Shown here one piece after another: positions 1 to 64,000 of a stretch of DNA of 64,000 nt. The DNA lies in assembly GCF_023736115.1 (NCBI RefSeq), contig NZ_JAKQZC010000005.1, positions 496,001 through 560,000 on the forward strand, written 5' to 3'. The stretch's first letter is position 1. The number at the start of each line of letters is the position of its first letter. Origin of the DNA: Salinicola avicenniae (GTDB taxonomy: Bacteria; Pseudomonadota; Gammaproteobacteria; Pseudomonadales; Halomonadaceae). Below the pieces are notes generated by a model. That model did no database searches and was not told where the DNA came from. It was given only the letters and a program-made list of their open reading frames with translations. Position numbers and translations under genes: made by a program.

Positions 1-104
1 AGCAAAACCGGCAGGCCATCGCGCTGGGCTTCCCGCGCCAGATTGACCGCGGCCGACGTCTTGCCCACGCCCCCCTTGAGGTTGTGCAGCGCCACCACTT
101 TCAT
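1..104 (-). CDS. ParA/MinD-family ATPase, N-terminal fragment (runs off the window)
   Basis: The reverse strand starts with ATG at 104 and reads MKVVALHNLKGGVGKTSAAV before running off the left edge. KGGVGKTS is the deviant Walker A motif (two lysines) of ParA/MinD/Soj P-loop ATPases, at the position usual for this family, and the sequence continues with the typical post-Walker helix. Such proteins partition DNA or position large complexes. Only about 34 residues are visible, so chromosomal ParA, plasmid-type ParA and other family members cannot be told apart. No parB-like gene lies on the visible side. Confidence 0.85.
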   Translation of the reverse strand, partial: MKVVALHNLKGGVGKTSAAVNLAREAQRDGLPVL

Positions 105-141
105 GTTGTTGATTCCTTTATGGTTTGAACATCAAGGAATA

Positions 142-540
142 CTACGTGTTGGCCTCGCGTCGGCGGATGACAAGTGCGTGACAATCGCCCGCTCGGGCGC
201 CGACCGCCGCTTGTCGCTGTGATACCCAACGCCATTTCTGCGCCGCCCGCAGCCGCTTGACCGCCGCCTCGCGCCTCAGCGCCTCGCCGTGATCACCGAC
301 CCACTCGGCGTGCACCAGCGTCAACGGCCCCTTACCGCGCAGGGCCCGTGCGCCCTTGCCCGCCTCATGCTGGGCAAAGCGACGCGCCACATCGGTGGTA
401 ATACCGGTATACAGCGCGCCCCGCGCGGTCTCTATCAGATAGAGATACCAGCGCTGCGTCTCGACGGCCAGCATTGCCGCGTTATCGGTCGACGCCCCGT
501 CGCCGGTCACCGGCGGTTCGCCATCTACCGGCGATGTCAT
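142..540 (-). CDS. GIY-YIG nuclease superfamily protein (YhbQ type)
   Basis: A 132-residue protein with a single compact GIY-YIG domain in its C-terminal two thirds. WYLYLIE and LYTGIT form the two short motifs that give the family its name, followed by an Arg-rich helix (VARRFAQHE) and the conserved Glu in the [11 protein letters not shown] helix. I chose the ATG at 540. The frame stays open upstream into rpe, but that extension is Arg/Ser-rich and reads as out-of-frame rpe. Stand-alone GIY-YIG proteins of this size are common in proteobacteria and their cellular role is poorly defined. The gene lies 43 bp downstream of rpe on the same strand and may be cotranscribed. Confidence 0.8.
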
Positions 541-583
541 CGCCCGAGGCTCGGCGTCAGCGTTCGCGCCGTGTCGGCACGGT

Positions 584-1270
584 TCAACACGCGGCCAGCG
601 CCGAGCGCATCTGGCCGATGACACCGTCATAGCGGTTCGGATCCTCGAGGCTACGGGCCTTGAAGATCGAGGAGCCAGAGACAAACGTATCCGCCCCCGC
701 CCGGGCGATGTCGGCGATATTGTCGGCACTCACGCCGCCATCCACCTCGAGGCGGATCGGACGGCCGCTGGCGTCGATGCGCCGGCGCGCCTCGCGCAGC
801 TTGTCGAGCGCGGCGGGAATGAACGACTGCCCACCGAAACCAGGGTTCACGCTCATGATCAGGATCATGTCGATCTTGTCCATGACGTAGTCGAGATGCG
901 CCAGCGAGGTTGCCGGGTTGAACACCAGCCCCGCCTTGCAGCCGCGACTCTTGATCAGCTGCAGCGACCGATCGATATGTTCGGAGGCTTCCGGATGGAA
1001 GGTGACATAGTCGGCCCCGGCATCGATGAAGTCGCCGATCAGCTGATCCACCGGCTTGACCATGAGGTGGCAGTCGATCGGCGCCGTCACGCCATGCTTG
1101 CGCAGCGCCTCGCAGACCATCGGCCCGATGGTCAGGTTGGGGACGTAGTGGTTGTCCATGACGTCGAAATGGATCATGTCGGCGCCGGCCGCCAGTACAT
1201 CGTCGACCTCCTGCCCCAGGCAGGCGAAGTTGGCGGAGAGAATCGAGGGAGCAATCTTGAAGTCGCGCAT
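584..1270 (-). CDS. rpe: Ribulose-phosphate 3-epimerase
   Basis: The 228-residue product matches the normal length of Rpe, the cytosolic TIM-barrel enzyme that interconverts D-ribulose 5-phosphate and D-xylulose 5-phosphate in the pentose phosphate pathway. Visible hallmarks are the N-terminal [10 protein letters not shown] strand, the metal-binding HFDVMD motif (His34, Asp36), DCHLMV (His68), the SVNPGFGGQ loop and the phosphate-binding LEVDGGV and FVSGSSIF segments near the C terminus. AAGGA precedes the ATG at a normal distance. In many gammaproteobacteria rpe is followed by gph and trpE; here a GIY-YIG gene follows instead. Confidence 0.97.
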
Positions 1271-1355
1271 GAATGACGGATCCTTGAAGAACGCGGAAAG
1301 ACTCTCCGCATTCTAACGCAAGCGAGCGCTCTGTCGCGGCAGGCCATGCAGACGA

Positions 1356-1386
1356 CAACGCCCGCCGGATCGACCGGCGGGCGTTG
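1356..1386 (-). terminator. Perfect 13-bp hairpin downstream of the dehydrogenase operon
   Basis: CAACGCCCGCCGG (1356-1368) and its exact complement (1374-1386) enclose a 5-nt loop. It lies just past the stop of the cytochrome c gene and before rpe, where a terminator for the minus-strand operon is expected. There is no clear U-tract, so it may act as a 3'-end stabiliser or a weak terminator. Confidence 0.6.
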
Positions 1387-1413
1387 CGGGGAACACGAAC
1401 CTGCGGCGGTAGG

Positions 1414-2748
1414 CTACTTTTCGAAGTCCGGCGCGCTGGTCTCGCGATCCTCGGGTAGCGTCTCGCGCACCTCGGCCACCTGCTCGGCGCTGACCGCGTC
1501 CCCGTGATTGCCCCAGGCGCCACGCACGAAGGTCGCCAGCTGCGCGGCTTCGTCGTCCGATAGACGCCAGCCGAAATCGGGCATCGCCAGCGCTTCGGGT
1601 TTGCCCGGTGTCGACGGCAGCCGCGCACCCGCCAGGATCACATGAACCAGTCCGGTAGGGTCATCGGCGTTGACCAACTCGTTGCCGACCAGCGACGGAA
1701 AGACCTTCGCCGCGCCCTCGCCGTTGGCGAAGTGGCAAGCATTGCAGTTGTCGAGATAAAGCCGCGCGCCCGGCTTGCCGTCGACGTCCGCCGCCGTGAG
1801 CATCTGCTCGGTCTGCGCTGGCGTCGTCTCGCTCTGCCGGTTCTCGTCATCGCGCGACTGGCGCGGCAGCGACTTCAGATAAGCGGCAATCGCCTGCAGA
1901 TCGTCATTGGTCAGATGCGAGGTGCTGTTGGCGACCACCGAGGTCATTTCCCCGACCACCGCATCGTGGTCGTTGCGCCCCGTCGCCAGGTATTCGACGA
2001 TGTCATCGGCGCTCCAGCCCTGTAGGCCGGCGTCGCCCTCCCCGCCTCCGCGCAGGCTGGGCGCCCACCAGCCACCCAGGGTTTCACCGCTCAGATAGGC
2101 CTCGTCGCTGTCGTCCAGCGCCTTCTCCTGGAACAGCAGGCCGCGCGGCGTGTGGCAACTGCCGCAGTGACCGAGCCCCTGGACCAGATAGGCGCCACGG
2201 GCCAGCTGCTCGCTCTGGCCGGATGCCGGCTCGAACGCCTCGGCGTCGGCAAACAGCCAGTTCCACAGACTGATGCCCCAGCGCTGGTTGAACGGGAAAC
2301 TGACGTCGCTCTCCGCCGGTTGCTCGGCGACCGGCTCGACGCCCTGCATGAAATAGGCGTAGAGCGCATCGATGTCCTCGTCGCTCAGCTTGGCGTAGGA
2401 CGGATACGGCATCGCGGGGTAGAGATTGGCGCCATCGGCGCGCTCGCCCTCTCGCAGCGCGTCGGCAAACTGCTCCCTCGTGTAGTTGCCGATCCCGGCT
2501 TCCGGATCCGGGGTGATATTGGTCGAGACGATGGTGCCGAAGGGGCTGTCGATCTCGAGACCGCCAGCGAACGGCTTGCCACCTTCCGCGGTATGGCAGG
2601 CGACGCAGTCGCCCGCCCGCGCCAGATAGGCGCCACGCTCGACCTGACTCGGGTCGGCACCACGCTGGCCCTCGGCCGCCATCACCGCTCCCGTCACGCT
2701 CGCCAGGCCGCAGCCCAGGAGCGTTGTGAACCAAACTCGATAGGTCAT
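1414..2748 (-). CDS. Tri-heme cytochrome c subunit of a membrane-bound flavoprotein dehydrogenase
   Basis: A 444-residue exported cytochrome with three CXXCH heme-attachment motifs: CVACH near the N terminus, CGSCH in the middle and CNACH in the last third, each followed by a distal Met region such as AMPYPSY. The N-terminal MTYRVWFTTLLGCGLASVTG stretch is a Sec signal with a cleavage site near VMAAEG. This is the usual cytochrome subunit of gluconate, 2-ketogluconate, fructose and sorbitol dehydrogenase complexes; it passes electrons from the flavoprotein to ubiquinone. I chose the ATG at 2748 because it has GGAG upstream. The gene starts 11 bp after the flavoprotein stop, so they form one operon. 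No extra transmembrane anchor is obvious at the C terminus. Confidence 0.9.
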   Translation of the reverse strand: MTYRVWFTTLLGCGLASVTGAVMAAEGQRGADPSQVERGAYLARAGDCVACHTAEGGKPFAGGLEIDSPFGTIVSTNITPDPEAGIGNYTREQFADALREGERADGANLYPAMPYPSYAKLSDEDIDALYAYFMQGVEPVAEQPAESDVSFPFNQRWGISLWNWLFADAEAFEPASGQSEQLARGAYLVQGLGHCGSCHTPRGLLFQEKALDDSDEAYLSGETLGGWWAPSLRGGGEGDAGLQGWSADDIVEYLATGRNDHDAVVGEMTSVVANSTSHLTNDDLQAIAAYLKSLPRQSRDDENRQSETTPAQTEQMLTAADVDGKPGARLYLDNCNACHFANGEGAAKVFPSLVGNELVNADDPTGLVHVILAGARLPSTPGKPEALAMPDFGWRLSDDEAAQLATFVRGAWGNHGDAVSAEQVAEVRETLPEDRETSAPDFEK

Positions 2749-2759
2749 GTTCACGCTCC

Positions 2760-4532
2760 TCAGGCTTGGACCAGCGGTCCGGGGTTGGGTAGATACTGCT
2801 CGCGAATCGCCTTGGCCGCCCAATAGGTCAGGCCACCGACCAGGCCGGTCGGGTTGTACTGCAGATTCTGCGGGAAGGCACTCGCGCCCATCACGAAGAC
2901 GTTGTGCACGTCCCAGCTCTGCAGATAGCGATTGAGCACGCTGGATTTGGGGTCGGTGCCCATGATCGCGCCGCCCACGTTGTGGGTCGTCTGATACGGC
3001 CGCACGTCGTAGCGAGAGTCGAAGTCCTTGAACGACAGCTTGTAGTCGTCCGGCCTCAGCGCCTTGGAGAGCGTATCGATCTTCTGCTTCATGAACTGGG
3101 TCATGCGCACGTCGTTGTCCTTCCAGTTGAAGGTCATGCGCATCAGCGGACGGCCGTGATCGTCGGTGTAGGTCGGGTCGAGATCCAGATAGCAGTCACG
3201 GTAGGCCATGTTGCTGCCGTGGGAGCCGATGGTCATGGTATGGCCATAGGTCTCCTGGACCGCCTGCTTCCACTCGGCCCCCCAGCTCGGCGCGCCTTTT
3301 GGCAACGGCATGTTGCGGATCGGCTGGCCATTGGTCATCGCCGCATTGAAGTAGGACCCGCCGATGAATCCAGCTTCAGCAAAATCGATCTGCTCGACGC
3401 CGAAGTCATTGAGGGTTTCGCCGTTGGCACCGGCGCCGATGAACGGATTGAACTGCTTGTCCTTGAAATAGAGCGTGGAGCCACCGTTCATCTGATAGGC
3501 GTAGTTCTTGCCGACCACGCCCTCGCCACTGATCGGATCGTAAGGCTTGCCGATGCCCGACAGCAGCAGCAGATGTACGTTGTGCAGCGAGTAGGCACCC
3601 ATGATGACCAGATCGGCGGGTTGGATCACCTCGTCGCCGTTCTCATCGATATAGGTCACGCCGGTGGCGGTCTTGCCATCACTGGCCAGATTGACCTTCA
3701 TCACCTCGCAGTTGGCGCGATAGGCGAAGTTGTCGCGCTGTTTGAGCGCGCCCAGCACGCAGGTCTGCGGCGAAGACTTGGAGTAGTTGAGGCAGCCGTA
3801 GCGTTCGCAGAAGCCACAGTAGTTGCAGGGTGCCAGCTGCATGCCATAGGGATTGGTGTAGGCTTCCGAGGCATTTGCCGCCGGCAGCGGAAACGGATTC
3901 AGCCCCTGGCTCTTGGCGACTTCCTCGAACATCGTATCGTTGAGCGTGCGCTTCATCGGCGGCAGCGGATACTCGCTGGAGCGCCAGCCCTCGAACGGGT
4001 TGCCGCCCTCCTGGATCTCGCCGTTGAGATTGCCCGCCTTGCCCGCAATACCCGCGACTTTTTCGAAGCGATCGAAATGCGGCTCCAGCTCATCGTAGCT
4101 GACGCCGTAATCCTGAATCGTCATCTCCTCGGGGATGATATCGGCGCCGAAATTCTCCTCGACGTAGCTCTTCAGGCGCAGCTCATTGGGCTGCGGACGC
4201 CAGGTATGGCCGTTCCAGTGGGTGCCGGCGCCGCCAACGCCGTTACCCGGCAGGAAAGAACCCAGGCTACGGTAGGGTACCGCCGTATCGCGAACGCCAT
4301 GGCGCACGGTCAGAGTGCTCTTGGCCGGGCGCTGCATCAGCTGATAGCGCACGCCGTAGGTCAGTTCGTCAGCCATCTTGGGGTAGGCGAAATCGGGCAC
4401 GGTATCCTGATCCGGGCCGCGCTCCAGCGCCAGCACGTTCAAGCCTTCATCGGTCAGTTCCATGCCCATGATCGAACTGGTCCAGCCGAGTCCGATCATG
4501 ACGACATCGACGTGCGGGTTGGTCTTGGCCAT
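2760..4532 (-). CDS. GMC-family flavoprotein subunit (gluconate/polyol dehydrogenase type)
   Basis: A 590-residue GMC oxidoreductase. The FAD-binding GLGWTSS glycine motif is near residue 14, followed by the LALERGP strand end and the GNGVGGAGTHWNG loop. The C terminus carries THNVGGAIMGTD and NPTGLVGGLTYWAAKAI, the conserved end of gluconate 2-dehydrogenase and fructose/sorbitol dehydrogenase large subunits. Such enzymes oxidise sugars, sugar acids or polyols in the periplasm. There is no signal peptide, as expected if the protein is carried through the Tat system by the small subunit encoded 3 bp upstream. A cluster C-N-Y-C-G-F-C-E-R-Y-G-C in the middle could hold the Fe-S cluster reported for related FAD dehydrogenases. 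The substrate cannot be read from the sequence. Confidence 0.9.
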   Translation of the reverse strand: MAKTNPHVDVVMIGLGWTSSIMGMELTDEGLNVLALERGPDQDTVPDFAYPKMADELTYGVRYQLMQRPAKSTLTVRHGVRDTAVPYRSLGSFLPGNGVGGAGTHWNGHTWRPQPNELRLKSYVEENFGADIIPEEMTIQDYGVSYDELEPHFDRFEKVAGIAGKAGNLNGEIQEGGNPFEGWRSSEYPLPPMKRTLNDTMFEEVAKSQGLNPFPLPAANASEAYTNPYGMQLAPCNYCGFCERYGCLNYSKSSPQTCVLGALKQRDNFAYRANCEVMKVNLASDGKTATGVTYIDENGDEVIQPADLVIMGAYSLHNVHLLLLSGIGKPYDPISGEGVVGKNYAYQMNGGSTLYFKDKQFNPFIGAGANGETLNDFGVEQIDFAEAGFIGGSYFNAAMTNGQPIRNMPLPKGAPSWGAEWKQAVQETYGHTMTIGSHGSNMAYRDCYLDLDPTYTDDHGRPLMRMTFNWKDNDVRMTQFMKQKIDTLSKALRPDDYKLSFKDFDSRYDVRPYQTTHNVGGAIMGTDPKSSVLNRYLQSWDVHNVFVMGASAFPQNLQYNPTGLVGGLTYWAAKAIREQYLPNPGPLVQA

Positions 4533-4535
4533 GGT

Positions 4536-5246
4536 TTATCCCCTCTCTCCGTTAAGGCTGACCGGACCGAGCGGATAGGCCTTGTCATGTTGATCGACCC
4601 ACTCCAGGTAGGATGCCCGTGCGCCGGGGAAGCCAATAAATTTCCACGCCGCCATGTGCTTGTTGCCGCCGTGAATCGGGTCGGCGAAATAGCCTTCCTT
4701 GGTGTTCTGCAGCAGGAAGGCGAAAAACTGATCCGAGGAGACGTCGTCGAATTCGATCGCGCCCTTTTCGAGCTGGGTCAGCACCTGGATCTGGGTGTCG
4801 GCGTCGAGCCCGGCGAAGTCCTTGCCGTGATGCGTCTGGCAGTACTGGCGGGTCGCCGCGATGCCTTTGCGATAGACCTCGCGCGGCGTCAACGGCGATT
4901 GATAGCCGAATAGCGGCGAGACGTCTTCGTGAAACGGCCCCTTCATGTACCAGTCCGCCGCATGACCGAACTTGCCCTCCATCTGCCCGTCGATGAAGAT
5001 CGGCACGTTGGTTTCCAGCGCTCCCGGTCCCTCGCCATCGGCGGGAATCAGGCGATCGCAGGCAGCCAGCAGGAACTGCCACTCATCGGCGTCGAAAAAG
5101 GTGGGCTGGTAATCGGCGAGGTCGGGGGGAGGCTCTGCGGCGGCGGCGGTCAGCGAGACACCGCTGCCGACAGTCACTGCCGGAATCATCATCAGGGAAC
5201 CCTTGATGAACCCGCGACGTGACGCGTTCTCGAGCTTGGCGCTCAT
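4536..5246 (-). CDS. Gluconate 2-dehydrogenase subunit 3-like small subunit with Tat signal
   Basis: A 236-residue gamma subunit of the GMC/cytochrome complex. The N terminus contains the twin-arginine motif SRRGFIKG followed by a hydrophobic stretch and a cleavage region near LTAAAAEPP. The body matches the gluconate 2-dehydrogenase subunit 3 family (FFDADEWQFLLAACDRLIP, a DFAGLD segment, and FFAFLLQNTKEGYFADP near the end). In characterised homologues this subunit is needed for export and assembly of the flavoprotein, which lacks its own signal. The start at 5246 is supported by AAGGAGAT. It is the first gene of the three-gene operon; the gap to the flavoprotein gene is 3 bp. Confidence 0.9.
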   Translation of the reverse strand: MSAKLENASRRGFIKGSLMMIPAVTVGSGVSLTAAAAEPPPDLADYQPTFFDADEWQFLLAACDRLIPADGEGPGALETNVPIFIDGQMEGKFGHAADWYMKGPFHEDVSPLFGYQSPLTPREVYRKGIAATRQYCQTHHGKDFAGLDADTQIQVLTQLEKGAIEFDDVSSDQFFAFLLQNTKEGYFADPIHGGNKHMAAWKFIGFPGARASYLEWVDQHDKAYPLGPVSLNGERG

Positions 5247-5284
5247 GGTTATCTCCTTCACGGTCCAGGTGAAGCACAGCATGG

Positions 5285-5306
5285 AAGCCTGATTCGGGGC
5301 AGGCTT
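5285..5306 (-). promoter_or_regulatory. Leader hairpin ahead of the dehydrogenase operon
   Basis: AAGCCTG (5285-5291) pairs perfectly with CAGGCTT (5300-5306) across an 8-nt loop. On the minus strand this lies about 40-60 nt before the small-subunit start, inside the likely 5' untranslated region. On the plus strand it is followed by TTGTTATT and could instead block transcription entering from that side. The role is unproven. Confidence 0.35.
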
Positions 5307-5690
5307 TGTTATTGATCGGAACGAAGCGATGGGTCGCCGCCAAGCGAGCCTCGCCTCGAGCGCGTCGTCGCCAAACGACGCGATCATTGATCCAGGTCCT
5401 GTCGATCCGAGTTGGGTCGATCCGGTTATGTGGAGCCGGATGTGTCGAGCCCGGCCTTCTATACGGGCCTTATTGATCTACATGACCCGCGACAAATTAC
5501 CACACCCCAAACTGCTTAGCACGCCAACGAACGACTTTTCCTGCGCGAGTGGCGACCACGATTCCTATACTGGTCAAGATCTTGGCGGCAATCTGGTGAC
5601 CGCCAAGGCTGACGGAACGTCTCGACACGACGACCGGCGGTGGCGAATTGCGCGATACCACCTTCCGGTCGAGCTGCAGCGTCCCGTCGG

Positions 5691-5730
5691 TCCTTCAAGA
5701 CCGTTCAAGACCGTCCACGACCGTTTACGA
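5691..5730. repeat. Four tandem 10-bp units upstream of ggt
   Basis: The units TCCTTCAAGA, CCGTTCAAGA, CCGTCCACGA and CCGTTTACGA follow each other without gaps and end 20 bp before the ggt start codon. The period is about one helical turn. The array could place a bound protein on one DNA face or may simply be a slippage product in the leader. Confidence 0.6.
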
Positions 5731-5750
5731 CAACAACACGAGGCACTGGC

Positions 5751-7529
5751 ATGACCCCACTCTCGCGACGCGCCCGCTTCGACGGGCATCGTTCCCGCTA
5801 CCGACATGAGCTACAGCAGACGCTCGGGGCCATGCTGTTTACGGCCTGCTCGCTGATTTCGGTTTCAGCCGGTGCCCAATCGGCAATTCTTGAGGGCGAG
5901 CGATTTCACCCCACCACGGGCGAACACGGCATGGTTGCCACCAGCCACTATCTCGCCTCGCAGATCGCTCATGACGTGATGGAAAACGGCGGTAACGCAG
6001 TCGATGCCGCCGTCACCGCCGGGTTTGCGCTGGCGGTGGCCCAGCCCCGCTCCGGCAACATCGGCGGTGGCGGTTTCATGCTGATCTCGGACGAGAACAG
6101 CGGCGACGTTGTCGCCATCGACTATCGCGAGAAAGCGCCCGCCGCCGCCACGGAGACGATGTTCCAGAACGCCGACGGCGAGGTGGTGCCGGAACGCTCG
6201 CGCTTTACCCACAACGCGGCCGGCGTGCCGGGCACGGTGGCTGGCCTTTCTCTTGCGCTCGAGCGCTATGGCACGCTGACGCTCGCCGACGCCTTGGCGC
6301 CGGCGATCAAGCTGGCCGATGATGGCTTCATCATTCCGCCGCGATTCGCCGAGGGGCTGGAGCAGTCTCAGGATCGGCTCAAGCAGTGGGATTCGACGCG
6401 CAAGGTGTTCTACAAGCCGGATGGTTCGCTATATCACGCCGGAGAGCGCTTTCGTCAGCCCGAGCTCGCCGCCACGCTCCGGCGTATCGCCGAGCTGGGG
6501 CCGCGCGAGTTCTACGAGGGCGAGACCGCACAGCTGATCGCGGACGAAATGGCGGCTCATGGCGGGCTGATGAGCGCCGAGGACCTGGCCGCCTATCACC
6601 CGTCGATACGCGAGCCGGTTCACGGCCGCTATCGTGGCTACGACGTCTACGCCATGAGCCCGCCCTCCTCCGGCGGCGCGCATATTGTGCAGATACTCAA
6701 TATTCTCGAGGGCTACGACATCCACGCCATGGGTTTCAACTCGGCAAGAACGATCCACCTCATGAGCGAGGCGATGAAGCGCGCCTACGCCGACCGTGCC
6801 GAATACCTGGGCGATACCGATTTCGTCGACGTGCCTCTCGAGGGCATCGTCTCGAAAGACTATGCCAACGAACTGCGTGACGGGATCGATCTCGAGCGTG
6901 CCACGCCGAGTCAGGAAATCGCCGCCGGCGATCCGCTGCCGTATGAATCCAACGAGACGACCCATTTCTCGATCGCCGACGACAGTGGCCTGGCGGTCTC
7001 CAACACCTACACGCTAAATTTCAGCTACGGGTCGGGGATCGTGGTCGACGGCGCGGGCTTCCTGCTCAACAACGAAATGGATGACTTCTCGGCCAAAACC
7101 GGTACCCCCAATGCTTACGGTCTGATCGGTGGCGAGGCCAACAGGATCGAACCCGAGAAGCGCATGCTCTCCTCGATGACGCCGACCATCGTCCAGAAAG
7201 ACGGCAAGAACTTTCTGGTCACCGGTAGCCCCGGCGGGTCGCGCATCATCACGACGACGCTTCAGGTGGTGATGAATGTGATCGATCACGGCATGAACAT
7301 CCAGAGCGCCGTCAGCGCGCCTCGCATTCATCACCAGTGGTTGCCGGACGAGATCCGCGTCGAGGACGGCATCAGCCCGGATACCTTGGCACTGCTCGAG
7401 GCGATGGGCCATACGGTCAGCCAACAGGACGCCATGGGCGCGGCCCAGTCGATACGCATCGAGGACGACGGCACCTTTACCGGTGGTGCCGATCCGCGAC
7501 GTTCGACCTCTTCGGCGCTCGGCCTCTAG
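5751..7529 (+). CDS. ggt: Gamma-glutamyltransferase precursor (N-terminal nucleophile hydrolase)
   Basis: A 592-residue secreted GGT, which cleaves or transfers the gamma-glutamyl group of glutathione and related peptides in the periplasm. The precursor is expected to cut itself before the nucleophilic Thr. That Thr is visible in ESNETTHFS (Thr403) and is followed by GLAVSNTYTLNFSYGSG as in classical GGTs. GSPGGSRI, which forms the oxyanion region, occurs later. The large-subunit start MVATSHYLAS and GNAVDAAVTAGFALAV are also typical. The N terminus has about 25 polar, Arg-rich residues before the hydrophobic signal core, ending near AGAQSA; a later internal start is possible. I use the ATG at 5751 (weak GAGG upstream). 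Confidence 0.93.
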   Translation: MTPLSRRARFDGHRSRYRHELQQTLGAMLFTACSLISVSAGAQSAILEGERFHPTTGEHGMVATSHYLASQIAHDVMENGGNAVDAAVTAGFALAVAQPRSGNIGGGGFMLISDENSGDVVAIDYREKAPAAATETMFQNADGEVVPERSRFTHNAAGVPGTVAGLSLALERYGTLTLADALAPAIKLADDGFIIPPRFAEGLEQSQDRLKQWDSTRKVFYKPDGSLYHAGERFRQPELAATLRRIAELGPREFYEGETAQLIADEMAAHGGLMSAEDLAAYHPSIREPVHGRYRGYDVYAMSPPSSGGAHIVQILNILEGYDIHAMGFNSARTIHLMSEAMKRAYADRAEYLGDTDFVDVPLEGIVSKDYANELRDGIDLERATPSQEIAAGDPLPYESNETTHFSIADDSGLAVSNTYTLNFSYGSGIVVDGAGFLLNNEMDDFSAKTGTPNAYGLIGGEANRIEPEKRMLSSMTPTIVQKDGKNFLVTGSPGGSRIITTTLQVVMNVIDHGMNIQSAVSAPRIHHQWLPDEIRVEDGISPDTLALLEAMGHTVSQQDAMGAAQSIRIEDDGTFTGGADPRRSTSSALGL

Positions 7530-7568
7530 GATCGCGGCTATCTCGGCCGCCGGATCGGAGATATCGCC

Positions 7569-8555
7569 ATGACCGCTCTCCGCCTTGTCCGACGCGACGG
7601 TATCCCGAGTCTCGGATTCGCGGCCATCTTCGCGCTACTCGTGCCGACGACCCTGGCAGACACCGTGACGCGGCTTGACGCCACGACCCGCACACTGGTC
7701 CGCGAGCAGCTGACGGGCGACGAAACCGACCGTTTTCAGGTCACCGCCCGGGGCGGCCAGACACTCTCGGTCGATCTGTACGCCGACAACGCCAGCGCCT
7801 CCTTCACGATCTGGTCAGAGGAGGCGGACACGGCGCTGTTCGCCGGGATGCAAAAGGGCAATGTCGCCGATGTGCCCCTACCGACGGACGGGGACTACCG
7901 CATCGAGGTCTTCCTGGTCCGTGCAGCGGCGCGACGCGGCGAAATGGCCCATTACAGCCTGGCCGTGGCATTGGGCCCGCCGGACTATGCCGACAGCCTG
8001 GCCGGTGGCCCAGACGCCTGGCGCGTTGCATTGAAGGACACCGACAGCCGCCTCAACGTCCGCCGCGGGCCGGATGCCCGTTACCCGACGCTTAACGCCC
8101 TCGCCAATGGCGAGATTCTCGAAAACCGGGGGTGCCGCCTGAGCGGCGACATCCGCTGGTGTCGCATCCGTGCCGCCGGTTCCGGCCAGCGCGGCTGGGT
8201 AGCCGGACGCTATCTGGTAGAAGCGCCGCCGATTTCCTACCCGCGGATGCCGAATGACGCCCACCTTGATAACAGCCGGCCTTTCGATGCCGTCACCGAG
8301 ATCGCCTGCCAGCTCGGTGACATGACGGCTGCCTGTCCGCTCGGCGTGATTCGCGACGGCCCGGGCAATGCCGGTCTCTGGATCGTGCTACCGGACGATC
8401 GAACGCGCCATGTCCTGATCGAGAACGGTGCCGTCGTCGATGTCAGCGGTGGCGAAAGCCATGACTATCGCATCACGCAGGACACGGAAGGCTACGAAAT
8501 CCATCTGGGAGATGAGTACTACCGGATTCCTCGGGCTATCGTCGACGGCGGCTGA
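7569..8555 (+). CDS. Secreted protein with a PPC-like beta domain and a bacterial SH3 domain
   Basis: A 328-residue exported protein of unknown function. After a signal peptide ending near TTLADT there is a beta-sandwich resembling pre-peptidase C-terminal domains, about residues 40-135 (DRFQVTARGGQTLSVDLYA ... DGDYRIEVFL). A bacterial SH3 domain follows at about 150-220, with the typical LNVRRGPDARYPTL and GWVAGRYL motifs and a CRLSGDIRWC pair of cysteines that could form a disulfide. The last 100 residues (ACQLGDMTAACPLGVIRDGP) match nothing I can name. SH3b domains of this type often bind cell-wall peptides. It starts 40 bp after ggt on the same strand with GGAGA before the ATG. Confidence 0.8.
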   Translation: MTALRLVRRDGIPSLGFAAIFALLVPTTLADTVTRLDATTRTLVREQLTGDETDRFQVTARGGQTLSVDLYADNASASFTIWSEEADTALFAGMQKGNVADVPLPTDGDYRIEVFLVRAAARRGEMAHYSLAVALGPPDYADSLAGGPDAWRVALKDTDSRLNVRRGPDARYPTLNALANGEILENRGCRLSGDIRWCRIRAAGSGQRGWVAGRYLVEAPPISYPRMPNDAHLDNSRPFDAVTEIACQLGDMTAACPLGVIRDGPGNAGLWIVLPDDRTRHVLIENGAVVDVSGGESHDYRITQDTEGYEIHLGDEYYRIPRAIVDGG

Positions 8556-8642
8556 CGTCATCCGGTCGACGACGATGCCGGTGACACGCCACAATCGCCC
8601 CGTTTACGACACTCGCCTTGTGTCCCTCGCGCTGGAAACCCC

Positions 8643-9812
8643 ATGCCCATTCTGACTATCGCCGTCGCCGAATGGTTTGGCACGGCACTCTGGTTCACAC
8701 CCAATGCCATCATCCCCGAGTTGACCGCTGCCTGGTCGCTCGTCCCCGGCGATATCGCCTGGCTCACCGGTGCCGTGCAGCTAGGTTTCCTGCTGGGGAC
8801 GCTCTTCATTGGTCTGAGCGGGGTCGCCGATCGCCACGATGCCAGCCGTTTGTTCGCAGGCGCCTGCCTGCTTGGCGCCGTGGCCAATGGCCTGCTTGTG
8901 GTTGCCGGCGGGCTGTGGCCAGCGCTGTTCCTGCGCCTCATCACCGGCCTGGCTCTGGCCGGCATCTATCCGATCGGCATGAAGCTGATGGTCGGCTGGG
9001 CACCCGGTCGTGCGGGTCTGGGGCTTGCCTGGCTGGTCGGCATGCTGGTGCTCGGCACCGCCACGCCCCACCTCCTGACGGCCTTCGACTGGCAGGGTGA
9101 CTGGCGCCCGACGCTATGGACCGCCTCCGGACTGGCCCTGCTCGCCGGCGTCATGGTCCACCGTCTCGGCGAGGCAACACCGGCAACGACGACAACGACG
9201 GCAACGAGCCAGGAGCCACCCGCGACCGCGATCTCGCGCTTCGGCGGGCTGGCCGCATTCCGCCTGGCCGAATTTCGCCGCGCGGCCCTCGCCTATTTCG
9301 GCCACATGTGGGAGCTCTACACGCTGTGGGCGCTGATTCCCCTCCTGCTGAGCCTTGCCGTGCCTGCGCTGTCGTCGACGCAGCTCGCAATAGGGGCCTT
9401 TGTCCTGATCGCGGTCGGTGCGCCGGGCTGCTGGCTTGGCGGGCTGCTGAGCCTGCGCTTCGGCAGCCGCGCGATCGCCACCGCAGGTCTCGCTGGCTCC
9501 GCCCTGTGCGCGGCACTCTATCCGCTGCTGGCGACTCGGCTCGACCCGACTGGCCTGATAGCCCTGCTGGCCATCTGGAGCCTGCTGGCGGTCATCGATT
9601 CGCCGCATTTCTCGGCGCTCGCCGCCCGCGCCTGCCCGGCGCCGCTACTGGGCAGCGCGCTGACGCTGCAGAACGCGATCGGCTTCGGCATCTCGGCGCT
9701 ATCCATCGCCCTGCTGGTGCCTCTACTACCGCACGTTGGTGTCGAGCTGGCCTGGTGGCTCCTGCCCGGGCCGCTGGTCGGCCTGCTCGCGTTGTATCGT
9801 CGCCAGGCTTGA
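8643..9812 (+). CDS. Major facilitator superfamily transporter, substrate unknown
   Basis: A 389-residue polytopic membrane protein with about twelve hydrophobic segments. The first helix contains EWFGTALWFTPNAIIPEL and the second LTGAVQLGFLLGTL. ADRHDASRLF after helix 2 corresponds to the MFS loop 2-3 motif in divergent form. The two six-helix halves are separated by a Thr-rich linker near residue 180 (ATTTTTATS). Nothing visible predicts the substrate. It is 88 bp downstream of the SH3 protein on the same strand, followed by a 199-bp gap and the sulfate operon. Confidence 0.82.
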   Translation: MPILTIAVAEWFGTALWFTPNAIIPELTAAWSLVPGDIAWLTGAVQLGFLLGTLFIGLSGVADRHDASRLFAGACLLGAVANGLLVVAGGLWPALFLRLITGLALAGIYPIGMKLMVGWAPGRAGLGLAWLVGMLVLGTATPHLLTAFDWQGDWRPTLWTASGLALLAGVMVHRLGEATPATTTTTATSQEPPATAISRFGGLAAFRLAEFRRAALAYFGHMWELYTLWALIPLLLSLAVPALSSTQLAIGAFVLIAVGAPGCWLGGLLSLRFGSRAIATAGLAGSALCAALYPLLATRLDPTGLIALLAIWSLLAVIDSPHFSALAARACPAPLLGSALTLQNAIGFGISALSIALLVPLLPHVGVELAWWLLPGPLVGLLALYRRQA

Positions 9813-9861
9813 AGCGTCCGCGTCAGCTTACGCCGTCGCCAGCTATGTGATCTGGTCATGG

Positions 9862-9907
9862 CCGGGCTTTAGCCATGTAGATGACCGGGCTGTATCCATA
9901 TAGAAAG
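9862..9907. repeat. Imperfect 23-bp tandem repeat upstream of the sulfate operon
   Basis: CCGGGCTTTAGCCATGTAG (from 9862) is followed 23 bp later by CCGGGCTGTATCCATATAG (from 9885). The repeats lie 105-150 bp upstream of sbp at the edge of an AT-rich stretch, a reasonable place for an activator. CysB activates such operons in enteric bacteria, but CysB sites are too degenerate for me to call this one. Confidence 0.45.
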
Positions 9908-10011
9908 AGCCTGCAAGAATATTCATAAATGATCTAAGCAACGAGATTGTCATTCCATATGGCTTTATTTAGCCTTGTCGACATCGCTAATAATTTGCAG
10001 GGAATCGCTTC

Positions 10012-11040
10012 ATGATCCGGCTATCCTCACCTCGTCCGCTGTTCGCCGCCTCCGCTGTCGGTCTAACCCTCATGCTGGGTGCTCTATCGTCGGCTCAGGC
10101 GCAGGAAGAACCCCGCGAGCTGCTCAACTCGTCCTATGACATAGCCCGTGAACTCTTTGCGGCGGTGAATCCGCAGTTCATCGCTTGGTGGGAACAGCAA
10201 CACGACGAAAGCGTCACGGTGAAACAGTCCCACGGCGGCTCCTCCACCCAGGCGCGCTCGATCATGCAGGGGCTGCGCGCCGACGTGGTGACCTTCAATC
10301 AGGTGACCGACGTCAACGTACTGGCTGACGCCGGGCTAGTCGCCGAGGACTGGCAGGATCAGTATCCGAATAACGCCTCGCCCTACTATTCGACCACCGC
10401 CTTCCTGGTGCGCAAGGGGAATCCGAAAGGCATCGAAAGCTGGGATGACCTGACCCGCGACGGCGTCTCGCTCGTCTTTCCCAACCCGAAAACCTCGGGC
10501 AATGGGCGCTACACCTACCTGGCGGCCTGGGGCTACGCGGACCAAGCTTTCGATGGCGACGAGGACGATATCGAGTCGTTCATGCAACGCTTCCTCGGCA
10601 ACGTCGAGGTGTTCGATACCGGTGGGCGGGGTGCCACGACCACCTTTGTCGAGCGTGGCATCGGCGACGTGCTGATCACCTTCGAGTCCGAGGTGAACAA
10701 CATTCGTGACGAGTACGGCAGCGACGACTACGAGGTCGTTGTGCCGCCGGTCAGCATCCTGGCGGAGTTCCCGGTCGCCGTCGTGCAAGAGTACGCCGAG
10801 CGCAACGCCAACGAGGATCTCGCCAAGGGTTATCTCGACTATCTCTACACCGAGGAAGCCCAGCGCCTGCTGGCCGGGTTCAACTATCGCGTCAATGATG
10901 AAGGCGTAGCCGCCGAGTTCAGCGACCGCTTCCCGCAGACCGAACTGCTGCGCGTCGAGGATATCTTCGGCAGCTGGCCTGACGCGATGGAGACCCATTT
11001 CTCCAGCGGCGGTGAACTGGATCAACTGCAACGCCGATGA
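10012..11040 (+). CDS. sbp: Sulfate/thiosulfate-binding periplasmic protein
   Basis: A 342-residue solute-binding protein with a signal peptide ending at SSAQAQEE. The family signatures are clear: [14 protein letters not shown] binds the anion near the N terminus, and [17 protein letters not shown] is the second prokaryotic sulfate-binding signature. The body continues with [21 protein letters not shown]. It delivers sulfate or thiosulfate to the CysTWA importer for cysteine synthesis. The stop overlaps the cysT start by four bases (ATGA), so expression is likely translationally coupled. An AT-rich leader precedes the gene. Sulfate cannot be separated from thiosulfate preference by sequence alone. 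Confidence 0.96.
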
Positions 11041-11891
11041 TAGTTTCCGCTTTCGGACTGGGTCGCCAGCGTCGCGTATTGCCAGGCTTCGGCCTATCGC
11101 TCGGCGTCTCGCTGACCTTCGTCTCGCTGATTCTGCTGCTGCCCTTGACCAGTCTGGTGGGGCAGCTGTCGCAGCTGAGCTGGTCACAGTACTGGTTCCT
11201 GATCACCGACCCGCGCCTGCTGGCAAGCTACGGCGTGACCCTGCTGGGGGCCGGCGTAGCCGCGCTTTTCAACGCCGCCTTCGGCCTGTTGATGGCGTGG
11301 GTACTGGTGCGCTACGACTTCCCCGGTAAACGCCTGGTCGACGCGCTGATGGATCTGCCCTTCGCCCTGCCGACGGCGGTGGCCGGCGTAACGCTGGCCA
11401 CGCTCTACTCGAGTAACGGCTGGATCGGGCGCCTGCTCGATCCATTGGGGCTCTCGGTCGCCTATACCTGGGTCGGCATCGCGCTCGCCATGGCCTTCAC
11501 CAGCATTCCGTTCGTGGTGCGCACGGTGCAACCGGTACTCGAAGACCTGCCGGCGGAGGTCGATGAAGCCGCGGTCACACTCGGCGCCCGCGATGGCCAC
11601 GCGTTTCGCCGCGTGATCCTGCCCTACCTGTGGCCAGCGCTGGTCACCGGCACGGGGCTTGCCTTCGTACGCTCGCTGGGCGAGTTCGGAGCGGTCATCT
11701 TTATCGCCGGCGGCAAGCCCTACGAGACCGAGATCACCTCGCTGATGATCTTCGTCAAGCTGCAGGAGTACGACTACGCCGGTGCTTCGGCTGTCGCCTC
11801 GATCGTGCTGGCGACCTCTCTCGCGCTGCTGCTCGCGATCAACCTGTGGCAGGGACGCTTTATCAAACGGCTGCACGGAGGGCGCCCCTGA
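11037..11891 (+). CDS. cysT: Sulfate/thiosulfate ABC transporter permease CysT (CysU)
   Basis: A 284-residue inner-membrane protein with about six transmembrane helices. The first is [19 protein letters not shown]. The EAA loop that docks on the ATPase is visible as [36 protein letters not shown] and [12 protein letters not shown] are typical of CysT. It forms the translocation channel with CysW. It overlaps sbp by four bases and cysW by one base (TGATG), so the four genes form one tightly coupled transcript. Confidence 0.96.
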
Positions 11892-12718
11892 TGGTTCGTA
11901 TCGGTGATGCCCCCGGCGTACGCCGCCTACTGATCGGTACTGCGCTCGCGCTGAGCGCGCTCTTCCTGCTGCTGCCGCTGGTCGCCATCTTCGCCCAGGC
12001 GCTGATGAGCGGGCTCGACGTCTACTGGCAGAACCTGCGCGATGAGTACACGCTCGCCGCGATCGGGCTGACGCTACTGGTCGCGCTGCTGACGGTACCG
12101 ATCAACCTGATCTTCGGCGTCTTTCTGGCATGGCTGGTGACGCGCTTTGATTTCCCCGGCCGGCGCCTGCTGCAGACACTGATCGACATACCGTTCGCGG
12201 TCTCGCCGGTGGTCGCCGGTCTGGTCTACCTGCTGCTGTATGGCCGCAACGGCTGGCTGGGCGGCTGGCTCGATGCCCACGACATCCAGATCATGTTCGC
12301 CTGGCCCGGAATTGTGCTGGTGACGATCTTCGTCACCTGCCCGTTCATCGCCCGCGAACTGATCCCGCTGATGCAGGCACAAGGGTCCCGCGAGGAGGAA
12401 GCCGCCGTAACGCTGGGCGCCTCGGGCTGGACAATATTCCGCCGCGTGACACTGCCCAAGATCCGCCATGCCCTGCTCTACGGCGTGATCCTGACCAACG
12501 CTCGCGCCGTCGGCGAGTTCGGCGCCGTCTCGGTGGTCGCCGGCGCCATTCGCGGAGAGACCAATACGCTGCCGTTGCAGGTCGAGCAGCTCTATCAGGA
12601 CTACAACACCGTTGGCGCCTTTACCAGCGCATCGCTGCTGGCCTTGCTGGCTTTGCTGACGCTGGCCGCCAAGGCGGCTCTGGAATGGCGCGCCGCGCGC
12701 CGGGAGACTGCGACATGA
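11891..12718 (+). CDS. cysW: Sulfate/thiosulfate ABC transporter permease CysW
   Basis: A 275-residue partner of CysT with the same helical plan. The EAA motif is [40 protein letters not shown] and ARAVGEFGAVSVVAGAIRG are CysW hallmarks. The frame stays open far upstream inside cysT, but the ATG at 11891 gives the normal CysW N terminus and abuts the cysT stop. Its own stop overlaps the cysA start (ATGA at 12715-12718). Confidence 0.96.
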   Translation: MVRIGDAPGVRRLLIGTALALSALFLLLPLVAIFAQALMSGLDVYWQNLRDEYTLAAIGLTLLVALLTVPINLIFGVFLAWLVTRFDFPGRRLLQTLIDIPFAVSPVVAGLVYLLLYGRNGWLGGWLDAHDIQIMFAWPGIVLVTIFVTCPFIARELIPLMQAQGSREEEAAVTLGASGWTIFRRVTLPKIRHALLYGVILTNARAVGEFGAVSVVAGAIRGETNTLPLQVEQLYQDYNTVGAFTSASLLALLALLTLAAKAALEWRAARRETAT

Positions 12719-13815
12719 GCATCCGCATCGCACGGATCGACAAAACCTATGGTGCCAAGGGCCCGGGCCAGACACGCGCCCTCGAGCCGATCGATCTCGA
12801 TATCCACGACGGCGAGCTGATCGGCCTGCTTGGCCCCTCCGGCTCCGGCAAGACGACACTATTGCGCATCGTTGCGGGACTCGAGCAAGCCGACAGCGGC
12901 AGCATTCATTTCGGCGAGCGCGATGTCACCCGCGTGCATGTTCGCGACCGCCGCATCGGGTTCGTCTTCCAGCATTACGCGCTCTTTCGCCACATGAGCG
13001 TCTACGACAATGTCGCCTTTGGCCTCAACGCCCTGCCGCGTCGCGAACGCCCCTCCACGGAGGAGATCCGGTCGCGGGTCATGCAGCTATTGGAGATGGT
13101 CCGCCTGCAGGCCTTCGCCAAGCGCTTTCCGGCCCAACTCTCCGGCGGTCAGCAGCAGCGCGTGGCGCTGGCCAGGGCGCTGGCGCTGAAACCGGACGTG
13201 TTGCTGCTCGATGAGCCCTTCGGGGCGCTGGATGCCAAGGTGCGCCAGGAACTGCGCCGCTGGCTGCGTCATCTGCACGAGGAACTTCACTTCACCAGTC
13301 TGTTCGTCACCCACGACCAGGAAGAAGCCCTGGAACTCTCGGATCGCGTGGTGGTGATGAGCAATGGCCGCATCGAGCAGATCGCCACGCCGGACACGCT
13401 CTACCGTCAGCCGGCAAACCGTTTCGTGTTCGAGTTTCTGGGCGACATCAATCGCCTCGAGGGGGATGTCGAGCGGGAAGTGCTGACCTGTGGCAATGCC
13501 CGTATCGCCGTGCCCGGCATCGCTTCGGGCCGTCATGAGCTGCTGCTGCGTCCGCACGAGATATCGCTGGCTACGCAGGCATCCGACCGTGCACACCTGC
13601 CGGTAACCGTGAGTGCGATCGTCCCCGTCGGCGCCGAGGTGCGACTGGAGCTGGAAGCGGACTGGCTGGGAGAGCCGTGGCTCGCAACCATCGGCCACGA
13701 AGCCTTCGAGCGGCTGGACATCACGCGTGGCAAGCGGCTGTTTGCCCTGCCCAGCCAGCTGCATCGCTTCGACGCAGCGCAACCGACGACACTGATACCG
13801 GCGACCGCCAGTTGA
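12715..13815 (+). CDS. cysA: Sulfate/thiosulfate ABC transporter ATP-binding protein
   Basis: A 366-residue ATPase. It shows Walker A GPSGSGKTT, the Q-loop FVFQHYALFRHM, signature LSGGQQQRVALARAL, Walker B LLLDEPFGALD and the switch His in VTHDQEEALELSD. The last ~120 residues form a TOBE-like domain (LLLRPHEISLA, VPVGAEVRLELEA), as in CysA. It powers sulfate import with CysTW. The start at 12715 is fixed by the four-base overlap with cysW. It is the last gene of the operon; an 89-bp gap with a separate promoter-like -10 box follows. Confidence 0.96.
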   Translation: MSIRIARIDKTYGAKGPGQTRALEPIDLDIHDGELIGLLGPSGSGKTTLLRIVAGLEQADSGSIHFGERDVTRVHVRDRRIGFVFQHYALFRHMSVYDNVAFGLNALPRRERPSTEEIRSRVMQLLEMVRLQAFAKRFPAQLSGGQQQRVALARALALKPDVLLLDEPFGALDAKVRQELRRWLRHLHEELHFTSLFVTHDQEEALELSDRVVVMSNGRIEQIATPDTLYRQPANRFVFEFLGDINRLEGDVEREVLTCGNARIAVPGIASGRHELLLRPHEISLATQASDRAHLPVTVSAIVPVGAEVRLELEADWLGEPWLATIGHEAFERLDITRGKRLFALPSQLHRFDAAQPTTLIPATAS

Positions 13816-13859
13816 GCCGGCGTCGAGATCCGACATACCGCGCCCTCGCGAACCCTGTC

Positions 13860-13865
13860 TATAAT
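13860..13865 (+). promoter_or_regulatory. Candidate -10 box of the yajG promoter
   Basis: A perfect TATAAT lies 39 bp before the lipoprotein start. No good -35 hexamer is seen 16-18 bp upstream, so activity would need an activator or a weak -35. It suggests yajG is not only a read-through product of the cys operon. Confidence 0.4.
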
Positions 13866-13904
13866 GGACGCCGCCCGTTATCAGGAAACGAGAGGTTAGC
13901 TTTT

Positions 13905-14498
13905 ATGCGTCAATGGTTTGCGCTCAAGTGCATCGTCGCCGCCGGGGTGCTCGGCGTACTCGCCGCCTGCGCTCAGAGCCCGCAGATTCTGTCGGTCAAT
14001 CCCAAGGTCAGTGGCGGTTTTCCTCAGACCGGCAACGGCCAGGCGGTGACCCTGGAAGTCGTCGACGGCCGCAGTGACAGCGTGATCGGCACCCGTTCCG
14101 GCACGGCGTCATCGACCTCGACGATCACCGTGGAAGCGAACGACGTGATCCCCAAGCTGCAGGCGCAGGCGGAAGGCGCGCTACGCAGCATGGGCTTCAA
14201 TCCGACGCGGCAGGCGAGCGGCGGGCCGACGCTGACCCTGACGCTTAGCCAACTCGACTACGCCCGAGCCAACGCGGACCAGCCCATGCTCGACGCCACC
14301 CAGTTGCAGGCTGTCATCGAGGCCAAGGTCGACAATGGCGGCGACACCTACAGCGGCCGCTACACCTCGAAGCGCAAGCAGAGCTATGCCTTCAAGCCGG
14401 ATTGGGATACCAACAACCGCATGGTCAGCGATCTGCTGGGCGACGCGCTGGATCGCACGTTCCGCGACCCGCAGCTGGGCAACTTGCTGGCGCGCTAA
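13905..14498 (+). CDS. YajG-family lipoprotein
   Basis: A 197-residue predicted lipoprotein. The signal ends in the lipobox LAAC, so Cys24 would be lipidated. After it the sequence follows the YajG family (SVNPKVSG, VVDGRSDSVIGTRSGTAS, ANDVIPKLQAQAEGALRSMGF, a C-terminal DRTFRDPQLGNLL). YajG proteins sit in the cell envelope, probably at the outer membrane since no Asp follows the Cys. Their function is not established. The ATG at 13905 has AGAGG upstream. The frame is open further upstream, but that part reads as antiparallel cysA sequence. Confidence 0.87.
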   Translation: MRQWFALKCIVAAGVLGVLAACAQSPQILSVNPKVSGGFPQTGNGQAVTLEVVDGRSDSVIGTRSGTASSTSTITVEANDVIPKLQAQAEGALRSMGFNPTRQASGGPTLTLTLSQLDYARANADQPMLDATQLQAVIEAKVDNGGDTYSGRYTSKRKQSYAFKPDWDTNNRMVSDLLGDALDRTFRDPQLGNLLAR

Positions 14499-14531
14499 GC
14501 CCCACGACGGTCGTCCCCGACCTGCCATGAA

Positions 14532-14563
14532 GACCGCCCGCCGTGCCATCGCGTCGGGCGGTC
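14532..14563 (+). terminator. Hairpin downstream of yajG
   Basis: GACCGCCCG (14532-14540) pairs exactly with CGGGCGGTC (14555-14563). It stands in the convergent gap between yajG and tpm, so it could end transcripts from both sides. No T-run follows. Confidence 0.5.
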
Positions 14564-14623
14564 AGAGGGTCAATAGCGTGCCCGGCCGCCCCGGTCATCG
14601 CGATACGGTTGCCATAATACCGC

Positions 14624-15271
14624 TTAGCCTGCCACCGCTTGACGCGCCGGGCCCCGGCGCGTCAGCTGCCAGACCTGCTCCTGCAAGCCATCCTCGGCTC
14701 TGCCCGTCTCGCACAGTTCGAGCTCGAAATTGGGCGCCAACAACCGCTCTACCTCGGCCTCGGTGACGCTGAACGGCGGCCCGGCGTCTCCCTCGGCGTG
14801 GGTCAACGTCACCAGCAGACCTTGCGCCCCCGGCAACAGCAGTTGCGCCAGATGGTGCGCATAGCGCTGACGCGCGGGCGACGGCAGCGCGATCAGCGCG
14901 GCCCGGTCGTAAAAGCCCGCCAACGCTGTCGCCGGCTCACCACGGAAGTGGAAGAAGTCCCCACACCAGAGCTCGACACGGCCTTGGCGTACGCACGCGA
15001 AGTCGCCGCGACGATAGCGCGTGGCCGGCGCATCGCCCTCGGCCACGAACTGCTCGAGCGCCAGTGGCGACAGCTCGATACCGAGGACCGGGTGGCCTCG
15101 CGCGGCCAGCCAGCGCATGTCCTCGCTCTTGCCGCACAGCGGCACCAGCACCTGACCGCTTGCGGGCAACGCGAGTCGTGACCAATGGCGCACCAGCGCC
15201 GGATGCGGCGTGGCCCGGTGAAAGCCGATTCGCCCCTCGCGCCAGCGCGCTAGCCAATCCGGCTGTGTCAT
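14624..15271 (-). CDS. tpm: Thiopurine S-methyltransferase
   Basis: A 215-residue SAM-dependent methyltransferase. It begins with the bacterial TPMT pattern WLARWREGRIGFH, followed by VLVPLCGKSEDMRWLA (SAM motif I), GIELSPLALEQF, the ELWCGDFFHF segment and YDRAALIALP. Bacterial Tpm enzymes methylate thiopurines and also detoxify selenium and tellurium oxyanion products; the natural substrate here is unknown. The protein has the normal length for the family. It is convergent with yajG and 40 bp downstream of an SH3 membrane-protein gene on the same strand. Confidence 0.93.
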   Translation of the reverse strand: MTQPDWLARWREGRIGFHRATPHPALVRHWSRLALPASGQVLVPLCGKSEDMRWLAARGHPVLGIELSPLALEQFVAEGDAPATRYRRGDFACVRQGRVELWCGDFFHFRGEPATALAGFYDRAALIALPSPARQRYAHHLAQLLLPGAQGLLVTLTHAEGDAGPPFSVTEAEVERLLAPNFELELCETGRAEDGLQEQVWQLTRRGPARQAVAG

Positions 15272-15311
15272 GCGTCGTGCCTCCCTCGCTCGGCGCCGCG
15301 AATCCGCGCCA

Positions 15312-15929
15312 TCAGAACCAGCGGTCGCGCTTGCGACGACGACGCGGCAGATGCGGCACGATCAAGCCGAGGATCAGCCCGGCACCGGCCACGCCGCCGC
15401 CGTACATGAAGTAGCGCAGCAGCAGATCCTCTTCCTGGGTATCCAGACGCGCCTGCATCTCGCGCATCTTGCCCTCGGCCTCTGAGTACGCCTGATTGAG
15501 CTGGTTGTTGGTGGCTTGAAGGTCATCCACCTGCGCTTGGCGACTCTCGAGTTCCTGGCGCATATCGGCCACGCGCTGGTTCCACTCGTCGTCGATGCCG
15601 TCGAGCCGCGAGGTGAGCGATTCGACCTTTTCCTGCAGCGCCGGCAGTTGATCCTGAGCGCTGGGCTCCTGCTGCACGAACTGCGACTGGATCCAGACGG
15701 CATCGCCATCGGGCCCGCGCACCTGGGTGTAATCGCCCTGGGTCTGCAACACGGTGATCGGGTCGCCGCTGGTCAGCGTGCCGACGATGCGATAGCCGTC
15801 GGTGGGGCCGCTACGCACATACGTGGGTAGCTCATCGCTGACCCAATGCCCCTCCTGCGCGGCGGCCGGAAGAGAAAACAGGGCTACGCCGAGCGCACAA
15901 CCCACTGCAACGTTTCGGATTTTCAACAT
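15312..15929 (-). CDS. SH3-domain signal-transduction-type membrane protein (YgiM-like)
   Basis: A 205-residue protein with four parts. It has a signal peptide (GCALGVALFSLPAAAQEG), a bacterial SH3 domain at about residues 28-88 (DELPTYVRSGPTDGYRIVG ... DAVWIQSQFV), a long predicted coiled coil at about 90-165 (repeated Glu/Gln/Leu heptads) and a C-terminal transmembrane helix, MYGGGVAGAGLILGLIVPHL, followed by a basic tail RRRRKRD. This is the architecture of the TIGR04211/YgiM family: a periplasmic SH3 head on a coiled-coil stalk anchored by the C terminus. The function is not established. Confidence 0.87.
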   Translation of the reverse strand: MLKIRNVAVGCALGVALFSLPAAAQEGHWVSDELPTYVRSGPTDGYRIVGTLTSGDPITVLQTQGDYTQVRGPDGDAVWIQSQFVQQEPSAQDQLPALQEKVESLTSRLDGIDDEWNQRVADMRQELESRQAQVDDLQATNNQLNQAYSEAEGKMREMQARLDTQEEDLLLRYFMYGGGVAGAGLILGLIVPHLPRRRRKRDRWF

Positions 15930-16166
15930 ATCGTCGTGATCTTGATGGCTAATCGATGAAGGTTAGGCGTTACGGGCAAACCACTTGCTGGCGACCGCCC
16001 CGCCCACGCGACGATGAGATCGGCCTTCGCATCCTGCTCGGGCCTCGAGCACTCATCCACACATTCTGTGGATAACCGTTGGGACAACCTGCGCAGCATG
16101 GGTCTCATCCACCGGCTGCCCCGGCATTGACGACAAATTGGTGAAAATCTGACCAGACCTCACCGC

Positions 16167-16496
16167 TCAGCTGTCGTCCTTCGGCGGCCAGGCCATGGGC
16201 CGCGGAAATTCCGCAACATTGCCTTCGGCCTTGACCGCCTTGGCAGCGCCCTCGCGCTCCACTTCGTCGATACGCACGATGGCGCTATAGGGAATGTAGC
16301 TGCGATTGACGCCGTCGAAGGTACGGCGCAGTTTCTCCGCACCGGGGTCCACGACCACCTTGGACTGATCCTCGAAGACGAAGGCCTCGACTTCGATGAA
16401 CCCCCATAGCTCACTCTGAAAGATTTCCCGGGCGTAGAGTTCCCACACTTCTCCTTGATTGTGAAATACGACCCGGTAGATCGGCTTGCTGGGCAT
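16167..16496 (-). CDS. DUF1820 family protein
   Basis: A 109-residue soluble protein matching the small gammaproteobacterial DUF1820 family: IYRVVFHNQGEVWELYARE at the start, WGFIEVEAFVFED in the middle and SYIPYSAIVRIDEVE near the C terminus. No function is known. I chose the ATG at 16496 because it gives the conserved N terminus. The longer frame upstream reads Arg-rich sequence across the divergent miaB promoter region. It is transcribed away from miaB. Confidence 0.85.
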   Translation of the reverse strand: MPSKPIYRVVFHNQGEVWELYAREIFQSELWGFIEVEAFVFEDQSKVVVDPGAEKLRRTFDGVNRSYIPYSAIVRIDEVEREGAAKAVKAEGNVAEFPRPMAWPPKDDS

Positions 16497-16603
16497 ATGA
16501 CGAATGACTCTCCCGACGTTGTCGGCCTGCCTCGCGGCGCTGGCATGGCCCGGCAAATAGGCGCAAGGGTACCACAGCCGCCCGCGCATGCGAGCGCAGC
16601 GGG

Positions 16604-16633
16604 TTGGCTGTTGGCCGGCAGCGGCCGTATAAT
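16604..16633 (+). promoter_or_regulatory. Sigma-70-type promoter of the miaB operon
   Basis: TTGGCT (16604-16609), an 18-bp spacer and a perfect TATAAT (16628-16633) lie 94 bp upstream of the miaB start. No other strong pair is seen in the 230-bp gap shared with the DUF1820 gene. Confidence 0.6.
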
Positions 16634-16726
16634 GTGGCGCTTTCCGAGCGGCGTCGCCCAGCTTTCGACAGCGGCAAGCCGTCTCGGTCATTCCCATCTT
16701 CATCCACGGGGACCGGTGACCCGCGC

Positions 16727-18097
16727 ATGGCCACAGCAACGCAACCAGTGACCAAGAAACTCTTCATCAAGACGCACGGCTGTCAGATGAACGAGTACGA
16801 CTCCGCTCGCATGGCGGATCTGCTCGGTGAATCCCACCGCCTCGAGCTGACCGATGACGAGAATCAGGCGGACGTGATCCTGCTAAACACCTGCTCGATT
16901 CGCGAGAAGGCCCAGGAGAAAGTCTTCCACCAGCTCGGGCGCTGGAAAAAGCTCAAGGCCTCGAACCCCGATCTGGTGATCGGCGTCGGCGGCTGTGTCG
17001 CCAGTCAGGAAGGTGACAACATCCGCAAGCGGGCGCCACACGTCGACATGGTCTTCGGCCCGCAGACTCTGCATCGTCTGCCGACCATGCTCGACGCCCG
17101 TAACAGCAGCGCCATGCCGATCCAGGCGGTGGACGTGACCTTTCCCGAGATCGAAAAATTCGATCACCTGCCCAAGCCGAAATCCGATGGCGCCACGGCT
17201 TTCGTCTCGGTGATGGAAGGCTGCTCCAAGTACTGCACTTTCTGCGTGGTGCCCTACACCCGCGGCGAAGAGGTCTCGCGCCCGTTCGAGTCGGTCATGG
17301 AAGAGGTCGTGCACCTCGCCGAACAAGGCGTACGCGAGATCAACCTGCTGGGCCAGAACGTCAACGCCTACCGCGGTCCCGATGCGAGTGGCGACGAGAT
17401 CGATCTGGCCGAGCTGATTGCCTGCGTGGCCGCTGTCGACGGTATCGATCGCATCCGCTTCACCACCTCGCATCCGGTGGAGTTCACGGACAGTCTGATC
17501 GAGGCCTACGGCGAGATTCCCGAACTGGTCAGCCACCTGCATCTGCCGGTGCAGTCCGGCTCCGACCGCATTCTGGCCGCCATGAAACGCGGCCACGGCC
17601 GCGACATGTATATCGAGAAACTCGAGCGCATTCGCGCGCTGCGACCGGAGATCAGCTTCTCCTCGGACTTCATTATCGGCTTCCCCGGCGAGACCGACGA
17701 AGACTTCGAACAGACCATGGATCTGATCCATCGTATCGGTTTCGACGCGTCGTTCAGCTTCATCTACTCCAAGCGCCCCGGCACGCCTGCGTCGTCGCTG
17801 GAGGACGACACGCCGGAAGCGACCAAGAAGCAGCGCCTGGCAGTGCTGCAGGATCGGCTCAATCAGCAGACCCAGCAGATCAGCCGCCGCATGGTCGGCA
17901 ACGTCGAGCGGATTCTGGTCACCGGCTTCTCGCCCAAGGACCCGGGGCAGCTCTCCGGTCGCACAGAGAACAACCGCGTGGTCAACTTCCGCGCCGAGAA
18001 CCCGACCGCGCTGATCGGCTATTTCGTCGATGTCAGCATTACCGAGGCGCTCCCCAACTCGCTGCGCGGCGAGCTGGTCTCCGACGAACGCCATTGA
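16727..18097 (+). CDS. miaB: tRNA-2-methylthio-N6-dimethylallyladenosine synthase MiaB
   Basis: A 456-residue radical SAM methylthiotransferase that adds the 2-methylthio group to i6A37 of tRNAs reading UNN codons. The three N-terminal cluster cysteines are in [21 protein letters not shown] and [11 protein letters not shown]. The radical SAM CxxxCxxC motif is [13 protein letters not shown] domain closes the protein ([10 protein letters not shown] ... [11 protein letters not shown]). Length and order match E. coli MiaB. I chose the ATG at 16727; a GTG at 16748 ([11 protein letters not shown]) would also give a normal N terminus. miaB heads the conserved miaB-phoH-ybeY-corC-lnt cluster. Confidence 0.96.
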
Positions 18098-18101
18098 AAC
18101 A

Positions 18102-18141
18102 GCGCCCGGGAGGCGTCGATGTCACGACGCTCGCCGGGCGC
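18102..18141 (+). terminator. Long interrupted hairpin after miaB
   Basis: The outer stem GCGCCCGG (18102-18109) pairs with CCGGGCGC (18134-18141). The inner stem GCGTCG (18113-18118) pairs with CGACGC (18125-18130). Three unpaired or wobble positions separate them. It lies 4 bp after the miaB stop. There is no U-tract, so it may attenuate rather than end transcription into phoH. Confidence 0.5.
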
Positions 18142-18250
18142 CGCCATCGCCCGACATTCGACCATCGCGCCATAACCCGTATCATTGCCCCGGACGGAAT
18201 CGGCGCAGTAAGCTGATGGCCTCTTTTTCATACCAACGGATTTCTCTGCG

Positions 18251-19327
18251 TTGACCCAAGACCAACAGCCTGCCAATCGCGTCATTTCGATGACGCTCGA
18301 ACCAAACGATCCCATGCGCCTGGCCAACCTGTGCGGCCAGCGCGACGAACACCTGAGGCTGATCGAGGATCGTCTGGGCGTGACGCTGCGCAATCGCGGC
18401 AACACTTTCCAGCTCGCCGGCGCCGACTCCGGTGTCAAGGCAGCGGCCAACGTGCTCGAGCATCTCTACCGCGAGACCGAGGCCGAGCAGCTCGACCCGG
18501 ACACCGTGCACCTGTTCCTGCAGGAGTCGGGCGTGGAAGCGCTGGAAGAGGAGACCGGAGAGCTCGAGGGCGGCATCGTGATCCGCACGCCGCGCGCCCT
18601 GATCAAGCCGCGCGGCATCAATCAGCAGGGCTACGTCGCCAGCATCCGCCGGCACGACATCAACTTCGGCATCGGCCCGGCGGGCACCGGCAAGACCTAT
18701 CTTGCCGTCGCCGCGGCGGTGGAGGCGCTCAATCGTCAGGAAGTCCGACGTATCCTGCTGGTCAGACCGGCGGTGGAAGCCGGCGAGAAGCTTGGCTTTC
18801 TACCCGGCGACCTGGCCCAGAAGATCGACCCCTACCTGCGCCCGCTCTACGACGCCCTTTACGAAATGCTCGGCTTCGAGCAGGTCAACAAGCTGATCGA
18901 GCGCCAGATCATCGAGATCGCCCCGCTCGCCTACATGCGCGGCCGAACGCTCAACAATGCCTTCATTATTCTCGACGAGAGTCAGAACACCACGCGTGAG
19001 CAGATGAAGATGTTCCTGACGCGTATCGGCTTCGGCTCGACCGCCGTGATCACCGGCGATGCGACTCAGGTCGACCTGCCGCGCGGCTCAAGCTCCGGGC
19101 TGATCCATGTGCTCGAGGTCCTGCGCGACACCGCCGGCATCGGCATTACCCAGTTTGCCCCGAAGGACGTGGTGCGCCATCCGCTGGTGCAACGCATCAT
19201 CGAAGCCTACGACCATCACGAGGCCAGCGAGGAAGCGGCCATGCGCCAGCGACGCGAGGAGCGCCAACAGGCGCGTCGCGATGCCGAAGCCAGCCGCAGC
19301 GGCGACGCCGGCGGCAGCGACGCATGA
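18251..19327 (+). CDS. ybeZ: PhoH-like ATPase (YbeZ)
   Basis: A 358-residue PhoH-family P-loop protein. An N-terminal KH-like part (about residues 14-80) leads into Walker [12 protein letters not shown] near residue 142 and Walker [26 protein letters not shown] follows. YbeZ works with the endonuclease YbeY in rRNA maturation and ribosome quality control in E. coli. The start is uncertain. The TTG at 18251 gives an N terminus of normal length but only a weak ribosome site, and the ATG at 18290 ([11 protein letters not shown]) is an alternative. The stop overlaps ybeY by four bases. Confidence 0.93.
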
Positions 19328-19803
19328 GCATCGAGATCGACCGCCAGATCGCCGTACCGGCAGAGGCCGAAGCCGAGCTGCCCACGCAGGCGGCGCTGGA
19401 AAGCTGGGTCGCCGCCGTGCTCGTCGCCGAGGGCGACGACCGGCACGAGCTGACGATCCGTTTCGTCGAGCCCGAAGAGAGCCAGCAGCTCAACCGCGAC
19501 TACCGGGGCAAGGACAAGCCGACCAACGTGCTCTCCTTTCCTTTCGAAGCGCCCCCGGGTCTGGCGCTGCCACTACTCGGCGATCTGGTGATCTGCCATG
19601 CCGTGGTCGCTCGCGAGGCGGCGGAACAGGGCAAGACCTTACACGCCCACTACGCCCATCTGGTAATCCATGGCTGCTTGCATTTGCTCGGCCATGACCA
19701 TATAGATGATGAGGAAGCCGAGCAGATGGAAGCCTTGGAGCGGACACTGCTGGCGCCATTCGGTATCGCCGACCCCTACCGGGGCGATGAGCCCGGCGCC
19801 TAG
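19324..19803 (+). CDS. ybeY: rRNA maturation endoribonuclease YbeY
   Basis: A 159-residue metalloendonuclease. The zinc-binding motif [11 protein letters not shown] (three His) sits near the C terminus and is followed by [10 protein letters not shown], as in all YbeY proteins. [17 protein letters not shown] is the conserved central motif. It acts in 16S rRNA 3'-end processing and 70S quality control. The ATG overlaps the phoH stop (ATGA), so coupling to its partner YbeZ is likely. Confidence 0.96.
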
Positions 19804-20091
19804 GCCACGATCGGATGACAACCCGACCTCCGCCCAGACGGCAAGGGTGTTGTGCTCCCGATCCCGCCCCGGCATTCACCATGTCTAACTACATTCGAGC
19901 CTTATGCCGACGCCGACGAGAGTTTCCCGCCGTCTTTGGGGACGTTCGAGCGAGACCCGCACCATGACGGCCGATCATCCCGACGAGCCTCCGCCTAGCC
20001 GATCCCGGATGGCGGAACCCTTTCTGTGGCCCGCGCCTGTCGCGTGCCCCCCTTCCTTCCGTGCGTCATCCGAGGACAAGAGACCCCTGTC

Positions 20092-20985
20092 ATGAGTGAA
20101 GACCGATCGAGTAGCCAGAGCAGTCGATCCTGGCTGGAAAAACTGATCAGTACCTTCTCGAGCGATTTCGACGAACCCAGTTCCCGCGAGGAGCTGCTCA
20201 CCTTTCTGCGCGAGGCGGGCCCGCGCCTTAATCTGGATCAGGATGCGCTGACCATCATCGAAGGCGCCTTCCAGATCAGCGACCAGCAGGTCAGGGAGGT
20301 GATGATTCCGCGCTCCCAGGTGACCGCCATCAGCGTCGAGCAGCGCCCGGAGGATTGCCTGCCGATCATTCTGGAAACCGCACACTCCCGCTATCCGGTC
20401 ATCGATGACAACCTTGACGACGTTCTCGGCATTCTGCTGGTCAAGGATCTGCTGCCGCTGCTCAAGCGCAACCGCGAGGAACGCGACGCCTTTTCGCTAC
20501 GCGATGTGCTGCGTCCCGCCATGTTCGTGCCCGAATCCAAGCGTCTCAACACCTTGCTCAAGGAATTCCGCGACACGCATAACCACATGGCCATCGTCGT
20601 CGATGAGTACGGCGGCACCGCCGGTATCGTGACCATCGAGGATATCCTCGAGCAGATCGTCGGCGACATCGAGGACGAGCACGACACCGACGAAGAGGAA
20701 GACATCCGCGATCTCGGGGACAACACCTTCGCGGTCCGCGCCCTGACCCCGATCGAGGACTTCAACGAACAGTTCGACACTGCCTTCTCCGACGATGAGT
20801 TCGATACGGTCGGTGGCCTGATCATGCAGCGCTTCGGCCATCTGCCGCGGCGCAACGAGTACACCGACCTGGGTGACTGGCGCTTCACCGTGCTCAATGC
20901 CGACAACCGGCGGATCCGACTGCTGCAGGCACAGCCCGTGCCCGCCGAGGCCGAACGCACCGACTCGTCGCGTATGGAAGGCTGA
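20092..20985 (+). CDS. corC: CBS-domain HlyC/CorC family protein
   Basis: A 297-residue cytoplasmic protein with two CBS domains (about residues 65-185: REVMIPRSQVTAISVEQ, HSRYPVIDDNLDDVLGILLVKDLL, MAIVVDEYGGTAGIVTIEDILE) and a C-terminal CorC_HlyC domain (DEFDTVGGLIMQRFGHLPRR). It lacks the DUF21 membrane domain of longer relatives, like E. coli CorC/YbeX. The name comes from a link to Mg/Co efflux, but the YbeX role is closer to ribosome and magnesium homeostasis. I chose the ATG at 20092 because it gives the family N terminus. The 288 bp upstream, after ybeY, hold no gene I can support. Confidence 0.93.
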   Translation: MSEDRSSSQSSRSWLEKLISTFSSDFDEPSSREELLTFLREAGPRLNLDQDALTIIEGAFQISDQQVREVMIPRSQVTAISVEQRPEDCLPIILETAHSRYPVIDDNLDDVLGILLVKDLLPLLKRNREERDAFSLRDVLRPAMFVPESKRLNTLLKEFRDTHNHMAIVVDEYGGTAGIVTIEDILEQIVGDIEDEHDTDEEEDIRDLGDNTFAVRALTPIEDFNEQFDTAFSDDEFDTVGGLIMQRFGHLPRRNEYTDLGDWRFTVLNADNRRIRLLQAQPVPAEAERTDSSRMEG

Positions 20986-21027
20986 ACCGCACGTGGCAGG
21001 CGCATTGCGCCGACAACTTTGATATAA

Positions 21028-21052
21028 GGGGCACTTTTGCAAGGAGTGCCCC
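21028..21052 (+). promoter_or_regulatory. Hairpin enclosing the lnt ribosome binding site
   Basis: GGGGCACT (21028-21035) pairs perfectly with AGTGCCCC (21045-21052). The AAGGAG ribosome site (21041-21046) sits in the loop and at the base of the 3' arm, and the stem ends one base before the lnt ATG. Folding would partly hide the ribosome site. Confidence 0.6.
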
Positions 21053-21053
21053 C

Positions 21054-22532
21054 ATGCCGTCCGCCAAGCCGTTGATTTCCGCCAGTCGTCCCTGGCCCGG
21101 CTATCTTGCCGCACTGGTCGCCGGCGGGTTCTCCACGCTGAGTTTCGCCCCTTTCCATCTGTGGTGGCTGGGCCCCCTCGCCGTGGCGCTAATGTTCGTC
21201 GGTCAACACCGGCTGACGGTGGCGCAGGCGACACTACGCGGCTGGTTATTCGGCGTCGGCCTTTTCGCCAGCGGCACTTCCTGGGTCTACGTGTCGATCC
21301 ACGACTACGGCTACACCGGCGTTCCCCTGGCAGTGTTCCTGACCGTGCTGTTCGTGGCGACGCTGGCCCTCTTCCACGCATTCATCTTCGGTCTCTACCG
21401 TCGTTTCACGACGCCAAGGCTGGCCTTTCTCAGCTTCGCCGGCGCCTGGGTACTGGGCGAAGCCTTCCGTAGCTGGGCCTTCACCGGCTTCCCCTGGCTG
21501 CTGCTGGGTAGCGCCCATGTGGACTCGCCCCTGGCCGCCTGGGCGCCGATCGGCGGAGTCTATCTGCTGTCATTGATCACCGCGCTCTCCGGCACCCTGC
21601 TGGTCGAGTTCTGCCGTCGCCGCTGGTGGGCCGCAGCGCCGATCGCCGCCCTCTGGCTTGTGCCGCTGGCGCTGCCGACGCAGTGGACAAGTCAGGCCGC
21701 GGACCCCGTGCGCATGGCGCTGCTGCAGGGCAATCTGCCACAGCTGGCCAAGTGGAGCGCCGGCGGTCAGCGCGAGGCGGTCAACACCTACACGCGCATG
21801 ACTCGGGAGCTGCCGGACGACGTCGACATGGTAGTCTGGCCGGAGACCGCCCTGCCCATGTTCGAAAGCCAGGCACGCCCCTATCTCGAGCGTCTTCAGG
21901 CTACGCTGCCCAACGAAAGCGCGCTGCTGACGGGTATCGTCCAGCGCGACGAGGCCGACCGCTACTACAACGCCATCATCGGCGTCGGCGCCACGCGCGG
22001 CGAGTACCGCAAGAATCACCTGGTGCCGTTCGGCGAATTCCTGCCGCTGGACTTCCTGCTACGCGGTATCATCAATTTCTTTAACCTGCCGATGTCGGAC
22101 TTCGCCGCCGGTGCCGATTCCCAGCCGCCGATGTTGAGTCACGGCATCGCCATCGGCAGCGCGATCTGCTACGAAATCGTCTATCCCGACCTCGTCGCCG
22201 AGCGTGCTCGCGATGCCAACGTGCTGCTGACGGTTTCCAACGACACCTGGTTCGGACGCTCCATCGGCCCGCTGCAGCACCTGCAGATGGCCAGACTGCG
22301 CGCGCTGGAGAATGGCCGCTACGTAGTGCGTGCGACCAGCAATGGGGTGACCGCGATCATCGACGACCAAGGTCGTTTGCACGAACGCGCGCCCCAGTTC
22401 GCCACCGCCGGCGTGGTTGGCGATGTCATACCGATGACCGGTCTCACCCCGTTCACCCGCACCGGCAGCTGGCCAGCCTGGGCGCTCGCGTTGCTGCTGT
22501 TGCTGCCAGGCCTGACGCGGCGCAAGGTCTAG
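21054..22532 (+). CDS. lnt: Apolipoprotein N-acyltransferase
   Basis: A 492-residue inner-membrane enzyme that N-acylates the terminal Cys of diacylated lipoproteins, the last step of lipoprotein maturation. About six hydrophobic helices (GYLAALVAGGFSTLSFAPFH first) precede the nitrilase-like domain. The catalytic triad is visible as Glu264 in WPETALP, Lys320 in YRKNHLVPFGEFLP and Cys372 in SAICYEIVYPD, matching Glu267/Lys335/Cys387 of E. coli. One helix follows the catalytic domain near the C terminus. It ends the miaB-to-lnt block and starts 68 bp after corC behind an RNA hairpin. Confidence 0.97.
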   Translation: MPSAKPLISASRPWPGYLAALVAGGFSTLSFAPFHLWWLGPLAVALMFVGQHRLTVAQATLRGWLFGVGLFASGTSWVYVSIHDYGYTGVPLAVFLTVLFVATLALFHAFIFGLYRRFTTPRLAFLSFAGAWVLGEAFRSWAFTGFPWLLLGSAHVDSPLAAWAPIGGVYLLSLITALSGTLLVEFCRRRWWAAAPIAALWLVPLALPTQWTSQAADPVRMALLQGNLPQLAKWSAGGQREAVNTYTRMTRELPDDVDMVVWPETALPMFESQARPYLERLQATLPNESALLTGIVQRDEADRYYNAIIGVGATRGEYRKNHLVPFGEFLPLDFLLRGIINFFNLPMSDFAAGADSQPPMLSHGIAIGSAICYEIVYPDLVAERARDANVLLTVSNDTWFGRSIGPLQHLQMARLRALENGRYVVRATSNGVTAIIDDQGRLHERAPQFATAGVVGDVIPMTGLTPFTRTGSWPAWALALLLLLPGLTRRKV

Positions 22533-22567
22533 TCGGCTCACCCTAAGTCTAGTCGGCTCGCCCCAAG
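22528..22567. repeat. Tandem 20-bp duplication over the lnt stop codon
   Basis: GTCTAGTCGGCTCACCCTAA (22528-22547) is followed directly by GTCTAGTCGGCTCGCCCCAA, 18 of 20 identical. The first copy contains the last Val codon and TAG stop of lnt. It looks like a slippage or duplication event kept in the 3' end. Confidence 0.75.
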
Positions 22568-22600
22568 GCAAACGCGCTCCACAGCCGCCGATGCCCCCAA

Positions 22601-22626
22601 GCACCCGGCAGAACCCTGCCGGGTGC
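22601..22626 (+). terminator. Hairpin terminator after lnt
   Basis: GCACCCGGCAG (22601-22611) pairs exactly with CTGCCGGGTGC (22616-22626) around an AACC loop, 68 bp after the lnt stop. It is followed by GAATTTCC, a weak T-tract. It separates the lnt block from the next gene. Confidence 0.7.
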
Positions 22627-22746
22627 CGAATTTCCGAGGATGCGACCCAGCTTTGCGAATTGCGCGCCTTACCACATGAAGAGGCTTGCCAGCAGACCTT
22701 CGATGACGTTGCATGGGACTTCCCACTGCCGAACATCGAGGGCTTC

Positions 22747-24165
22747 ATGACATACGCGCCGATCTCTTCCGACGCTGCGACGACGAGCGGCGACGCGCTG
22801 GTCTCCGCCGACGACGTACGCAGCGCGTTCGCTCAGGCGATGTCGGAGATGTACCGCCAGGAGGTCCCCCAGTACGGCGATCTGATCGCGCTGGTGGCTG
22901 ACATCAATCGGCGCACGCTGGAACAGGATCCGGCGCTTGCCGAGCGACTCGAAGCCCAGCACGAGACCGCCAGACTCGACGTCGAGCGACACGGCGCCAT
23001 CCGTGTCGGCACCGCTGAGGAGCTGGCCACCCTACGTCGCGTATTCGCGCTGATGGGCATGCACCCGGTGAGCTACTATGACCTGTCCACGGCGGGGGTG
23101 CCGGTCCATTCCACCGCTTTTCGCCCGGTGGACGAGGATGCCCTGTCACGAAACCCATTTCGGGTCTTCACCTCCCTACTGCGCCTGGAGTTGATCGAGG
23201 ACGACGCCCTTCGCCGGCAGGCCGCATCGATCCTCGCCGAACGCGATATCTTCACGCCGGGCGCACGCGAACTGATTGCGCTGGGCGAGCGCCAGGGCGG
23301 GTTCGATCCCAGCCAGGCACAGCGCTTCGTCGCCGAGATTCTGGAAACGTTCCGCTGGCACCATGAGGCAACCGTTGACCGGACCACCTATCAGTCGCTG
23401 CACGACGCTCACCGTCTGATCGCCGACGTGGTCTGCTTTCGCGGGCCACACATTAACCATCTGACACCGCGCACGCTGGATATCGACGCCGCCCAGGCCG
23501 CCATGCCCGAACGCGACATCACGCCCAAGGCGGTGATCGAAGGCCCCCCGAAGCGGCGCTGGCCGATCCTGCTGCGCCAGACCAGCTTCAAGGCCCTGGA
23601 GGAGCCGGTGCGCTTCGCGGGCCAAGAGGACGGCAGCCACACCGCCCGCTTCGGCGAGATCGAGCAGCGAGGCATGGCGCTGACGCCCAAAGGGCGAGCG
23701 CTCTACGACACGCTGCTGAGCCGCTCGCGAGAACAGCCGAGCGCCGGCGACAACGCCACGCATCAGCGCCAGTTGGAGGACGTGTTCGCCGAATTCCCCG
23801 ACGACCTCGAAACGCTGCGACGCGAAGCCCTCGCCTACTTCCGCTACCGTATCAGCGACACCGGACGTGAACGTCTCGCCGCCGGCGCCACGCCGCCGGA
23901 AACCCTCGACGCCCTGGTGACCGAGGCCTGGGTCGAAGTGATGCCGATCACCTACGAAGATTTCTTGCCGGTGAGCGCCGCAGGCATCTTCCAGTCGAAT
24001 CTTGGCGATGCCTCCCACGCCGCGTACGCAAACGGGTCGAGCCGCGCCGCCTTCGAGCTGGCGCTGGGACGCCCGGTGTTCGACGAATTCGCCCTCTACG
24101 CACGCCTACAGGACGACAGCCGAGCTCAGATACAGCGCCAGCTCGGATTGTGTGCACTGCGCTGA
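22747..24165 (+). CDS. hglS: 2-oxoadipate dioxygenase/decarboxylase, HglS/YdcJ family (DUF1338)
   Basis: A 472-residue protein of the DUF1338 family. The characterised member HglS of Pseudomonas putida (about 464 residues) converts 2-oxoadipate to D-2-hydroxyglutarate with Fe(II) in D-lysine catabolism. Family landmarks include GMHPVSYYDLSTAGVPVHSTAFRP (with a metal-ligand His), the FRGPHINHLTPRTLDID segment with a second His, and YEDFLPVSAAGIFQSNLG near the C terminus. I chose the ATG at 22747, which has GAGGG at a good distance. The frame is open for 52 more codons upstream, over the lnt terminator hairpin. No other lysine catabolic gene is in the window. Confidence 0.87.
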   Translation: MTYAPISSDAATTSGDALVSADDVRSAFAQAMSEMYRQEVPQYGDLIALVADINRRTLEQDPALAERLEAQHETARLDVERHGAIRVGTAEELATLRRVFALMGMHPVSYYDLSTAGVPVHSTAFRPVDEDALSRNPFRVFTSLLRLELIEDDALRRQAASILAERDIFTPGARELIALGERQGGFDPSQAQRFVAEILETFRWHHEATVDRTTYQSLHDAHRLIADVVCFRGPHINHLTPRTLDIDAAQAAMPERDITPKAVIEGPPKRRWPILLRQTSFKALEEPVRFAGQEDGSHTARFGEIEQRGMALTPKGRALYDTLLSRSREQPSAGDNATHQRQLEDVFAEFPDDLETLRREALAYFRYRISDTGRERLAAGATPPETLDALVTEAWVEVMPITYEDFLPVSAAGIFQSNLGDASHAAYANGSSRAAFELALGRPVFDEFALYARLQDDSRAQIQRQLGLCALR

Positions 24166-24305
24166 TCAGGGCCCCTGCCGCCGGCAAGAAAGGCCTGACA
24201 AGCGTCGCGTCAGGAACACTTATCGTCGTCCCGGCGGCGACCCGATGATGGCGATCTCCCTAGTCTGGGGAGGGTATTTTCCCGCAGACTCATGGAGACA
24301 ACGCG

Positions 24306-25679
24306 ATGCCATCGGCCCACAACAACAACCGTGCCGAGTCGACGTCCGAAGTGGTCGAGCTATCGACGCTGCGCAAGGTGATCGCCGCCTCGGCCATCGG
24401 CAACTTCGTCGAGTGGTTCGACTTTGCCGTCTACGGCTTTCTCGCCGTGATCATCTCTCACCACTTCTTCCCGCCAGGCGATGACTCACTGGCCCTGCTG
24501 CAAACCTTTGCGGTGTTCGCAGTGTCCTTCGCGCTACGCCCACTCGGTGGCATCTTCTTTGGCATGCTTGGCGACAGAATCGGCCGCAAGCGAATTCTCG
24601 CCGTGACGGTGCTGCTGATGGCCGGCGCCACCACCGTGATCGGCCTGCTGCCGACCTATGACAGTGTCGGCCTGCTGGCGCCCCTGGGGCTGGCACTGGC
24701 GCGCTGCGTTCAGGGTTTCTCGGCGGGCGGCGAGTACGCCGGCGCCTGCGCCTTCGTGATGGAACACGCCCCGCGCACCCGCAAGGCGCGCTATGGCAGC
24801 TTCGTGCCCGTCTCGACCTTTCTCGCGTTCGCCACCGCCGCGGCGCTGGCCTACGTGGTCGGCCTGGTTCTGTCAGACGAGGCGCTGAGCGCCTGGGGTT
24901 GGCGCATTCCATTTCTGATCGCGGCGCCGCTGGGGCTGGTCGGGCTTTACATGCGCCTGCGGTTGGACGAGTCGCCGGCATTCCAGGCGCTCAAGGCGCA
25001 GCATGCCGAGCCGCAGGCACCACTGGGCGAGACATTGCGCGGCCATGGCCCCACCATTGTCTGCCTGAGCGCGTTCATCTCGGTGACAGCCTTGTCTTTC
25101 TACATGTTCACCACCTACTTCACGACCTACATGCAGGTGGTCGGCGGCGCCACGCAGACAACCGCGCTATTGGCCAGCCTGGGGGCGCTGATCTTCGCCG
25201 GCCTGCTGTGCCCGTTCGTCGGCCGCTACGCCGACCGAGTAGGTCGCCGCCGCACCGTTCTCAGCGCCGGTGTCAGCCTGATCGTGGCGGTGTTTCCCGC
25301 TTACCTGCTTGCCGGCAGCGGTGACTGGCTGCCATCGATGCTCGGTGCCGCGCTGATGGCCGTCGGCGCGGTGATCTGCGGCGTGGTCACGGCGGTGCTG
25401 CTCTCGGAGCAGTTTCCGACCCGTGTGCGCTATACCGCCTCGGCGCTCTGCTACAACGTCTCCTACACGATCTTCGGCGGCACCGCACCGCTGGTCGCCA
25501 CCTGGCTGATCGATCAGACCGGCAACAACCTGTCGCCGGCCATCTACCTGATCGCGATCACCCTGCTGGCCATGTGGGGCGGCCTGAAGCTGCCGGAATC
25601 TTCACATCGCGCGCTGGACACCGACGAGTCGGAATGGCGACGTGGCGGCAGCAACGCCACGGCACAGCCGGCACTCTAG
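24306..25679 (+). CDS. MHS-type major facilitator (metabolite:proton symporter)
   Basis: A 457-residue transporter with twelve predicted helices. AIGNFVEWFDFAVYGFLA in helix 1 and GDRIGRKRIL in loop 2-3 are hallmarks of the metabolite:H+ symporter family, to which ProP, KgtP and citrate carriers belong. GFSAGGEYAGACAFVMEHAPRTRKARYG is the helix 4-5 motif. Substrates of the family are organic acids or compatible solutes. Its place after hglS suggests a lysine-derived or dicarboxylic compound, but that is inference. GGAGA precedes the ATG. It converges with the next gene across only 18 bp. Confidence 0.87.
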   Translation: MPSAHNNNRAESTSEVVELSTLRKVIAASAIGNFVEWFDFAVYGFLAVIISHHFFPPGDDSLALLQTFAVFAVSFALRPLGGIFFGMLGDRIGRKRILAVTVLLMAGATTVIGLLPTYDSVGLLAPLGLALARCVQGFSAGGEYAGACAFVMEHAPRTRKARYGSFVPVSTFLAFATAAALAYVVGLVLSDEALSAWGWRIPFLIAAPLGLVGLYMRLRLDESPAFQALKAQHAEPQAPLGETLRGHGPTIVCLSAFISVTALSFYMFTTYFTTYMQVVGGATQTTALLASLGALIFAGLLCPFVGRYADRVGRRRTVLSAGVSLIVAVFPAYLLAGSGDWLPSMLGAALMAVGAVICGVVTAVLLSEQFPTRVRYTASALCYNVSYTIFGGTAPLVATWLIDQTGNNLSPAIYLIAITLLAMWGGLKLPESSHRALDTDESEWRRGGSNATAQPAL

Positions 25680-25697
25680 TCCGGCCGCGCTGGCCAC

Positions 25698-27095
25698 CTA
25701 GGGCTGGCGGGCGTAGACGCGCGTCTGCCAGTCCGCGACTTCATAGTCGGTATCGAAGTGGCAGCCGCCGTCATAGCGGCTGGCCTCGCGCGACTGACAA
25801 TCCCCGGCAATACTGGCGGGTGTCGGTTTTTCCTGCCGCTCCACCCAGCGATCCAGCGCTTCCAGCGCCGCCGCGTACTGCGGTGTCGAGAGTTTGCTGT
25901 GTTCGGCTTCGTCGGTGTAGATCTGCACCAGAGAATCCGCCGTACCGCTGTCCTGACGCGCACGCCGATAAAGCCACTCGTTCTCGACGAAGATGATGGG
26001 ATCGTCGATGGCATGCATGGTCACGGTGGGAATGTCTGCCGCACCGCTCAACTCCGCATCGTCGCCCAGCTGCTCTACCGCTTTGGCATCCTCGTCGAAG
26101 CGTGAGATACCACGATTGAGCGCATCGTCGTTGCTGGAACCACGATAGCGAACCTGGCGATTGGAGAATGGGCTGGCGCCGCCAAGCCGCTCCTCGACCA
26201 TGTCCCGGAACAAGAAAGTGGACCAGCGCATGTGCGCCTTGAGCGTCGCGGCGGGGATTCGTATCACACCGACGATATTGTCGAGTGTCTGCTGCTGCAG
26301 GACGCTGCGCTGCTCGGGCGGGCGGTCGACTCCCGTGCAGGCTTCCACCCGCGCGTTGAGCTGATCCGGCGTCATATCGCTGCCTTCGGGCAACCCTTCC
26401 CATAACGGGTACTGGGGTTCATCGGGATAGGGATGATTGGCGCAGTAGTACTGATAGACGGCCCGCAAATCGGCGCGGAACTGATACGCCTGGGTACCAC
26501 CGCCCAGCACACCGCTGGTCAACAGCGCGCCGTCATAGCGCCGACGACCATCCGGCGCCTCGCCGTAAAGCTCCATCGCTTTGGCCGCCACGTTGCCCCC
26601 CCAGGATTGGCCATGCAGGTAGATCCGATCCGGCCGGCCAAATCGCGCAACGAACAGTTGCCGCAGGTAGTCGGTATCTTCCGCCGCCATGCGCACCCCA
26701 TAGCCACCGCGCCGGTAGCTGGAACCGGCCCAGGCATATCCCTCGCGCACCATCACTTCGTACTGTCGCAGATCGATGTCGAGCGGATCGTCAGGCCTTG
26801 GCGCGTTAGGGCGCGGCCCGCCGTGACTGTGCAGCACCAGCTTGTGGTTCCAGTCAGCGGGAATGGCGATCCAATAGTAGGCCCCGTGGGTATCCTGGCC
26901 GGCAAAACAGCGCGTGGCATCGGGCAGCCAGGAGGGGCAACCCGCCGAGGCCATCGCTTCAGCATCGTCTTCGAGTTGGCGGGATGGATCGTGATCGGAA
27001 TCGTTGTTGGCGTCGGCCGCAGCCGGCAATCCACTGCCGGCCAGACCGGCCGTCAATAGCGCACCGCACAAGCGCGCCCAGGCAGGATATTGCAC
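25698..27095 (-). CDS. Secreted alpha/beta-hydrolase-fold protein, substrate unknown
   Basis: A 465-residue exported protein. After a signal peptide (LCGALLTAGLAGSGLPAAADA) it carries the nucleophile elbow GQSWGGNVAAKAM in an alpha/beta-hydrolase context, preceded by an HSHGGPRPNAP oxyanion-type loop and YAWAGSSYRRGGYG. A late MHAIDDPIIFVENEW segment fits the acid residue and DEAEHSKLSTPQY fits the catalytic His. Similar proteins are annotated as secreted esterases or peptidases; the substrate is unknown. Two GTG codons compete for the start. The one at 27095 is 7 nt from GAGGG, while the one at 27101 is too close to it. It converges with the MHS transporter. Confidence 0.75.
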   Translation of the reverse strand: MQYPAWARLCGALLTAGLAGSGLPAAADANNDSDHDPSRQLEDDAEAMASAGCPSWLPDATRCFAGQDTHGAYYWIAIPADWNHKLVLHSHGGPRPNAPRPDDPLDIDLRQYEVMVREGYAWAGSSYRRGGYGVRMAAEDTDYLRQLFVARFGRPDRIYLHGQSWGGNVAAKAMELYGEAPDGRRRYDGALLTSGVLGGGTQAYQFRADLRAVYQYYCANHPYPDEPQYPLWEGLPEGSDMTPDQLNARVEACTGVDRPPEQRSVLQQQTLDNIVGVIRIPAATLKAHMRWSTFLFRDMVEERLGGASPFSNRQVRYRGSSNDDALNRGISRFDEDAKAVEQLGDDAELSGAADIPTVTMHAIDDPIIFVENEWLYRRARQDSGTADSLVQIYTDEAEHSKLSTPQYAAALEALDRWVERQEKPTPASIAGDCQSREASRYDGGCHFDTDYEVADWQTRVYARQP

Positions 27096-27218
27096 GTTCA
27101 CTCCCTCGTTAGCGTCAGTCGGTCATATCGGTTACGACTAACGTCGACAACGAAGGTTCCCGCGTGGCGTGGCGCGCCGACACGCGAGACCGTTCAGCTC
27201 AACTGCTTAGCTCGGCGT

Positions 27219-27767
27219 TCAGCTCGACGGGGAAGAGGCCTCGCCGTTGCTGCCGGAAGCGCGCTGGAAATAGCGATGCCCGCAGGCATGGCAGGCCTCG
27301 AGGCGGGCGACGTGATCCAGCATCACCCCAGCGCCACAGTGCACGCAACTCATACGGCCAGGCAGCGCCACTTCTCCGGCGGTATAGTCGGCCCGAGCCG
27401 CCTCGAGATCGTCGTCGAAGCGTTCACGATCGATCGCCGTGCGATCGGCGATCGAGAACAGTGCATCCGAGACCCGGCGAGACAACACGCCAAGGTCGAT
27501 GCCCAGCCAAGCGGCGACGCCCTCTCCGCCTTTGGCCAGAAACTGGCGAAAATCGCGCATGTCCCGCTCGACCCAGGCGCGCAACAGCGCGGCCTCGTCC
27601 TTGGTGAACTCCTCGAATTCGGACTCGAAGGCGACCGCTTCGTCGAGTTCGCGCTGAAAACTCTCCCAGGAGAGCTCGCCGCTGCCCTCCTTCAACCGCG
27701 CTAGAACCCGTTCGTAAGCGTCGCCGAGTCGGGACCGTTCGCTATCCGGTGAGTGCTGTTCTGCCAT
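27219..27767 (-). CDS. ybeL: Zinc-ribbon protein, DUF1451/YbeL family
   Basis: A 182-residue cytosolic protein. The N-terminal two thirds are helical and acidic (DAYERVLARLKEG, ELDEAVAFESEFEEFTKDE). The C terminus holds a rubredoxin-like zinc ribbon, CVHCGAGVMLDHVARLEACHACGHRYFQR, whose paired CxxC motifs would bind Zn. In E. coli ybeL is also next to and divergent from leuS, which supports the call. The function is unknown. Confidence 0.88.
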   Translation of the reverse strand: MAEQHSPDSERSRLGDAYERVLARLKEGSGELSWESFQRELDEAVAFESEFEEFTKDEAALLRAWVERDMRDFRQFLAKGGEGVAAWLGIDLGVLSRRVSDALFSIADRTAIDRERFDDDLEAARADYTAGEVALPGRMSCVHCGAGVMLDHVARLEACHACGHRYFQRASGSNGEASSPSS

Positions 27768-27832
27768 GCTTACCCCCCTGTCTTCCTACGGACTCTCTAC
27801 CGACGGCCTGTCATCACGCCGTGGTCTCGCGC

Positions 27833-30550
<2,718 letters not shown>

Positions 30551-30656
30551 TGCCGGTCGGGCACCACCGACCGCAACATCGTCAATCACGCCGCCGCGCC
30601 AGCGTGATTTCCAGGGTCGTCGCCACGGCGACCCTTTCTCGACAAGGAGTCTTTTC

Positions 30657-31145
30657 ATGATGCGTCGCCTCGTGCCGACCGCAACGCTGGCACTGACCGT
30701 GGTCCTGCTGGCCGGCTGCGGTTTTCATCTGCGTGGCCTCAACCAGCCGGCGCTGAGCCTGCCCGAGATTGGCCTGACCGCAGGCGACACGCCGCTGGCC
30801 CAAGCCGTACAGGATGCCCTGGAAGGCGCCGGCACGCGCGTCACCGACAGCGCCGACCTGCGCGTCAACCTGGGTGACGAGCGAATTCAAGAGACCCGTC
30901 TGACGCGCTCAGACTCCGGCAGCCGCGAGACGGAACTGACGCTGACTGCACCGTTCTCCGTGCAGCGCCGCGACGACGACGCCTATGTGCTCAACCAGCG
31001 GCAGCTCGAGACCTCAACCACCGTGCTGATATCGACCGACAACCTCTACTCGATGGATCAGGTACGCCTGGAAGCCGAGCAGAACCTGCGTCGCGAAGCA
31101 GCCCGGCAACTGGTCGATCGCCTCGAGGCGCTGCAAGCGCCATGA
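30657..31145 (+). CDS. lptE: LPS-assembly lipoprotein LptE
   Basis: A 162-residue outer-membrane lipoprotein. The lipobox LLAGC is followed by GFHLRG, the standard LptE start. It plugs the LptD barrel and helps insert lipopolysaccharide into the outer membrane. SVQRRDDDAYVLNQRQLETS and EAEQNLRREAARQLVDRL near the C terminus fit the family. Two ATG codons overlap at 30657 and 30660; AAGGAG lies upstream. Its stop overlaps the holA ATG by four bases. Confidence 0.95.
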   Translation: MMRRLVPTATLALTVVLLAGCGFHLRGLNQPALSLPEIGLTAGDTPLAQAVQDALEGAGTRVTDSADLRVNLGDERIQETRLTRSDSGSRETELTLTAPFSVQRRDDDAYVLNQRQLETSTTVLISTDNLYSMDQVRLEAEQNLRREAARQLVDRLEALQAP

Positions 31146-32200
31146 AGGTGTTTCCCGACAAGCTCGAGGCCTCGCTGGAGAAGCGCCTGCCACCGGTGAT
31201 CGTAGTCGCCGGTGACGAACCGCTGATTCACATGGAAGCCTGCGATGCGGTTCGCCGTGTCGCCCGCGAGCGCGGGATCGAGGAGCGCGAGGTCCTGCAC
31301 GTCGAGTCCGGTTTTCAATGGGGCCAGCTGCTGGAATCCGCCTCCAGCCTGTCACTCTTCGCCTCCAGCAAGCTGATCGAGGTTCGTCTCGGCGGGCAAT
31401 CGCCAGGGCAGGAAGGCAGCAAGGCGCTGGAGGCCTATGCCGATCAGGCTGCCGACAGCGACAACGTGCTACTGCTGTCGAGCCAGCGACTTGACCGCAA
31501 GGCGCAGTCGAGCAAGTGGTTCAAGACACTCGACAAGATCGGTCTGTTCGTGCCGGTGTGGCCGGTGGATCACCAGCGGCTGGGCTTCTGGATGCGCGAC
31601 CGCGCCAGCCGCCACGGGCTCTCTCTCGATATGGAAGCGGCTCGCCTGCTCGGCGAACGCACCGAAGGCAATCTGCTGGCCGCCGACCAGGAGCTGCAGA
31701 AGCTGGCCCTGCTGTTGCCGCCGAATGCTCGACTCGACGTCAGCGCCATCGCCAACGGTGTCGAAAGCAGCGCCCGCTATGATGTCTTCACGCTCTGCGA
31801 CGCCTGTCTGCGCGGCGAACGCGAGCGCGTCACGCGAATCGTCCGGGGCCTGCGGCAGGAAGGTATCGAACCGCCGGTCGTCCTGTGGGCGCTGACGCGC
31901 GAGCTGCGTACGCTGCTGTCGATCTTTCAGCATCTCGACCAGGGCCAGAGCCTCGACCATGCCTGCAAGGCCCAGCGGCCGATGATTCCCGAGAAGCGCC
32001 GCCCCGGCTATCAGCAGGCGCTGAACCGGCTCCCCCAGCGACGCCTGCACAAGCTGCTGATGTTCGCCCAGCGCATCGATCTGTCGATCAAGGGCGGTGG
32101 CAGCCTGCCGGTCTGGGATGGCCTGCTCGATCTCTCGCTGACGCTGGCCGGCGGCCGCGGCATGCTCGCCGAGATGGCCTACGCCTACCGTACGGCCTAG
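31142..32200 (+). CDS. holA: DNA polymerase III subunit delta
   Basis: A 352-residue clamp-loader subunit that opens the beta clamp. The N terminus KVFPDKLEASL ... PPVIVVAGDEPLIHMEACDAVR, the LIEVRLGG strand, the central NLLAADQELQKLALL and the C-terminal helical collar are those of HolA. It starts inside the lptE stop (ATGA). In most gammaproteobacteria nadD, rsfS and rlmH follow; here an unrelated exporter gene follows. Confidence 0.95.
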   Translation: MKVFPDKLEASLEKRLPPVIVVAGDEPLIHMEACDAVRRVARERGIEEREVLHVESGFQWGQLLESASSLSLFASSKLIEVRLGGQSPGQEGSKALEAYADQAADSDNVLLLSSQRLDRKAQSSKWFKTLDKIGLFVPVWPVDHQRLGFWMRDRASRHGLSLDMEAARLLGERTEGNLLAADQELQKLALLLPPNARLDVSAIANGVESSARYDVFTLCDACLRGERERVTRIVRGLRQEGIEPPVVLWALTRELRTLLSIFQHLDQGQSLDHACKAQRPMIPEKRRPGYQQALNRLPQRRLHKLLMFAQRIDLSIKGGGSLPVWDGLLDLSLTLAGGRGMLAEMAYAYRTA

Positions 32201-32309
32201 GCGCGCCTCTCTCCCTTCCCCGCTGGTTTGATCGCCACCCGCCTGTGTGTATCGACGGCCATCGGACACGCCGATGGAAGCGACGCACCGTCTGACCAAA
32301 CAGGAACCT

Positions 32310-33506
32310 ATGTCTCGACCCATCTCCTTTACCTTGCCGCTGGTCCTCGCCATCACCATGGCCCTCGGACCGCTCTCCATCGACGCCTACCTGCCCGCGT
32401 TTCCTGCGATGGCACAAGATCTCGGCGTCCCTATCGACGACATCGCGCGCAGCTTGTCGATCTATATCTTCGGCCTCGCCCTCGGGCAACTGGTCGGCGG
32501 GCCGCTCTCGGATCGCCTCGGCCGACCTGCAGTGATGTATTCCGGCCTGGCCATCTTCATCGTGGCCTGTGTCGGTATCGCGCTGACCGATTCCCTCCCC
32601 CTGCTGCTGGCACTACGGGCGCTGCAGGCTTTCGGGGGTGGCTGGATCATGGTGCTGATTCCGGCGCTGGTGCGTGACCGCGTCAAGGGTCGCGAGGCGG
32701 CCAAGCTGTTCAGCATGATCGGGCTGATCATGGTCGTCGCCCCCGGCGTGGCCCCCAGTGTCGGCAGTGCCCTGCTGGCGGTAGGCGGCTGGCATGCCAT
32801 CTTCGCCTTTCTGGCCCTCTATGCACTCGGTGTCGTCCTGCTGCAGTGGCGGGTGGTACTGCGATCCGTATCCTCCGCCGGGACGCGACACTCGGACAAT
32901 CTGCTGGCCCGTTATCGCTTCGTGCTCGGCACGCGTGCGGCGCTCCCCTTCATTGCGCTGCAGGCCTTCGGCTTTTCAGTGATGATGCTCTTCATTACCC
33001 ATTCGTCTTTCATCTATCAGCAGCATTATGGGCAATCGGAGAGCGTCTTCGCGCTGCTCTTCGGCGCCAATATCGTGATGATGCTGGTGGCAAACCTGAT
33101 CAATCGCGCCCTGCTCAACCGCTTCTCGTCGCGCCAGATCCTGATGACCTGCCTGACGATCCAGTTCGTCGGCACCCTGGTGCTCTGCGCGCTGGCCTGG
33201 ACCGAGGCTTCGGTGTGGCTCTTCCTGCCGGCGATGATGATGACCATCGGTGCGCAGGGCGCCGTCGTGCCCAACAGCCAGGCCTGCTATATGGAACATT
33301 TCGAGCAGCATGGCGGTACCGCAGCTTCACTGCTGGGGACCTGCCAATTTGGACTCGCCGGCACGCTCAGCGCGCTGTCGACCCTGCTGCCGGAAACCCT
33401 GCCGGCCGTGGTCGTGGCCATGGCGGGCTGTTCGCTGGTCTGCATGAGCGTGATCGTTCTGGGGCTCAAGCCGCGACTGCCCGGCCTGCGCAACGCCCGC
33501 ACCTGA
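32310..33506 (+). CDS. Bcr/CflA-type multidrug exporter (MFS)
   Basis: A 398-residue drug:H+ antiporter of the DHA1 family. Helix 1 reads SIDAYLPAFPAMAQDL, the Bcr/CflA signature, and loop 2-3 has GGPLSDRLGRPAVMYSG. ALQAFGGGWIMVLIPALVRDRVKG follows in helices 4-5. About twelve helices are predicted. The ATG at 32310 is preceded by CAGGA. The specific drug cannot be predicted. It converges with the giant secreted-protein gene. Confidence 0.9.
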   Translation: MSRPISFTLPLVLAITMALGPLSIDAYLPAFPAMAQDLGVPIDDIARSLSIYIFGLALGQLVGGPLSDRLGRPAVMYSGLAIFIVACVGIALTDSLPLLLALRALQAFGGGWIMVLIPALVRDRVKGREAAKLFSMIGLIMVVAPGVAPSVGSALLAVGGWHAIFAFLALYALGVVLLQWRVVLRSVSSAGTRHSDNLLARYRFVLGTRAALPFIALQAFGFSVMMLFITHSSFIYQQHYGQSESVFALLFGANIVMMLVANLINRALLNRFSSRQILMTCLTIQFVGTLVLCALAWTEASVWLFLPAMMMTIGAQGAVVPNSQACYMEHFEQHGGTAASLLGTCQFGLAGTLSALSTLLPETLPAVVVAMAGCSLVCMSVIVLGLKPRLPGLRNART

Positions 33507-33509
33507 ACG

Positions 33510-33535
33510 AAAAAAGCCGGGCGGATGCCCGGCTT
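33510..33535 (-). terminator. Rho-independent terminator of the giant secreted-protein gene
   Basis: AAGCCGGGC (33514-33522), loop GGAT and GCCCGGCTT (33527-33535) form a perfect stem. On the minus strand it runs into six T residues (complement of 33510-33515), the arrangement of an intrinsic terminator for the gene ending at 33570. It may also stop the convergent exporter gene, but the plus side has no T-tract. Confidence 0.9.
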
Positions 33536-33569
33536 GAAACCCTCCTGTCCCCACCGTCACGGAACGCGA

Positions 33570-36500
33570 TCAGGCGATCGTGACGCTGTCCGGATTGTCG
33601 TCGACCCCGGCCAAGGTGACATCGTCGCTTGGCGAGAAGATCTCCTCCATCTGCTGCAGCATCGACGTACCGTCCTCTTCCATGCCCAGCATCGAGGCCA
33701 GCGAGAAGGACGATGTCGTCGCGCTCCCAGCCGACTCGGCGCTTAGCGTAAACGATTCGACGTTCATCGCCCCGCCGTTGAACGTCAGGCGCAGGACCTG
33801 TTCGCCTGCCGCCAGGTCCAGCTCGATACCGTCATTCGCCTGGTAGTTGTTCCACCCGCCGGTGTTGGTCACCGGCTGCGGCGCGGCACTGGTGTAGACC
33901 TCGTCATCCTGCTCCACACTGGCCGTGACGGTGCGACCGTTGGCGTTCGTGGCGGCGGCAAACGAGAGCAGGTAGGTGCCGGCTTCTTCCACGTTGAGGG
34001 TGTATTCGACCCACTCGCCATCCGCAATCCAGCCGATCGCATCGCCCTCGCCGCGGATATCGACACCTTCGCCGCGGAAGTCGGTGCCGAGCTGCTCCTC
34101 GCTGCTGTCGCTGTAGGCGATGCCCGCGCCACCGACATCGTACAACGCCGCATCGAGCGTCAGGCCATCACCGTCGACTGCCCAGGGCGTGCCGGTCTCG
34201 TTGAAGGCGGTCTGGCTGGACGGCGATAGCGTGAAGGACTCCAGGTTCTGCGCACCGCCATTGAAGGTCAGCCGCAGCGTCTGGACGCCGGCTTCCAGTT
34301 CGACGTTCTGGCTGCCGGTCTCGTTAAAGGTACTCCAGCCCCCGGTGTAGCCGACATCCACGGTCGCGGTCTCGTACGCCCCGCTAGCGCTGTAGAACGC
34401 GGCGGTGATGGAGCGTGGGTTACCCGTCTGCTCGCCCAGCGATGACAGGAAGGAGAGGCTGTAGACGCCGGCCTCCTCGATATCGAGGGTGTACTCCACC
34501 CACTCGCCGTTGGCTATCCAGCCGATGGCATCACCGTTGCCCATGATATCGACGCCCCCCTCACGGAAGTTGCTGCCGAGCTGGGTCTCGCTGGAGTCTT
34601 CGTAGGTGACGTAGGGGGCCCCTTCATCGTAGAGCGCCGCATCCAGCGTCAGGCCGTTATCGCCGACCGACCATGGCGTCCCCGACTCGTTGAACGGCGT
34701 GCGCGTTGCCGGCTCGATACCTTCGATCAGGTAGACGTTGTCGTTGTAGTCATAGTTGATGCCCGCGTAATCGGTAGCCAGGAAATAGGTATTGGGTATC
34801 GCGTTGCCGTTGCTGTCGAGTGCCTGGTAAAGGCGCAGCATGTAGCCGCGCTCGAGCCCCGCATCATCGCCGGTGGGATTCCCCGTGCCCGCGCCGTTCA
34901 ACGCGGGGTCGCTCGAGTAGACGGCATTGCCGAAACCGAAGATACCGCTGCCCAGCCAGCTTTCGGGAATCTGATCCTGCGTGAAGCTCGCGGTGACGAA
35001 GTTGCCGCTGGCCGTCATCGGCAGCAAGGTCTGGCTCTGGGCGCTGGCATGGTTCATCAGCGTGACACTCGAGGTCCTGTCACCGACCTCATGTAACGTG
35101 AACGGCGCACCACCGTAGCCATGCCACGCGCCCAGTTGCGTTACCGTGACACTCTCGACGCCCTCGGCGATCTGCCAGTAGCGCGATAGCACCTCGTGAT
35201 CGCTCACGGCTCGATAGATCCCCGCATCGGAGAGCACCGAGCTACCACCGCCATCGAAAGTCGAAAGCCCCTCGATACGATTGCCGAAGCCAAATACTTC
35301 CCACATCTCGTTGAGGTTAGGCTCCCACCCGCCTTCGTCACGCGCCTGCCAGAAGCCGGAGAGCTGAATCTCGGTCTGTGGCTGATCGGCGTCATCCGAG
35401 AGGATCGTCAGGACACCATTGAAGACGCCGCTATCGAGATTGCTGGCCGGCGGGGTATAGGCCTCCCGGTTGAACAGCACCTCGACCTCGACCGATTCCC
35501 CCGGCGCCAGCGTCAGACCGTCGAAGGCATCCGGATCGGCCAGCATGAAGGGCCCGCTGACCGTGATGCTAGCGACATCCAGATCGCCGCTGCCGTTGTT
35601 GCTGATGATCACCGAACCGCTGTCCTTGTATTCGCGCGCGCCGGCACCTGGCGTGGCGTCGTCATCATCGAGATAGTTGAAGGCGATACGATCATCGAAG
35701 TAGGCGGGGTCGGTGCTGATGACGCTGATGTCGCCGCCGGGCGCCGTGGCGGACGGCGTATTGGCGACCAGCAGCGAATCGAGATCCGGACCCACGGCGT
35801 TGGGTGCGGTGAGGGCTATCGCATTGGCGCCCGCGCCCAGCGTCACGCTGACGGTCCGTGTGACCCAGTCGCTGACCGTCTGACTCAGGGCCGGGAAGTC
35901 TACCGTCGGATACTCGACGCCGTTGACCGTAAGCGCCATCGGCCGATCAGCCTTGCCAGTGGTCAACGAGTAGCGGAAGGTGACTTCGTAGACACCGCTC
36001 TGCGCGACATCGACGCTCCAGGTCACTGTCTGGTCCCCGCTGCCGACGAAGTCCACGAAGCCGGTACCGTTGGCACCGCGATCGTCGTCCGTCTCGGGGA
36101 TCACCACCGCGCCACCCTCCAGCGTGGCGGTCTCGGCCTGGTACTCGCTATATTCAGACGTGCCATCACCCGGCGTGCCATCATCCGCCGTGGTGTCCTC
36201 GATCAGCACCTCCAGTTGATCGATATTCGGCCCACCCGAGTTGTTGGTCGCCTGCAAGCGTACCGTATTCGCCCCCGCGAGCAGCGCCGCCGGGATATCC
36301 AGCGTCTGCCAGGTATTCCAGGCCGCATTGCCGCTGACGCCGGTCGGGGGCGCAAAGGCAAAGACGCCGACACTGACATCGTTGACGAAGACCTCCAGCG
36401 GCCGATTCGCTGTACCGCCGTTGGCGTAGCGCACACGCAGGACGGCTTCACCCGCTTCGTCGGCATCGACATTCACGTCGAAGGTGATGAAATCGGCCAC

Positions 36501-39500
36501 GCTGGCCCCGAAGTCGGCATAGCCGCCGACCACACCATCACTGTCGACGGTGTTGCCGTCCATGCCATAGGCGCCGGGACGCACGCCATAAGCCGACCCG
36601 ACATCGGTGGGTTCCGGGTTGTCGCCGTCTCGGATGGCAATCTGCGCACCGGAAGCGATAACCGCCAGCGCGTCGTCCTCGGCCTGGATCGTCGCGATCG
36701 ATGTCAGATCCGCATTGTCCCCGATCGGTACGATGATATCGCCCGGCACCGGGTCGAGACGAATGACCTGACTCTGCCCGTTGCTGCGATTCAGCGTCAT
36801 CAGATAAAGCTGGCCGGTATTCGGGTTCTCGATGATATCGAGCGGGTCGACATAGCTGATCACGTTGCCGTCAACGTCACGCAGCACGGTGTCCGAGGAG
36901 ACGTTGCCGTTGGCGTCCAGCGAGATCCAGCGGATATCATCGCCGCCGGAATACTCGACGAACAGCAGACTGCCCGCCAGGGTGGCGCCGAAGATGTTGC
37001 TGGTGTATTCGATGACCCCGTTGGGGGAACGGTTGGTCCCCAGCGAGTAGATATCCTCTTCCCGATAGTTGCTGTCCGGCGACGTGCCAACCGCATACTC
37101 GTCGGTTTCGTTCTCGTCGACCCCGGACGTCGGATTGCCGCCGTTCAGGATATATTCGTCATGCAGCGGATTGGGATGGCCGTAGTAACCGCCCTCCTCG
37201 ACCCGGAACAGCCAGTCATCCTCGATGCCAACGTTGATCAGCCCTTCATTGATCGCCGTGGCAGGATCGTCTGGCGTGCTGCCGCCGGCGGCAGACCCAT
37301 TGGTCGGCACATAGAGACTCCCGTTGGAGTGCCAGGTCAGGTCGTAGCCATTGCGAATACCGGTGGCGAAGATCTTGAGCACCGCGTCCTCGGCAAAGGG
37401 GTCGTAGTACTCGATCAGCACGTTGCCATTGGCATCCTGCATGGTCGCCGTGCCATCCGCTGCGAAGACCAGATACTGGCCGCCCCCCATGTCGATCGGA
37501 CCGTTCTTGAGGTCGTTATCGTCATCCTCGTAGCGCGTGTTGGAGCCGTCGGTGGGTAGCGGCTCCGTCGAGACATCGAAGCCGCCGGCCGGCGGCTCGC
37601 GAGACGGGTCGATCTCGAGAATGGCGGCGTTCAGCAGACGCTCGGGGCGGTTGCCCCAGGCGCTGTCGTCTCCCCCCATGGCCGTATTGGCCCCCTGCGA
37701 GACGTACATCAGATACGGTGGCACATCCGGGTTGGTCTGGGCGTCGTACTCCGGATTGGCGCGGAAGGTCAGGCTATTGGTGACATGGTCACCGTTCGAG
37801 CGCGGCAGCCCAGTGATATAGGTTTCGGCCGTGCCGGTGAACACGCTGTCGCTGCTGCCCAGTGTGATCTTGGTCACCTGACCACTGAAATCGGGTACGC
37901 CGTTGTCACGCCCGGTCAGCGGGATCGGGTAGTTATCGGTCACCCATAGCACGTTGGGGTCCACCGGGTCGAACACCAGCCCGACAATGCCGCGAGCCCC
38001 TTCCGCACCCTGGAAGTAGTCGAGCGCCAGCGTCTGGCCGTTGGAGAGCGAGCCGGTCAGCGGGTCGATATCGTAGCGCTTGATCTCGCCATTCATCGTC
38101 GAGACGTAAATCTGCGTGTTGTCCGGCGACATGGTGATCGAGGTGAACTGGTAGGCACCATCTTCGGCACCGTTGAGTTCGACGTTGGCGTCGAACGCCA
38201 CTTCGCTGTCCGGAATTTCGGGATCGGCACCGGTCACGAAGGTAGACGTGAATTTCTGGAACTCCCGCGTCGGTGCGCTGGGGTCGTCGTTGTCGCCCCG
38301 GTCCTGGAAGCCGTCGATCACCAAGGTATAGCTGGTAAATTCATCCAGCGTCCCGACCGGAGAGATTGTCAGTGAGTCGAAGCCGCCAGTGGTGTTGATA
38401 TTGAACGCTACGTCTTCACCGGTCACGGTATTGAAAAGCCGGACGGACCCGTCGTTCAGGCTCTCCAGCAGCGCGCCACCGCGACCATCAACGACCGAGA
38501 TACCGATAAAGAAGTCGGAGGTCGGATCGACGCCGACCGGCTGCGACCCATCCTCTGCCTGCAGTTGAATTTCTACCTGGCTCTCGCCCACGCCGGCGAC
38601 CGCACGCGGATCGGTAAAGAACGGATAGTCTTCTGGCGCCTCGCGATCATCCCCCGGTGTCAGATCCGGCAGGGACTGGATTTCGATGTACTGAATTTCG
38701 GTATTGGCGCTGTTGACGCCGATCGAATCCAGAGTCAGGCGCCCGTCCGTTACCTGAACGATTTGGGTAACCAGCGTCGAACGATAGCCTTCGCTGTCGT
38801 TGGTGGGATTGCCATCCGCCGGGAAGTCCGACGGCCGGCCCGGCGTAAACGGCGTGTTGAACTGCTCGCCCTCGGCGTTGATCACGTTGACGCTGTCGTA
38901 GGCACCGCCGCTGTCGCCGATGGAGATCGTCACCTCGTAGTAGCCATCCTCAAGTTCGATCTCCCACCCCGCACTCTGGCTATAGCCGGGTTTGTCGAAA
39001 CCCGCGTAGGTCGCCTGCAGCGGATCGACCCCCGACAAGGAACCACTGCGGTCCCCCAAGGCGTCTCCGTCCTGTCCGGCAATTGCCATCGGCGTCGTGC
39101 CATTGGCGGTGCCATCGGCGATCGATGCCGCGGTCACCCAACCGTATTGATGGGACTGGCCGTCGACCTGCAGGGACTGCTGTCCGAAGGCAAGCCCAGT
39201 GTCGGCGAAGTAGTCATCCGGCGTCTCCGCGTCCGCCGGCTGGAAGTTGATACGAATGACGGTGCGCTCGACGGGCTCGGTCGGCGGCTCATCGATCGGG
39301 CCGGCCCCTGTGTTCAGCGTCAGGCTGTCGATGTTCGGGCCGATATTGCCGACATTGGCCAGGCGCACCTCGTTGTTGCCGGCCTGCAGATCGATCTGGA
39401 CCGTGGTTTCGGTCCAGTTTTCCCAGCCGGCCGTGCCGGTGCCGGTCGAGGCAAACGGAATCGTCCCCTGCGCTTGTCCGTCGACGGACAACGCCATCGG

Positions 39501-41114
39501 GCGGTCATTGCTGCCGCTGGCCGCATAGCGAATGGTCAGCAGATACGTCCCCGACTCCGCGACGCTGACATTGAAGAAGGCCGCATCGCCCGCCTGACCG
39601 CCCATATCCAGATAACCGCTACCGCTGAAGTCGCCCCACAGCCCGTCGGCGCCACCGCCGGTGGTCTCCGGATTGGAGGCATCGCGCACCACCGTATCGG
39701 CGGCCGAGCTACCGTCATCGATGCTCAGCTCCTCACCCTCGATCGAGAAGATCTGGGTCGGATCATCGGGTAGATCGTCAGCGAACTCGAAGCTGATCTG
39801 ATCGATATTAGGACCGTTCGCCACGCCGCCTTGAGCCGCCGATGGCAGCGTCAGCGTCACGGCGTTGCTGGTCGCCGGTAGCGGAACGGTAATGCTGACT
39901 TCGCCCCAGCTGCTCCAGGACCCCGTCGGCGGGAAGGAGACCAGCGTCGGGGTCTCGCCGTTGACCGTGAGTAACAACGGGCGATCCCCCGTGCCACCGT
40001 TGGCATAGCGAATCGTTGCCGTATAGAGACCGGTCTCGTCGGGCGTCACCTGAAAGGTCACGGCATCACCGGCGTTGGTGCCGAAATCGATGTAGCCATC
40101 GCCGATGGCACCCGGCAGCACATCACCCAGCGCATCGGGATTGTCCGCGTCCACGACGCGGGTGAGTCCGTTGCTTCCCGGCGCACTATCGTCGTCGATC
40201 GAGACCAGTGTCGTGTCCTCGGCCTGGATGACCAGCGTATCGGGTTCCGGCGTCGGCTCGGGCGGAGGCTCCGGCGTTGGCGTGCCGCCGCCCGCCGGTG
40301 CCGTCAGCGTCAGGCTGTCGATATTCGGACCGCCACCGATCAGGTTTTCCAGCCGAATCTCATTGGTGCCGCTCTCCAGCTCCAGCGTGATCGTCGCATG
40401 CGACCAGGTTTGCCAGCCCTGCGTACCGGAGCCCGTGGCGGCGAAGAACATCGTCTCCTGCTGGTTGCCATCCACCAGCACCGCCATGGGCCGGGAGGCT
40501 CCGGACGCACTGCTGCTGGCATAGCGAATATCCAGCTCGTAGGTGCCGGCCACGTCAGCATCGACTGAAAACGAGACGGCATCGCCCACCTGCCCGCCCA
40601 TGTCCACATAACTACCGCCGCTGGCGCCATCCCAAAGGCCATCGGTACCCGCTGCAGGGCTGGTCTCCGGATTGGTGGCGCTGCGAATGACCGTGTCCGC
40701 TGCGGAAGTGCCGTCGTCGACCATCATCGAGCTGGCCTGTAGCGTAAAGACGTCGCCCGCCCACCCCTCGGTATTGATAATTTCGAGGTCTAACGTCTGT
40801 GCGCTGTTCGCCAGCGGCTGTCCGGCGGCATCCATCGCGGTGAGCGTCAGCGCGCTGGTGCCACTGGCAAGCGACGCCGGGAGATCGAAGCGATAGGGTG
40901 TCTCGCTCGCCAACAACTCAGTGGTGGTGCCGTCGGCATCGGTCAGACTCAGCGACACACTCGCGGTATCGCTCGCCACGAATCCGGCGCTGTCGACCGG
41001 CAGTACCTCGAGCACATAGGGTGCCTCGAGCCAGTCGCGTGTTATCGCCCCGCCCGTCGAAAGCGTGCCCTCGACCGCTTCGCTCTGCGTATCGATGATG
41101 GAAAGCGTGAACAT
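33570..41114 (-). CDS. Giant multidomain carbohydrate-binding protein, probable type I secretion cargo
   Basis: A 2,514-residue, strongly acidic protein without an N-terminal signal. Domains I can trace (approximate residues) are three CBM6/35-like modules (123-272, 294-445, 454-600), a malectin-like domain (617-815), a beta-sandwich (830-960), a glucose/sorbosone-dehydrogenase-like beta-propeller (966-1460), two more CBMs (1474-1640, 1655-1780), a choice-of-anchor-like Ig domain (1790-1920), an unassigned domain (1920-2130) and two closely similar CBM6-like repeats (2135-2295, 2303-2456). The CBMs share motifs such as RYA..G..NRPM and GPNIDSL. A PEPPPEPTPEP linker follows the first CBM. No RTX nonapeptides are seen. 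The last 60 residues end DDVTLAGVDDNPDSVTIA, plausible as an uncleaved C-terminal secretion signal. The divergent exporter operon supports type I export. Its role may be polysaccharide binding or adhesion; enzyme activity is unproven. AGGGG precedes the ATG. Confidence 0.85.
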   Translation of the reverse strand: MFTLSIIDTQSEAVEGTLSTGGAITRDWLEAPYVLEVLPVDSAGFVASDTASVSLSLTDADGTTTELLASETPYRFDLPASLASGTSALTLTAMDAAGQPLANSAQTLDLEIINTEGWAGDVFTLQASSMMVDDGTSAADTVIRSATNPETSPAAGTDGLWDGASGGSYVDMGGQVGDAVSFSVDADVAGTYELDIRYASSSASGASRPMAVLVDGNQQETMFFAATGSGTQGWQTWSHATITLELESGTNEIRLENLIGGGPNIDSLTLTAPAGGGTPTPEPPPEPTPEPDTLVIQAEDTTLVSIDDDSAPGSNGLTRVVDADNPDALGDVLPGAIGDGYIDFGTNAGDAVTFQVTPDETGLYTATIRYANGGTGDRPLLLTVNGETPTLVSFPPTGSWSSWGEVSITVPLPATSNAVTLTLPSAAQGGVANGPNIDQISFEFADDLPDDPTQIFSIEGEELSIDDGSSAADTVVRDASNPETTGGGADGLWGDFSGSGYLDMGGQAGDAAFFNVSVAESGTYLLTIRYAASGSNDRPMALSVDGQAQGTIPFASTGTGTAGWENWTETTVQIDLQAGNNEVRLANVGNIGPNIDSLTLNTGAGPIDEPPTEPVERTVIRINFQPADAETPDDYFADTGLAFGQQSLQVDGQSHQYGWVTAASIADGTANGTTPMAIAGQDGDALGDRSGSLSGVDPLQATYAGFDKPGYSQSAGWEIELEDGYYEVTISIGDSGGAYDSVNVINAEGEQFNTPFTPGRPSDFPADGNPTNDSEGYRSTLVTQIVQVTDGRLTLDSIGVNSANTEIQYIEIQSLPDLTPGDDREAPEDYPFFTDPRAVAGVGESQVEIQLQAEDGSQPVGVDPTSDFFIGISVVDGRGGALLESLNDGSVRLFNTVTGEDVAFNINTTGGFDSLTISPVGTLDEFTSYTLVIDGFQDRGDNDDPSAPTREFQKFTSTFVTGADPEIPDSEVAFDANVELNGAEDGAYQFTSITMSPDNTQIYVSTMNGEIKRYDIDPLTGSLSNGQTLALDYFQGAEGARGIVGLVFDPVDPNVLWVTDNYPIPLTGRDNGVPDFSGQVTKITLGSSDSVFTGTAETYITGLPRSNGDHVTNSLTFRANPEYDAQTNPDVPPYLMYVSQGANTAMGGDDSAWGNRPERLLNAAILEIDPSREPPAGGFDVSTEPLPTDGSNTRYEDDDNDLKNGPIDMGGGQYLVFAADGTATMQDANGNVLIEYYDPFAEDAVLKIFATGIRNGYDLTWHSNGSLYVPTNGSAAGGSTPDDPATAINEGLINVGIEDDWLFRVEEGGYYGHPNPLHDEYILNGGNPTSGVDENETDEYAVGTSPDSNYREEDIYSLGTNRSPNGVIEYTSNIFGATLAGSLLFVEYSGGDDIRWISLDANGNVSSDTVLRDVDGNVISYVDPLDIIENPNTGQLYLMTLNRSNGQSQVIRLDPVPGDIIVPIGDNADLTSIATIQAEDDALAVIASGAQIAIRDGDNPEPTDVGSAYGVRPGAYGMDGNTVDSDGVVGGYADFGASVADFITFDVNVDADEAGEAVLRVRYANGGTANRPLEVFVNDVSVGVFAFAPPTGVSGNAAWNTWQTLDIPAALLAGANTVRLQATNNSGGPNIDQLEVLIEDTTADDGTPGDGTSEYSEYQAETATLEGGAVVIPETDDDRGANGTGFVDFVGSGDQTVTWSVDVAQSGVYEVTFRYSLTTGKADRPMALTVNGVEYPTVDFPALSQTVSDWVTRTVSVTLGAGANAIALTAPNAVGPDLDSLLVANTPSATAPGGDISVISTDPAYFDDRIAFNYLDDDDATPGAGAREYKDSGSVIISNNGSGDLDVASITVSGPFMLADPDAFDGLTLAPGESVEVEVLFNREAYTPPASNLDSGVFNGVLTILSDDADQPQTEIQLSGFWQARDEGGWEPNLNEMWEVFGFGNRIEGLSTFDGGGSSVLSDAGIYRAVSDHEVLSRYWQIAEGVESVTVTQLGAWHGYGGAPFTLHEVGDRTSSVTLMNHASAQSQTLLPMTASGNFVTASFTQDQIPESWLGSGIFGFGNAVYSSDPALNGAGTGNPTGDDAGLERGYMLRLYQALDSNGNAIPNTYFLATDYAGINYDYNDNVYLIEGIEPATRTPFNESGTPWSVGDNGLTLDAALYDEGAPYVTYEDSSETQLGSNFREGGVDIMGNGDAIGWIANGEWVEYTLDIEEAGVYSLSFLSSLGEQTGNPRSITAAFYSASGAYETATVDVGYTGGWSTFNETGSQNVELEAGVQTLRLTFNGGAQNLESFTLSPSSQTAFNETGTPWAVDGDGLTLDAALYDVGGAGIAYSDSSEEQLGTDFRGEGVDIRGEGDAIGWIADGEWVEYTLNVEEAGTYLLSFAAATNANGRTVTASVEQDDEVYTSAAPQPVTNTGGWNNYQANDGIELDLAAGEQVLRLTFNGGAMNVESFTLSAESAGSATTSSFSLASMLGMEEDGTSMLQQMEEIFSPSDDVTLAGVDDNPDSVTIA
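33747..34712 (-). repeat. Two tandem CBM6-like repeats at the C-terminal end of the giant protein
   Basis: Copy A (residues about 2135-2295) and copy B (about 2303-2456) align along their length. Both have FNE.GTPW, GLTLDAALYD, then DSS..QLG..FR..GVDI.G.GDAIGWIA.GEWVEYTL, and both end LRLTFNGGA.N.ESFTLS. They look like a recent internal duplication of a module that binds the ligand along one face. Confidence 0.85.
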
Positions 41115-41526
41115 GAGTAAAGCCCCTACGCATTGTGTGGGTATTGAGTCAGGCTGAGGTGGAAATGTGATTACCTACCCGGCCCGGCGCTGGTGGAAAC
41201 GACACGAGACTGACCTAGCTGTCGACGGTTCGACGGCCACCTTCCGTGGTGTGGTCATCGGAAACGTAAGGCCAATAACTAAAGTCTTACCAGTCGCAAA
41301 TTAGCGCGTCTCATTCTTGGGGCAAAGTTGAAACTTCTCCCACCCGAAAAACGAATTTAACGAATCTTCAGTTATCACAAAGAATGGAGGTTTAAGTTTT
41401 TGACGGCATATCATTACCTTACTCAATGATCTTTTTGCAGCGCTATTGCACACCGTTTTACAAAAAGCATCACGACTGGAAAAAATGCTCCTTTCAACCC
41501 CAACTAGAAAACAATAAATTCATAAA

Positions 41527-41550
41527 AGGTATGAAAAAAACTTCATACCT
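41527..41550. promoter_or_regulatory. Perfect inverted repeat AGGTATGAA-N6-TTCATACCT
   Basis: The nine-base arms at 41527-41535 and 41542-41550 are exact complements around AAAAAC. Size and symmetry fit an operator for a dimeric regulator; the arms could also form an RNA hairpin in the exporter leader. There is no T-run to suggest a terminator. Confidence 0.6.
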
Positions 41551-41619
41551 GCCACCGGTTTTCCTCGTGACATCAGGCGTAAGTGCCTGAAAGATGTTGA
41601 TGACAAGAACTTTTAATGA

Positions 41620-41642
41620 CTTTCAAATCAACAATTTGAAAG
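41620..41642. promoter_or_regulatory. Perfect inverted repeat CTTTCAAAT-N5-ATTTGAAAG
   Basis: The nine-base arms at 41620-41628 and 41634-41642 are exact complements around CAACA, about 140 bp before the exporter start. The half-site differs from that of the 41527 repeat, so two regulators, or a structured leader, are possible. Confidence 0.6.
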
Positions 41643-41782
41643 CGACGTTACGGCCTAAAAACGTGACACCCCATTTTTCCTGAAGGCAAAAGGTGCTTGT
41701 AAAATTATTCACACTTTACGCATGCTGCCTTGAGCAGTGATTCCGATCAATTCTCACACCCCACCATTCAAGAGACGCCGCC

Positions 41783-43567
41783 ATGATCGGAGACAACGAT
41801 AAAACCGATTTGCAGAAAGCGCTTTCCACTAGCCGGCGCGCTTTCTTTTTTATTTTATTATTTAGCCTCTTCATCAACCTGATGATGCTGGCCCCCTCCA
41901 TTTATATGCTTCAGGTCTACGACCGCGTGATTACCACCCGCAGTACGGAAACCCTGCTGATGCTGACGATGGTGGTCCTGTTTCTGTTTCTGGTCATGGG
42001 CGCCCTGGAGATGGTGCGCTCCCGCATTCTGGTACGCGTCGGCAACCGTCTCGACATGCAGATCAACGAGCGTCTGTATCAAGCCACTTTCAAGAAGGCC
42101 CTGCTGATGCCCGGCAAGCCATCGGCGCAAGCGCTCAACGACTTGACCACATTGCGTCAGTTCACCAGTGGCAATGGCCTTTTCGCCTTTTTCGATGCGC
42201 CATGGATACCGGTCTATATCGCGATTCTGACGCTGTTCCACCCGTGGTTCGGGGTATTCGCCGCCAGCGCCGGCGGCGTGCTGATGGCACTCGCCTGGAT
42301 CAACGAACGCAGTACCCAGGGGCTATTGAACGAGGCCAACCGCGAGCATGTCGCCGCCCAGGATCTCGCCCAGAGCAATCTGCGCAACGCCGAGGTTCTG
42401 CATGCGATGGGCATGCTGCCCAACCTGCTGGGACGATGGAAGCAGAAGCACTACGACTATCTGTTGCACCAGTCCCGGGCGAGCGATCGCGCCGGCACGC
42501 TGAGCAATCTGTCGAAGACGCTGCGTGTCACCTTCCAGTCCTTGATTCTGGGGCTGGGCGCCTATCTGGTGATCGAGGGCAGTCTAACCGGCGGCATGAT
42601 GATCGCCGGCTCGATCCTGATGGGGCGCGCGCTGGCGCCTATCGACCAGATGATCGGCGGCTGGAAAGGCTTCGTTGCCGCCCGAACGGCCTACGCCAGA
42701 CTCAACGGTTTGCTCGACGCCATCCCCGCGGAGCCGATGCGCATGCCGCTGCCACCGCCGGTCGGCCGGCTGGTGATGGAGTCGGTCAGTGCCGCGCCGC
42801 CTGGCACGGCACGTCCCACGCTGCTGGAAATCGACCTGTACTGCGATCCTGGCGAGCATATCGCGGTCGTGGGTCCCAGCGCGGCGGGCAAATCGACCCT
42901 GGCCAGGGTGATTCTCGGGATCTGGCCGGCACTGGACGGCTGCGTCCGCCTTGGCGGGACCGATATCGGTCAGTGGCCACGCGAACGGCTAGGTCCCCAC
43001 GTGGGCTATCTGCCACAGGATATCGAACTGTTCGACGGCTCGATCAGCGACAACATCGCTCGGTTCGGCGAGGTCGATCCCGCCAAGGTCATCCAGGCCG
43101 CGCGCCAGGCGGGGGTCCACGACATGATTCTACGCCAGCCCGAGGGTTACGACACGCAGATCTGTGGTGCCGGCGGCGTGCTCTCGGGCGGCCAGCGTCA
43201 GCGTCTCGGCCTGGCGCGAGCACTCTACGGCGCCCCTGTGCTGATCGTGCTGGATGAACCGGATGCCAATCTCGATGCCAGCGGCGAGCGGGCGTTGCAG
43301 CACTGCCTGCGCCAGCTCAAGCAACAGGGCACCACGGTCGTCGTGATCACCCACGCACCGGCGATTCTCGAGCAGGTCGACCGCGTTCTGGCCCTGCAGG
43401 ACGGTCGCGTTATCTCCTGCGCACCGGTACGCCGAGCGGGCACCAGGCCGGCGGCCGGCAAACGCGAGCCGACAAGATCCCCCCCGGCGATGCGCCTGCG
43501 CAGCCGCGGCATGCTGGATGAAACGGGACGCAACCCGCCTCTCACACCGGAGCCTCCGACCCAATGA
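41783..43567 (+). CDS. Type I secretion system permease/ATPase (PrtD/HlyB-like)
   Basis: A 594-residue fused ABC exporter. The N-terminal half (about 1-300) has the transmembrane domain (FFFILLFSLFINLMMLAPSIYMLQVYDRV). The ATPase half has Walker A GPSAAGKSTL near residue 363, signature LSGGQRQRLGLARAL, Walker B VLIVLDEPDANLD and the switch region VITHAPAILEQ. There is no C39 peptidase or C39-like domain ahead of the membrane part, so it belongs to the PrtD-type exporters of uncleaved C-terminal signals. It overlaps the HlyD gene (ATGA) and heads the exporter operon. The divergent giant protein is the only candidate cargo in the window. Confidence 0.93.
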   Translation: MIGDNDKTDLQKALSTSRRAFFFILLFSLFINLMMLAPSIYMLQVYDRVITTRSTETLLMLTMVVLFLFLVMGALEMVRSRILVRVGNRLDMQINERLYQATFKKALLMPGKPSAQALNDLTTLRQFTSGNGLFAFFDAPWIPVYIAILTLFHPWFGVFAASAGGVLMALAWINERSTQGLLNEANREHVAAQDLAQSNLRNAEVLHAMGMLPNLLGRWKQKHYDYLLHQSRASDRAGTLSNLSKTLRVTFQSLILGLGAYLVIEGSLTGGMMIAGSILMGRALAPIDQMIGGWKGFVAARTAYARLNGLLDAIPAEPMRMPLPPPVGRLVMESVSAAPPGTARPTLLEIDLYCDPGEHIAVVGPSAAGKSTLARVILGIWPALDGCVRLGGTDIGQWPRERLGPHVGYLPQDIELFDGSISDNIARFGEVDPAKVIQAARQAGVHDMILRQPEGYDTQICGAGGVLSGGQRQRLGLARALYGAPVLIVLDEPDANLDASGERALQHCLRQLKQQGTTVVVITHAPAILEQVDRVLALQDGRVISCAPVRRAGTRPAAGKREPTRSPPAMRLRSRGMLDETGRNPPLTPEPPTQ

Positions 43568-44916
43568 ATCCTGCCGCCTCACTGCCCTCTCCAATGCCCT
43601 CTCCAGTGGCCGGGCCACCCGCACCGCGACTGCCGACCAGCGACCTTGCCAGCCGCCGCTGGGGCCTCGGCATCCTGCTGATCGCCCTGGGCGGCTTCTC
43701 GCTCTGGGCCATGACGGCGGAACTCGCCGTCGCGGTCGTGGCACCGGGCTCGGTGGCGGTGGAAACCTCGACCAAGCGCGTTCAGCACTTCGAGGGCGGC
43801 ATCGTCAAACAGATACGGGTGGAGGATGGCGACGCTGTCTCCCAGGGCGATACGCTCATCGTGCTCGATAACACGCAGCCATTGGCGCAGCTCTCGATCG
43901 CCCAGTCCGAATATCGCATTGCCATGGCGAGCGAGGTCCGCCTGCTGGCAGAACAGAGCGATCTGGATACTCTGACCTTCCCCGATGTACTGCTCTCGGA
44001 TCCCTCGCCCCGAGTGCAGTCGGTGATCGATGTGCAAAGACGCTTGTTCCAAGTCCGCCGCCAATCCCTTCAGGGGGCGCTGTCGGCGCTGGACGAGAAG
44101 GCGCGACAGATGGAAGAGCAGATCGCCGGGCTGGAGCGCCTGCAACAGGTCAACCGTTCCCGGATCGCCTCGCTCTCCGGCGAGGCCGACGACTTCCGCA
44201 CGCTGTTCAAGGAAGGGCTGGGCGATAACCAGCGAATGCGCGAGCTCGAACGGCAGATACTGCAGTTCCGTGGCGAGAATGCCCAGCACAGCGCCGAAGT
44301 CGCCCAGCTACGCTCGCAGATCAGCGAAAACGGCTTCCAGAAGGAGGTGCGACGCCAGGAATACCATCAGGGCGTGGGCGAGGAACTCAAGGAAGTGCAG
44401 TCGCAGGTGACCGATGCGCAAGAAAGAGTCACAGCACTGCAGGACCAGGTTCGGCGCACCGACATCGTGGCCCCGGTGGCGGGTACCGTGGTCGGCCTGC
44501 AGGTTCACACGCAGGGCGCCGTGGTGCAATCCGGCGATACGGTGATGGAGATCGTGCCGGCCAATGACGCCTTCATTGTCGAAGCCAGGGTGCCCGACCG
44601 CGACATCGACAACGTTCACGCCGGACAGCACGCCGAGATCCGCTTCAGCGCCTTTAACCAGCGACTCTCCAACGTGATCGAGGGCGAAGTCGTTCATGTC
44701 TCGGCCGACAGCTTCGAGGACGAGGCGACACGGACGCACTACTACAAGGCGAGAATCCGGGTCACCGATGCGGGACTCGACCAGATGACCACCTCCATGC
44801 AGCTCCTCGCGGGCATGCCGGCCGAGGTGATGCTGCAGACCGGCGAACGCACCTTCGCCAGCTATCTGTTCAAACCGTTCAGCGACATGCTGGCCCGGGC
44901 AATGCGAGAAGAGTAA
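43564..44916 (+). CDS. Type I secretion membrane fusion protein (HlyD family)
   Basis: A 450-residue adaptor with one N-terminal membrane helix (RRWGLGILLIALGGFSLWAM), a split biotinyl-lipoyl-like region (VQHFEGGIVKQIRVEDGDAV and IVAPVAGTVVGLQVHTQGAVV), a long coiled-coil hairpin between them (about residues 110-300) and a C-terminal beta domain ending in LFKPFSDMLARAMREE. It bridges the ABC exporter to the outer-membrane channel across the periplasm. It starts inside the ABC stop codon and its stop overlaps the next ATG by one base (TAATG). Confidence 0.93.
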   Translation: MNPAASLPSPMPSPVAGPPAPRLPTSDLASRRWGLGILLIALGGFSLWAMTAELAVAVVAPGSVAVETSTKRVQHFEGGIVKQIRVEDGDAVSQGDTLIVLDNTQPLAQLSIAQSEYRIAMASEVRLLAEQSDLDTLTFPDVLLSDPSPRVQSVIDVQRRLFQVRRQSLQGALSALDEKARQMEEQIAGLERLQQVNRSRIASLSGEADDFRTLFKEGLGDNQRMRELERQILQFRGENAQHSAEVAQLRSQISENGFQKEVRRQEYHQGVGEELKEVQSQVTDAQERVTALQDQVRRTDIVAPVAGTVVGLQVHTQGAVVQSGDTVMEIVPANDAFIVEARVPDRDIDNVHAGQHAEIRFSAFNQRLSNVIEGEVVHVSADSFEDEATRTHYYKARIRVTDAGLDQMTTSMQLLAGMPAEVMLQTGERTFASYLFKPFSDMLARAMREE

Positions 44917-46349
44917 TGGCACGACTTTCCCGATGGATCCTGGCCGGATATCTGGTCGGGCTGGTACCGGACGTGCTCGCACAGCCGCTCGCGATCGAGG
45001 CGCCGGTTGCGGTCCCCTCTGATGAGAGGATCGCGCCGTTGCCATCGCTCGCCGGACTGGTGGCGCTGGCGCTAGCCAACGACAGCGGTCTGCGTAGCCA
45101 GCGCTTCGACAGTCAGGCCACGGCCCAGGAGCTGGAACTGGCGCGTGCCGGCCTGCGCCCTCGGCTGGATGCCAGTGCCAGCTACCGCTATCAGGACGCG
45201 GACAATATCTATACCAACAACCCGGCCGACTATCCGGATGAAGTCTACGACGACCGGGTCTCCGGAGAGACGCACGAGAACAGCTGGGAGCTGCGGCTCA
45301 CCCAACCCCTGTTCAGCCTGGAACGCTGGCGCCGAATCGACATGGCCGAGGCACAGGCGGATGCCGCGACCCTGCAGGTCGCGGTGGCCGAGCGCGACCT
45401 GGCGATCACTGTGGTCGAAACCTACCTGGATGCCTATCAGGCTTCCCGCACACTGGGCCTGCTGAACGCCCAGCGGGAGTCGCTGGTACTGCAGCAACGT
45501 CAGGCGAGTCGCGCCTACGATCTCGGCATCGGCGACCGACTCAACCTGCTCGAATCGCAGTCGCGGCTCGATCAGGCCATTGCCGACCAAACTGCGTCGG
45601 AGAATGATCTCGCCAACGCGCTCAGCGACCTCGAGCGTCTGACCGGCGCGCCGCTGGCGATGCTTCCCGCGCTGGTGGGCACCCCCGAGGCCCTCTCTAT
45701 CGCGGCCGAACCCCGACCGCTGGAGACCTGGCTCGCCGCAACACGCGACAACGTCAGCGTGCGTCTCGCCGCCGAGCAGGAACAGGTAGCCCAGCGCGAT
45801 ACCGAGGTACGCCGCGCCGGTCATTACCCCGAAGTCGATCTGGTAGTGGGCTACAGCGATCTGGACAGTGACGACGAGCTGCGCACCAGCCAGGACTTCA
45901 CGGCCAGTGTCGAAGTGACCCTACCGATCTACCAGGGCGGCTATACCTCGGCCAGTATCCGACAGGGAGAGCTCGCGGCCCTGGCCGGCGCCGCCTCGCT
46001 GGACAATGAGTGGCGTCTGGCGCAGCAGGAAGTACGCAAGCGCCTGCGCAGCATGCAGGGCGATTTGCGCCAGCTGGAGGCGCTGCAGCGCTCCATCGAG
46101 TCAGGCGCCCTCTTCCTGCAGGCCGCCACTCGCGGTCAGTCGCTCGGTCTGCGCGATCTGGTCGATGTTCTCGACGCCCGCTCTTCCCTCTATGACCTGA
46201 GAATCCGGTTCGTCGAGACGGTCTGCGTCTATCTCCGCGACCGAACTCACTTGGCCGCGGCGGTCGGAGAACTCGACACCCCGTCACTCGGCGCCATCGG
46301 CGACGTGCTCGAGCGCGTGGAGCAGACACCAATCGACGAGACGAGCTGA
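44916..46349 (+). CDS. TolC-family outer membrane channel of the type I exporter
   Basis: A 477-residue outer-membrane efflux protein with two repeated OEP halves. The signal peptide covers WILAGYLVGLVPDVLAQP. In each half, helical pairs (LALANDSGLRSQRFDSQATAQELELARAGLRPRLD; a second set around AATRDNVSVRLAAEQEQVAQRDTEVRRAGHYPEVD) alternate with beta strands, and the RVSGETHENSWELRLTQPLF and TASVEVTLPIYQGG strands are typical. With the ABC and HlyD proteins it completes a dedicated three-part secretion system, so the general TolC is probably not needed. Confidence 0.92.
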   Translation: MARLSRWILAGYLVGLVPDVLAQPLAIEAPVAVPSDERIAPLPSLAGLVALALANDSGLRSQRFDSQATAQELELARAGLRPRLDASASYRYQDADNIYTNNPADYPDEVYDDRVSGETHENSWELRLTQPLFSLERWRRIDMAEAQADAATLQVAVAERDLAITVVETYLDAYQASRTLGLLNAQRESLVLQQRQASRAYDLGIGDRLNLLESQSRLDQAIADQTASENDLANALSDLERLTGAPLAMLPALVGTPEALSIAAEPRPLETWLAATRDNVSVRLAAEQEQVAQRDTEVRRAGHYPEVDLVVGYSDLDSDDELRTSQDFTASVEVTLPIYQGGYTSASIRQGELAALAGAASLDNEWRLAQQEVRKRLRSMQGDLRQLEALQRSIESGALFLQAATRGQSLGLRDLVDVLDARSSLYDLRIRFVETVCVYLRDRTHLAAAVGELDTPSLGAIGDVLERVEQTPIDETS

Positions 46350-46480
46350 CCAGCCTGACGTCGATACCGGCCAGGTTCGGCAATCGTACCTATGAGGGAA
46401 TATCATCAATCCGGGACGTCCGTTGCGATAGGATCATGGGTCACCTGACAGCCGACGACAACGACAAAGCGACCCAAGAC

Positions 46481-47383
46481 ATGAACAGACGTATCAAGGC
46501 GGGACTCTGCGGACTGAGCCTGGCGAGTGCGACCCTGATGACCCCCGCCCAGGCCGATGACACCCTGGTGGTCGGCGGGCTCAATTATACCGAGCACCTG
46601 ATTCTGACCACGGCGACCAGCGAGCTGCTGGAGGCCAATGGCTACGATATCCAGCAGCGCGATGGCATGGGGACCAGCGTGCTACGCCGCGCCCAGGAGA
46701 ACGGTCAGGTCGACCTCTACTGGGAGTACACCGGCAACTCGGTCATTCTGTTTCACAAGCAGGCACAACCTGCCGACGCAGACGCCACCTATGCGCAGGC
46801 AAAACAGCTTGATGCCGAGGAGGGCCTGACCTGGCTGGCACCCTCCGATACCAACAATACTTATGCGCTGGCGATGCGCGCCGACGATGCCGAAGCCAGG
46901 GACATTCATAGCCTCTCCGACATGGCGGCGGCGATGAACGATGGCGCCGAGCTGACACTGGCTTCCAACGCCGAGTTCTACGCTCGTGACGACGGCCTTC
47001 GCCCGCTGCAGGAAGCCTATGGCTTCCGCTTTCCGCGTGACCGGGTCAAGCGCATGGACACCGGCCTCACGTACGATGCCCTGAGAAGCGGTAACGTCGA
47101 CGTCGCGCTGGTATTCGCCACCGACGGCCGCAACGGCGCCTTCGATTTCGAAGTGCTCGACGACGACCAGAGCTTCTTCCCCGTCTATCAGCTCGCGCCG
47201 GTCGTGCGGCAGTCGGTGCTGGACGCGCACCCTGACCTGGCTCCCCTGCTGAACCGCATGTCGGCCCAGCTCAATGACGCGGTGCTGATCGACCTGAATC
47301 GGCGTGTCGATGTCGACGAGCAGTCCATCGACGAGGTCGCCCACGAGTTTCTGGTCGAGCAGGATCTGCTGCAGACCCCCTGA
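46481..47383 (+). CDS. Glycine betaine/quaternary-ammonium-type ABC binding protein (orphan copy)
   Basis: A 300-residue periplasmic binding protein of the OpuAC/OsmF (YehZ) type. The signal peptide ends at PAQADD. VVGGLNYTEHLIL, the DLYWEYTGNS aromatic segment and ASNAEFYARDDGLRPLQEAYGF are diagnostic. It is a clear paralogue of the binding protein at 53517-54392, sharing VLRRAQENGQ.DLYWEYTG, NNTYALAMR.DDAEARDI and the C-terminal DVAHEFLVEQ-like end. It has no transport genes of its own and probably feeds the permease-ATPase core 3.4 kb away. I chose the ATG at 46481; an upstream ATG at 46436 would spoil the signal peptide. Confidence 0.88.
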   Translation: MNRRIKAGLCGLSLASATLMTPAQADDTLVVGGLNYTEHLILTTATSELLEANGYDIQQRDGMGTSVLRRAQENGQVDLYWEYTGNSVILFHKQAQPADADATYAQAKQLDAEEGLTWLAPSDTNNTYALAMRADDAEARDIHSLSDMAAAMNDGAELTLASNAEFYARDDGLRPLQEAYGFRFPRDRVKRMDTGLTYDALRSGNVDVALVFATDGRNGAFDFEVLDDDQSFFPVYQLAPVVRQSVLDAHPDLAPLLNRMSAQLNDAVLIDLNRRVDVDEQSIDEVAHEFLVEQDLLQTP

Positions 47384-47461
47384 ACCTTTCCAAATCCGCC
47401 GGCTACCGCCACGCACGCTGCCCGACTGGCGTGTGTGGCGGCGTCGTATCGAGGAGCCGAG

Positions 47462-49498
47462 ATGTTTCCCAGTGGCGCACGCCCCGATTCCCGTGAAGTC
47501 AGAGACTTTCCCCACGCGATTACCGAACATCCGCTCGTGTGGATTCCATTGCCGAACGGCGTTCGACTGGCGGCCAGGCTTTGGCTGCCGGAAAACGCCG
47601 ACGACCATCCGGTACCGGCCGTGATCGAGTGCATACCCTATCGCCGTCGCGATGCCACCAGCGCCGACGACGAACGCATGCACCCCTATTTCGCCGGACA
47701 CGGCTACGCCGCCCTGCGGATCGATCTACGCGGCAGCGGCGACTCCGATGGCGTGCTGGAAGACGAATATCTCGCTGGCGAGCAGGATGACATCGTCGCC
47801 GCGATCGACTGGATCGCCCGCCAAACCTGGTGCGACGGCAACGTCGGCATGATGGGCATCTCCTGGGGCGGCTTCAATTCGCTGCAGGTCTCGGCCCGTC
47901 AACCGCCGGCGCTCAAGGCGATCATCGCAGTCGGCGCCACGGTCGATCGCTACCACGACGACGTCCACTACAAGGGCGGGGCAATCCTCAACGAGCATTT
48001 CGGCTGGGCAGCCTCTTCGCTCTCCTTCATGTCACGCCCGCCGGATAGCGAACTCCGTCCCGATTGGCGCGAATGCTGGCGTCAACGGCTGGAGCGACAG
48101 CCTTTTGTTGCCGAGAACTGGTTTACGCACCAGGCCCGAGACGACTACTGGCGCCAGGGTTCGGTATGCGAGGACTATACGCGCCTGCGCACGCCGATCC
48201 TGGCCGTCACCGGCTGGGCCGACGCCTATGTCAACTTCGTTGCCGAGCTGCTCGAGCACGCCGACTGCCCGCGACGCGGCATCGTCGGTCCGTGGCCGCA
48301 CGCCTATCCCCATGTCGCCATGCCGGGTCCAACCATCGGCTTCCTGCAGGAAGCCGTGCGCTGGTGGGACCACTGGCTGAAGGGCATCGACCGGGGCGTC
48401 ATGCAGGAACCCCTATATCGGGTCTACTGCCAGCAGTTCGCCGGTGCCGACAACCGCGCCCTGTCGATGCCGGGCGAATGGCTGGCGGAAGCCGAATGGC
48501 CGAGCGCAACCGTCACGCCCGAGCGTTGGCATCTGCGCGACGGCCGTCTCACCCGGGACCCGGCGGCGATAGCCAGACATGTCGTGTCGCTGCGCGCGCC
48601 ACAGGACACCGGCTGGCAAGGGGGTGAATACATCCCCCATTGCAGTGGGCCGGAAATCGCCGGCGACCAGCGACTCGACGACGCCCGTTCGCTCTGCTTC
48701 GACACGACAATTCCCGAGGCGGGGTTGGTGCTGCTCGGTCGGCCCGTGCTGAACCTGCGTGTCAGCGTCGACCAACCCCAGGCCAATCTGATCGTGCGGC
48801 TCTGCGATGTCGCGCCCGATGGCACCTCGCAGCGCGTCTCCTATGGCGTACTCAACCTATGTCATCGCCGTAGCCACTCGACACCGGAAGCGGTACCGGT
48901 CGACACCCCGCTCGATGTCGCCATCCCTCTCAACCAGCTCTGCCACCGTTTTCTGCCGGGGCAGCGGCTACGCGTCTCGGTGACTACCGATTACTGGCCT
49001 CTAGTCTGGCCAAGCCCACGAGCGGTCCGACTCACTATCGACGAGCGCGCCAGCTGGCTTGATCTGCCACATCGAGGCAGCAACGGACTGCCGGCGCCGA
49101 TCTTCGAGCCTGCCGTGTACGCAGGCCCCGTGCAGCATCAGGTCACGCGCACCGGCGACAACCAGCGCACGCTGACCCAGGCGCTGGAAGATGACTGGAG
49201 TCGACTGGAAATCATCGACGACTTCGGGGAAGTCAGCTATGACCACGGCCTGGTCAATAGTGCCAGCGCCCATGAGCGCTACGGTATCGATCCACGAGAC
49301 CCGGCGACGGCACGCATGAGCAAGAACTGGACTCAGCATTTTCGGCGTGATGGGTGGAACGCGCATACCGAGACCCAAGCCAGTCTGCTTTGCGATACCG
49401 AGTTCTTCTATCTCGAGGCAACGCTAAAAGCCTTCGCCGGCGACGAGTGCCTCGTGGAACGACACTGGAAACAGCGCATCCCTCGCCATTACGTCTGA
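47462..49498 (+). CDS. CocE/NonD (X-Pro dipeptidyl-peptidase S15) family hydrolase
   Basis: A 678-residue serine hydrolase. The catalytic domain has the GISWGGFNS nucleophile elbow, an Asp in GWADAYVNFV and a His in GPWPHAYP, in the order of the CocE/X-Pro dipeptidyl-peptidase fold. A C-terminal jelly-roll domain follows (RPVLNLRVSVDQPQANLIVRL, FLPGQRLRVSVTTDYWPL). CocE relatives cleave esters or amides such as cocaine and acyl or prolyl substrates. It has no signal, so it is probably cytosolic. GAGGAG supports the ATG at 47462. It follows the binding protein by 78 bp on the same strand, suggesting that the imported compound is an amide or ester. Confidence 0.88.
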   Translation: MFPSGARPDSREVRDFPHAITEHPLVWIPLPNGVRLAARLWLPENADDHPVPAVIECIPYRRRDATSADDERMHPYFAGHGYAALRIDLRGSGDSDGVLEDEYLAGEQDDIVAAIDWIARQTWCDGNVGMMGISWGGFNSLQVSARQPPALKAIIAVGATVDRYHDDVHYKGGAILNEHFGWAASSLSFMSRPPDSELRPDWRECWRQRLERQPFVAENWFTHQARDDYWRQGSVCEDYTRLRTPILAVTGWADAYVNFVAELLEHADCPRRGIVGPWPHAYPHVAMPGPTIGFLQEAVRWWDHWLKGIDRGVMQEPLYRVYCQQFAGADNRALSMPGEWLAEAEWPSATVTPERWHLRDGRLTRDPAAIARHVVSLRAPQDTGWQGGEYIPHCSGPEIAGDQRLDDARSLCFDTTIPEAGLVLLGRPVLNLRVSVDQPQANLIVRLCDVAPDGTSQRVSYGVLNLCHRRSHSTPEAVPVDTPLDVAIPLNQLCHRFLPGQRLRVSVTTDYWPLVWPSPRAVRLTIDERASWLDLPHRGSNGLPAPIFEPAVYAGPVQHQVTRTGDNQRTLTQALEDDWSRLEIIDDFGEVSYDHGLVNSASAHERYGIDPRDPATARMSKNWTQHFRRDGWNAHTETQASLLCDTEFFYLEATLKAFAGDECLVERHWKQRIPRHYV

Positions 49499-49513
49499 GG
49501 CGTCGTGCCCTGC

Positions 49514-49550
49514 CACCCCGGGAGCTGGGACAGCGTCACGTCCCGGGGTG
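49514..49550. terminator. Bidirectional hairpin between the CocE-type and nitrilase-type genes
   Basis: CACCCCGGGA (49514-49523) pairs exactly with TCCCGGGGTG (49541-49550) in a 105-bp convergent gap. No T-run is adjacent. It could stop transcription from both sides. Confidence 0.55.
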
Positions 49551-49603
49551 AGCGAACCAGCACCGCCGGCGATTTCCTGTCACGCGCTCGGCGGTTCAAC
49601 CCG

Positions 49604-50473
49604 TCAGTCGTGGCGCGGTGGCGAGGCGTCTTCGCGTAGCTGTGCCGCCAGCAGTGACGCCACCAGCGGCGTATCGGCATCACGATGTGTGGGCATGGCG
49701 AAGCGCGCACGCGCGATGTCCGCCCGATCGATGACGGCACTGACGATCCCGCTCCCCGCCGCCGCACGGGCCAGCGGATGGCCGTCGACACCGACGATAC
49801 AGCTGCCTCCCCAAAAACGTCCGCCCTTCTCCTCTCCGTCACGATGTGCCATGACGATCGGCGTGCCGTAGACCATCGCGTAGAAGCGCAGACAGGCCAG
49901 CCAGTTGGCCTCATCGTCGAACTCGCCCTCGACCATACCCAGCGCCGAGTTGATCGGCGTGACGATCAGATCCGGCCGCCTGAGCATCGCGGCGTGAGCC
50001 AGTCCAGGATTCCAGAGATCGGCGCAGATCATGACGCCGCAGGCGAGCCCTCCGGCTTCGGCCTGCGTCAGTTGCCGTCCGGGCCGGAACAGTTTGCCCT
50101 CCTCGTGGCCGCCGTAGGTACACAGGTTCATCTTGCGATGTACGGCAACCACGCGACCGTCGCGCAAGCACGCAGCCGCATTGGCGTACTCGCCAGGCGC
50201 CACGCTTTCGACGAAGCCGACGACGCTGAGCATCTCGCCGCTCGCACGCGCCAACGCCAGCAATCGAGGATCATCGGGCTTCATGGCGACCTCCCTCACG
50301 GTGGCGCCAAGGTCGTAGCCGGTCAGCGAAAGCTCGGGAAATGCCAGCAGCGCAAGGCGACGCTCGCGGCCCTCGCGAATCAACTCGTGATGAATGGCGA
50401 GGTTGGCATCGACATCACCCAGACAGCAATTCATCTGGGCGGCACCGACAAGAGCGGATCGAGTCTCGTCCAT
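49604..50473 (-). CDS. Carbon-nitrogen hydrolase (nitrilase superfamily), copy 1
   Basis: A 289-residue nitrilase-superfamily enzyme. The catalytic triad is Glu47 in FPELSLTGY, Lys114 in VHRKMNL and Cys150 in MICADLWNPG. The superfamily hydrolyses nitriles, amides or carbamoyl groups; the subclass is not clear. It is a paralogue of the enzyme at 54492-55328, sharing HRK.NL.TYGG.EEGK, ICADLWNP and ELP/MPT.RDADTPL near the C terminus. It is divergent from the permease gene at 50746, and the shared gap carries the repeated operator-like motif. Confidence 0.9.
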   Translation of the reverse strand: MDETRSALVGAAQMNCCLGDVDANLAIHHELIREGRERRLALLAFPELSLTGYDLGATVREVAMKPDDPRLLALARASGEMLSVVGFVESVAPGEYANAAACLRDGRVVAVHRKMNLCTYGGHEEGKLFRPGRQLTQAEAGGLACGVMICADLWNPGLAHAAMLRRPDLIVTPINSALGMVEGEFDDEANWLACLRFYAMVYGTPIVMAHRDGEEKGGRFWGGSCIVGVDGHPLARAAAGSGIVSAVIDRADIARARFAMPTHRDADTPLVASLLAAQLREDASPPRHD

Positions 50474-50518
50474 GGGGGCTCCGCGAATACAGGGGGAGCC
50501 TTAACATACGCCATACGA

Positions 50519-50580
50519 CGATTGCATTGCACAATAGGTCTATGAGCATCAGCCATCGATCGCATTGCACATTACAATGC
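50519..50580. promoter_or_regulatory. Pair of operator-like motifs in the divergent nitrilase/permease promoter
   Basis: CGATTGCATTGCACA (50519-50533) recurs as CGATCGCATTGCACA (50557-50571), 38 bp apart. Each copy is also part of an inverted repeat with the same spacing: ATTG-N7-CAAT at 50521-50535 and GCATTG-N7-CAATGC at 50562-50580. Two equal dimer sites for one regulator are the simplest reading. Further along there are an AT-rich inverted repeat GTTAT-N10-ATAAC (50610-50629) and a direct repeat GGATTTA near 50632 and 50650. Confidence 0.65.
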
Positions 50581-50745
50581 CGGCTCCCGATGGCAGGCGC
50601 CGCTAGCGTGTTATTATCATTTTCATAACGTGGATTTATAAAAACGTTCGGATTTACAAACGCATTCACAACAATAACGGTGAGATCAGACAACTTCTCG
50701 CAAGAATCCCCACTGCCGTAACAGCAGAAGACAGAGGAATTGCCT

Positions 50746-51411
50746 GTGGAATTATTGCAGTACGCCCTTGATAACCTGGGGCTGCTCGGCACCCGTACGC
50801 TCGAGCACATCTCGCTGGTCGGCGTGGCCGTCGGCATCGCCACCCTGACAGGCGTTCCCATCGGCATCGCCATCACCCAGAACGAGCGCGTCGCCCGCGC
50901 CGTGCTCTACGTGGCCTCGATCATCGTCACGATCCCCTCGGTCGCCCTGTTCGGCGTGATGATCCCGATCCTGTCGCTGATCGGCCAGGGTATCGGCTAC
51001 CTGCCAGCGGTGATTGCGGTGCTGCTTTATTCGCAGCTGCCGATCATCCGCAATACCTATACGGCGATCCACAACGTCGATCCCGCCCTACGCGAGGCGG
51101 CACGCGGTGTGGGCATGAGTCAACGCCAGCGTCTACGCATGGTCGAGATTCCGCTGGCCGTACCAGTGATCATGGCCGGTGTTCGCACGGCAGTGGTGCT
51201 CAACATCGGCGTCATGGCAATTGCCGCCTATATCGGCGCCGGCGGGCTTGGCACCTTCATCAGCCGTGGCATCTCGCAATCCGACCCTCGCCAACTCATT
51301 CTCGGCGCCGTCGCCGTCAGCCTGCTGGCGATCATCGCCGACTACGCCCTGCTGGCACTCCAGAAGCGTCTGACGCCCAAGGGCATGGCTGTCTCCAGCG
51401 CCACCGCCTGA
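50746..51411 (+). CDS. Quaternary-ammonium ABC transporter permease 1 (OpuCB/YehW-like)
   Basis: A 221-residue permease with about five or six helices (LTGVPIGIAITQNERVARAVLYVASIIVTIPSVALFGVMIPIL). The EAA loop is PALREAARGVGMSQRQRLRMVEIPLAVPVIMAGVRTAVVLNIG. This small permease type belongs to OpuB/OpuC/OsmU importers of betaine, choline or carnitine. The likely start is the GTG at 50746, 6 nt from AGAGGAA; a TTG two codons earlier is too close to it. It is first in a permease-ATPase-permease-binding-protein order identical to E. coli yehWXYZ (OsmU). Confidence 0.92.
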   Translation: MELLQYALDNLGLLGTRTLEHISLVGVAVGIATLTGVPIGIAITQNERVARAVLYVASIIVTIPSVALFGVMIPILSLIGQGIGYLPAVIAVLLYSQLPIIRNTYTAIHNVDPALREAARGVGMSQRQRLRMVEIPLAVPVIMAGVRTAVVLNIGVMAIAAYIGAGGLGTFISRGISQSDPRQLILGAVAVSLLAIIADYALLALQKRLTPKGMAVSSATA

Positions 51412-51511
51412 GCCGGATGTCGCAAGCCACGAGCCATTTCGACATCGACGTCACACCCGTTACCGCGCTTCGTGGTACCGGCACCGGCCGGGCCACCCAC
51501 AAGGATAACTC

Positions 51512-52669
51512 ATGATTCGATTGGACAATCTGACCAAGGTTTTCGACACCCCGGACGGGGCCGTGGTTGCCGCCGACCATATCAGCATGGAAGTTCCCCG
51601 GGGGGAAATCTGCGTCCTCCTGGGCCCTTCCGGCTGCGGCAAGACCACCACATTGAAGATGATCAACCGCATCGTGCGCTCGACCTCCGGCAAGGTCTTT
51701 CTCGACGGCGAGGACACCAGCGGCCTCGATACCGAGGCACTGCGGCGCAACATTGGCTATGTCATCCAGCAGATCGGCCTGTTTCCGAACATGACGATCG
51801 AGGAGAACATTACCGTGGTGCCGAAGCTGCTGGGGTGGGACAAGCAGCGCTACAAGACCCGTGCCCGCGAGCTGATGGATATGATCGCCATGGATGCCGA
51901 GGCCTTCCTCAAGCGCTATCCCAGCGAACTTTCCGGCGGCCAACAGCAACGTATCGGCGTGGCTCGTGCTCTGGCGGCGGACCCGCCGGTCATGCTGATG
52001 GACGAGCCGTTCGGCGCCATCGACCCGATCAACCGCGCCGTGATCCAGGACGAGTTCCTCAAGATGCAGGCGGAACTCCAGAAGACGATCATGTTCGTCA
52101 GCCACGATATCGACGAGGCGATCAAGATGGGCGACCGCATCGCCATCTTCCGCGAAGGCAAGCTGGTGCAGTATTCGGAGCCGGACGAGCTGCTTTCCGC
52201 GCCGAAGAATACCTTCGTCGAATCCTTTCTCGGCGAAGATCGCGCCCTCAAGCGGCTCAATCTGGTCCGCGTGCGCGATGTCATCAGCGACGAGATCGGC
52301 ACGGTCGTCGGCAACGACACCCTGACCACCGCACGCGAGCGTATCGATGCCCACGGCTATCGCGACGCGATTCTGCTGGTCGACGACCGGCGCCGGCCGA
52401 TCGGTGTGATCTCGCGCGACACAACCGGTAGCCACCAGGGCTACTGTCGCGATCACATGCGTGGGCTGCCGGCCGTGGTCAATCTCGGTGACGACCTGCG
52501 CAAGGTGGCCTCGCTGATGTTCGCCCACGACACCACCTGGCTGCCGTGCGTCGATGACAACGGCACGCTATGCGGTCAAATCACCCAGCGCGATATGACC
52601 CATCACCTCGGCTCCCGCTACCGCGCACGTCGCAGCGCGGCGGACAGCGAAAAGCCGGTGGGGAGTTGA
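51512..52669 (+). CDS. Quaternary-ammonium ABC transporter ATPase with CBS pair (OpuCA/YehX-like)
   Basis: A 385-residue ATPase. It has Walker A GPSGCGKTTTL, Q-loop VIQQIGLFPNM, signature LSGGQQQRIGVARAL and Walker B VMLMDEPFGAID. The C-terminal third is a tandem CBS module (about 255-375: AILLVDDRRRPIGVIS, VASLMFAHDTTWLPCVDDNGTLCGQITQRDMTHHL), which in OpuA senses ionic strength or nucleotides. This suggests osmotic gating of transport. Its stop is 3 bp before the second permease gene. Confidence 0.94.
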   Translation: MIRLDNLTKVFDTPDGAVVAADHISMEVPRGEICVLLGPSGCGKTTTLKMINRIVRSTSGKVFLDGEDTSGLDTEALRRNIGYVIQQIGLFPNMTIEENITVVPKLLGWDKQRYKTRARELMDMIAMDAEAFLKRYPSELSGGQQQRIGVARALAADPPVMLMDEPFGAIDPINRAVIQDEFLKMQAELQKTIMFVSHDIDEAIKMGDRIAIFREGKLVQYSEPDELLSAPKNTFVESFLGEDRALKRLNLVRVRDVISDEIGTVVGNDTLTTARERIDAHGYRDAILLVDDRRRPIGVISRDTTGSHQGYCRDHMRGLPAVVNLGDDLRKVASLMFAHDTTWLPCVDDNGTLCGQITQRDMTHHLGSRYRARRSAADSEKPVGS

Positions 52670-52672
52670 GCC

Positions 52673-53407
52673 ATGCCGATCCGATCGCTATCCAGCGCTC
52701 TCAAGCTCGGCGCCGCGATACTCCTGTTCTTGGCCGGGGTCTGGGCCCAGGCCAGCGGCCTGGTCGATGAATTCCGCTTCTACTGGCCCGATATCCGATA
52801 TCTATCGGTGCAGCACCTATGGCTGACCGCGATCTCTGGCGGGCTGGCTGTCGTCGTTGCAGTGCCGCTGGGCGTTCTGCTGTCTCGGCCGAGCGTCTCC
52901 CGCTGGGCGGAGTCGCTGATGCAGTTGCTCAATGTGGGCACGACGATACCGACACTAGCGGTACTCGCGCTCTCGATGAGCTTTCTCGGCATCGGCACGG
53001 CCCCGGCGATCTTCGGGTTGTTCGTGGCGACGCTGCTACCGATCGCCCGCAACACCTATGTCGGGCTGCGCAGTGTCTCCCCCGCGCTGATGGAAGCCGC
53101 TGCGGGCATCGGCATGTCCCCGCTGCAACGCCTGCTGCGCGTCGAACTGCCCAATGCGCTCTATGTCATCTTCGCCGGCATCCGCACGGCGCTGGCGATC
53201 AACATCGGTACCGTCCCGTTGGCATTCCTGATCGGTGCCGGGGGCCTGGGCGAGCTGATCTTCACTGGTATCGATCTCTACGACACGGTGATGATGCTAT
53301 CGGGGGCGATACCGACTGCGCTGCTCGCCGTGCTGGTCGACGTGATGATCGCCTTGATTACGTTCCTGGTGGTACCGCGCGGGGTGAACCCGGCCCGCCA
53401 GCGCTGA
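52673..53407 (+). CDS. Quaternary-ammonium ABC transporter permease 2
   Basis: A 244-residue permease homologous to the one at 50746. An N-terminal hydrophobic segment (GAAILLFLAGVWAQASGL) is followed by a core with NVGTTIPTLAVLALSMSFLGIG and the EAA loop PALMEAAAGIGMSPLQRLLRVELPNALYVIFAGIRTALAINIG. GGLGELIFTGIDLYDT is the conserved last part. It forms the channel with permease 1. It is shorter than E. coli YehY. The ATG follows the ATPase stop by 3 bp. Confidence 0.92.
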   Translation: MPIRSLSSALKLGAAILLFLAGVWAQASGLVDEFRFYWPDIRYLSVQHLWLTAISGGLAVVVAVPLGVLLSRPSVSRWAESLMQLLNVGTTIPTLAVLALSMSFLGIGTAPAIFGLFVATLLPIARNTYVGLRSVSPALMEAAAGIGMSPLQRLLRVELPNALYVIFAGIRTALAINIGTVPLAFLIGAGGLGELIFTGIDLYDTVMMLSGAIPTALLAVLVDVMIALITFLVVPRGVNPARQR

Positions 53408-53516
53408 GAAGCCGCTCTGACGCAGAGACGGCATGAGACGACAAGACGTCTGACCGACGACAACACGGGATATCGACAACGACTGTGGATATCCGAGACA
53501 ACCTGGGAGATGACTC

Positions 53517-54392
53517 ATGAAACACCTGATGACCGGATTTCTGACCGCCGCCCTCTTTGCGACCGGCAGCGCCAGCGCCGACATTACCGTTGGTGGCAAG
53601 AACTTCACGGAGCAACAGATTCTCGCCAGCATGACGACACAGTATCTGGAAGCGCTCGGCTACGATGTCGACACGCGGGCCGGCATGGGATCTGCCGTGT
53701 TGCGCCGCGCTCAGGAGAACGGACAGATCGATCTCTACTGGGAATACACGGGCACCTCGCTGATCACCTACAACAAGGTGACCGAGAAGCTGTCGCCCGA
53801 GGAGACCTACGCACGGGTCAAGCAGCTCGACGCCGAAAAAGGTCTGGTATGGCTCGAACCGTCCGAGGCCAACAACACCTATGCGCTGGCCATGCGTCGT
53901 GACGATGCCGAGGCTCGCGACATCGATTCGATCGCGGACCTGGCCGATACGATCAACGGCGGCGAGGCTTTGACCTTTGCCTCCAATGCCGAATTCTATG
54001 CCCGCGATGATGGTCTGCGGCCGCTACAGGAGACCTACGGTTTCGAATTCGGTCGTCCCAACATCAAGCGTATGGATTTCGGCCTCACGCTGCCGGCACT
54101 GCGCGACGAGCAGGTCGATGTCTCCATCGCCTACTCCACGGACGGGCGCATTCCCGCGTACGACCTGGTCGTTCTGGACGATAACGAGCAGTTCTTTCCC
54201 AACTACGCGCTGACACCGGTCGCACGCCAGGAGACGCTCGACGAGAACCCCGAACTGGCCGAGCAGATGAACGCCATTTCGGCGCTACTGGATGACGAAA
54301 TCATGGCGTCTCTCAATGCCAGCGTCGACGTCGAGGGCGATAACATCGAAGACGTTGCCCATGATTTCCTGGTCGAGCACGACCTGATCTAA
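53517..54392 (+). CDS. Quaternary-ammonium ABC transporter binding protein (OsmF/YehZ-like)
   Basis: A 291-residue periplasmic binding protein; the signal peptide ends at TGSASADI. ITVGGKNFTEQQILA, VLRRAQENGQIDLYWEYTGTS and ASNAEFYARDDGLRPLQETYGF match the OpuAC family. It is the direct partner of the core genes just upstream. The orphan paralogue at 46481 is alignable throughout, so the system has two receptors, perhaps for two related ligands. The ligand (betaine, choline, carnitine, DMSP or another) cannot be fixed from the sequence. Confidence 0.92.
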   Translation: MKHLMTGFLTAALFATGSASADITVGGKNFTEQQILASMTTQYLEALGYDVDTRAGMGSAVLRRAQENGQIDLYWEYTGTSLITYNKVTEKLSPEETYARVKQLDAEKGLVWLEPSEANNTYALAMRRDDAEARDIDSIADLADTINGGEALTFASNAEFYARDDGLRPLQETYGFEFGRPNIKRMDFGLTLPALRDEQVDVSIAYSTDGRIPAYDLVVLDDNEQFFPNYALTPVARQETLDENPELAEQMNAISALLDDEIMASLNASVDVEGDNIEDVAHDFLVEHDLI

Positions 54393-54414
54393 GCCCCGTT
54401 CCCCAGCTCGCTCA

Positions 54415-54436
54415 CGGCCCCGCGATGACGGGGCCG
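54415..54436 (+). terminator. Hairpin after the binding-protein gene
   Basis: CGGCCCCG (54415-54422), loop CGATGA and CGGGGCCG (54429-54436) form a perfect stem, followed by CTCCTGTCCT. It would limit read-through from the transporter genes into the second nitrilase gene. Confidence 0.65.
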
Positions 54437-54491
54437 CTCCTGTCCTATCTCCGGAACCGCCCCGGCGGCTCCTTGCCGCGGAGACAACATC

Positions 54492-55328
54492 ATGCAGGCG
54501 ACCAGGCCTCCCCTTCATGTCGGCGCCGTGCAGCTCAACAGCACGTTGGGCGAGATTGAGCGCAATACCGAAGCCCATCGTCAATGGATCGCCGAGGCCC
54601 GTCGCCGCGACATCGAACTGCTGGTGTTTCCCGAGCTTTCGCTGACCGGCTACGCCCTTGGCCTGAGCACCCCGCGGGTAGCTTGCGCACGCAACGATCC
54701 GCGACTCGTCGACCTGGCGTCCAGCACAGGCGAGATGCAAGTGATGGTCGGGTTCGTCGAGGCCGCCGGCCCCGGCGAATACTACAACGCCATGGCGATC
54801 CTCCAGCATGGGCGGGTCGTCGACGTGCACCGCAAGCTCAATCTGCCGACTTACGGCGGCCTCGAAGAGGGAAAGTGGTTCCATCGCGGACGCCACCTGA
54901 CGCCGACCCGGCCGCGGCAGGATTGGTGTGCGACGACGCTGATCTGTGCAGACCTATGGAATCCCGCACTGGTCCACGCCGCCCTGCTGGCGCGTCCCGA
55001 CATCCTGTGCGCCCCAATCAACTCCGCTTCTCACATCGTCAGCCAGGGGTTCTCGAACGAAGAGAACTGGCCACTCAATCTACGTTTCTACGCCATGACC
55101 TACGGCACGCCGGTGATCATGGCCAACCGCTTCGGCCCCGAGGGCGAGCACCATTTCTGGGGTGGCAGCCAAATTCTCGGCCCACGAGGGGAAAGGCTCG
55201 CGGAAGCGGCGGCGGGCGAAACCTTGATCGACGCCGAGCTCGATCCTCAGGCCATCGAGATCGCCCGCTTCGAGCTGCCGACGCTGCGGGATGCCGATAC
55301 GCCCTTGATTCGCGAACTGCTGACCTGA
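54492..55328 (+). CDS. Carbon-nitrogen hydrolase (nitrilase superfamily), copy 2
   Basis: A 278-residue enzyme with the triad Glu48 in FPELSLTGY, Lys115 in VHRKLNLPTYGG and Cys152 in LICADLWNP. It is paralogous to the minus-strand copy 4 kb upstream; sequence between motifs differs enough that substrate ranges may differ. It probably hydrolyses an amide, nitrile or carbamoyl compound brought in by the adjacent importer, by inference from position. It starts 99 bp after the binding-protein stop, beyond a terminator hairpin, and is followed 56 bp later by the MmgE/PrpD gene. Confidence 0.9.
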   Translation: MQATRPPLHVGAVQLNSTLGEIERNTEAHRQWIAEARRRDIELLVFPELSLTGYALGLSTPRVACARNDPRLVDLASSTGEMQVMVGFVEAAGPGEYYNAMAILQHGRVVDVHRKLNLPTYGGLEEGKWFHRGRHLTPTRPRQDWCATTLICADLWNPALVHAALLARPDILCAPINSASHIVSQGFSNEENWPLNLRFYAMTYGTPVIMANRFGPEGEHHFWGGSQILGPRGERLAEAAAGETLIDAELDPQAIEIARFELPTLRDADTPLIRELLT

Positions 55329-55384
55329 ACGCCGCCCCTTCTCGGTGCGCACTTTATTATCCAGCCCCCTCAGGATTTGCCACC

Positions 55385-56686
55385 ATGTCCGATTTCGACC
55401 CGATTGACTGGATCGCACGTTTCGACCCCGACACGCTCGATGACGCCAACCTGCACGCCGCCAAGCGCTGCCTGCTGGATCTGCTTGGGGTAGCCGCGGC
55501 GGCCACGGATACCGAACTGGCGAAGATTGCCACGCGCTATGTGAGCGTTCAGCACGCGGGCGCCCGGCCCCTGCTGTTCGCCCGCGGAAGTGCCTCGGAA
55601 ACCGGCGTGGCGCTACACGGCGCCTGGCTGATCGATGCCCTGGATGCCCACGATGGCCAGGTGCTGACCAAAGGTCACGCTGGCGTCGCCCTCTTGCCGG
55701 GCCTGCTGGCGTATGCCGAAGCCGAGTCACTCTCCGGACGCGCTTTTCTCGGCCTGCTCGCCCTCGGCTACGAAATTGCCACTCGCGCGGGCATTGCCCT
55801 GCACGCGACAGCCTGCGACTACCACACCTCGGGAGCCTGGAACGCACTGGCCGTGGCGGCCCTAGGCGGCAAGCTGATCGGACTCGACCGGGACCAGCTA
55901 CGCGAAGCGCTGGGAATCGCCGAGTTCTACGGCCCGCGTAGTCAAATGATGCGCTGTATCGAACATCCGACGATGGTCAAGGACGGCTCCGGCTGGGGTG
56001 CCATGGCCGGGGTAGCGGCAAGCCTGCTCGCTCGCGAAGGCTTCACCGGCGCCCCTGCCATCACCGTGACGGGTAACGATGTCGACGATATCTGGCAAGA
56101 TCTCGGTCAGCGCTGGTATCTGCAGGAGCAGTATTTCAAGGCCTATCCGGTCTGCCGATGGGCACAGCCCGCCGTCGAGGCCGCCCTGTCACTACGCGAC
56201 GCGGTCGGGGATGCCGCGCGCATCGTCCAGATCGACGTCCACACCTTTCACGAGGGGGTCTGTCTGGCTACCGCCAATCCCGAGACCACCGAAGCGGCAC
56301 AATACAGCCTGCCCTGGCCCGTCGCCTGTGCCGTGGCCACCGGGCAGGTCAATGCCTCCAGCGTCACCGACTCGCTGACAGACCCAGCGCTGCAGGCGCT
56401 CGCCCGCCGCATCGTCATGCACCGACACGCCGACTACGATGCCCGCTTCCCTGCCGAGCGCTGGGCCCACGTCAACATGACGCTGACCGATGGGAGCGTT
56501 CTCGAGAGCCTACCCTGCGAGGCACGTGGCAACCCCTCCAACCCCTTGTCGGATCAAGAGCTCGAACACAAGTACCAGCGCCTCGCCGAGCCGGTACTCG
56601 GCGAGGCGGCATCTGGCCTGCGTGACACGGTCATGCGGCTCGAGCATGGTTCGGTGCGCGATCTGCTACGCTATCTGCGTCAATAA
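55385..56686 (+). CDS. MmgE/PrpD family protein
   Basis: A 433-residue member of the MmgE/PrpD (2-methylcitrate dehydratase, cis-aconitate decarboxylase) superfamily. The N terminus has HAAKRCLLDLLGVAAAAT, then HGAWLIDALDAHDGQVLTKGHAGVALLPGLLAYAEAESLSG and the LQEQYFKAYPVCRWAQPAVEAAL motif, all in family order. Members outside the methylcitrate pathway act on varied hydroxy acids, so the substrate is open. No prpB, prpC or acnD is near, which argues against the methylcitrate cycle. AGGA precedes the ATG. It probably shares a transcript with the nitrilase gene. Confidence 0.87.
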   Translation: MSDFDPIDWIARFDPDTLDDANLHAAKRCLLDLLGVAAAATDTELAKIATRYVSVQHAGARPLLFARGSASETGVALHGAWLIDALDAHDGQVLTKGHAGVALLPGLLAYAEAESLSGRAFLGLLALGYEIATRAGIALHATACDYHTSGAWNALAVAALGGKLIGLDRDQLREALGIAEFYGPRSQMMRCIEHPTMVKDGSGWGAMAGVAASLLAREGFTGAPAITVTGNDVDDIWQDLGQRWYLQEQYFKAYPVCRWAQPAVEAALSLRDAVGDAARIVQIDVHTFHEGVCLATANPETTEAAQYSLPWPVACAVATGQVNASSVTDSLTDPALQALARRIVMHRHADYDARFPAERWAHVNMTLTDGSVLESLPCEARGNPSNPLSDQELEHKYQRLAEPVLGEAASGLRDTVMRLEHGSVRDLLRYLRQ

Positions 56687-56727
56687 ATCTGACACGGCCA
56701 GCGAGATCAACCGAACGAGGTCAACGG

Positions 56728-57114
56728 ATGAACCTGCCACTTTGGTGCCTGCTGATAACGGCACTGCTGCCCTTCTGGCTCGCGTTCTGGGGCAGCCATG
56801 TCCGTCGCCGCGAGCTCGGTCACATGGACAACCACCACCCGCGGCAACAGTATGCGCAAATGACGGGAATGGGGGCTCGCCTCTGGGCCGCACAACAGAA
56901 TGCGTGGGAGGCTCTGGCGCTATTTACTGCCGCGGTCGTGGCCGTGCAAACGACGGGGGGTGGGTGGCTGGCCGACGTGGCCAGCGTTGTCTTCGTGCTG
57001 GCGCGTATCGCGCATGCACTCTGCTACGCGTTCGATCGGGCAACACTGCGCTCGTCCGTCTTCATTGTCGCCTTCCTCGCGGTACTCTGTCTGTTTTTCA
57101 CGGCCCTTGTCTGA
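56728..57114 (+). CDS. MAPEG family membrane protein
   Basis: A 128-residue protein with four predicted helices (LWCLLITALLPFWLAFWG, ALALFTAAVVAVQTTGGG, LADVASVVFVLARIAHALCYAF, SSVFIVAFLAVLCLFFTALV). ENAWEALALF-type and ARIAHALCYAF motifs fit the MAPEG family of eicosanoid/glutathione-related membrane proteins. The bacterial function is unknown. It lies 41 bp downstream of the MmgE/PrpD gene on the same strand. Confidence 0.83.
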   Translation: MNLPLWCLLITALLPFWLAFWGSHVRRRELGHMDNHHPRQQYAQMTGMGARLWAAQQNAWEALALFTAAVVAVQTTGGGWLADVASVVFVLARIAHALCYAFDRATLRSSVFIVAFLAVLCLFFTALV

Positions 57115-57239
57115 TCGCGTTCGCCATGGCTGACGCCGCGTCGATACGTACAACATCATCAAGTTGAAGGGTGAACGGCCGATAAGATTCGAGTTCCCGC
57201 GGACGGCAACTCCGCTCCGCCTTGCGAGAGACGCTATCG

Positions 57240-59345
57240 ATGTCGACGAACGACGAAGCCAGTGAGTGCGCCCCGGAAGGCCCACTTGGCTACCGGTTGC
57301 AGACGAACAACCGCCCCGACGATCAGCCATCGTTGCCCGATGTCGATAAACGCGCGACCGCCGCCTTGGCCGCGACCGGTCAGTCGATCTGGCACTGGTC
57401 GCTGTCGGATCGCCTACGCCTGAGCACCAGCCCGGCCACCCTGCCTCGGCATCAGCGTCCCGGTGCAATGCCATCGGCACAGCCGCTGGCACTCGCCATA
57501 CCAGACCTGCGGCGCCTGGCCCGCGCCCGCCGCCGCCTGATCGACAACACCGAAGACTCACTGGACCTCGTCGTCAAGCTCGAGTCAGACGCGACGCGAC
57601 GCCTGCGCATTCGCGGCCGCATCACTGCACGTGACACCGCGGGCCAGCCGGTCAGCGCGACTGGCACTTGGGAGGCACTCCCCGCCCCCCTTGATGCCGA
57701 CCACGAAACGCGCGTGCGGGCGCATGCTTTTGCGGCCTCGCGCGACCCGATGCTGGTGGTCGATGACAAATGGCGAATTCTCGAGAGCAATCATGCCTTC
57801 ATGACGCTGAGCGGTTGCGCCCCAAAAGCGCTGGGTAACGAATCGCTGGCGTCTTACCTGGATGCCTCCGCGCTCGAACAAGCGCCGGCCGCACTGGCAC
57901 GACTGAGCCATCTGCAGCCTCACGAAGGCACCCTGACGGCCTGCGACGGCAACGAGATCCCGGTCGAGCTGACGCTCAGCGACTTCCGCCTCGACGAGCG
58001 AGATCACGTGCACTATATCGCTGCCCTGCGCGACATTTCTGCGCGTAAGCGCTCCGAGCGTGAACTGGAGCACCTGGCCAGCATCGATACCCTGACCCAA
58101 CTGCCTAATCGGGCAACGCTGCAGTACCGGCTGCGTCAGGCGCTGGAGCACGGCCCGGCGAGCGAGCCGTTGGCGATCCTGTTCATCGATCTCGACGGGT
58201 TCAAGCACATCAACGATTCGCTCGGCCACCAGGCCGGCGACAGGCTGCTGCGCGTGATGGTCAAACGCCTGCGGGCCACATTACGCAACCGGGACCTGAT
58301 CGCCCGCTGGGGCGGCGACGAATTCGTGGTCGTGATCGATATCGACGACGACGCACAACTGGCCGACAGGATTGCCCATCGTCTGCTTGAAGCGCTCTCC
58401 CAGCCGATGGTGATCGGCGGCCATCAAATCAGCGTAACCGCGAGCATCGGCATCGTGCATGCCCCCGCGGATGGCAGCGATAGTGACACCCTGCTCAAGC
58501 ACGCGGATGTAGCGATGTATGCGGCCAAGGACAAGGGCAAGAACGCGATCGTCGCTTATCACAACCAGCTGGAGCACCATAACCTCGAGCAGATGTCGAT
58601 GCTGTCGCAACTGCGCGAGGCGATCACGCGGGAAACCCTGGATTTCGTGGTCCAGCCCAAGTTCGACGGCGACAACCGGATGATCGGCGCGGAACTGCTG
58701 GCCCGCTGGCAGACCGAGGATTACGGCCAGGTGCCGCCCAGCACCTTTGTGCCGCTCGCGGAGCACAATGGCATGGCGTCCGCCCTGGGGGCATTGGCGA
58801 TCGAACACGCTGCACGCTACGCCGCCATGCTGGCCGCTACCGGCCATCCGCTGCCGGTGGCCGTCAATATCTCGGCGCTACATGTGATGGACGACGCCCT
58901 GGGCGAGACCCTGAGTGAGGCCTGCCGCCGCCACGACATTTCGACCGATCAGATCGAGCTGGAGGTCACCGAATCGGTCTTTCTGGAGAACACGCGTGCG
59001 CCCGAGGCCCGCATCGAGATGCTGCGTCAGGCGGGTTATCGCGTGGCCATGGATGATTTCGGTGCCGGCTACTCGTCGCTGGGTTATCTCAAGCGACTGC
59101 CGTTCGACACGATCAAGATCGACCGCAGTTTCATGCACGACCTCGAAGCGGACCCGCGATCGCGTCACCTGCTCGCGGGTATCGTCGGGCTATGCAACCT
59201 GCTTGGCATGGAGACCGTGGCGGAAGGCGTGGAAACCGAGGCGCAGTGGGCCCTGCTGCAGGAGCTAGGGATTACGCACTATCAAGGCTTCTACCTCGGC
59301 CGTCCCATGCCGATGTCGCAGCTGGTCGCCCTGCTGGACAAATAG
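57240..59345 (+). CDS. PAS-GGDEF-EAL cyclic-di-GMP protein
   Basis: A 701-residue protein for making and breaking cyclic di-GMP. A PAS domain lies at about 155-270 (AASRDPMLVVDDKWRILESNHAF ... YIAALRDISARKR). The GGDEF motif is intact at residues 358-362 (RWGGDEF), with an inhibitory-site RNRD placed five residues upstream. The phosphodiesterase domain has ELL in place of EAL at 485-487, but the catalytic Glu and DDFGAGYSSLGYLKRLPFDTIKID, EVTES and a late EGVETEAQ are kept. So both activities are possible. No membrane helices or signal are seen. I use the ATG at 57240; a TTG at 57222 is less likely. Confidence 0.92.
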   Translation: MSTNDEASECAPEGPLGYRLQTNNRPDDQPSLPDVDKRATAALAATGQSIWHWSLSDRLRLSTSPATLPRHQRPGAMPSAQPLALAIPDLRRLARARRRLIDNTEDSLDLVVKLESDATRRLRIRGRITARDTAGQPVSATGTWEALPAPLDADHETRVRAHAFAASRDPMLVVDDKWRILESNHAFMTLSGCAPKALGNESLASYLDASALEQAPAALARLSHLQPHEGTLTACDGNEIPVELTLSDFRLDERDHVHYIAALRDISARKRSERELEHLASIDTLTQLPNRATLQYRLRQALEHGPASEPLAILFIDLDGFKHINDSLGHQAGDRLLRVMVKRLRATLRNRDLIARWGGDEFVVVIDIDDDAQLADRIAHRLLEALSQPMVIGGHQISVTASIGIVHAPADGSDSDTLLKHADVAMYAAKDKGKNAIVAYHNQLEHHNLEQMSMLSQLREAITRETLDFVVQPKFDGDNRMIGAELLARWQTEDYGQVPPSTFVPLAEHNGMASALGALAIEHAARYAAMLAATGHPLPVAVNISALHVMDDALGETLSEACRRHDISTDQIELEVTESVFLENTRAPEARIEMLRQAGYRVAMDDFGAGYSSLGYLKRLPFDTIKIDRSFMHDLEADPRSRHLLAGIVGLCNLLGMETVAEGVETEAQWALLQELGITHYQGFYLGRPMPMSQLVALLDK

Positions 59346-59381
59346 CGTAACGCCGGCAGGCGATGCGGGGGGCGCATCATC

Positions 59382-59425
59382 TACCGGCGTTCGACGCGGC
59401 ATGTACCGGCGTTCGACGCGGCATG
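59382..59425. repeat. Perfect 22-bp tandem duplication after the GGDEF/EAL gene
   Basis: The 22-bp unit at 59382-59403 (starting TACCGGCGTTCGACG) is repeated without change at 59404-59425. It lies in the convergent gap before the M24 gene stop (59440). The exact identity suggests a recent event. CGCCGG also occurs at 59351 in the opposite sense, so the region can form a small hairpin. Confidence 0.85.
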
Positions 59426-59439
59426 GTGATGGCTCGGCG

Positions 59440-60723
59440 TCAGACTTCCTGCGCCAGCAACCGATCGTCGAACGGGTAGCGAGACAGCTTTTCGATGCCG
59501 CTATCGGTGATCAACACCTCTTCCTCGAGCTTGACGCCGTCGGCAGCGCCTACCTCACCGATATAACTCTCCACCGAAACGACCATGCCGGGCTCGAGAA
59601 TGCCATCTTTCGAGAAGGCGTCGAAGTCCATGTGGTGGGCGACCAGCGGCGTCTCGCCGTGCATGCCGACGCCATGGATGATCGATGGATAGCGGCGATC
59701 GAGGAATCGCGCCGGAATCTTCCACGCCCGCTCGGCGAGTTCACGATAGCTGACGCCGGGTCCCAGCAACCCCATATTGTGGTGAACCTGGTCGTACGCC
59801 ATGCGATAGAGATGGCGCTGATAGTCCGAGGGCTTGCCCGGGCCGACGTGGAAGGTCCGCGAAAAGTCCGAGTAGTAGCCGTGACAACCAATGGTATCGG
59901 TGTCGAGGGCGACCAGCTCGCCGGGGCGGATGACCCGGTCGCTGGCTTCGTTGAACCAGGGGTTGGTGCGCGGTCCGGAAGAGAGCAGACGAGTCTCGAT
60001 GAACTCCCCCCCCTGCTCGATCACGTTACCGTACATGATCGCGAACAGCTCGTTCTCCGTGATCCCAGGGCGAATCGCCTCCTCGACCCGAGCCACGGCG
60101 GCTTCGCTGCCTGCCATCGACTGCGCCAGGCAGGCAATTTCTTCCGGCGTCTTGATGCGCCGGCAGTGGAGCGTGTCCTGCATGCAGTCGTAGACGTCGA
60201 GTCCCTGGGCCTCCAGCGAACGCGCCAGGTTCAGTGCACAGCGATCCAGTCCCACCTTGCGGTTGCCACCACCGTGCGCGTTGACCAGTTCGGCGATTTC
60301 GATGCCGAAAGGGTCGCTCGAGAGATTGTCGCGCTGATTGACCGCCGACCAGACCACTTTGGAAGTGCGTGATTCGTCGATTGTCTCGAGCCACGTCGAC
60401 ACATGAGCGCTGCCCGGATACTCGAACAGGATCACCGGCCCCTCGAGTGGGACGTAGATATAGCGCGTCGAGTTGCGCAGAAAGTAGCCGAACATGTTAC
60501 GCGACCCGGTCGCGTAGCGTTGGTTATTGGGATCGAAGAGTACCAGCGCGGCGTACTCCTGCTCTCGCATCATGTCGCGTAAACGCGCCAGGCGACCACC
60601 GCGCAGCTGCACGGGGTCGAAGGCGGTGGGAATACTGTCGCCGTTGGCCATGGGCGCAGAGGGCACGACGGGGATGCGATCCGGTTCGTGATCGGAAAGC
60701 GATTCGAATTCGATAGTGCTCAT
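59440..60723 (-). CDS. M24 (creatinase/prolidase-fold) protein related to DMSP lyase DddP
   Basis: A 427-residue M24-fold protein. Metal ligands visible are Asp274 and Asp276 (ALDTDTIG), Asp286 (YYSDFSRT), His350 (IHGVG), Glu385 (SVESY) and Glu400 (KLEEEV). Compared with the Asp295/Asp297/Asp307/His371/Glu406/Glu421 site I recall for DddP, each is offset by exactly 21, so spacing is preserved throughout. GGEFIETRLLSSGPRTNPWF is also DddP-like. Tyr345 corresponds to DddP Tyr366. The proposed catalytic Asp377 of DddP falls on Gly356 here, so DMSP lyase activity should not be assumed; an Xaa-Pro or related peptidase or lyase is possible. The DddP numbering is from memory. It follows the 2OG-oxygenase gene by 108 bp. 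Confidence 0.88.
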   Translation of the reverse strand: MSTIEFESLSDHEPDRIPVVPSAPMANGDSIPTAFDPVQLRGGRLARLRDMMREQEYAALVLFDPNNQRYATGSRNMFGYFLRNSTRYIYVPLEGPVILFEYPGSAHVSTWLETIDESRTSKVVWSAVNQRDNLSSDPFGIEIAELVNAHGGGNRKVGLDRCALNLARSLEAQGLDVYDCMQDTLHCRRIKTPEEIACLAQSMAGSEAAVARVEEAIRPGITENELFAIMYGNVIEQGGEFIETRLLSSGPRTNPWFNEASDRVIRPGELVALDTDTIGCHGYYSDFSRTFHVGPGKPSDYQRHLYRMAYDQVHHNMGLLGPGVSYRELAERAWKIPARFLDRRYPSIIHGVGMHGETPLVAHHMDFDAFSKDGILEPGMVVSVESYIGEVGAADGVKLEEEVLITDSGIEKLSRYPFDDRLLAQEV

Positions 60724-60831
60724 GCAAGGTTCCTGACAGTGGCGGCGGAGTGCCGGCCGAGGGCGCGACCTCCTGAAGAGCGGGCGACGGCAGTCGGACG
60801 ACTACCGCCGGAAGACGAAGAGATGCCGTGA

Positions 60832-61716
60832 TTAGTCGGCCAGGCTGTCGCTGCGTCGAGTCTGGCCTTCGCGCAACATGCGCTCGTGAACCGGCGCCAT
60901 GCGCCCAAAGATCCGTTGTGCCCGTTCGGGTCGGCCGATGAAGCCCGGCTCCTTGGCGTAGGCGAAGATAACGGTATGCCGTTCACGGTCGCCCCTGACC
61001 GGCGTGACCCGATGCAGCGAGTAGCGGCCGAAGAATATCTGCAAGTCGCCGAGCTGCAGGTCGAGTGACTTGAGCCCCTGCGATTCGCCGTCGAGCACGC
61101 GCTCGACACCGTCATAGTTCTCGCCCTCGGGGCTACGAATGCCGGGGGCATATTCGAAGCGTCCGCCGTCCTCCGGCTTGCGCGTCAGCAGCGTGACGAT
61201 GAACTCGTTGGTATCGTAATGCCAAGGGTGCTGGCATCCCTCCCGCAGCACGTTGACGACGAGATCGGCCAGCGGGTCGGCATACTCGTGGATCGTCTCC
61301 ATCCCGACCACGCTAGCAATGAAGCGCTGGAACTGGGCGTTGCCGTAGAGCTGGCGAATGATCGTCGATTGATCGATGCGGTCCCCCGCCACGAAACCGT
61401 TGGTACGGTCATCGAAACGGTTCTTCGGGTGACGCGCGGGTAGCGTGGCATCGCCCTCGGAGTTGTAGGGATTTGTCTCGTTCTGATTGTAGTGCGCCGC
61501 CGGCGAGAGTCGCTCGGTCTCGCGCTCCAGTCGTGCCAAGGCTTCTTCCGACACGAAGCGCTTGAGCACTACGCAGCCATCTTCCGCCAGCTGCGCCCGA
61601 CAGGTAGCGAGCAGGTCGCGGCCGACATCGCTGTCGAGGTCATCGAGCGGGTAGCGTTCGAGATTGACCAAACCCTCGAGAGCGCGTGTGGGCACGGCGG
61701 CGTTGGAACCAGACAT
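60832..61716 (-). CDS. 2-oxoglutarate/Fe(II)-dependent oxygenase, BesD/HalD-like family
   Basis: A 294-residue cupin-fold oxygenase. The facial triad is His166-x-Asp168 in WHYDTNEF and His235 in GRYSLHRVTPV, with an Arg (241-246) for 2-oxoglutarate. The segment GGRFEYAPGIRSPEGENYDGV and the late GDLQIFFGRYSLHRV match the BesD/HalD-like amino-acid-modifying enzymes. In the halogenases the Asp is replaced by Gly; here it is Asp, so hydroxylation or another oxygenation is expected rather than chlorination. AGGAG precedes the ATG. It is divergent from lysR, with an inverted repeat between them, and probably forms an operon with the M24 gene. Confidence 0.85.
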   Translation of the reverse strand: MSGSNAAVPTRALEGLVNLERYPLDDLDSDVGRDLLATCRAQLAEDGCVVLKRFVSEEALARLERETERLSPAAHYNQNETNPYNSEGDATLPARHPKNRFDDRTNGFVAGDRIDQSTIIRQLYGNAQFQRFIASVVGMETIHEYADPLADLVVNVLREGCQHPWHYDTNEFIVTLLTRKPEDGGRFEYAPGIRSPEGENYDGVERVLDGESQGLKSLDLQLGDLQIFFGRYSLHRVTPVRGDRERHTVIFAYAKEPGFIGRPERAQRIFGRMAPVHERMLREGQTRRSDSLAD

Positions 61717-61786
61717 GGAAACTCCTGCATACGTTCGAATCAGGGTGCCTGGACAGACTAGGGTCGAGCGTTCAACAATAAAAATG

Positions 61787-61808
61787 AATAGTTCGCATGA
61801 AATCTATT
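61787..61808. promoter_or_regulatory. Candidate LysR operator AATAG-N12-CTATT
   Basis: The arms AATAG (61787-61791) and CTATT (61804-61808) are exact complements in the 109-bp gap between the divergent 2OG-oxygenase and LysR genes. Size and place fit the LysR recognition site, and flanking A/T runs extend the symmetry. Confidence 0.5.
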
Positions 61809-61825
61809 TTTAGGAGTCATCGATC

Positions 61826-62719
61826 ATGGATCCCGATCTGCTGAGAGCCTTCGTCGCGGTGGCCGAATGCGAAGGCTTCAGTGCCGCCGGCCGCATTCTC
61901 AATCGCACCCAGTCTGCGGTCAGCCTGCAGATCAAACGGCTCGAGGATCGCGTGCGCGAGCCACTGTTCGAGCGCACCAGTCGTAGCGTCACGCTCACCC
62001 CCGCCGGAGGGCGGCTCCTGCCCTACGCACGCCAGATACTCAAGCTGCAGGACGAAGCCAAGCGCGTGATGTCGAGCGAGCGTGAGGGTCGGTTGATCCG
62101 CCTGGGTATCTCAGACGAACAGGCCACCGCCTACCTGCCAGACCTGCTGCCTCGCTTTGCCGAACGCTTCCCGCATGTGCGAATCGAAGTTAACTGCGAT
62201 ATCAGCAGCAGCCTGATCCAGCGCTTTCAGGAAGGGCTGCTCGACGTGGTGCTGGCCGTGCGCCACGGCCCGACCCAGACCGGACAGCTGTTGGGGCGGG
62301 AACAGATGGTATGGGCAATTGCCGAGCATCGCGACATCGATGACTGGGAAACGCTACCCTTGGCACTCAATCCAGAGGGCTGCATCTTCCGTGCGCACGC
62401 CTTCGCCGCCCTGGGCCGCGAGGAGCGCCAATGGGACGTGCGCTATACCAGCCCTTCGCCGACCGGCGTCAACGTCGCCGTACAGGCAGGCCTGGCGCTG
62501 ACGGTCAAAACGCCTCGAAGCTTACCGCCGGGCTGTCGGACCATCGATGCCGCCGGCCGGTTGCCGGAGCTGGGCTACGTCGAGATCGAGCTGCATCGTT
62601 CACCGGGCGAACTGAGTGAAGAGTTCGAGGCATTCTGTCAGGCGTTGATGGAGATCGTCGTGCAGGCTGACAGCGTCGAGGGCCTGGAGCCGGTAGCGCC
62701 GGCCGGCGCGCTCACGTAA
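61826..62719 (+). CDS. LysR-type transcriptional regulator
   Basis: A 297-residue regulator. The winged helix-turn-helix is DLLRAFVAVAECEGFSAAGRILNRTQSAVSLQIKRLEDRV with FERTSRSVTLTPAGGRLL after it. The effector domain follows (RLIRLGISDEQATAYLPDLLPRFAERFPHVRIEV, VNVAVQAGLALTV). It is divergent from the oxygenase-M24 pair and most likely controls it, and may autoregulate through the AATAG-N12-CTATT repeat. AGGAG supports the ATG. Confidence 0.95.
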   Translation: MDPDLLRAFVAVAECEGFSAAGRILNRTQSAVSLQIKRLEDRVREPLFERTSRSVTLTPAGGRLLPYARQILKLQDEAKRVMSSEREGRLIRLGISDEQATAYLPDLLPRFAERFPHVRIEVNCDISSSLIQRFQEGLLDVVLAVRHGPTQTGQLLGREQMVWAIAEHRDIDDWETLPLALNPEGCIFRAHAFAALGREERQWDVRYTSPSPTGVNVAVQAGLALTVKTPRSLPPGCRTIDAAGRLPELGYVEIELHRSPGELSEEFEAFCQALMEIVVQADSVEGLEPVAPAGALT

Positions 62720-62767
62720 CGTCTGCGCTTCGATCTCGTTTTCCGATCTCGCTCAGGATCTTGTTGC

Positions 62768-63649
62768 ATGGCTTTGACCTTCAGTCTAATCGCCCCGGCC
62801 TCGTTTACCGACCCGACGCTTCTCGAACGCGCCGCCGCGGCGCTTGAGGATTTCGGCTTCGGGGTGCGTTTTCCGACCCGCCTGCAGGCCCGGACCCGAT
62901 ATCTGGCCGGCGACCTCGAACATCGTCTGGAGACACTGTACGCCGCCTACGCGACCTCCGATACCGACGCTGTATGGGCGGTTCGCGGCGGCTACGGCTG
63001 CGCGCATCTCGCCTCCGAACTCGACTGGTCACGCCTCGCGCCCAAGCCGCTGATCGGCTACTCGGATCTCAGCGTGCTGCTGGACCAGTGCCACCATCAC
63101 GGCTTGCCGGCGATACACGGTCCGGTGATGAAGGAAGGCGTCAAGCTGACGGCGGACGACGAGGCTGTCCGCCTGGCCAGTCGGCGGGACCTCGAGGGGC
63201 TGCGCTCGCTATTGCAGGGCGAGCGACTCTCGGCGCAGCCTCTGCAGCCGGTCATCCCCTCGACAAGGGCGATCGAGGGAGCACTGGTCGGCGGCAATCT
63301 GGCAACCCTGGCGAGCGTCGCTGGCACGCCGCTCGCCTTCCGTGCTCCGCCGCGCAGCATCGTGATACTCGAGGATGTCGGTGAGCCCTACTATCGGCTT
63401 GAACGAGACCTGTGGCAGCTCGTCTACTCGGGAGCACTGGACGACGCCGGCGCCGTCTGCCTGGGGACGTTCGAGAACTGCACGCCGTATGGCGACCTCC
63501 AGATCGAAACGCTCTTCGAGACCTGGCTCGCCCCGCGCCGGATTCCCCTCTACACCGGGCTGCCCATGGGTCACGGCCGCGACAATCTGCCGTGGCGCTA
63601 CGGCGCCAGCGCGCGCATCGTCAATGACCAGTTACAGTTTCTGGCGTGA
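62768..63649 (+). CDS. ldcA: LD-carboxypeptidase (peptidase family S66)
   Basis: A 293-residue S66 serine peptidase that trims the terminal D-Ala from murein tetrapeptides in the cytosol during wall recycling. The nucleophile Ser is in LIGYSDLS, the Glu in ILEDVGEPYYRLERDL and the His in GLPMGHGRDNLPW. WAVRGGYGCAH before the nucleophile is also conserved. It lies 48 bp after lysR on the same strand, so read-through is possible. Its cellular role need not relate to the neighbouring genes. Confidence 0.92.
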   Translation: MALTFSLIAPASFTDPTLLERAAAALEDFGFGVRFPTRLQARTRYLAGDLEHRLETLYAAYATSDTDAVWAVRGGYGCAHLASELDWSRLAPKPLIGYSDLSVLLDQCHHHGLPAIHGPVMKEGVKLTADDEAVRLASRRDLEGLRSLLQGERLSAQPLQPVIPSTRAIEGALVGGNLATLASVAGTPLAFRAPPRSIVILEDVGEPYYRLERDLWQLVYSGALDDAGAVCLGTFENCTPYGDLQIETLFETWLAPRRIPLYTGLPMGHGRDNLPWRYGASARIVNDQLQFLA

Positions 63650-63661
63650 GACTCGCACGTC

Positions 63662-63705
63662 ATTGTGTAAACGCCGGCGCCCCTGAAGGAGAGCCGGCGC
63701 ACAAT
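63662..63705. terminator. Interrupted hairpin after the LD-carboxypeptidase gene
   Basis: ATTGTG (63662-63667) and CGCCGGC (63672-63678) pair with GCCGGCG (63693-63699) and CACAAT (63700-63705), leaving a 4-nt bulge (TAAA). It begins 13 bp after the stop codon. Confidence 0.55.
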
Positions 63706-63730
63706 ATTCCGTAAAAGGTCTCAGTCGAAG

Positions 63731-63778
63731 TCCGGAGCGCATTAAGGTGAGCGAGAGAGGCATCAGTCGCGCTCCGGA
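63731..63778. repeat. Perfect 10-bp inverted repeat before the fadA 3' end
   Basis: TCCGGAGCGC (63731-63740) and GCGCTCCGGA (63769-63778) are exact complements, 28 bp apart, in the convergent gap. It may be part of a transcript end for fadA or a separate element; no T-run is near. Confidence 0.5.
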
Positions 63779-63840
63779 TAGCGCTCGACAGACTACCGCA
63801 TCCGCTGACGCGACCTAACGCAGCGCTGCCGCGGCCACGC

Positions 63841-64000
<160 letters not shown>

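Follow-up and report, generated by a model that had tools for sequence, protein, structure and literature searches.

We identified in Salinicola avicenniae a predicted metal-dependent M24 enzyme encoded beside a putative Fe(II)/2OG oxygenase, and we put at about one in two the probability that it takes part in the breakdown of quaternary-ammonium betaines and that DMSP is not its main substrate. One M24 family was found paired with three unrelated enzyme types, two of which (MttB and Rieske) have members that attack N-methyl groups; the simplest reading is betaine catabolism next to an oxidation or demethylation step. On the same simplest reading, the 2OG enzyme fills in halophiles the oxidation–demethylation slot of the MttB and Rieske enzymes. 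Our two best guesses for the betaine are one of the proline-betaine type and a glycine betaine precursor.

Placement of the M24 protein relative to DddP and peptidases

The gene of the M24 protein was confirmed at positions 59440–60723 of the window (the whole stretch of 64,000 nucleotides that was analysed), where the first-pass annotation had placed it without giving a strand; it lies on the minus strand and encodes 427 amino acids that match Pfam Peptidase_M24 (116.9 bits) and Creatinase_N (34.7 bits). When the protein was compared with PDB sequences using phmmer, the top four chains were all DddP (4s01, 4rzy, 4b28 and 4s00; E = 8.8e-74 to 2.2e-72) and outranked the best peptidase by 55 orders of magnitude, the first non-DddP chain being a proline dipeptidase (E = 5.7e-18). 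A DddP match of about 1e-73 set against 5.7e-18 is thus far beyond chance, and an ordinary Xaa-Pro peptidase was rejected on the same comparison; the PepQ model gave 68.4 bits against a cut-off of 630. Ectoine hydrolase DoeA was also rejected, since two NCBIfam models gave 46.5 and 21.4 bits with cut-offs of 575 and 613.

The AlphaFold model (mean pLDDT 73.3, pTM 0.76; residues 68–85 and 249–258 under 50) was compared with known structures by VIA-align, which re-aligns Foldseek's own matches only. DddP was aligned over 389 residues (Z = 37.5, rmsd 3.5) and the best dipeptidase entry over 348 residues (Z = 30.7, rmsd 3.7), and Foldseek agreed that DddP was the best match. Placement among Xaa-Pro peptidases, the outcome named earlier as counter-evidence, was therefore not what we saw: DddP was nearer by both sequence and predicted fold. 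With DddP (RlDddP, 4rzy/4s00/4s01; RdDddP, 4b28), the protein has in common the fold, the six metal ligands and Tyr366, with about 30% of residues identical in the structure alignment, but it differs in having Gly for Asp377 and His for Cys376, in belonging to a separate clade and in its fixed 2OG neighbour. The pita-bread fold is common to the M24B Xaa-Pro dipeptidases and aminopeptidase P, although the sequence match is much weaker and the scores are far below the peptidase cut-offs. Ectoine hydrolase (DoeA/EutD) and creatinase are likewise M24 enzymes that break down small solutes (fold Z of about 29); the window protein, however, falls far below both DoeA cut-offs.

The NCBIfam equivalog model of DddP (NF043017) gave 312.5 bits for the window protein, below the cut-off of 600, and 626.5 bits, above it, for an annotated DddP from Oceanisphaera (L144). 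A phylogeny including DddP had been suggested as a check, and in our 58-row tree the window protein lay outside the clade of RlDddP: the latter was found in a clade of 8 (100/100) nested in a clade of 10 (100/99), and the former in a separate clade of 18 (96/100) that includes Sinorhizobium proteins. Row L127 (same place as L166), which adjoins the DddP clade, was MttB-linked. The root of this tree was not used because some of the outgroup rows, which came from the genome of the window protein, were ORFs read in the wrong frame, with branch lengths of 7–10. An outgroup-free tree of 55 DddP-like M24 rows (31 with Gly and 24 with Asp at position 377) needed a single D/G change, and the branch dividing the Gly-type from the Asp-type rows, where long branches meet, was weak (82/44). 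By the bit-score and tree tests, the window M24 protein is not a DddP.

The source genome (4.03 Mb) has six Pfam M24 matches, and at E = 1e-5 it had one other match to the M24 protein, 25% identical. The nearest named relatives in the scan were from Salinicola, with an M24 gene up to 94% identical among the matches listed. In one genome of the same genus (G006), an M24 fragment (positions 1399–1920 of locus L018, 67% identical) is broken by an internal stop, so the 2OG–M24 module seems to be decaying there.

Active-site residues

Residues were mapped in a 127-row alignment that included residues 54–444 of the 4rzy chain (RlDddP); a broken fragment (L018_1), a partial copy (L112_2), the window gene itself (L001_1) and rows identical beyond the first 45 residues were removed beforehand. 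The ligands D295, D297, D307, H371, E406 and E421 of RlDddP corresponded to D274, D276, D286, H350, E385 and E400 of the window protein, Tyr366 to Tyr345, and Asp377 to Gly356. The first-pass annotation had proposed these correspondences with a constant offset of 21 and had made its assignment depend on an offset match to a DddP structure; the match to the 4rzy chain was found, and the offset was borne out at the six ligands, Tyr345 and Gly356. According to the report on RdDddP, that enzyme has the six ligands, Tyr366 and Asp377 just as they had been listed; Tyr366 and Asp377 are said there to be invariant in DddP lyases, with Asp377 favoured as the base and Tyr366 named as the alternative (PMC4108388).

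In the window protein, H355–G356 replaces C376–D377 of RlDddP. Position 377 was Gly in all 93 rows of the window protein's clade, His355 was invariant in 46 aligned clade members that were 71–94% identical to the query, and all six metal ligands were kept in 124 of the 125 loci examined. The DddP clade, like some rows elsewhere, reads CD at 376–377; most Asp-type relatives linked to MttB or Rieske enzymes read AD (with CD in L149 and VD in L167), the window protein's clade reads HG, and group B, a 12-row branch of the 58-row tree, reads TG or SG. Gly356 may leave room for a substrate that is bulkier than DMSP or hydroxylated.

The partner Fe(II)/2OG oxygenase

Directly upstream of the M24 gene, 108 bases away on the same strand, lies a gene that was absent from the earlier annotation (positions 60832–61716, minus strand). 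It encodes a 294-residue putative Fe(II)/2OG oxygenase of the HalD family (Pfam HalD, 65.1 bits), with weak matches in the PDB to lysine halogenases and lysine hydroxylases (E = 0.0015 to 0.0064). The facial triad (H166-x-D168 and H235) and the 2OG-binding Arg (R246) were invariant in 101 of 101 aligned rows. Halogenases of the HalD type carry HxG in place of HxD; a halogenase identity was rejected because Asp occupies position 168 in every one of these rows, and the partner should accordingly hydroxylate rather than halogenate. It therefore resembles the HalD/BesD-type lysine halogenases and lysine hydroxylases in matching Pfam HalD, but it keeps HxD and its substrate is likely different.

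The pairing was examined in 80 loci, the best 80 of 245 confirmed in a scan of genome contigs, and in all 80 the 2OG gene adjoined the M24 gene upstream on the same strand, with gaps of 10–210 bases. In group B, it was found in the same place in 9 of 12 loci (L103–L110 and L140), where the M24 and 2OG proteins were 42–47% and 45–48% identical to those of the window, respectively, and no 2OG gene was found in that place in L102, L164 and L165. Among 125 loci, some of which are one genome met in two collections, 92 were Gly-type with an upstream 2OG gene, 9 Gly-type without it, 23 Asp-type without it and one (L141) Asp-type with it. Across 398 genomes sampled from the phylum, coordinates placed a 2OG gene next to the M24 genes at least 71% identical and next to one 65% copy (G073); none was adjacent in eight genomes with a rhizobial-type M24 (64–65%), four of which had only a 32–34% match elsewhere. 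The 2OG search of the same genomes gave a match in 23. Four Rhodobacteraceae-like genomes (family code f73) had 42–45% 2OG matches away from their M24 gene, with surroundings that gave no clear clue to function. As far as sequence comparison can tell, the 2OG oxygenase is the upstream neighbour in every examined clade member outside rhizobia.

The divergence of the M24 protein was correlated with that of the 2OG protein (r = 0.934, 69 rows, partly reflecting shared species history), and none of 2000 permutations gave a value as high; near-copies (under 3% different) had been removed beforehand, as had L187, apparently from the same organism as L098. On a plasmid of a marine Rhodobacteraceae (L142, positions 7950–16783), a 38% identical 2OG gene occurs without M24; its neighbours encode an FAD oxidoreductase, an MttB-type protein and an ABC importer of the peptide type, which further links this 2OG oxygenase family to quaternary amines.

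Gene neighbourhood in the window and in related loci

A LysR-type regulator gene (positions 61826–62719, plus strand; Pfam HTH_1 and LysR_substrate) is divergent from the oxygenase gene in the window; it is adjoined by a gene for an LD-carboxypeptidase-type (S66) protein (62768–63649, plus strand), a relative of which was likewise placed in 5 loci. On the other side of the M24 gene, the betaine-type ABC importer that had been noted about 5 kb away proved real. Its genes, all on the plus strand, encode a permease (50740–51411), an ATPase of the ProV type with CBS domains (51512–52669; Pfam ABC_tran and CBS; TIGR01186 proV, 331.5 bits with a cut-off of 326.6), a second permease (52673–53407) and an OsmF/ProX-type binding protein (53517–54392; Pfam OpuAC, 220.4 bits; OsmF 4wep in the PDB, E = 2e-42), the permeases being named by position and by eye. 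A distance of 5,047 bases separates the OsmF-type gene from the M24 gene, which is on the opposite strand. Between importer and M24 are genes for a nitrilase-superfamily amidase (54492–55328, plus strand; Pfam CN_hydrolase, 102.7 bits) and, all by eye, an MmgE/PrpD-like protein, a small membrane protein and a GGDEF/EAL-like protein. The MmgE/PrpD-like gene (55385–56686, plus strand) has 433 codons from an ATG chosen against L023, where its relative gave only 24 bits with the PrpD model. The GGDEF/EAL-like gene (57222–59345, plus strand; 707 amino acids) is convergent to the M24 gene, and relatives of its product were found in that place in Salinicola loci only (5 loci). A second nitrilase-superfamily gene (49604–50473, minus strand; CN_hydrolase, 102.3 bits) lies on the far side of the importer genes and is divergent from them.

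Neighbours in the best 80 of the 245 confirmed loci were counted by tblastn; ORF calls were misled by shadow ORFs in the G+C-rich DNA. Since the genome collections overlap (e.g. L003 and L022), these are not counts of independent organisms. The LysR gene was divergent in 76 of the 80 loci. An MmsA-type dehydrogenase was present in 42 and directly followed M24 in 34 (671.5 bits for the copy in L028, with a cut-off of 448.5), a nitrilase in 31 (directly after M24 on the same strand in L093 and L101), and MmgE/PrpD in 11. The counts for isochorismatase (1; L066, 27% identity), GMC (1) and a GbdR-like regulator (6) were not relied on. The OsmF-type binding protein was found in 28 loci (21 downstream on the minus strand, 5 upstream minus, 1 downstream plus and 1 upstream plus). 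These four arrangements of position and strand suggest that the importer link was re-formed more than once; where each flank extended 7.5 kb or more (64 loci), an importer gene was present in 24 and is therefore not obligatory. The importer link proposed in the first-pass annotation thus holds to the extent that an OsmF-type gene recurs in related loci, but no such gene was found within the stretch covered in the other 52 of the 80. In L071, L078 and L085, two Liv-type-looking ATPase genes (by eye) lie between the regulator and the oxygenase instead. In Rhodosalinus (L092, positions 10318–14754), the 2OG–M24 pair is followed by LysR, a membrane-dipeptidase-like gene (by eye), an unknown 564-residue protein and an Ldh2-type gene (48%), and further on, on the other strand, by a gene resembling a betaine-type binding protein.

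Relatives with other partner enzymes

Rhizobial members of the window protein's clade had no 2OG gene beside M24. On the megaplasmid of Sinorhizobium meliloti, an M24 protein that is 64.6% identical and also has HG at 376–377 is encoded in a run of genes for an MttB-type methyltransferase, a GbdR-like regulator, M24, an isochorismatase-type amidase, an Opu-type (OsmF-type) importer, MR/MLE and Ldh2, and Shinella and another Sinorhizobium carry the same MttB-to-Ldh2 run. Among 2OG-bearing loci of the clade, MR/MLE, Ldh2 and MttB were met once each (L091, 66%; L092, 48%; and L098, 48%, respectively). The MttB family includes enzymes that attack N-methyl groups of quaternary amines, as stated in PMC8604678. 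MttB proteins of the relatives matched 4yyc, 2qne and 9yce in the PDB, and the substrate was not pinned by the matches of MR/MLE, MttB, nitrilase, isochorismatase or MmgE/PrpD.

In other relatives, MttB, DMGDH, M24 and BHMT occur together in L166, L174 and L175, and in Terrarubrum a sarcosine oxidase, a DMGDH-like protein, BHMT, MttB, MR/MLE and M24 are encoded in one run. M24 relatives thus sit inside betaine demethylation operons (MttB/BHMT/DMGDH/sarcosine oxidase, or a Rieske enzyme of the GbcA or stachydrine demethylase type), whereas the oxygenase of the window group is of the Fe/2OG type; to our knowledge, the textbook routes of betaine demethylation have no place for an M24 step. Such neighbours, the GbdR-like regulators beside relatives (which score below their cut-off), the amidase genes found as partners and a group-B locus (L104) adjoining genes that resemble those of carnitine and gamma-butyrobetaine catabolism (by eye) would all suit an M24 enzyme acting before the oxygenase or demethylase, on an imported conjugate or precursor; the glycine betaine released by this cleavage would then be demethylated by the 2OG, MttB or Rieske enzyme. 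We consider this order unlikely, however, as no natural precursor was found to fit every context, hydroxyproline genes adjoin some of the Rieske-linked relatives, and we know of no 2OG enzyme that demethylates glycine betaine.

Rieske oxygenases, too, include enzymes that attack N-methyl groups of quaternary amines. Asp-type relatives in Rhizobium lie in a run of genes for LysR, a Rieske oxygenase, a reductase, M24 and a GlxA regulator, which adjoins formaldehyde-removal genes or hydroxyproline/proline catabolic genes, with a betaine/proline importer and, in L157, putA. The Rieske enzyme matched 4qup and 3vca, which we take to be stachydrine demethylases, at about 1e-101. These partners, together with the M24 fold, which is the prolidase fold, and the MR/MLE genes near several relatives, could be explained if M24 acted on proline betaine, hydroxyproline betaine or N-methylproline made from them by the partner. 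Against this, the Rieske enzyme also gave 411.9 bits with GbcA (below the cut-off of 670), in the Halomonas-group loci MmsA-type genes occur and proline genes were not recognised, and the MR/MLE copy of L139 was much closer to its best match, 2pgw (an unassigned 'muconate cycloisomerase'), than to 2pmq and 4h2h, presumably hydroxyproline betaine epimerase; this assignment likewise seems improbable to us.

Six of the ten rows of the DddP clade (L143, L144, L168, L171, L172 and L173) were examined with wide flanks, and up to 6.5 kb away no gene of the 2OG, MttB or Rieske type was found; L143 has an MR/MLE gene. On a plasmid of Rhizobium leguminosarum (L146, positions 14228–17279), two genes annotated as DMSP lyase family lie beside ETF, formaldehyde-removal and M24 genes; given this betaine-like context, their names may be misleading.

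Proposed function

A dipeptidase for peptides of proline, hydroxyproline or N-methyl amino acids, kept in betaine operons for co-regulation, would account for the M24 fold, the prolidase relatives and the hydroxyproline genes near some relatives, but the far weaker dipeptidase match, the PepQ score and a fixed 2OG partner, which is not expected for a peptidase, make it quite doubtful. We regard as very unlikely an atypical DMSP or DMSOP lyase in which Tyr345 or His355 replaces Asp377 as the base: although DddP enzymes are the closest solved relatives and all ligands and Tyr366, the alternative base, are kept, the protein scores about half the DddP cut-off, lies outside the DddP clade, has neighbours unlike those of the six DddP-clade loci above and lacks the Asp that PMC4108388 describes as invariant in DddP lyases. 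The first-pass annotation had left the choice between such a lyase and a DddP relative with a new reaction; the separate clade and the score (312.5 against 600 bits) better support the latter as the probable identity, and the former gains no support, since 2OG, MttB and Rieske genes stand next to relatives of the window gene but were not found up to 6.5 kb away in the six DddP-clade loci.

The preferred reading is thus a two-enzyme module, in which the Fe/2OG oxygenase and the DddP-like M24 protein, with the divergent LysR alongside, would break down an imported betaine. The betaine would enter through an Opu/Osm-type or other osmolyte carrier, and the oxygenase would hydroxylate either its carbon chain or one of its N-methyl groups. 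Its carboxylate would be held on the two-metal centre of M24, a proton would be removed by Tyr345 or a metal-bound hydroxide (or possibly by His355), and M24 would cut a C–N or C–O bond, either in the betaine itself or in the product of its oxidation. An aldehyde product would then pass to the CoA-acylating (methyl)malonate-semialdehyde dehydrogenase (MmsA-type), where present. In a tentative version of this route, which we think possible at clearly less than even odds, M24 cleaves a betaine first hydroxylated or demethylated by the 2OG enzyme, MttB or Rieske enzymes can replace the oxygenase, and DddP may be a single sulfur-using branch within a larger family of M24 enzymes that cleave betaines.

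We count in favour of the betaine module the 2OG pairing (80 of 80 loci among the best 80 of 245, and 9 of 12 in group B) and the co-divergence of the two proteins, as well as the relatives in MttB, Rieske and DMGDH/BHMT runs and the OsmF-type and MmsA genes. Counted against it are the rhizobial clade members and the nine Gly-type loci without a 2OG gene, the Asp-type locus L141 with one, and the weak branch between Gly and Asp types (82/44). The same holds for the amidase partner genes, which the betaine scheme does not account for, and for the importer, whose OsmF-type gene was not found within the stretch covered in 52 of the best 80 of 245 loci and which in the window is encoded on the strand opposite to M24 and separated from it by unrelated genes.

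As judged from alignments and gene order, these proteins are a DddP-like M24 subfamily in which the active-site pair has changed and the oxygenase partner is constant except in rhizobia. In the literature searched (open-licence papers), we found no paper describing the 2OG–M24 pair. Ocean surveys count dddP as the commonest of the ddd genes, at about 65% of them according to PMC10686828. The pair at positions 376–377 of DddP (mainly CD, AD, HG, TG and SG) may serve to sort the family. Should nitrogen betaines be substrates of the wider M24 family, DddP-like genes found in halophiles and rhizobia ought to be left out of counts of DMS producers, and a step of betaine catabolism would gain a candidate gene.
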